A program made the position numbers and the translations under genes. DNA of 15,496 nucleotides from Spirochaetes bacterium RBG_16_67_19 (GTDB lineage Bacteria; Spirochaetota; Spirochaetia; SZUA-6; DRHE01): contig MIBK01000074.1 of NCBI GenBank assembly GCA_001829505.1, positions 12,059 through 27,554 of the forward strand, in the 5' to 3' direction. Shown in pieces: positions 1-15,496 of the stretch. The notes under the pieces were generated by a model. It made no database searches. It was not told the DNA's origin and saw nothing but the letters and a program-made list of their open reading frames with translations. Within the stretch, counting starts at the first letter, position 1; each line of letters begins with the position of its first letter.

Positions 1-1
1 G

Positions 2-151
2 CTCGAGGCCGTCCGGCTGCCGCGCCTGGAGCCCGGGCAGGCCGAAGCCCTGATCGAGGATTTGGGCGGGCGGCTGCACAAACGCCTCGCCAGCGCTCTG
101 CCGGGCGGCTTCCGCCCCCAGACGGGGATGCTCTTCGAGCTGGTCGCCTGA
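2..151 (+). CDS. C-terminal fragment of an unrecognised protein
   Basis: An open frame enters from the left edge and ends at a TGA at 149-151, giving the last 49 residues of a protein. The tail is rich in Leu, Gly and Arg and ends in GMLFELVA. Strong G/C at third codon positions and the stop lying one base before the end of the convergent hydrolase gene (TAG at 153-155) support real coding. I do not recognise the family from this short tail and assign no function. The start and most of the gene lie outside the window. Confidence 0.5.
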   Translation, partial: LEAVRLPRLEPGQAEALIEDLGGRLHKRLASALPGGFRPQTGMLFELVA

Positions 152-152
152 A

Positions 153-821
153 CTAGCGGATAAACGGGTTGCCCTTGATCTCCCGCTCGATGGTGGTGTC
201 CAGTCCATGCCCGGGAAACACGCGGGTTTCGGGCGGGAGGGTGAGCAGCTTGGCGCGGATGGATTCCAGCAGCATCTTCTCGCTGCCCCCCGGCAGGTCG
301 CAGCGCCCGATGCCCATGAAGAACAGGGTGTCTCCGGAGAACAAGAGGCAGTCCTTCTCGCTGTAGAGGCAGATGCCGCCGCGCGTGTGCCCCGGGGTCT
401 CCAGCACGACCAGACCGCTGGAGAACACCTTGTCCCCTTCGGCCAGGATCAGGTCCGGCTCGGGCAGGCCGGCGAACTGGTCCTGGAACTCCTGCGTCTC
501 GGAGGCGCCCAGGGAGGACAGGGCGTCCAGGTTGGCCTTCCGGGCGGTGCGTCCCAGGAACTTGCGGTCCGCGGCGTGGACGGCCACCTGCACGTCGATC
601 TTCTCCCTGCGGTAGTGCTCCCTCAAGGTGCCCAGGGCGCCGGTGTGATCGAAGTGGCCATGGGTGAGCACGATGCCCACCGGCACCATCTTGAGCATGT
701 TGACGCTGGAGATGATCCTCTCCTCGTCCGCCCCGGGGTCGATGATCACGCACTCCTTCTTGCCGTTGGAGTAGATGTAGCAGTTGGTGTCCATCGGCCC
801 TACAATCAGACGCTCAACCAT
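153..821 (-). CDS. Metallo-beta-lactamase-fold hydrolase, glyoxalase II/YcbL-like
   Basis: A 222-residue cytosolic protein of the MBL superfamily, close to the short glyoxalase II-like (YcbL-type) hydrolases that cleave thioesters such as S-lactoylglutathione or related substrates. The full dinuclear metal site is visible: HGHFDH at residues 54-59 (H54, H56, D58, H59), H145 in TPGHT, D164 in SGDT and H205 in FPGHG. The N-terminal GPMDTNCYI and the segment IGRCDLPGGS are also typical. There is no C-terminal substrate-binding extension like that of canonical GloB, so the substrate is unknown. The ATG at 821-819 is chosen because homology begins there. The reading frame stays open far upstream, but that part is a GC-driven artefact lying antisense to the next gene. 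The gene converges on the partial gene at the left edge and diverges from the membrane protein at 879. Confidence 0.9.
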   Translation of the reverse strand: MVERLIVGPMDTNCYIYSNGKKECVIIDPGADEERIISSVNMLKMVPVGIVLTHGHFDHTGALGTLREHYRREKIDVQVAVHAADRKFLGRTARKANLDALSSLGASETQEFQDQFAGLPEPDLILAEGDKVFSSGLVVLETPGHTRGGICLYSEKDCLLFSGDTLFFMGIGRCDLPGGSEKMLLESIRAKLLTLPPETRVFPGHGLDTTIEREIKGNPFIR

Positions 822-831
822 GGTAGCCTTG

Positions 832-860
832 AGCCTAATGGATTTGCCCCGCTTTGACAA
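832..860 (-). promoter_or_regulatory. Possible promoter of the MBL hydrolase gene
   Basis: On the minus strand TTGTCA (860-855) is followed after 17 bases by TAGGCT (837-832). The -35 matches consensus at five of six bases but the -10 at only three. The implied transcription start lies only a few bases before the ATG at 821, so the messenger would be nearly leaderless. The same place reads TTGACA on the plus strand (854-859), but no -10 follows it at usable spacing. Confidence 0.3.
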
Positions 861-878
861 CTCGACGGATTGCCGGCC

Positions 879-2036
879 GTGAGCGCGCTGGCGCTGGTGC
901 TGGCGGCCCTGGGCATGGCGCTGCTGTTTTTCGCCCTGATCCCCGGCGTCGGGGCCTTCGGCGTGCGCTGGCAGTGGCGGCTGTTCCGGCGGCGGATGCT
1001 GGAAGCCTCGCTGGCCCCCTTCCTGCGCTACTCCGACCTGGGCGGCGCGGAAGGCCGGCACGGGGATTTCCGGGTCTTCGGCGAGCTGGAGGCCATCCAG
1101 GGGCGGGACCGGATCTGGATCAACACCGGGCAGTTCACGGTGGAGGCGGACCTGGAAGGGGTGCGCCTGTACCTGCTGCCCTCCCTGTCCGGCGGGGGCC
1201 TGCCGGAGCCGCTTCCGGACGAGGAACCGGCGGTGGCCCCCTGGAGCCGGGTGTTCAGCCTGCCCTCCGGGATGCGCCTGTTCATGGGGGGCAGCCTCTT
1301 CCTGGAGGAGGGGCGGGGGGTCTTCCGCTCCAGCCCCGGGACCCCGCTGCTGCTGGTGTTCTACGACGGGGAGCGCGAGAGCATCCTGAAGCGCGCCATC
1401 TGGGGCGGGCGGAAGAGGAACGAGTACTGGAACCCCTTCACCCTGCCCTCCCTGCTCACCGGCTTCCTTTGCCTGGCACTGCTGGCCTACCTTTCCCTGC
1501 GCTCCTCCCAGGCAGGCTTGCCCGGCCTGGCGGTGCTGAGCCTGGCCGCGGCGCCCGCGGCCCCCTTCCTGCCGCCTGGAGTGGCCCTGTACTACCTGTA
1601 CCGCTGGTTCTGGAAGATGGCCCGGCGCCTGCGCGCCGAGCGCGACCTGCTGCGCCTGCCCCTGCGCTATTTCCCGGAAGCGGGGGGTGGGGAGCGCACC
1701 GCGCTGCTGCCCACCGGGGAGCGCTACCTGATGTGCCGCGAGGGCGCGCTGGAGGTGCAGGGGGAGCCGGAGACGCGGCAATGCAGCCGGCACCCGGACG
1801 CCGGGGAAAGCTGGCTTTTCGGGGCGGTGGAGGAGAGCGAGGGGCGGCGCACGCTGCGGCGCCCTGCGGATCCCATGGCCGAGCTGCTGCGCATCCCCGG
1901 GGAGCCTGCCGCGCTGGCCGCCCTGTGCGAGCGCACCGCCCGCTGGTACGAGCTCGCCGCGGCGGCCTGCTTCGCTACGGGGCTGGGGATCAACCTGTTC
2001 GTGGTGCTATTGCTGCTGGCCAGGCTGCTGGGCTGA
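879..2036 (+). CDS. Unrecognised four-helix membrane protein
   Basis: About 385 residues, with hydrophobic helices near 3-25, 189-208, 213-245 and 357-382. A soluble segment (about 30-188) lies between the first and second helices and another (about 246-356) between the third and fourth. The first soluble part has beta-strand-like runs such as FTVEADLEGVRLYLLP; the second holds Cys286 and Cys302. The N-terminal helix followed by a strand-rich domain and more helices recalls, only loosely, GIDE-type membrane proteins; I do not claim that assignment. The GTG at 879 is chosen because GGA at 867-869 could serve as a weak ribosome binding site nine bases upstream. A TTG at 870 is the other option and would add three residues. 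A stop at 855-857 rules out a longer protein. It ends two bases short of the convergent trmB stop. Confidence 0.7.
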   Translation: MSALALVLAALGMALLFFALIPGVGAFGVRWQWRLFRRRMLEASLAPFLRYSDLGGAEGRHGDFRVFGELEAIQGRDRIWINTGQFTVEADLEGVRLYLLPSLSGGGLPEPLPDEEPAVAPWSRVFSLPSGMRLFMGGSLFLEEGRGVFRSSPGTPLLLVFYDGERESILKRAIWGGRKRNEYWNPFTLPSLLTGFLCLALLAYLSLRSSQAGLPGLAVLSLAAAPAAPFLPPGVALYYLYRWFWKMARRLRAERDLLRLPLRYFPEAGGGERTALLPTGERYLMCREGALEVQGEPETRQCSRHPDAGESWLFGAVEESEGRRTLRRPADPMAELLRIPGEPAALAALCERTARWYELAAAACFATGLGINLFVVLLLLARLLG

Positions 2037-2038
2037 GC

Positions 2039-2611
2039 CTACGGCCCCAGCCTGCGGGCCGCGAGGGCGTGCACGGTCCGCCCCTTCTTCGCCAGGAACT
2101 CCCCGTAAACCGAGATGAAGATGTCCCGCCCCGGCCCGGCAGGCAGCAGCTCCAGCCCCGGCTCCAGGATGCAGAGCAGTTTGGCCTGGAGGAAGTAGTC
2201 CAGGAAATCCGTGGCGAAGGCCAGCTCCCCGCCGGGGCGCAGGGTGCGCCGCAAATGGGCCAGGTTCTCGCCGCGCAGGAAGCGCCGGCGGCGATGGCGG
2301 GCCTTGGGCCAGGGATCCGGGAAGTAGATGTGGTAGCGGTCGACCGAGGAGTCGGGCAGGGCTTCCAGGACCTGTTCGGCCGCGGCCTGCAGGATGAAGG
2401 CCCGCTTCAGGCCGCGCCGCTCGATCTTCTGCACGGCCTTGAGGCAGCGCTTGGATTTGAGCTCCACGCCCAGGTAGGCCACCTCCGGGTGGTCCGCGCA
2501 GTAGGCAGCCAGGAAATGCCCGTTTCCGCACCCCACCTCCACCTCCAACGGGCCGGCAGGGGCCAGGGAGGCGAGAAGCTCCGGGAGAGCCTCCAGGGGG
2601 TACGGGTGCAG
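2039..2611 (-). CDS. trmB: tRNA (guanine-N7)-methyltransferase TrmB, probable CTG start
   Basis: Uses S-adenosylmethionine to methylate N7 of G46 in the variable loop of tRNAs. The SAM-binding motif EVGCGNGHFL and the family signature YFPDPWPKARHRRRRF are intact, as is the C-terminal TDFLDYF region. If started at the nearest standard codon (TTG at 2548), the protein lacks the N-terminal stretch before the SAM motif. That stretch is encoded: 21 sensible codons (HPYPLEALPELLASL and onward) run back to a CTG at 2611-2609, directly after the TAG stop of the upstream helicase-like gene and in the same frame. AAGGA at 2623-2619 sits seven bases before this CTG. No ATG, GTG or TTG occurs in those codons before 2548. 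I therefore annotate 190 residues from CTG. Read-through from the upstream gene or a sequencing error in the start codon remain possible. Confidence 0.88.
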   Translation of the reverse strand: MHPYPLEALPELLASLAPAGPLEVEVGCGNGHFLAAYCADHPEVAYLGVELKSKRCLKAVQKIERRGLKRAFILQAAAEQVLEALPDSSVDRYHIYFPDPWPKARHRRRRFLRGENLAHLRRTLRPGGELAFATDFLDYFLQAKLLCILEPGLELLPAGPGRDIFISVYGEFLAKKGRTVHALAARRLGP

Positions 2612-2623
2612 CTACTCGTCCTT
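2609..2623 (-). promoter_or_regulatory. Ribosome binding site supporting the CTG start of trmB
   Basis: AAGGA (2623-2619, minus strand) lies inside the last codons of the helicase-like gene. It is followed by seven bases that contain its TAG stop, and then by CTG. The spacing is ideal for initiation at CTG and would couple the two genes by termination and reinitiation. Confidence 0.5.
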
Positions 2624-4369
2624 CTTGCGGGCGTAGTTGACCGAGATCTGCTTGCCTTTCAGTTCCTGGCCCGAGAGCTCGGCGATGGCCTGCTCGGCCA
2701 GGGCGGAGTCGATCTCCAGGAAGGAGTAGTTGTCCAGGACGCGGATGTCCCCGATCCGGTCGCGGTCCACCCGCAGGGTGTCGCCGAACAGGGCGGCCAG
2801 GTCCTTGGGGTACACCCCGCGGCTCTTGCCCACGCTGATGAACAGGCGGGTGAAGCCCTCTTCGGCGCGGGCCCGCTCGGCGGGAGGTGGAGCGTTGCGT
2901 TCGTCGCCTGTCCCTCGGCGCCGCTGACCCTGGGCGCCGGCGCCCGCGGGGGCGCGCCCTCCCCCCTGGGCCCGCGAGCCCGCCGCGGCTCGGGAGCCCG
3001 CGCCAGCCCGGCCCGCGGCAGGAGCGCGCCCGGTGGCGGGGGCGGGGGTGCGCCCGGCGGCGGGGCGTAAGCCCGGCCCGGCCTGCGGCTTGCGCGCCGC
3101 CGGCTGGGCGCCCAGCGCTCCGTAGACCTGCTTCAATAGATAGGCGGCCACCTCGGCCCGGCGGCCCAGGGGCGCGTGCCGGCGCAGCAGGCGCAGGTAG
3201 CGGGCCAGCTCGGCCGGGTCCTCATCGGACTTCACGCGCCGCAGTATTTCTCCGATCGCTCCGGCCAGTACCTGCTCGTCGTCCGGGAGGGAGGTTTTTT
3301 CTGGTTTCACTTTGAGTTTCTCCTGCAGCTGTTGGTGCTGGGCCGCGGTGCCCAGGCTGATGATCTTCTCCAGCACCACCGAGGTCGGGCGGTAGGTTTC
3401 AGGGGTGGGGGGCGGGTCGGCGTTGAGCACGTGGGTCACCGAGCGCAGGCTGTGCCGCCGCACGGCCTCGAAGGTGCTGACCAGCACGGGGCGCCGGCCC
3501 TCGGCGAACTCGCCGCGGATGCGCTCCTGCTCGGCCTCCCGCATGGCCTCCCAGAGGACCTGGGCCTGGACCCCCCGCGCGGCCAGCTCCCGGCCCAGCT
3601 TCTGGGCGAACTCCTTGCCGGAGACCTGCACCAGCAGGGCGCCGGCCCCCTCGGCCAGGGCCAGCGCGCCCACGGCCCGGGGCTTTTCCGCCTGGGCGAT
3701 CTCGATGAACCACTCCCCGACCTGCTCCTCCGACTGCCTCCAGTCGGCCAGGGACAGGTGCACGGGGCGGTGAAATAGCTCCAGCAGCCCGTCGGCCTCG
3801 GGGCCCAGGGCGCGTGAGAAGAGGAGAACCTGTTTTCGCGTCGGAAGCTTGGAGAAAATGAACTTCAGGTCGTCGGCAAACCCGGGCTCCGGCTCCTGGC
3901 GGTCGATGACCACGCTCTGCAGGAGCGAGAAATCCAGGTTTCCCCGCCGGATATGGTCGATGATCCGGCTGGGGGTGCCAATCAGCACGTCCGGCTGCTT
4001 GGACAGGCTGCGATGCTCGCCCCTGTCCCTTTCCTCCGCGCCCAGCGCGAATACGAACGCGCTCCTGCCCGCCTGCAAGCGGCTGAAACGCTGGAACTCG
4101 CGCTCAACCTTGCGCGAATCCTCCGCGCTGGAGGTAGCAACCACCGCCTTGATCCCGGCTCTCCCTCGCCTGAGCCTGACCAGAATCGGCAGGATGAAAG
4201 CGGCGGTCCTGCCGGTGTCCCCTTCCACCTCCACGACCAGGTCGCGGCCGGCATAGATCAGGGGGACGACCTTGCGCTGCAGAGGCGTCGGCCGGGCGTA
4301 CCCGGCCTTCCGCAACGGCTCCCAAAGCTCCGCACTTCCGAACGAACGATTTCGTTGCTGCGGTGCCAT
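2612..4369 (-). CDS. Degenerate DEAD-box-like protein with DbpA RNA-binding domain
   Basis: A 585-residue protein in three parts. Residues 1-350 have the two-RecA layout of DEAD-box RNA helicases: the Q-motif region ARPTPLQ (25-31) is clear, but motif I reads GDTGRT (50-55) with Arg in place of the Walker A Lys. Motif II reads DRQE (156-159) instead of DEAD, motif III reads SRA instead of SAT, and the HRxGRxxR motif VI is absent after the ADPPPTPETY segment. Residues 421-500 are a low-complexity Ala/Gly/Arg/Pro linker. Residues 505-585 resemble the DbpA C-terminal RNA-binding domain, which in the true family recognises 23S rRNA. I infer an RNA-binding scaffold or chaperone without normal ATP-driven unwinding. 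The ATG at 4369 follows AAGGA at good spacing, and trmB follows immediately. Confidence 0.85.
   Translation of the reverse strand: MAPQQRNRSFGSAELWEPLRKAGYARPTPLQRKVVPLIYAGRDLVVEVEGDTGRTAAFILPILVRLRRGRAGIKAVVATSSAEDSRKVEREFQRFSRLQAGRSAFVFALGAEERDRGEHRSLSKQPDVLIGTPSRIIDHIRRGNLDFSLLQSVVIDRQEPEPGFADDLKFIFSKLPTRKQVLLFSRALGPEADGLLELFHRPVHLSLADWRQSEEQVGEWFIEIAQAEKPRAVGALALAEGAGALLVQVSGKEFAQKLGRELAARGVQAQVLWEAMREAEQERIRGEFAEGRRPVLVSTFEAVRRHSLRSVTHVLNADPPPTPETYRPTSVVLEKIISLGTAAQHQQLQEKLKVKPEKTSLPDDEQVLAGAIGEILRRVKSDEDPAELARYLRLLRRHAPLGRRAEVAAYLLKQVYGALGAQPAARKPQAGPGLRPAAGRTPAPATGRAPAAGRAGAGSRAAAGSRAQGGGRAPAGAGAQGQRRRGTGDERNAPPPAERARAEEGFTRLFISVGKSRGVYPKDLAALFGDTLRVDRDRIGDIRVLDNYSFLEIDSALAEQAIAELSGQELKGKQISVNYARKKDE
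2900..3100. repeat. Low-complexity GC-rich tract encoding an Ala/Gly/Arg linker
   Basis: This stretch consists of imperfect reiterations of GC-rich units that on the minus strand encode repeated AAGR, APA and AGSR-like blocks of the helicase-like protein. It forms a flexible, positively charged, probably disordered linker between the RecA-like core and the RNA-binding domain. Such tracts often vary in length between strains. Confidence 0.65.
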
Positions 4370-4411
4370 ATTTCCTTCGATAGTCCTTTTAAAAGATCAG
4401 GTTTCCCCGTC

Positions 4412-4441
4412 AGGATAGCGTGAAGGCGGGGAGCTTGTCAA
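4412..4441 (-). promoter_or_regulatory. Promoter of the helicase-like/trmB operon
   Basis: On the minus strand a perfect TTGACA (4441-4436) is followed after 18 bases by TATCCT (4417-4412). Transcription would start near 4405, giving a leader of about 36 bases before the ATG at 4369. It carries AAGGA just before the start codon and a short palindrome (CTTTTAAAAG, 4386-4395). Confidence 0.6.
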
Positions 4442-4442
4442 T

Positions 4443-4471
4443 TTGAAATGCGCCCTCGGGGACGATATTAT
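4443..4471 (+). promoter_or_regulatory. Promoter of the OmpA-family gene
   Basis: TTGAAA (4443-4448), a 17-base spacer and TATTAT (4466-4471) match the sigma-70 consensus at five of six bases in each hexamer. AGAGAGG just before the ATG at 4485 serves as ribosome binding site. The -35 elements of this promoter and of the divergent one abut, separated by one base, so the two may compete for polymerase. Confidence 0.65.
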
Positions 4472-4484
4472 TATAGAGAGGTTT

Positions 4485-5705
4485 ATGGTGAAATCCAAAA
4501 TCCCCTTGCCGCTTCTGCTGCTCCCTCTGCTGCTGCAGGCCGCCTTTCCGGCCGCGGGCCAGGCCTTCCGCTTCCAGTACCAAGGCGGGGAGAAATACCG
4601 CCTGCTCACCGAGGTGGAGGAGGAGGTCTGGGTCGACGGGCGGCTGTCGCACCGGGCCGAGATCCTCAACAAGATCTCCGTGGAGACTCTGCAGGTCCGG
4701 GACGGCGCCGGTCAGCTAGCCTGCACCTTCCAGACCTCGGAGCGGGCCTTCGGGGTCGATACCTCCTACGCCTGGGCCGAGGACTACGAGTCGGTGTTCT
4801 GGCGGGACGGGCGCGGCGGCTACGATATCGGAGCCCGCTACTTCATGCCGGTGGTGCGCGACGTGCCCCTGTTCCCCGAAAAGGAGGTGCGCCCAGGGGA
4901 CAGCTGGACCGCGCCGGGCGAGGAGGCCCACGACCTGCGGCGCAGCTACGGCATCCGCGAGCCGGTGCGCTTCCCCATCCAGGTGCAGTACACCTACCGG
5001 GGCAGGGAGCAGCGGGAGGGACGCGAGCTGGACGTGATCGGCATCAGCTACACGGTGTTCCACCGCTTCCAGGGCCTGGGGCCGGGCCGCGGGGCGGTGC
5101 CCGTGCGGGCCAGCGGCCGGTCCGATCAGACTTACTATTGGGACCCGGGCAGGGGCCAGCCGGCCTCCTACGAGGAGAGCTTCGACATCGTCTTCGACCT
5201 GTCCAACGGGCAGAAGGTGGAGTACATCGGCACGGCCCGGGGGCGCCTGCTGGAGTCCGCCGAGCTGGACAAGCAGAAGGTGGCCGCGGACATCCAGAAA
5301 CAACTTGCCGAACGGGGCGTGGCGGACACCTCCGTGCGGGCCGAGGAGGCGGGTGTCACGGTGACCCTGGAGAACATCCAGTTCCAGGCCAACTCCTTCG
5401 AGCTGCGGCCTGGCGAGAAAGCCAAGCTGCGGGCCATCGGGGACATCCTGTCCAAGTACGCAGACCGCGACCTGGCCGTGAGCGGGCATACCGCCCGCGC
5501 CGGATCGTACACCGAAGCGCAGCACCTGGAGCTCTCGGAGCTGCGGGCCCGGGCCGTGGCCGACTACCTGCTGTCCATCGGCGCCGCGCGCGCCTCCCAG
5601 CTCACCTCCCGCGGCTACGGCTACGGCAAGCCGCTGGCCGACAACGCCACGGAGGAAGGCCGGCGCGTCAACCGCCGCGTGGAGATCACGATCCTGGAGA
5701 ACTAG
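4485..5705 (+). CDS. OmpA-family periplasmic/outer-membrane protein, spirochaete type
   Basis: A 406-residue exported protein. Residues 1-27 form a signal peptide (Lys-containing start, Leu-rich core, cleavage probably after AAGQA). Residues about 28-255 are a strand-rich domain starting FRFQYQGGEKYRL, which I recognise only as resembling spirochaete envelope proteins. Residues about 291-406 are an OmpA C-terminal domain with GHTARAG (334-340), LSELRARAV, SRGYGYGKPLADN and NRRVEI. OmpA domains bind peptidoglycan through an Asp in the GHTD loop and an Arg in the LSxxRA helix. Here the Asp position is Ala337 while Arg354 is kept. Spirochaete peptidoglycan often has ornithine instead of diaminopimelate, which could explain the change (inference). 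The ATG at 4485 is chosen because it starts the signal peptide and has AGAGAGG before it; an in-frame upstream start lies inside the promoter. Confidence 0.88.
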   Translation: MVKSKIPLPLLLLPLLLQAAFPAAGQAFRFQYQGGEKYRLLTEVEEEVWVDGRLSHRAEILNKISVETLQVRDGAGQLACTFQTSERAFGVDTSYAWAEDYESVFWRDGRGGYDIGARYFMPVVRDVPLFPEKEVRPGDSWTAPGEEAHDLRRSYGIREPVRFPIQVQYTYRGREQREGRELDVIGISYTVFHRFQGLGPGRGAVPVRASGRSDQTYYWDPGRGQPASYEESFDIVFDLSNGQKVEYIGTARGRLLESAELDKQKVAADIQKQLAERGVADTSVRAEEAGVTVTLENIQFQANSFELRPGEKAKLRAIGDILSKYADRDLAVSGHTARAGSYTEAQHLELSELRARAVADYLLSIGAARASQLTSRGYGYGKPLADNATEEGRRVNRRVEITILEN

Positions 5706-5870
5706 GCCGAGAAAAGGCTGCGTCGATCCCGCGCGGCTTCCTGCATCGGCGCTGCTGGGAGAATCCAGGCGCACATCTTCATGTGATATAGACGCGGCCC
5801 TCCGGCGCCGGCTTTTGTCTCCAGAAGGCGCAGTCTTCGTCCCCGGTGGCTCGTGGGCTGAGGGGTGGCT
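5706..5870. other. Intergenic junction between convergent genes with a weak hairpin
   Basis: No gene is visible in these 165 bases. A bulged hairpin at 5749-5772 (GCGC-tg-CTGG, loop GAGAAT, CCAG-GCGC) could end transcription of the OmpA-family gene, but no T-run follows, so it is weak. CCGGCGCCGG followed by CTTTTG lies further right. Base composition changes across this stretch from very GC-rich to moderately GC-rich, which makes it a plausible edge of the right-hand island. I see no attachment repeat or tRNA. Confidence 0.35.
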
Positions 5871-6209
5871 TCAGTGAGGGGCGAACATCTGGAAGACCGG
5901 CGGGAAGGTGAACATAAAGCCTACGAGCACGAGCAAGCCGGAGATCACCAGCACCCCGGCGAAGTTCGGTTCTTTGCCCTTCCACGCCCGCCCGAGAATG
6001 ACCCAGCTCACCACCCAGGCGATCAGGGCCACGGATGTCTTTCCGCTCAGCGGCCCGACGGCCTTGAACCACACCAGCGCCCCTCCCAGGGCCTGACTGA
6101 ACTCCGCTCCGACCGTGGCCAGGCCCAGCACCGCGGCGCCTATGCCCGCTGAGAGAAAGGCTGCCGCGGCCGCGCCTCTCGGTCTCTTTAGCTCGCTTGT
6201 CTCTGTCAT
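5871..6209 (-). CDS. Small three-helix membrane protein of unknown function
   Basis: A 112-residue protein with hydrophobic helices near residues 14-36, 57-73 and 82-102, joined by the segment VGPLSGKTSVA and by the polar loop GRAWKGKEPNF. It ends with FTFPPVFQMFAPH. I recall similar small membrane proteins from other bacteria with the GPLSGKT and FPPxF segments, but I know no function for them. GKT here is not part of a P-loop fold. The ATG at 6209 follows GAGGAG at good spacing. It is the last gene of the leftward operon, 17 bases after the preceding gene, and that preceding gene also encodes a membrane protein, so the two may form a complex. Confidence 0.8.
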   Translation of the reverse strand: MTETSELKRPRGAAAAAFLSAGIGAAVLGLATVGAEFSQALGGALVWFKAVGPLSGKTSVALIAWVVSWVILGRAWKGKEPNFAGVLVISGLLVLVGFMFTFPPVFQMFAPH

Positions 6210-6226
6210 GAAAGTTCTCCTCGATT

Positions 6227-6760
6227 CTATATCACCGGCGCCGTCTTGGTGATGAAGGCGCCAAGAACCCCTGCCACTGCCGCCGCCGCAAAGGAGACCA
6301 GCGTGGTGACTACCACGGTCCAATTCAGGACCAGGGAATCCTTCAGGCCTCTGCCGTACCTCCAGACCACTGCCGCCGCCGCTGTAGCCAGAATGGGCGA
6401 TATCCAGGCCACGTGCTCCTTCCATTCCATGCCAAAGGTGTGCCAGGCTTCTTTGCCCGCGTTTGCCAGAAGAAAGGATCGCGCATACATGGTCAACTCT
6501 GTTGTGCCCGCAGGCGGCGCAGCGCGATACCAGGGATAGGAGACGTAGGTTCCGATGAAAACCGCCACCCAGGACAGCACGGCCACGATCGCTGTAGCTG
6601 TCTTGAGCAGGGCGACATTGCGCTGCACACCCTCCGGTGTCAGGAGCCTGGATCTCAAGGTGAATAACAGGGCGAGGGTCCCAGTATAGAACATGATGAA
6701 CCCGAAACCCATCATAGTGCCGTGGACTGCCGTCCACGCCTCCCTGATAGTGAACATCAT
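6227..6760 (-). CDS. Four-helix membrane protein with conserved-looking His/Trp segment
   Basis: A 177-residue protein with helices near 14-34, 51-74, 117-134 and 145-170. Between the second and third helices lies a non-cytoplasmic or surface segment with YVSYPWYRAAPP and then AWHTFGMEWKEHVAW (residues 105-119). His13, His107 and His116 sit at helix ends, where they could bind heme or a metal; this is inference. The size and topology recall small heme-copper-oxidase-associated or cytochrome-like membrane proteins, but no family motif settles it. The ATG at 6760 follows AAGGGGAA; a second ATG follows directly. It lies 61 bases after the DUF2933-type gene and 17 bases before the next membrane gene. 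Confidence 0.8.
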   Translation of the reverse strand: MMFTIREAWTAVHGTMMGFGFIMFYTGTLALLFTLRSRLLTPEGVQRNVALLKTATAIVAVLSWVAVFIGTYVSYPWYRAAPPAGTTELTMYARSFLLANAGKEAWHTFGMEWKEHVAWISPILATAAAAVVWRYGRGLKDSLVLNWTVVVTTLVSFAAAAVAGVLGAFITKTAPVI

Positions 6761-6821
6761 GGCATTCCCCTTTCCAATTGCATAGAAAGCACGAAGACTG
6801 GTCTGGTGATGTCAACGCCGG

Positions 6822-7085
6822 TCACTGCGCATCTTTCGTATCATCCCCGGGAGGCTGGGCTCCCTGGCCGCCGTGAGCGCCATGCCCGCCATGTCCTCCG
6901 TGCATGAAGACGTGCATAAGGGGGCAAAGCAGAAATGCGGCGTAAGGAAGCAGAGGCAGCAGGCGGGACAGGTGAGCCTTGTGCGCGATGAGGGTCAGGG
7001 TGCCTGCGGCGGCGACCGCGACTCCCAAGACGATGATCACTGCGCGTGGCGAAAGCCACGGCGCTGAAACTGCAATTCTTTTCAT
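6822..7085 (-). CDS. DUF2933-type small membrane protein with His-rich tail
   Basis: An 87-residue protein with two hydrophobic segments (about 13-34 and 42-60). The second ends in LLCPLMHVFMHGGHGG, followed by a tail with His62, His65, His68 and His71. This pattern (CPLMH plus a repeated HGG tail) is characteristic of DUF2933 proteins, often found beside copper or other heavy-metal resistance genes. A role in binding copper at the membrane is likely but unproven. The ATG at 7085 is preceded by GGAGGAATC, a strong ribosome binding site lying inside the end of the upstream gene. The start overlaps the upstream stop as ATGA, so the two genes are translationally coupled. Confidence 0.85.
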   Translation of the reverse strand: MKRIAVSAPWLSPRAVIIVLGVAVAAAGTLTLIAHKAHLSRLLPLLPYAAFLLCPLMHVFMHGGHGGHGAHGGQGAQPPGDDTKDAQ

Positions 7086-8035
7086 GATTCCTCCGCGAGG
7101 CCGCCCGCTTTCTCTTGCTGCATTTGATAGGTTCCCTGCGTGCACAGCAGGCAGTAGGCGGTGAATGGTAATGCCACCAGTTCGCACAACGGCTCCCGCC
7201 CGCTCAGGGCACCGCGTATTCTGGTAGAAGAGGTTTTCAGCGGCATTTGCTCGATCCAGCGAACGTCGAGGAAGCTTGCGAGCGATTCGCTGCAGTCTCC
7301 CCGGTCCAGGAAAACGACAGACAGCCAGCGAGTCCGGGGGTCGAAGCCGTGAATGGCATTGCGCACCCCCTCTTCCAGCCTCTGGATGGTGTCGGGATGC
7401 CCGCTCTGAGGCGTGAAACGGTGGCAGTGGTCGCTCCCAGCCAGGTAAAAGGCATGCAGCGGCCGGGCGCCGTGGGAGGACATGATCCGGAAAATGTTTA
7501 CCTCCCCCGGTAGCGAGCTGCCTAGAGCGATGGGAGAATACTCGAAGAGCGGGTGGAAAATCCGGAGCACCTGTTGTGCGACCTGGTGGCGAAGGACCGC
7601 AGAGGCCAGCTCGGGCTTTCGAGGATCGCTCCCGGCGATCACAAACAGGACCTTGTCCAGACAGAATCGCTCCATCGCGGCCAACCCGCTCATGAGATGG
7701 GCCCAGTGCAGCGGGTTTGCGGCGATCGGAAAGACTCCTAGCCGCAAGGGCCGGGCGGCCCGCTCATGAGGCCCCGCAATGCCTGCAGGCTGAATGAACC
7801 CCAAGGCCGATAGTTCTCCGATGCGTTGCAGCGCCGAGTGGACCCATGTTTGTACCGCCTGGAATGTGTTGGAGTCTGCATGCCATCCCAGGGCTTCCTG
7901 CATCCTGGTTAGCTCGAAGGCGACCTTCCTCGCGATTGCTTCTGTCAAAGGCTCGCCCGGGGCCGGCAGTTTTGCGGGCCCGCCGCTCCACGCCGGCGCG
8001 CCGGCCTCTTGCAGCACCGCAGCGTATTCACTCAT
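7082..8035 (-). CDS. NadD-like nucleotidyltransferase of uncertain substrate
   Basis: A 317-residue protein. Residues 97-280 have the cytidylyltransferase/NadD fold: GVFPIAANPLHWAH (100-113, the nucleotide-binding motif with His110 and His113), FVIAGSDPRK, FYLAGSDH and TSSTRIRGAL (268-277), matching the ISSTxIR signature. NadD joins nicotinate mononucleotide and ATP to make the dinucleotide of NAD synthesis. This member differs from housekeeping NadD (about 200 residues): it has an extra N-terminal helical region of about 95 residues and a C-terminal CLLC pair (Cys295, Cys298), so the substrate may differ. The ATG at 8035 has no visible ribosome binding site and lies next to a -10-like TATAGT, suggesting a leaderless messenger. 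It is first in the leftward four-gene operon. Confidence 0.8.
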   Translation of the reverse strand: MSEYAAVLQEAGAPAWSGGPAKLPAPGEPLTEAIARKVAFELTRMQEALGWHADSNTFQAVQTWVHSALQRIGELSALGFIQPAGIAGPHERAARPLRLGVFPIAANPLHWAHLMSGLAAMERFCLDKVLFVIAGSDPRKPELASAVLRHQVAQQVLRIFHPLFEYSPIALGSSLPGEVNIFRIMSSHGARPLHAFYLAGSDHCHRFTPQSGHPDTIQRLEEGVRNAIHGFDPRTRWLSVVFLDRGDCSESLASFLDVRWIEQMPLKTSSTRIRGALSGREPLCELVALPFTAYCLLCTQGTYQMQQEKAGGLAEES

Positions 8036-8042
8036 GGACTTG

Positions 8043-8071
8043 ACTATAGAATGCTTCCGGATCCGAGAGGG
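8043..8071 (-). promoter_or_regulatory. Probable activator-dependent promoter of the leftward operon
   Basis: TATAGT (8048-8043, minus strand) matches the -10 consensus at five of six bases and would start transcription about at the ATG of the NadD-like gene (8035). The -35 position at 17-base spacing reads CCCTCT, with no consensus, as expected if an activator is needed. The first base of the -10 lies 55.5 bases from the centre of the inverted repeat at 8094-8113. Confidence 0.45.
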
Positions 8072-8093
8072 AGCGCTGTTATGCGGGTACTGG

Positions 8094-8113
8094 CATAGGC
8101 ACTTTGGCCTATG
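8094..8113. promoter_or_regulatory. Inverted repeat, candidate regulator binding site 1
   Basis: CATAGGC, a six-base spacer and GCCTATG form a perfect 7-bp inverted repeat in the 149-base gap between the divergent NadD-like and response-regulator genes. Aligned on its centre, it matches the repeat at 10584-10603 at 15 of 20 bases, and both share ATAGGC/GCCTAT arms. NarL-type regulators bind as dimers to such repeats. The neighbouring response regulator is the natural candidate, which would make it autoregulatory. Confidence 0.6.
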
Positions 8114-8135
8114 GCGGGGAGGGCTCTGCGTAGCC

Positions 8136-8164
8136 TTGCCTGCAGAAAGTGGATACCTTATTGC
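8136..8164 (+). promoter_or_regulatory. Probable promoter of the two-component operon
   Basis: TTGCCT (8136-8141), a 17-base spacer and TATTGC (8159-8164) give a weak sigma-70-like promoter with a leader of about 14 bases before the ATG at 8185. The -10 again begins 55.5 bases from the centre of the inverted repeat at 8094-8113. An overlapping TATATG at 8165-8170 is a rival -10 with better consensus but no matching -35. Confidence 0.4.
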
Positions 8165-8184
8165 TATATGTCGCCGGTAGGCAG

Positions 8185-8883
8185 ATGAAAATGAAACGTT
8201 CACGGTCCTCGCCCTCTGCTTCCCCGATTCGCGTTGTGCTTGCCGACGATCACTCGGTCGTCCGCGCCGGCATCCGCAAGATCCTGGAGACCGCACCGGA
8301 CATCAAAATCGTGGCAGAGGCTAATGATGGTCAGCAGGCGATCGAGGCGATCGCTGCGGCCAGGCCGGACGTAGCCGTGCTGGACGTGAGGATGCCGAGG
8401 TCCAGTGGCATCGATGCCACGCGATGGATTCGGGCGAACGCCCCCAAGACCGCGGTGCTCGTGCTTTCTGCTTTTGACGATGATCCCTTTGTCCTCGCCG
8501 TACTTCAGGCCGGGGCCAATGGGTACGTGCTGAAAAGCGCGGACGCGGAGGATATCGTCCTCGCGGTGAGGAAGGTCCATGCCGGGAAATCCGCCCTTGA
8601 TCCGGAAATCGCCCGGAAAGTGCTCAAGAGTCTAAGCGGCGCCCAAAGCTCCTCTCAGCAGCAAGGACCGTCAGCCCGCGAGCGCGAGATCCTTGCCCTC
8701 GTCTCGCAGGGGCACACCAATAAGGCTATCGGATCTGCGCTTCAGATCAGCCCGCGTACCGTTCAGGGTCATTTGGCGAAAATCTTTGACAAACTGGGCG
8801 CGGAGAGTCGCACGCAAGCGGTAATGCGCGCTATTTCCTTGGGTTGGCTTACCACCCTCCAGGGTGGCGAGCCTGACGAGTGA
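8185..8883 (+). CDS. NarL/LuxR-family response regulator
   Basis: A 232-residue DNA-binding regulator. Residues 15-135 are a receiver domain with the acidic pair D21-D22, phosphoacceptor D67 in VLDVRMP, S95 and K117, all conserved. Residues about 163-225 are a LuxR-type helix-turn-helix (SAREREILALVSQGHTNKAI, then ISPRTVQGHLAKIF). It should be phosphorylated by the kinase encoded next, with which it overlaps by four bases (GTGA). The ATG at 8185 is chosen because an upstream GTG at 8149 lies within the promoter. An ATG at 8191 has better spacing to GGTAGG (8176-8181) and may be the true start. Probable targets are the two inverted repeats flanking this gene pair. No signal-specific motif shows what is sensed. 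Confidence 0.92.
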   Translation: MKMKRSRSSPSASPIRVVLADDHSVVRAGIRKILETAPDIKIVAEANDGQQAIEAIAAARPDVAVLDVRMPRSSGIDATRWIRANAPKTAVLVLSAFDDDPFVLAVLQAGANGYVLKSADAEDIVLAVRKVHAGKSALDPEIARKVLKSLSGAQSSSQQQGPSAREREILALVSQGHTNKAIGSALQISPRTVQGHLAKIFDKLGAESRTQAVMRAISLGWLTTLQGGEPDE

Positions 8884-10568
8884 AGCCGTTCCTCGGCGGT
8901 CTGCTGCTTCGTCTCTTTACTTCTATCCTTCTTCCTTTCAGTATCCTGTTATTCGGCTTCGCAGTCGCCGCGATTTCTGTCCATGAGAATGCCATGCGCG
9001 GACTCGTGGCTGAGCGTGACGCGCGCTCCGCTCGCGCGGCTGCCGCTGCCATGTCCGAGCTTCTGCTTCACCGGAGGATCGCGGTCCGCGATCTAGCGCT
9101 TCGGCTGGAAGACGGGATAGCAGCCCAGGAGGTGATCAAGGAAGGCGAGCCGATTGCCCACAGTTTCGACGAAGGCCTTGCGGTGGTGAGTCGAAACGGC
9201 AAGATCCTTGCAGGCTCACTATCCCCATCGCTAATAGGCTCCCCCTTGTTCAGGCGCGCTCTGGCCTCTTTGAAGAGCGAAGCGGAAAGCAGCCATTCCG
9301 TGTTCATGGTTGATGGAGGGTTGATTACGACCGCCGTCCCAGCGGGTGGGTCGCTGCTCGTTATGGGTTTTTTCTCTGCTAAGGAACTGCTCTTATTCGC
9401 TCTTCCCGACCTGGATTCGCCCCCGATGAGAGCCAGTGCGGTGATCGTGGATCCGCAAGCAGGCGTTCTGGCGAACATCGGTGCCCTGCCATTGGAGCCG
9501 GATTACAGAGATCATGCCGGGATTCGTGCAGCCATGGAAGGGAAATCCGGCTCCTCCCTTGTAAACTCTGCGAAAGGCGAAGAACACGTCTTGGCTTTCA
9601 GTCCAATTTCGTATGCAGGATGGGTCCTCTTGATAGAGGAGCCCTGGCACAGCGTGGCCAGCCCTTTGCTAAGGCTTTCGCTCTCGTTTCCTCTGGCCCT
9701 GGGGCTGGCTTTGGCCATCTCGCTGTTCGGGCTGTGGTTTGCCTCCAGGCGGATCGTTCTGCCGCTTCGCCGGCTTCAGCAGGTGTCGCTCAAGCTCGCT
9801 GCTGGCGATTTTGAAGCTATCAATGTGAAGGTGGGTGGCGTCCAGGAGGTAAGGGACTTGCAGAACAGCATGGCGGTGATGGCCCGGCGCATTCACCATG
9901 CCCAGCAATCGCTCCGGCGATATATCGGCGAGGTGACTGTCGCTCAGGAGGAAGAACGGCGGCGGCTGTCTCAAGACCTGCACGACGAAACCATTCAGGA
10001 TCTCATTGCCCTGGACCAGAAGATCCAGCTGCTGGCCAGGTCGCCTGGCAGGGGAAAAAGACCGAAGATCACGGGGTTGCAGGAAATCCATCAAGCTGCT
10101 CAAGAGGTGATCCAAAGAGTCCGGCGCCTTTCACGCGCGCTGCGGCCTGCATATCTAGAAGACCTCGGCCTTATGCCCGCATTGGAAGCTCTATCGCAAG
10201 ATGTGGGTTCGTCGCTCGGAATCCCTATAGTCATGCGGGTCGTGGGTAGGCTGCGGCGGTTATCCCACGATGCGGAGCTGGCCATCTATCGGATAGTTCA
10301 GGAGGCGCTTGCCAATATCGCGCGGCACGCGGCAGCGCGCCACGCCTGGATCGTCCTGCGTTATGGCAAAGAGGGGCTTCAGGTGATCGTGAAAGACGAT
10401 GGGTCGGGATTCACTCCGCCACCTGAACCAGCTGAGCTTTCTCGTTCGGGGCATTTCGGCCTGATCGGCATGCGCGAGAGGGCGCAGTACATCGATGCTC
10501 GCGTTGAAGTGCACTCTGCTCCTGGGAAGGGAGCGCGTGTGACCATCTGCCTTCCTTTGCCGAAATAA
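8880..10568 (+). CDS. Membrane sensor histidine kinase, HisKA_3 (NarL-partner) type
   Basis: A 562-residue inner-membrane kinase. A first helix (about 13-34) and a second (263-288) enclose a periplasmic sensor of about 225 residues that looks like a double-Cache-type domain by length and by segments such as GLAVVSRNGKILAGS and AVIVDPQAGVLANIG. A HAMP region (about 289-342) and a short coiled coil lead to the dimerisation helix with phospho-acceptor His368 in LSQDLHDETIQDL. The ATPase domain shows the N-box EALANIARH (475-482), G1 DDGSGF (506-511) and HFGLIGMRERA (525-535). It starts at GTG 8880, overlapping the regulator stop. The sensor has no His- or Met-rich copper motif, so copper is not an evident direct ligand; a small organic or redox-related signal is as likely. 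Confidence 0.92.
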   Translation: MKPFLGGLLLRLFTSILLPFSILLFGFAVAAISVHENAMRGLVAERDARSARAAAAAMSELLLHRRIAVRDLALRLEDGIAAQEVIKEGEPIAHSFDEGLAVVSRNGKILAGSLSPSLIGSPLFRRALASLKSEAESSHSVFMVDGGLITTAVPAGGSLLVMGFFSAKELLLFALPDLDSPPMRASAVIVDPQAGVLANIGALPLEPDYRDHAGIRAAMEGKSGSSLVNSAKGEEHVLAFSPISYAGWVLLIEEPWHSVASPLLRLSLSFPLALGLALAISLFGLWFASRRIVLPLRRLQQVSLKLAAGDFEAINVKVGGVQEVRDLQNSMAVMARRIHHAQQSLRRYIGEVTVAQEEERRRLSQDLHDETIQDLIALDQKIQLLARSPGRGKRPKITGLQEIHQAAQEVIQRVRRLSRALRPAYLEDLGLMPALEALSQDVGSSLGIPIVMRVVGRLRRLSHDAELAIYRIVQEALANIARHAAARHAWIVLRYGKEGLQVIVKDDGSGFTPPPEPAELSRSGHFGLIGMRERAQYIDARVEVHSAPGKGARVTICLPLPK

Positions 10569-10583
10569 GATCCAACTCTCGCC

Positions 10584-10603
10584 AATAGGCAGAATTGCCT
10601 ATG
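10584..10603. promoter_or_regulatory. Inverted repeat, candidate regulator binding site 2
   Basis: ATAGGCA (10585-10591), spacer GAAT and TGCCTAT (10596-10602) form a perfect 7-bp inverted repeat in the gap between the kinase gene and the copper operon. It is related to the repeat at 8094-8113 and lies 55.5 bases from the first base of the -10-like TATGTT at 10649-10654, the same geometry as at the leftward promoter. As an RNA hairpin it has no following T-run, so a terminator is unlikely. Confidence 0.6.
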
Positions 10604-10625
10604 CCTTGCTCAGCAAAATGGCGCT

Positions 10626-10654
10626 GCACCGCTGCGGTGCGTGCAGGCTATGTT
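10626..10654 (+). promoter_or_regulatory. Probable promoter of the copper operon with hairpin over the -35
   Basis: TATGTT (10649-10654) is the -10-like element. The -35 position at 17-base spacing reads GCACCG, without consensus, which fits activator dependence. That hexamer is the left arm of a perfect inverted repeat, GCACCG-CTG-CGGTGC (10626-10640), which could be a second operator or a chance GC-rich hairpin. Transcription would start near 10661, and AGAGGA at 10662-10667 is the ribosome binding site. Confidence 0.45.
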
Positions 10655-10672
10655 AGCGGGTAGAGGAACCAA

Positions 10673-11041
10673 ATGAGAGACCGGCTGATCCTGGCCATCC
10701 CCTGGCGTGAGCTTACCCGCAACATGACCCGCCGACTGAGCAGCAGGGGTCTCTCGGTTCGCCGCACATTTGATCTTCAAGAAGCCCGTCGTTCTTTAGA
10801 AAAAGGCAGAGCGGCATCCGGCGCTCTCCATGGGTCAGGCCAGTACCTCGTGCTGCAGGTCCGCTGCGGCAAGGACTCGGCAACGATGGTGGTACGCGGT
10901 GATGGCAATAACACTGAAATCACCCTCCTGAGGGCCGATGACTCAGAAGGCAGAGTCGCCTCTGAAGTCTACCTGGGAATAAAGCTAATGCTTGTAGATC
11001 CCGTTTGCGGAATGCACCTGAGATCCCGGAGGGCGCGATGA
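10673..11041 (+). CDS. Small protein ending in DPVCGM metal-binding motif
   Basis: A 122-residue soluble protein, first gene of the copper operon. Residues 1-42 ([29 protein letters not shown] region) suggest an alpha/beta unit in which a strand is followed by an amphipathic helix and a second strand. The middle ([10 protein letters not shown] to EITLLRADD) looks strand-rich. The C-terminus carries DPVCGM (109-114), the Cys-containing motif known from YHS domains and the N-termini of some copper ATPases. I recall small proteins of this layout beside P-type ATPases in other phyla but know no function. A role as copper carrier or accessory to the ATPase is inferred. AGAGGA precedes the ATG at good spacing. 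Its stop overlaps the copA start as ATGA. Confidence 0.75.
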
Positions 11042-13575
11042 CAAATCCTGCGAAGACAATCGATTTCGCATTTTCCGCAACCACAGGTATCGACCCGGAT
11101 GCCAAGGTAGTGCGAATCGACATACCGATCTACCAAACTCCCGCCGGGAAAAACGGCGTCTCTTTGGAAGGGGCGATTCGGGGAGCAAAGGGAGTACGCC
11201 GGGTGCTCTTCAACGCAACCACAAGGAATCTCGCGATTTGGTATCACACAGAACAAACTGGCGCCGCAAGGCTATACCAGGCGGTTCGAGCGGCAGGCTT
11301 CGAAACGGGCACCAACAGCCTGCGCCTGCGGATTCGGGGGATCTATTGCGCGGGCTGCATAAGTCAGATCGAGGAGTGCTTGAGGAATGTGGCCAGAGTA
11401 GAGGCCGCGATGTTCAATCCTGCCACCTCCGAAGCGGTCATCGAGTACTGCGTGGGGGTTGCGGACTTGGACCTCCTGGAGCACGCCGTCGATTCCCTGG
11501 GTCTGTACCGCGCAGAGCCTGCTTCGGGGGATAGCCCCGAAGAGGCGCGTCGGGAGCGGGACGACGCGGAAACGGAATATCGCACACTCATGCGCAAGTG
11601 GTGGTTCGCGGCGGCCTTTGGCATCTTCTCGATGATCTTCTCCTTTCCTCAACTCTTTCCTTTTCTTCGCGATTTGCTCCCCAGGGGGAGCATGAACTTA
11701 CGATACCTCTGGATGGCAATGGGCGTAGCCTCGCTGGCGGTTATTTTCTATAGCGGCAGCCAGTTCTTCTCGGCCATGTGGGAGTCCCTAAAGCACCGCA
11801 CGGCCAACATGCACACCCTGATCGCTTTAGGCACAGGCGTGGCCTGGATTTATTCCACCATTGCTGTTTTGTTTCCCAAGGTTTTCCCTTCAGCGGGAAT
11901 GGCTGAAGTGTATTACGACGTCACCATCGTGGTCACCGCCCTGGTGGTCTTGGGACTCGCCCTGGAGGTGAAGGCCAAGGGCCGGACGAGCGAGGCGATC
12001 AAGAAGCTGATCGGGCTGCAACCCAAGACCGCGCGGGTGATCCGAGGCGGCCAGGAGGTGGATATCCCGGTCGAGGAAGTGCGGGTCGGAGACACCATTA
12101 TCATGCGGCCCGGCGAAAAACTGCCAGTCGACGGGGTGGTGGCGGCAGGGAGCTCGGCGGTTGATGAATCGATGATCACCGGCGAGAGCCTCCCCGTGGA
12201 AAAAAGGCCAGGAGACGAGGTGATCGGGGCCACGATAAACAAAACCGGATCCTTTCAGTTCCGGGCCACGAAGGTGGGTAAGGATACGGCGCTGTCGAAT
12301 ATCATCCGCATGGTCAAAGATGCTCAGGCGACCAAGGTCCCCATCCAGCGCATCGTGGACGTGGTATCCAGCTACTTCACTCCAGCGGTGATCATCCTGG
12401 CAATATCCGGATTCATCATCTGGTACAACTTCGGACCCCAGCCGCCGCTGGTCTACGCGCTGATCATCGCGGTGACCACGCTGATCATCGCCTGCCCCTG
12501 CGCTCTGGGCATGGCTACACCGATGTCGCTGACCACGGGAATCGGTCTGGGGGCGGTGAACGGAATCCTCATCCGCGGCGGGGAGTCGCTGCAAACGGCC
12601 AAGGAACTGAAAACCATCATACTGGACAAGACGGGCACAATCACCTACGGCAAACCCGCTCTCACGGACATGCGGGCTGTCGGCATCGAGGAACCGGAAC
12701 TATTGCGGCTTACGGCAGCCGTCGAGAAAGGCTCGGAGCACCCCCTGGCCGCGGCGATCGTCGAAGCCGCCCAGTCACGTGGGATCCAGATCCCCTCCAC
12801 CGAGAGCTTCAACGCCATCCCCGGTTATGGCGTGGAGGCATCCGTGGAGGGTCGGAGCCTGCTGCTGGGCAATCTGCGCCTGATGAAGCAGAAACAGATC
12901 GCCGTGGGAACCCTCGAATCGCAGGCGCTGCGCTTCGCGGATGAAGGGAAGACCCCGCTGTATGTGGCCCTGGATGGAGCGCCGGCAGGTCTGCTCGCCG
13001 TAGCCGATACCGTGAAGCAAGACTCCGCCCAGGCGATCGGAGCTCTGCGGCGGATGGGAATCGAAGTGGTGATGATCACCGGCGACAACGAGAGGACGGC
13101 GCGGGCGGTGGCCAAACAGGTGGGCATCGAACGGGTGCTCGCCGAGGTGCTGCCCCAGGACAAGGCACGCAACGTACAGAGGCTGCAGCAGGAAGGAAAA
13201 AAGGTGGGGATGGTCGGGGATGGAATCAACGACGCTCCGGCTTTAGCGCAGTCGGATGTCGGCTTCGCGATCGGCACCGGGACTGATGTAGCGATCGAAG
13301 CCAGCGACATCACCCTCATCAAGGGAAGCCTCCAGGGAGTGGTCACCGCCATCCAGATCAGCCGGGCAACGATGAGGAATGTGTACCAGAACCTCCTCGG
13401 CGCGTTCCTGTACAACACCCTCGGCATCCCGATCGCGATGGGCCTTCTCTACCCTTTTTTCGGCATCCTGCTTTCGCCGCTCTTGGCGGCTGCCGCGATG
13501 TCTTTCAGCTCGGTGACCGTCATCAGCAACGCGAACCGCCTGAAGCTGTGGAAAGCGAAAGGAGCGAGCAAATGA
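11038..13575 (+). CDS. copA: Cu+-transporting P1B-type ATPase
   Basis: An 845-residue inner-membrane pump that moves Cu+ out of the cytoplasm at the cost of ATP. Diagnostic motifs are all present: TGES (381-384), CPC (486-488) in the ion channel, phosphorylated Asp530 in DKTGT, SEHP (566-569), GDGIND (727-732), and the Cu+-type residues YN (792-793) and MSFSS (821-825). Eight membrane helices are expected. The N-terminus has two heavy-metal-domain-like units: one near 25-90 lacks CxxC, the other near 93-160 has CAGC (104-107). The ATG at 11038 follows GGAGGG and overlaps the preceding stop. A TTG at 11005 in frame is less likely. It may export excess copper, or load copper onto the cupredoxin encoded next, as slow CopA2/CcoI-type pumps do for oxidases; the sequence does not decide. 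Confidence 0.95.
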
Positions 13576-13949
13576 GCATGGATCGGATCATCGTAACCCT
13601 GGGCGGCCTGGGGGCTATCGCTTTCGTCGTCTGGTTTTTCTGGCTCGGGAAGCGTAAAGCCTCGAGGGCTGCCGTGGCGGCCTCGGGGATGCAAGAGGCG
13701 ATGGTCGTGGTCCGAGGTGGCTACACGCCCGACCTGATCGTCGTAGAGCACGGCAGGCCCGTGCGGTTGACGTTCCGCCGAGAGGAGACGGCCTCCTGCT
13801 CGGAAATGGTCCTTCTGCCCGACTTCCATAAGTCCGCCATGTTGCCCCAAGGCGAGGTGGTACCCATCGAGTTTCTTCCGGAAAAGCCGGGGGAGTACGA
13901 GTTTCACTGCCAGATGGGCATGTTCCGTGGAAAGCTGATCGTGGAATGA
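13572..13949 (+). CDS. Membrane-anchored cupredoxin-domain protein
   Basis: A 125-residue protein with an N-terminal membrane anchor (residues 6-25, followed by GKRKASR, so the C-terminal domain faces the periplasm). Residues 44-125 form a cupredoxin-like beta sandwich of the Cupredoxin_1 (EfeO-type) class. Likely copper ligands are Cys76 in ASCSEM, and His112, Cys113, Met115 and Met117 in FHCQMGM. The combination with Met residues suits Cu+ binding or delivery more than a classical blue-copper electron carrier, whose ligands are two His, Cys and Met. It starts by ATGA overlap with the copA stop, with GGAG upstream (13561-13564). An ATG two codons later is possible. Its place directly after copA suggests it accepts copper from the pump on the outer face. 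Confidence 0.88.
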
Positions 13950-15496
13950 AAATACCAAAGGCACCGTCGCACAGCAGCATCTGGTTGGCCCTGCCATCCG
14001 TGTTTCTTATCACTTACGCCGTGCTGACCTTCGAGGTCGCCCTCACGCGAATCTTCTCCGTGATGCTGAGCTACCATTTCGTTTTCGCGATTGTGTCCGC
14101 AGCACTTCTAGGTCTCGGGGTGGGCGCCATGCTGCTGAAACGATGGCGCGGGCTGCGGATATCGTCCGCTTCGCGAGTTGGGGCCATCCTGTTTCCGCTC
14201 CTGATCGTTGTCTCCGTCCTGTTGATCATCACCTTGCCGCAGGTCACCTCCAGAGGCTTCTGGATCTATTTGGTGCTGGCTGTTCTGCCGTTCGCAGCGG
14301 CGGGGTTCGCCGTCTCCGGCATCTTCCAGCAGTTCGCGGACAAGAGTCCCCTCCTCTATGGGGCGGATTTGCTGGGAGCGGCCCTGGGAGCGCTGACCAT
14401 CGTGCCGCTCCTCGACGTTTTCGGCGGGGTGAACGCGGCGTTCTTCGCCGCCTCCGCGGCAGCGCTCGGTGCGCTTCTACTGGGTTTCTCCAGTGCTAAG
14501 TTTCCAGCGCTTACGTTGGGCGCCTTCCTCCTCGTGACCGCGTCTTTCGCCGCGATCACGGGCTCAAAGATAAAGTTCATCGTCCCGGTAACCAATGACC
14601 AGTACAAAGAAATGTACAGCATGCTCAGCAACCCTGAGTACAAGGCTGAAATCGTGGAAAGCCGTTGGAGCTCATTCGGCCGAACCGACCTGGTGAAAAG
14701 CGAGCTCTTCCCCAACGAAATGACTCTCTTCGTGGACGGCGCAGCCCCTTCCACGATGTACAACCTCAATGCCATTCTGAAAAGCCCGGAAGAAACGGCC
14801 CACTTGACCATGCATTTCGGCGAGTTCTTCCCGTTCTTCTTTATCAGCGACGAGGAAAAAAGGAACGCCTTGATCATCGGACCCGGCGGCGGCCGGGACG
14901 TAGTCGTGGCGATTCTCGGCGGGGTCAAGGCGATCACCGCCGTAGAAGTAAACCCCGATGTCGTCAAGATCGTGAGAGATTATCAGGACTATAGCGGCGG
15001 CATCTATTCGAGCAATCCCAACGTCCAGGTGGTAATCGAGGAGGGAAGGAATTTTGTACGCAAAACAGACCAGCGCTTCGACCTGATCATGCTCTCCATC
15101 CCGGTGATCCGAAGCTCGCGCAGCGTCGAAGGCTATGCCCTGACCGAGAACTATCTTTTCACCGTAGAGGCCTTCGATGACTACTTGAGCCGCCTCACGG
15201 CGCAAGGCCGGATAATAATCGTGGTTCACAATAACGCGGAGCTCTATCGGATTGTTTCTTTGGCCGCCGCGGCCTTGGGAAAACGGGGCAGCACCGAGGC
15301 GGAAGCATTGAATCATATCTACACGGTCGGCTCCGACATGAAGCCGGCGATCGTCATCAAGAACCAGCCCCTCACAGGCGCAGAGGCGGCGCAGGTCCAT
15401 GATGGCATGCACAGAATGGGTTTCGACAAGGGAGCCTTTTTCATTCCCTATGTGAAGCAGGCTGCGGTCAGACCCATCGATCGGATCGGGGAGGGC
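13946..15496 (+). CDS. Membrane-embedded spermidine-synthase-like protein (3' truncated)
   Basis: The frame runs from ATG 13946 (overlapping the cupredoxin stop as ATGA) through the window edge without a stop; 517 residues are visible. Residues about 12-205 hold roughly six hydrophobic segments. From about 235 the protein resembles the spermidine synthase/methyltransferase Rossmann fold: IIGPGGGRD (310-317) for the nucleoside ligand, acidic Glu334 in AVEVNP, and EGYALTENYLFTVEAF near 395-410. Spermidine synthases have an Asp-rich catalytic loop after the fourth strand (DxxDP). Here that place reads FDLIMLSIPVIRSS, so ordinary polyamine synthesis is unlikely. Such membrane SpeE-like proteins are widespread but mostly uncharacterised. 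Fourth gene of the copper operon; a role in modifying a small molecule or metallophore-like ligand is only speculation. Confidence 0.85.
   Translation, partial: MKIPKAPSHSSIWLALPSVFLITYAVLTFEVALTRIFSVMLSYHFVFAIVSAALLGLGVGAMLLKRWRGLRISSASRVGAILFPLLIVVSVLLIITLPQVTSRGFWIYLVLAVLPFAAAGFAVSGIFQQFADKSPLLYGADLLGAALGALTIVPLLDVFGGVNAAFFAASAAALGALLLGFSSAKFPALTLGAFLLVTASFAAITGSKIKFIVPVTNDQYKEMYSMLSNPEYKAEIVESRWSSFGRTDLVKSELFPNEMTLFVDGAAPSTMYNLNAILKSPEETAHLTMHFGEFFPFFFISDEEKRNALIIGPGGGRDVVVAILGGVKAITAVEVNPDVVKIVRDYQDYSGGIYSSNPNVQVVIEEGRNFVRKTDQRFDLIMLSIPVIRSSRSVEGYALTENYLFTVEAFDDYLSRLTAQGRIIIVVHNNAELYRIVSLAAAALGKRGSTEAEALNHIYTVGSDMKPAIVIKNQPLTGAEAAQVHDGMHRMGFDKGAFFIPYVKQAAVRPIDRIGEG

Follow-up and report, generated by a model that had tools for sequence, protein, structure and literature searches.

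The window, by which we mean the whole stretch of 15,496 nucleotides that was analysed, carries a NarL/FixJ-type two-component system on its forward strand. The response regulator (positions 8185-8883) matches Pfam PF00072 (Response_reg) and PF00196 (GerE) above cut-off. It is adjoined by a membrane histidine kinase (8880-10568), whose reading frame overlaps that of the regulator by 4 bases and which shows a HAMP-HisKA_3-HATPase arrangement (PF00672, PF07730 and PF02518, all above cut-off). Receiver and GerE domains are likewise combined in NarL/NarP, LiaR/VraR, MadR and MctR. The solved structure nearest to the regulator is VraR, followed by DevR (3c3w). MadR was also the best NCBIfam model, scoring 178.6 against a cut-off of 300, and all of the best 25 of 101 matched NCBIfam models fell below their cut-offs. 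In the presumed sensor part of the kinase, residues H35, M39, H64, H212 and H236 are conserved.

Two groups of genes lie beside this pair. On the right, on the forward strand, are a small protein (10673-11041), a CopA-type copper P1B-ATPase identified by family search (11038-13575), a cupredoxin-domain protein (13572-13949; PF13473) and a spermidine-synthase-like protein (13946-15496), which continues beyond the end of the window. The small protein is a distant relative (BLAST E 1.4e-6, in a set of 67) of a 117-residue cysteine-rich protein, discussed below. The leftward operon, on the reverse strand, begins with a gene that is weakly NadD-like, below curated cut-offs (7082-8035), and continues with a DUF2933 protein recognized by Pfam (6822-7085) and two hydrophobic proteins without a match in the family search (6227-6760 and 5871-6209). 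In Pfam, the first genes of both operons matched no copper family.

Each gene group is preceded by a palindrome that is symmetric and has no strand of its own. Palindrome 1 (8095-8112) reads ATAGGC-ACTTTG-GCCTAT within the 20-mer CATAGGC-ACTTTG-GCCTATG (8094-8113, centre 8103.5), and palindrome 2 (10585-10602) reads ATAGGC-AGAATT-GCCTAT within AATAGGC-AGAATT-GCCTATG (10584-10603, centre 10593.5). As the first-pass annotation had stated, these are two related 20-base sites, with 15 of 20 bases in common when read directly from the window. The 7-bp arms that it assigned to both are found at site 1 but not at site 2, where the arms are 6 bp long and the outer pair (A/G) is mismatched. The search pattern that it gave, ATAGGC-N8-GCCTAT, was wrong; the two half-sites are 6 bases apart, and neither site is recovered with N8 at up to 2 mismatches. 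The exact sequence ATAGGC-N6-GCCTAT occurs twice in the 3.8-Mb genome, both times in the window. At up to 2 mismatches, the palindrome was not enriched in this genome (55 matches vs 73 for the reversed control).

Reading the window again also bore out the spacing reported earlier: the -10-like hexamers TATAGT (8048-8043, reverse strand; leftward operon), TATTGC (8159-8164, forward strand; regulator gene) and TATGTT (10649-10654, forward strand; copper operon) each start 55.5 bases from a palindrome centre, palindrome 1 for the first two and palindrome 2 for the third. The two structural promoters do lack a -35 element, as claimed: with spacers of 15-19, TTGACA is matched at no more than 2/6 positions (leftward) and 3/6 positions (copper). 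The class I activator position near -67 that was deduced from this spacing proved to be an incomplete description, because a second, weaker conserved element, GC-N6-GCKCT, had been overlooked, with its centre 24 bp closer to the promoter than the palindrome centre. It is present at 7/7 positions in the leftward promoter (GC-ATAACA-GCGCT, 8072-8084, reverse strand) and in the copper promoter (GC-AAAATG-GCGCT, 10613-10625, forward strand). Its predicted centre is at about -43.5, overlapping the place of the -35 element; provided that the -10 assignment is correct, it reaches the -35 position, where no -35 sequence was seen. The layout is thus not that of a single upstream site with an empty -35 position. 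The proximal element gives the symmetric palindrome its direction, and the composite of the two has exactly two exact matches in the window's genome, aimed at the leftward and copper operons.

The earlier proposal that one system activates three units holds, as far as promoter sequence goes, for the leftward and copper promoters, but not for the regulator's own. TATTGC lies at the fitting distance from site 1, with TTGCCT at a spacer of 17 upstream (a 4/6 match to TTGACA), and this side matches the composite pattern with 3 mismatches; moreover, in three related loci (L079, L081 and L083) the regulator gene is the target of a composite promoter. Against this, the proximal element is lacking, with a 4/7 match that was also reached by 12 of 58 non-promoter sides, and the hexamer is not a good -10, a weakness that the first-pass annotation had conceded. 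The promoter score of the regulator side was 12.1 (proximal part -8.5, -10 part -3.4), vs 46.1 and 41.5 for the structural promoters, and was about the maximum of 100 shuffled windows (12.05). We therefore reject the regulator promoter as a third target at present, and consider it unlikely that all three units are activated.

Forty loci surrounding the best-matching related kinases, all from the Anaerolineae-type class and chosen by kinase match rather than by motif, were searched for the palindrome. In this search upstream of related genes, proposed earlier and run here with N6, the motif recurred: ATAGGC-N6-GCCTAT-type sequences gave 36 exact matches and 75 at up to one mismatch, vs 0 and 5 for the reversed control. 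Spacers of 4, 5, 7 and 8 bases gave no exact matches, and 3, 1, 0 and 5, respectively, at up to one mismatch. The 18-mer of palindrome 2 was found unchanged in three of the loci (L095, L101 and L105). No palindrome at up to one mismatch was present in 14 of the 40 loci; here, as in kinase-positive genomes that lack the composite pattern (below), many of the kinases probably represent paralogues, and variants such as ATACGC occur in some lineages. The everted arrangement, GCYTAT-N6-ATARGC, was frequent as well (3 exact, 20 at up to one mismatch), and such matches stem largely from further half-sites beside copper ATPase promoters. A third upstream half-site was seen at the copper ATPase promoters of several relatives (e.g. 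L094, L098, L103 and L110); it is absent from the copper ATPase promoter of the window.

The promoter geometry recurred with the palindrome. In relatives, the commonest distance between palindrome centre and -10 hexamer was 54.5 bp, seen on 38 of 115 non-redundant sides, with minor offsets of 53.5 (12 sides) and 55.5 (5 sides) and no other offset above 6; in both window promoters the -10 thus lies one base further out than in most relatives. Among 112 sides, the centre of the proximal element fell at 24 (34 sides), 23 (10) or 25 (3), vs 31 matches summed over 93 other offsets. In 34 of 35 selected promoters, the proximal element and the -10 moved together. Many weak -10-like hexamers are to be expected in a 15.5-kb window, and the spacing could have arisen by chance, the palindromes being repeats or RNA hairpins without a role in promoters. 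This explanation is contradicted by the 54.5-bp peak in the relatives, the proximal element and the two exact composites in 3.8 Mb, and we consider it extremely improbable. These data support the view that the palindromes in relatives are likely promoter elements, which keep a fixed spacing to the -10 and accompany the related kinase family.

Across 396 Anaerolineae-type genomes, the composite pattern at up to one mismatch gave 74 matches in 24 genomes, vs 6 matches for the reversed control. It was borne by 17 of the 121 genomes with a related kinase (E <= 1e-60) vs 7 of the 275 others (Fisher p = 3e-5), and 66 matches fell in the former vs 8 in the latter; the remaining 104 kinase-positive genomes held no match at this threshold. 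A related kinase was found within 25 kb of 52 among the 67 composite matches listed (of 74). The palindrome by itself (exact ATARGC-N6-GCYTAT) was present in 122 of the 396 genomes, mostly in 0-3 copies, similar to the reversed control, and its excess was clear only in a subset of genomes (e.g. G089, 11 vs 0; G285, 12 vs 1; G210, 6 vs 1). HisKA_3-type kinases are numerous in Anaerolineae-type genomes, which encode additional NarL-type regulators as well, and the palindromes might be bound by a different NarL regulator, or by a CsoR-, CopY- or MerR-like copper sensor, with the two-component pair as a bystander. We judge this quite unlikely. The composite sites accompany the related kinase family, mostly beside the kinase gene; L079, L081 and L083 each have the regulator gene as the first one behind a composite promoter; and contigs of two order-mates that carry the copA-cupredoxin pair without a matching kinase or regulator contained no site within one mismatch. 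In addition, with some 55 bp between its centre and the downstream -10, the palindrome is ill-placed for a repressor or MerR mechanism.

The genes behind the composite operators of the relatives encode CopA, multicopper oxidase, YHS, cupredoxin and disulfide-handling proteins. When the first genes were tallied (n=69, comprising 67 composite promoters of relatives, near-duplicates retained, and the window's two), YHS (13), HMA (12), Cu-oxidase_2 (11) and E1-E2 ATPase (10) led, followed by cupredoxin (6), DsbD (6) and response regulator (3). In relatives, 9 of the 67 promoters are followed first by the gene of the 117-residue cysteine-rich protein. The multicopper oxidase of L094 was considered as a nitrite reductase; this assignment was dropped, its best solved relatives being two-domain laccases. 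In the 40 related loci, tblastn (E <= 1e-6) matched none of the genes of the leftward operon, and this operon may belong to the regulon as judged from its promoter match.

From the operators, their geometry and recurrence, their co-location with the kinase and the copper gene content of the relatives, all read from sequence, we conclude that the window quite probably contains a small copper regulon under the control of its own NarL/FixJ-type two-component system, acting at tandem sites near -67 and -43. We infer that a dimer of the phosphorylated regulator would most likely occupy the strong palindrome centred at about -67.5, a symmetric, high-affinity site, and that a second dimer would bind, probably cooperatively, to the weaker element at about -43.5, at the place of the -35. 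The proximal dimer and the -10 would form a rigid unit, by which RNA polymerase could be recruited to promoters without a -35. This would switch on the NadD-like, DUF2933 and membrane genes leftward and the small protein, CopA and cupredoxin genes rightward. The stimulus sensed is probably copper in the periplasm, or else a signal linked to copper enzymes. It is possible, though doubtful, that the same regulator and operators respond instead to redox state, nitrogen oxides or oxygen, the copper genes serving copper oxidases. Related loci do hold genes for cytochrome c oxidase subunits I-III, multicopper oxidase and disulfide handling, several kinase homologues carry dCache (PF02743), and the DevR system responds to hypoxia (excerpt of PMC3029386). 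However, the commonest first-gene families are copper ATPase, YHS, HMA, multicopper oxidase and cupredoxin, and His and Met residues are conserved in the sensor part of the kinase, which argues for copper.

The proposed copper regulon resembles known systems in part. At DevR target promoters, a high-affinity site is accompanied by an adjacent low-affinity site, and the start-proximal one overlaps the -35 (excerpt of PMC3029386). The DevR/DosR dormancy regulon of Mycobacterium tuberculosis likewise has a NarL-subfamily regulator, and its design of a strong site and an adjacent weaker site nearer the start recurs here, as judged by sequence conservation only; unlike it, the window has a fixed 24-bp spacing, and copper genes take the place of dormancy genes. 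The window's operator does not resemble the DevR box consensus, and the DevR/DosR kinase senses through a GAF/heme domain, whereas the window kinase has a HAMP domain and a presumed periplasmic sensor. NarL heptamers, in a 7-2-7 arrangement, also differ from the window's operator. In CusRS, CopRS and PcoRS, a membrane kinase and a regulator control genes for copper efflux and multicopper oxidase (excerpt of PMC10141476). The likeness lies in the membrane kinase and regulator, the copper genes being assigned here by promoter content alone; unlike CusRS/CopRS, the window regulator has a LuxR-type GerE output domain, with no OmpR-type output among its Pfam matches. CusR-type regulators are of the OmpR/PhoB type.

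No full-length relative of the kinase was found at E <= 1e-20 among 60 relatives in the window's own phylum, and 392 sampled genomes of that phylum held, beyond the window's two, only two composite matches with one mismatch each. We take these two (L150 and L151) for chance; tblastn found no gene of the window's cluster in their 3-kb loci. Neither plasmids (E <= 1e-40) nor viral contigs contained a relative of the kinase. Full-length kinases of 54-91% identity were seen among metagenome proteins. The window's genome and the motif-bearing relatives seem to belong to different phyla, because no overlap was seen between the own-phylum sample and the 395 other genomes of the relatives' class (G063-G457). 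We therefore raise, tentatively, the possibility that a copper-sensing NarL branch with its own operator code (a strong palindrome, with a weak proximal site 24 bp away that is rigid to the -10) crossed a phylum boundary along with its targets and their promoters. The lineage of the window would then have kept this code, with an extra base between the proximal site and the -10 at each of its two promoters that might reflect tuning to its own polymerase, and would have recruited a local operon to the regulon.

Among the matches listed from the open-licence literature, no title or abstract described this motif, nor a regulon for copper in Anaerolineae, which does not imply absence from print. 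To our knowledge, known copper two-component systems use OmpR-type regulators; here a NarL-type system gains a likely copper function. Two short repeats may become a readable promoter code, from which direction and targets can be assigned in lineages represented mostly by assembled genomes. Promoters with two sites, as in the DevR design, are seen in quite different bacteria, and regulator, operators and targets may have moved together.

The first-pass annotation had placed two palindromes 55.5 bp from the -10-like hexamers of three promoters and proposed that the regulator activates all three units. These are a leftward operon, encoding a weakly NadD-like protein, a DUF2933 protein and two hydrophobic proteins; a middle pair, encoding a NarL/FixJ-type regulator and a HAMP/HisKA_3 kinase; and a rightward operon, encoding a small protein, a CopA-type copper ATPase, a cupredoxin and a spermidine-synthase-like protein. 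Both palindromes (site 1, 8095..8112, ATAGGC-ACTTTG-GCCTAT; site 2, 10585..10602, ATAGGC-AGAATT-GCCTAT) and the hexamers TATAGT (leftward), TATTGC (regulator) and TATGTT (copper) were confirmed at these positions on the window sequence. The N8 search pattern suggested for them fails, as the arms are separated by six bases. The exact N6 palindrome occurs twice in its own genome (3.8 Mb, 84% complete), both times within the window, and at two mismatches this genome showed no enrichment (55 matches vs 73 for the reversed control).

Full-length kin of the kinase, with up to 44% identity, were found in an Anaerolineae-type class, where 121 of 396 sampled genomes had a match at E <= 1e-60. We fetched 40 loci (579 kb) around the 40 best-scoring kinase matches, a selection that was blind to the motif. 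In these loci, we counted 36 exact occurrences of the pattern ATARGC-N6-GCYTAT, or 75 when up to one mismatch was allowed, as compared to 0 and 5 for the reversed pattern, and spacers of 4, 5, 7 and 8 gave no exact match. The six spacer bases were also near-palindromic (approximately MAWWTK). At one mismatch, the palindrome was not found in 14 of the 40 loci. The everted form, GCYTAT-N6-ATARGC, was frequent as well (3 exact, 20 at one mismatch), many of these matches being extra half-sites adjoining copper ATPase promoters. Several of the copper ATPase promoters in L088, L089, L094, L098, L103 and L110 carry such an extra half-site or site approximately 24 bp upstream of the palindrome, and half-sites therefore recur about every 12 bp; this upstream half-site is absent from the window. 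At the whole-genome scale, there was no general enrichment of the palindrome by itself: exact matches occurred in 122 of 396 genomes, mostly at 0-3 copies, as for the reversed control, with a clear excess in some genomes only, e.g. G089 (11 vs 0) and G285 (12 vs 1).

Among 115 non-redundant flanks, the distance between the palindrome centre and a TATAAT-like hexamer had its peak at 54.5 bp (38 flanks), with 12 flanks at 53.5, 5 at 55.5 and no other offset above 6. A hexamer at 53.5-55.5 bp was present on at least one side of 68 of the 77 sites scored, which included the window's two, and was lacking at 9. A fixed spacing is thus a general rule in the relatives, although the window lies one base off the peak. 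Six of the 68 sites (L080:4528, L095:2268, L096:15928, L098:4437, L102:7230 and L103:4497) had hexamers on both sides; such palindromes are perhaps shared by divergent promoters.

Alignment of the flanks revealed no conserved -35 and a second, proximal element, GC-N6-GCKCT, whose centre is offset by 24 bp from that of the palindrome, toward the -10. A match at 5 or more of its 7 positions was seen for 33 of 51 promoter sides vs 4 of 58 other sides. Its offset among 112 sides was 24 (34), 23 (10) or 25 (3), as compared to 31 matches over 93 other offsets. The proximal element and the -10 shifted together in 34 of 35 non-redundant promoters (26 + 6 + 2); because selection had required both parts to fall within loose bounds, the informative result is the co-shift, not the presence of the parts. 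With the first -10 base numbered -12, the palindrome centre lies at approximately -66.5 in relatives vs -67.5 in the window, and the proximal centre at approximately -42.5 vs -43.5.

A scoring matrix built solely from the relatives' sites put the copper promoter at 46.1 and the leftward promoter at 41.5, as compared to 12.1 for the regulator side of site 1, 10.8 for the back of site 2 and a best score of 12.05 in 100 base-shuffled windows. The combined pattern of palindrome and proximal element had two exact matches in its own genome, both within the window; at three mismatches it was matched on the regulator side of site 1 and at one unrelated place, the reversed control giving 1 match. On these scores and matches, control of the leftward and copper units is backed, but that of the regulator gene is not. 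The leftward gene's ATG begins 7 bases past its -10-like hexamer (8033-8048); if the start codon and the hexamer are both correctly assigned, this gene would have a leaderless transcript. A response regulator gene comes first behind a composite promoter in L079, L081 and L083; autoregulation may operate in some relatives, without support in the window.

A simple ORF rule, which probably erred in some cases, served to call the first genes behind 67 composite promoters of relatives, near-duplicates kept, and behind the window's two. Among these 69, we found YHS (13), HMA (12), Cu-oxidase_2 (11), E1-E2 ATPase (10), cupredoxin (6), DsbD_TM (6) and response regulator (3) families. In L089, a palindrome lies upstream of cytochrome c oxidase genes. 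Neither first gene of the window's two operons matched any copper family; in the rightward operon, CopA and the cupredoxin follow the first gene. The small protein is distant kin of a 117-aa Cys-rich protein, itself the first gene 9 times behind composite promoters, and lacks its Cys cluster. Its C-terminus (10990-11041), DPVCGM plus nine residues, resembles the start of a YHS domain and directly precedes CopA; several relatives have a CopA that carries a fused YHS domain at its front end.

At one mismatch, the combined pattern gave 74 matches in 24 of the 396 genomes vs 6 control matches. Kinase-positive genomes held 66 of the 74, and 17 of 121 such genomes had a match vs 7 of 275 others (p = 3e-5); in the remaining 104 kinase-positive genomes, the pattern was not found at this threshold. 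Of the 67 matches listed out of the 74, 52 were less than 25 kb from a related kinase, 7 were elsewhere in kinase-bearing genomes and 8 were in genomes without one; four of these 8 had near-identical letters and were taken for a conserved coding stretch. Contigs from two order-mates of the window (14.7 and 15.6 kb) contained the copA-cupredoxin pair (CopA, 56% identity); neither a matching kinase or regulator nor a site within one mismatch was found on them, and L187 had three loose matches at two.

The GC content is 60% in the cluster (5871-15496) vs 69% to its left (1-5708), which suggests that the segment was acquired. CopA shares 65-67% identity with the full-length L088 and L110 proteins, 57-59% with several further ones from the Anaerolineae-type class, and at most 57% within the 60 relatives searched. 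In 392 genomes of its own phylum, the composite operator had only two one-mismatch matches beyond its own genome. The module may plausibly have been transferred horizontally, in either direction, a claim that we keep soft because the CopA identities overlap.

Five residues of the kinase's presumed sensor part (H35, M39, H64, H212 and H236) are kept in 90-99% of 111 relatives, a sequence feature compatible with metal sensing, though short of proof. DevR targets are reported to have a strong upstream site and a low-affinity site at the -35 position, the latter filled cooperatively (PMC3029386). Similarly, the window promoters probably pair a strong symmetric upstream site with a weak one at the -35 position, and by analogy the weak proximal site would be filled cooperatively, as at DevR targets.
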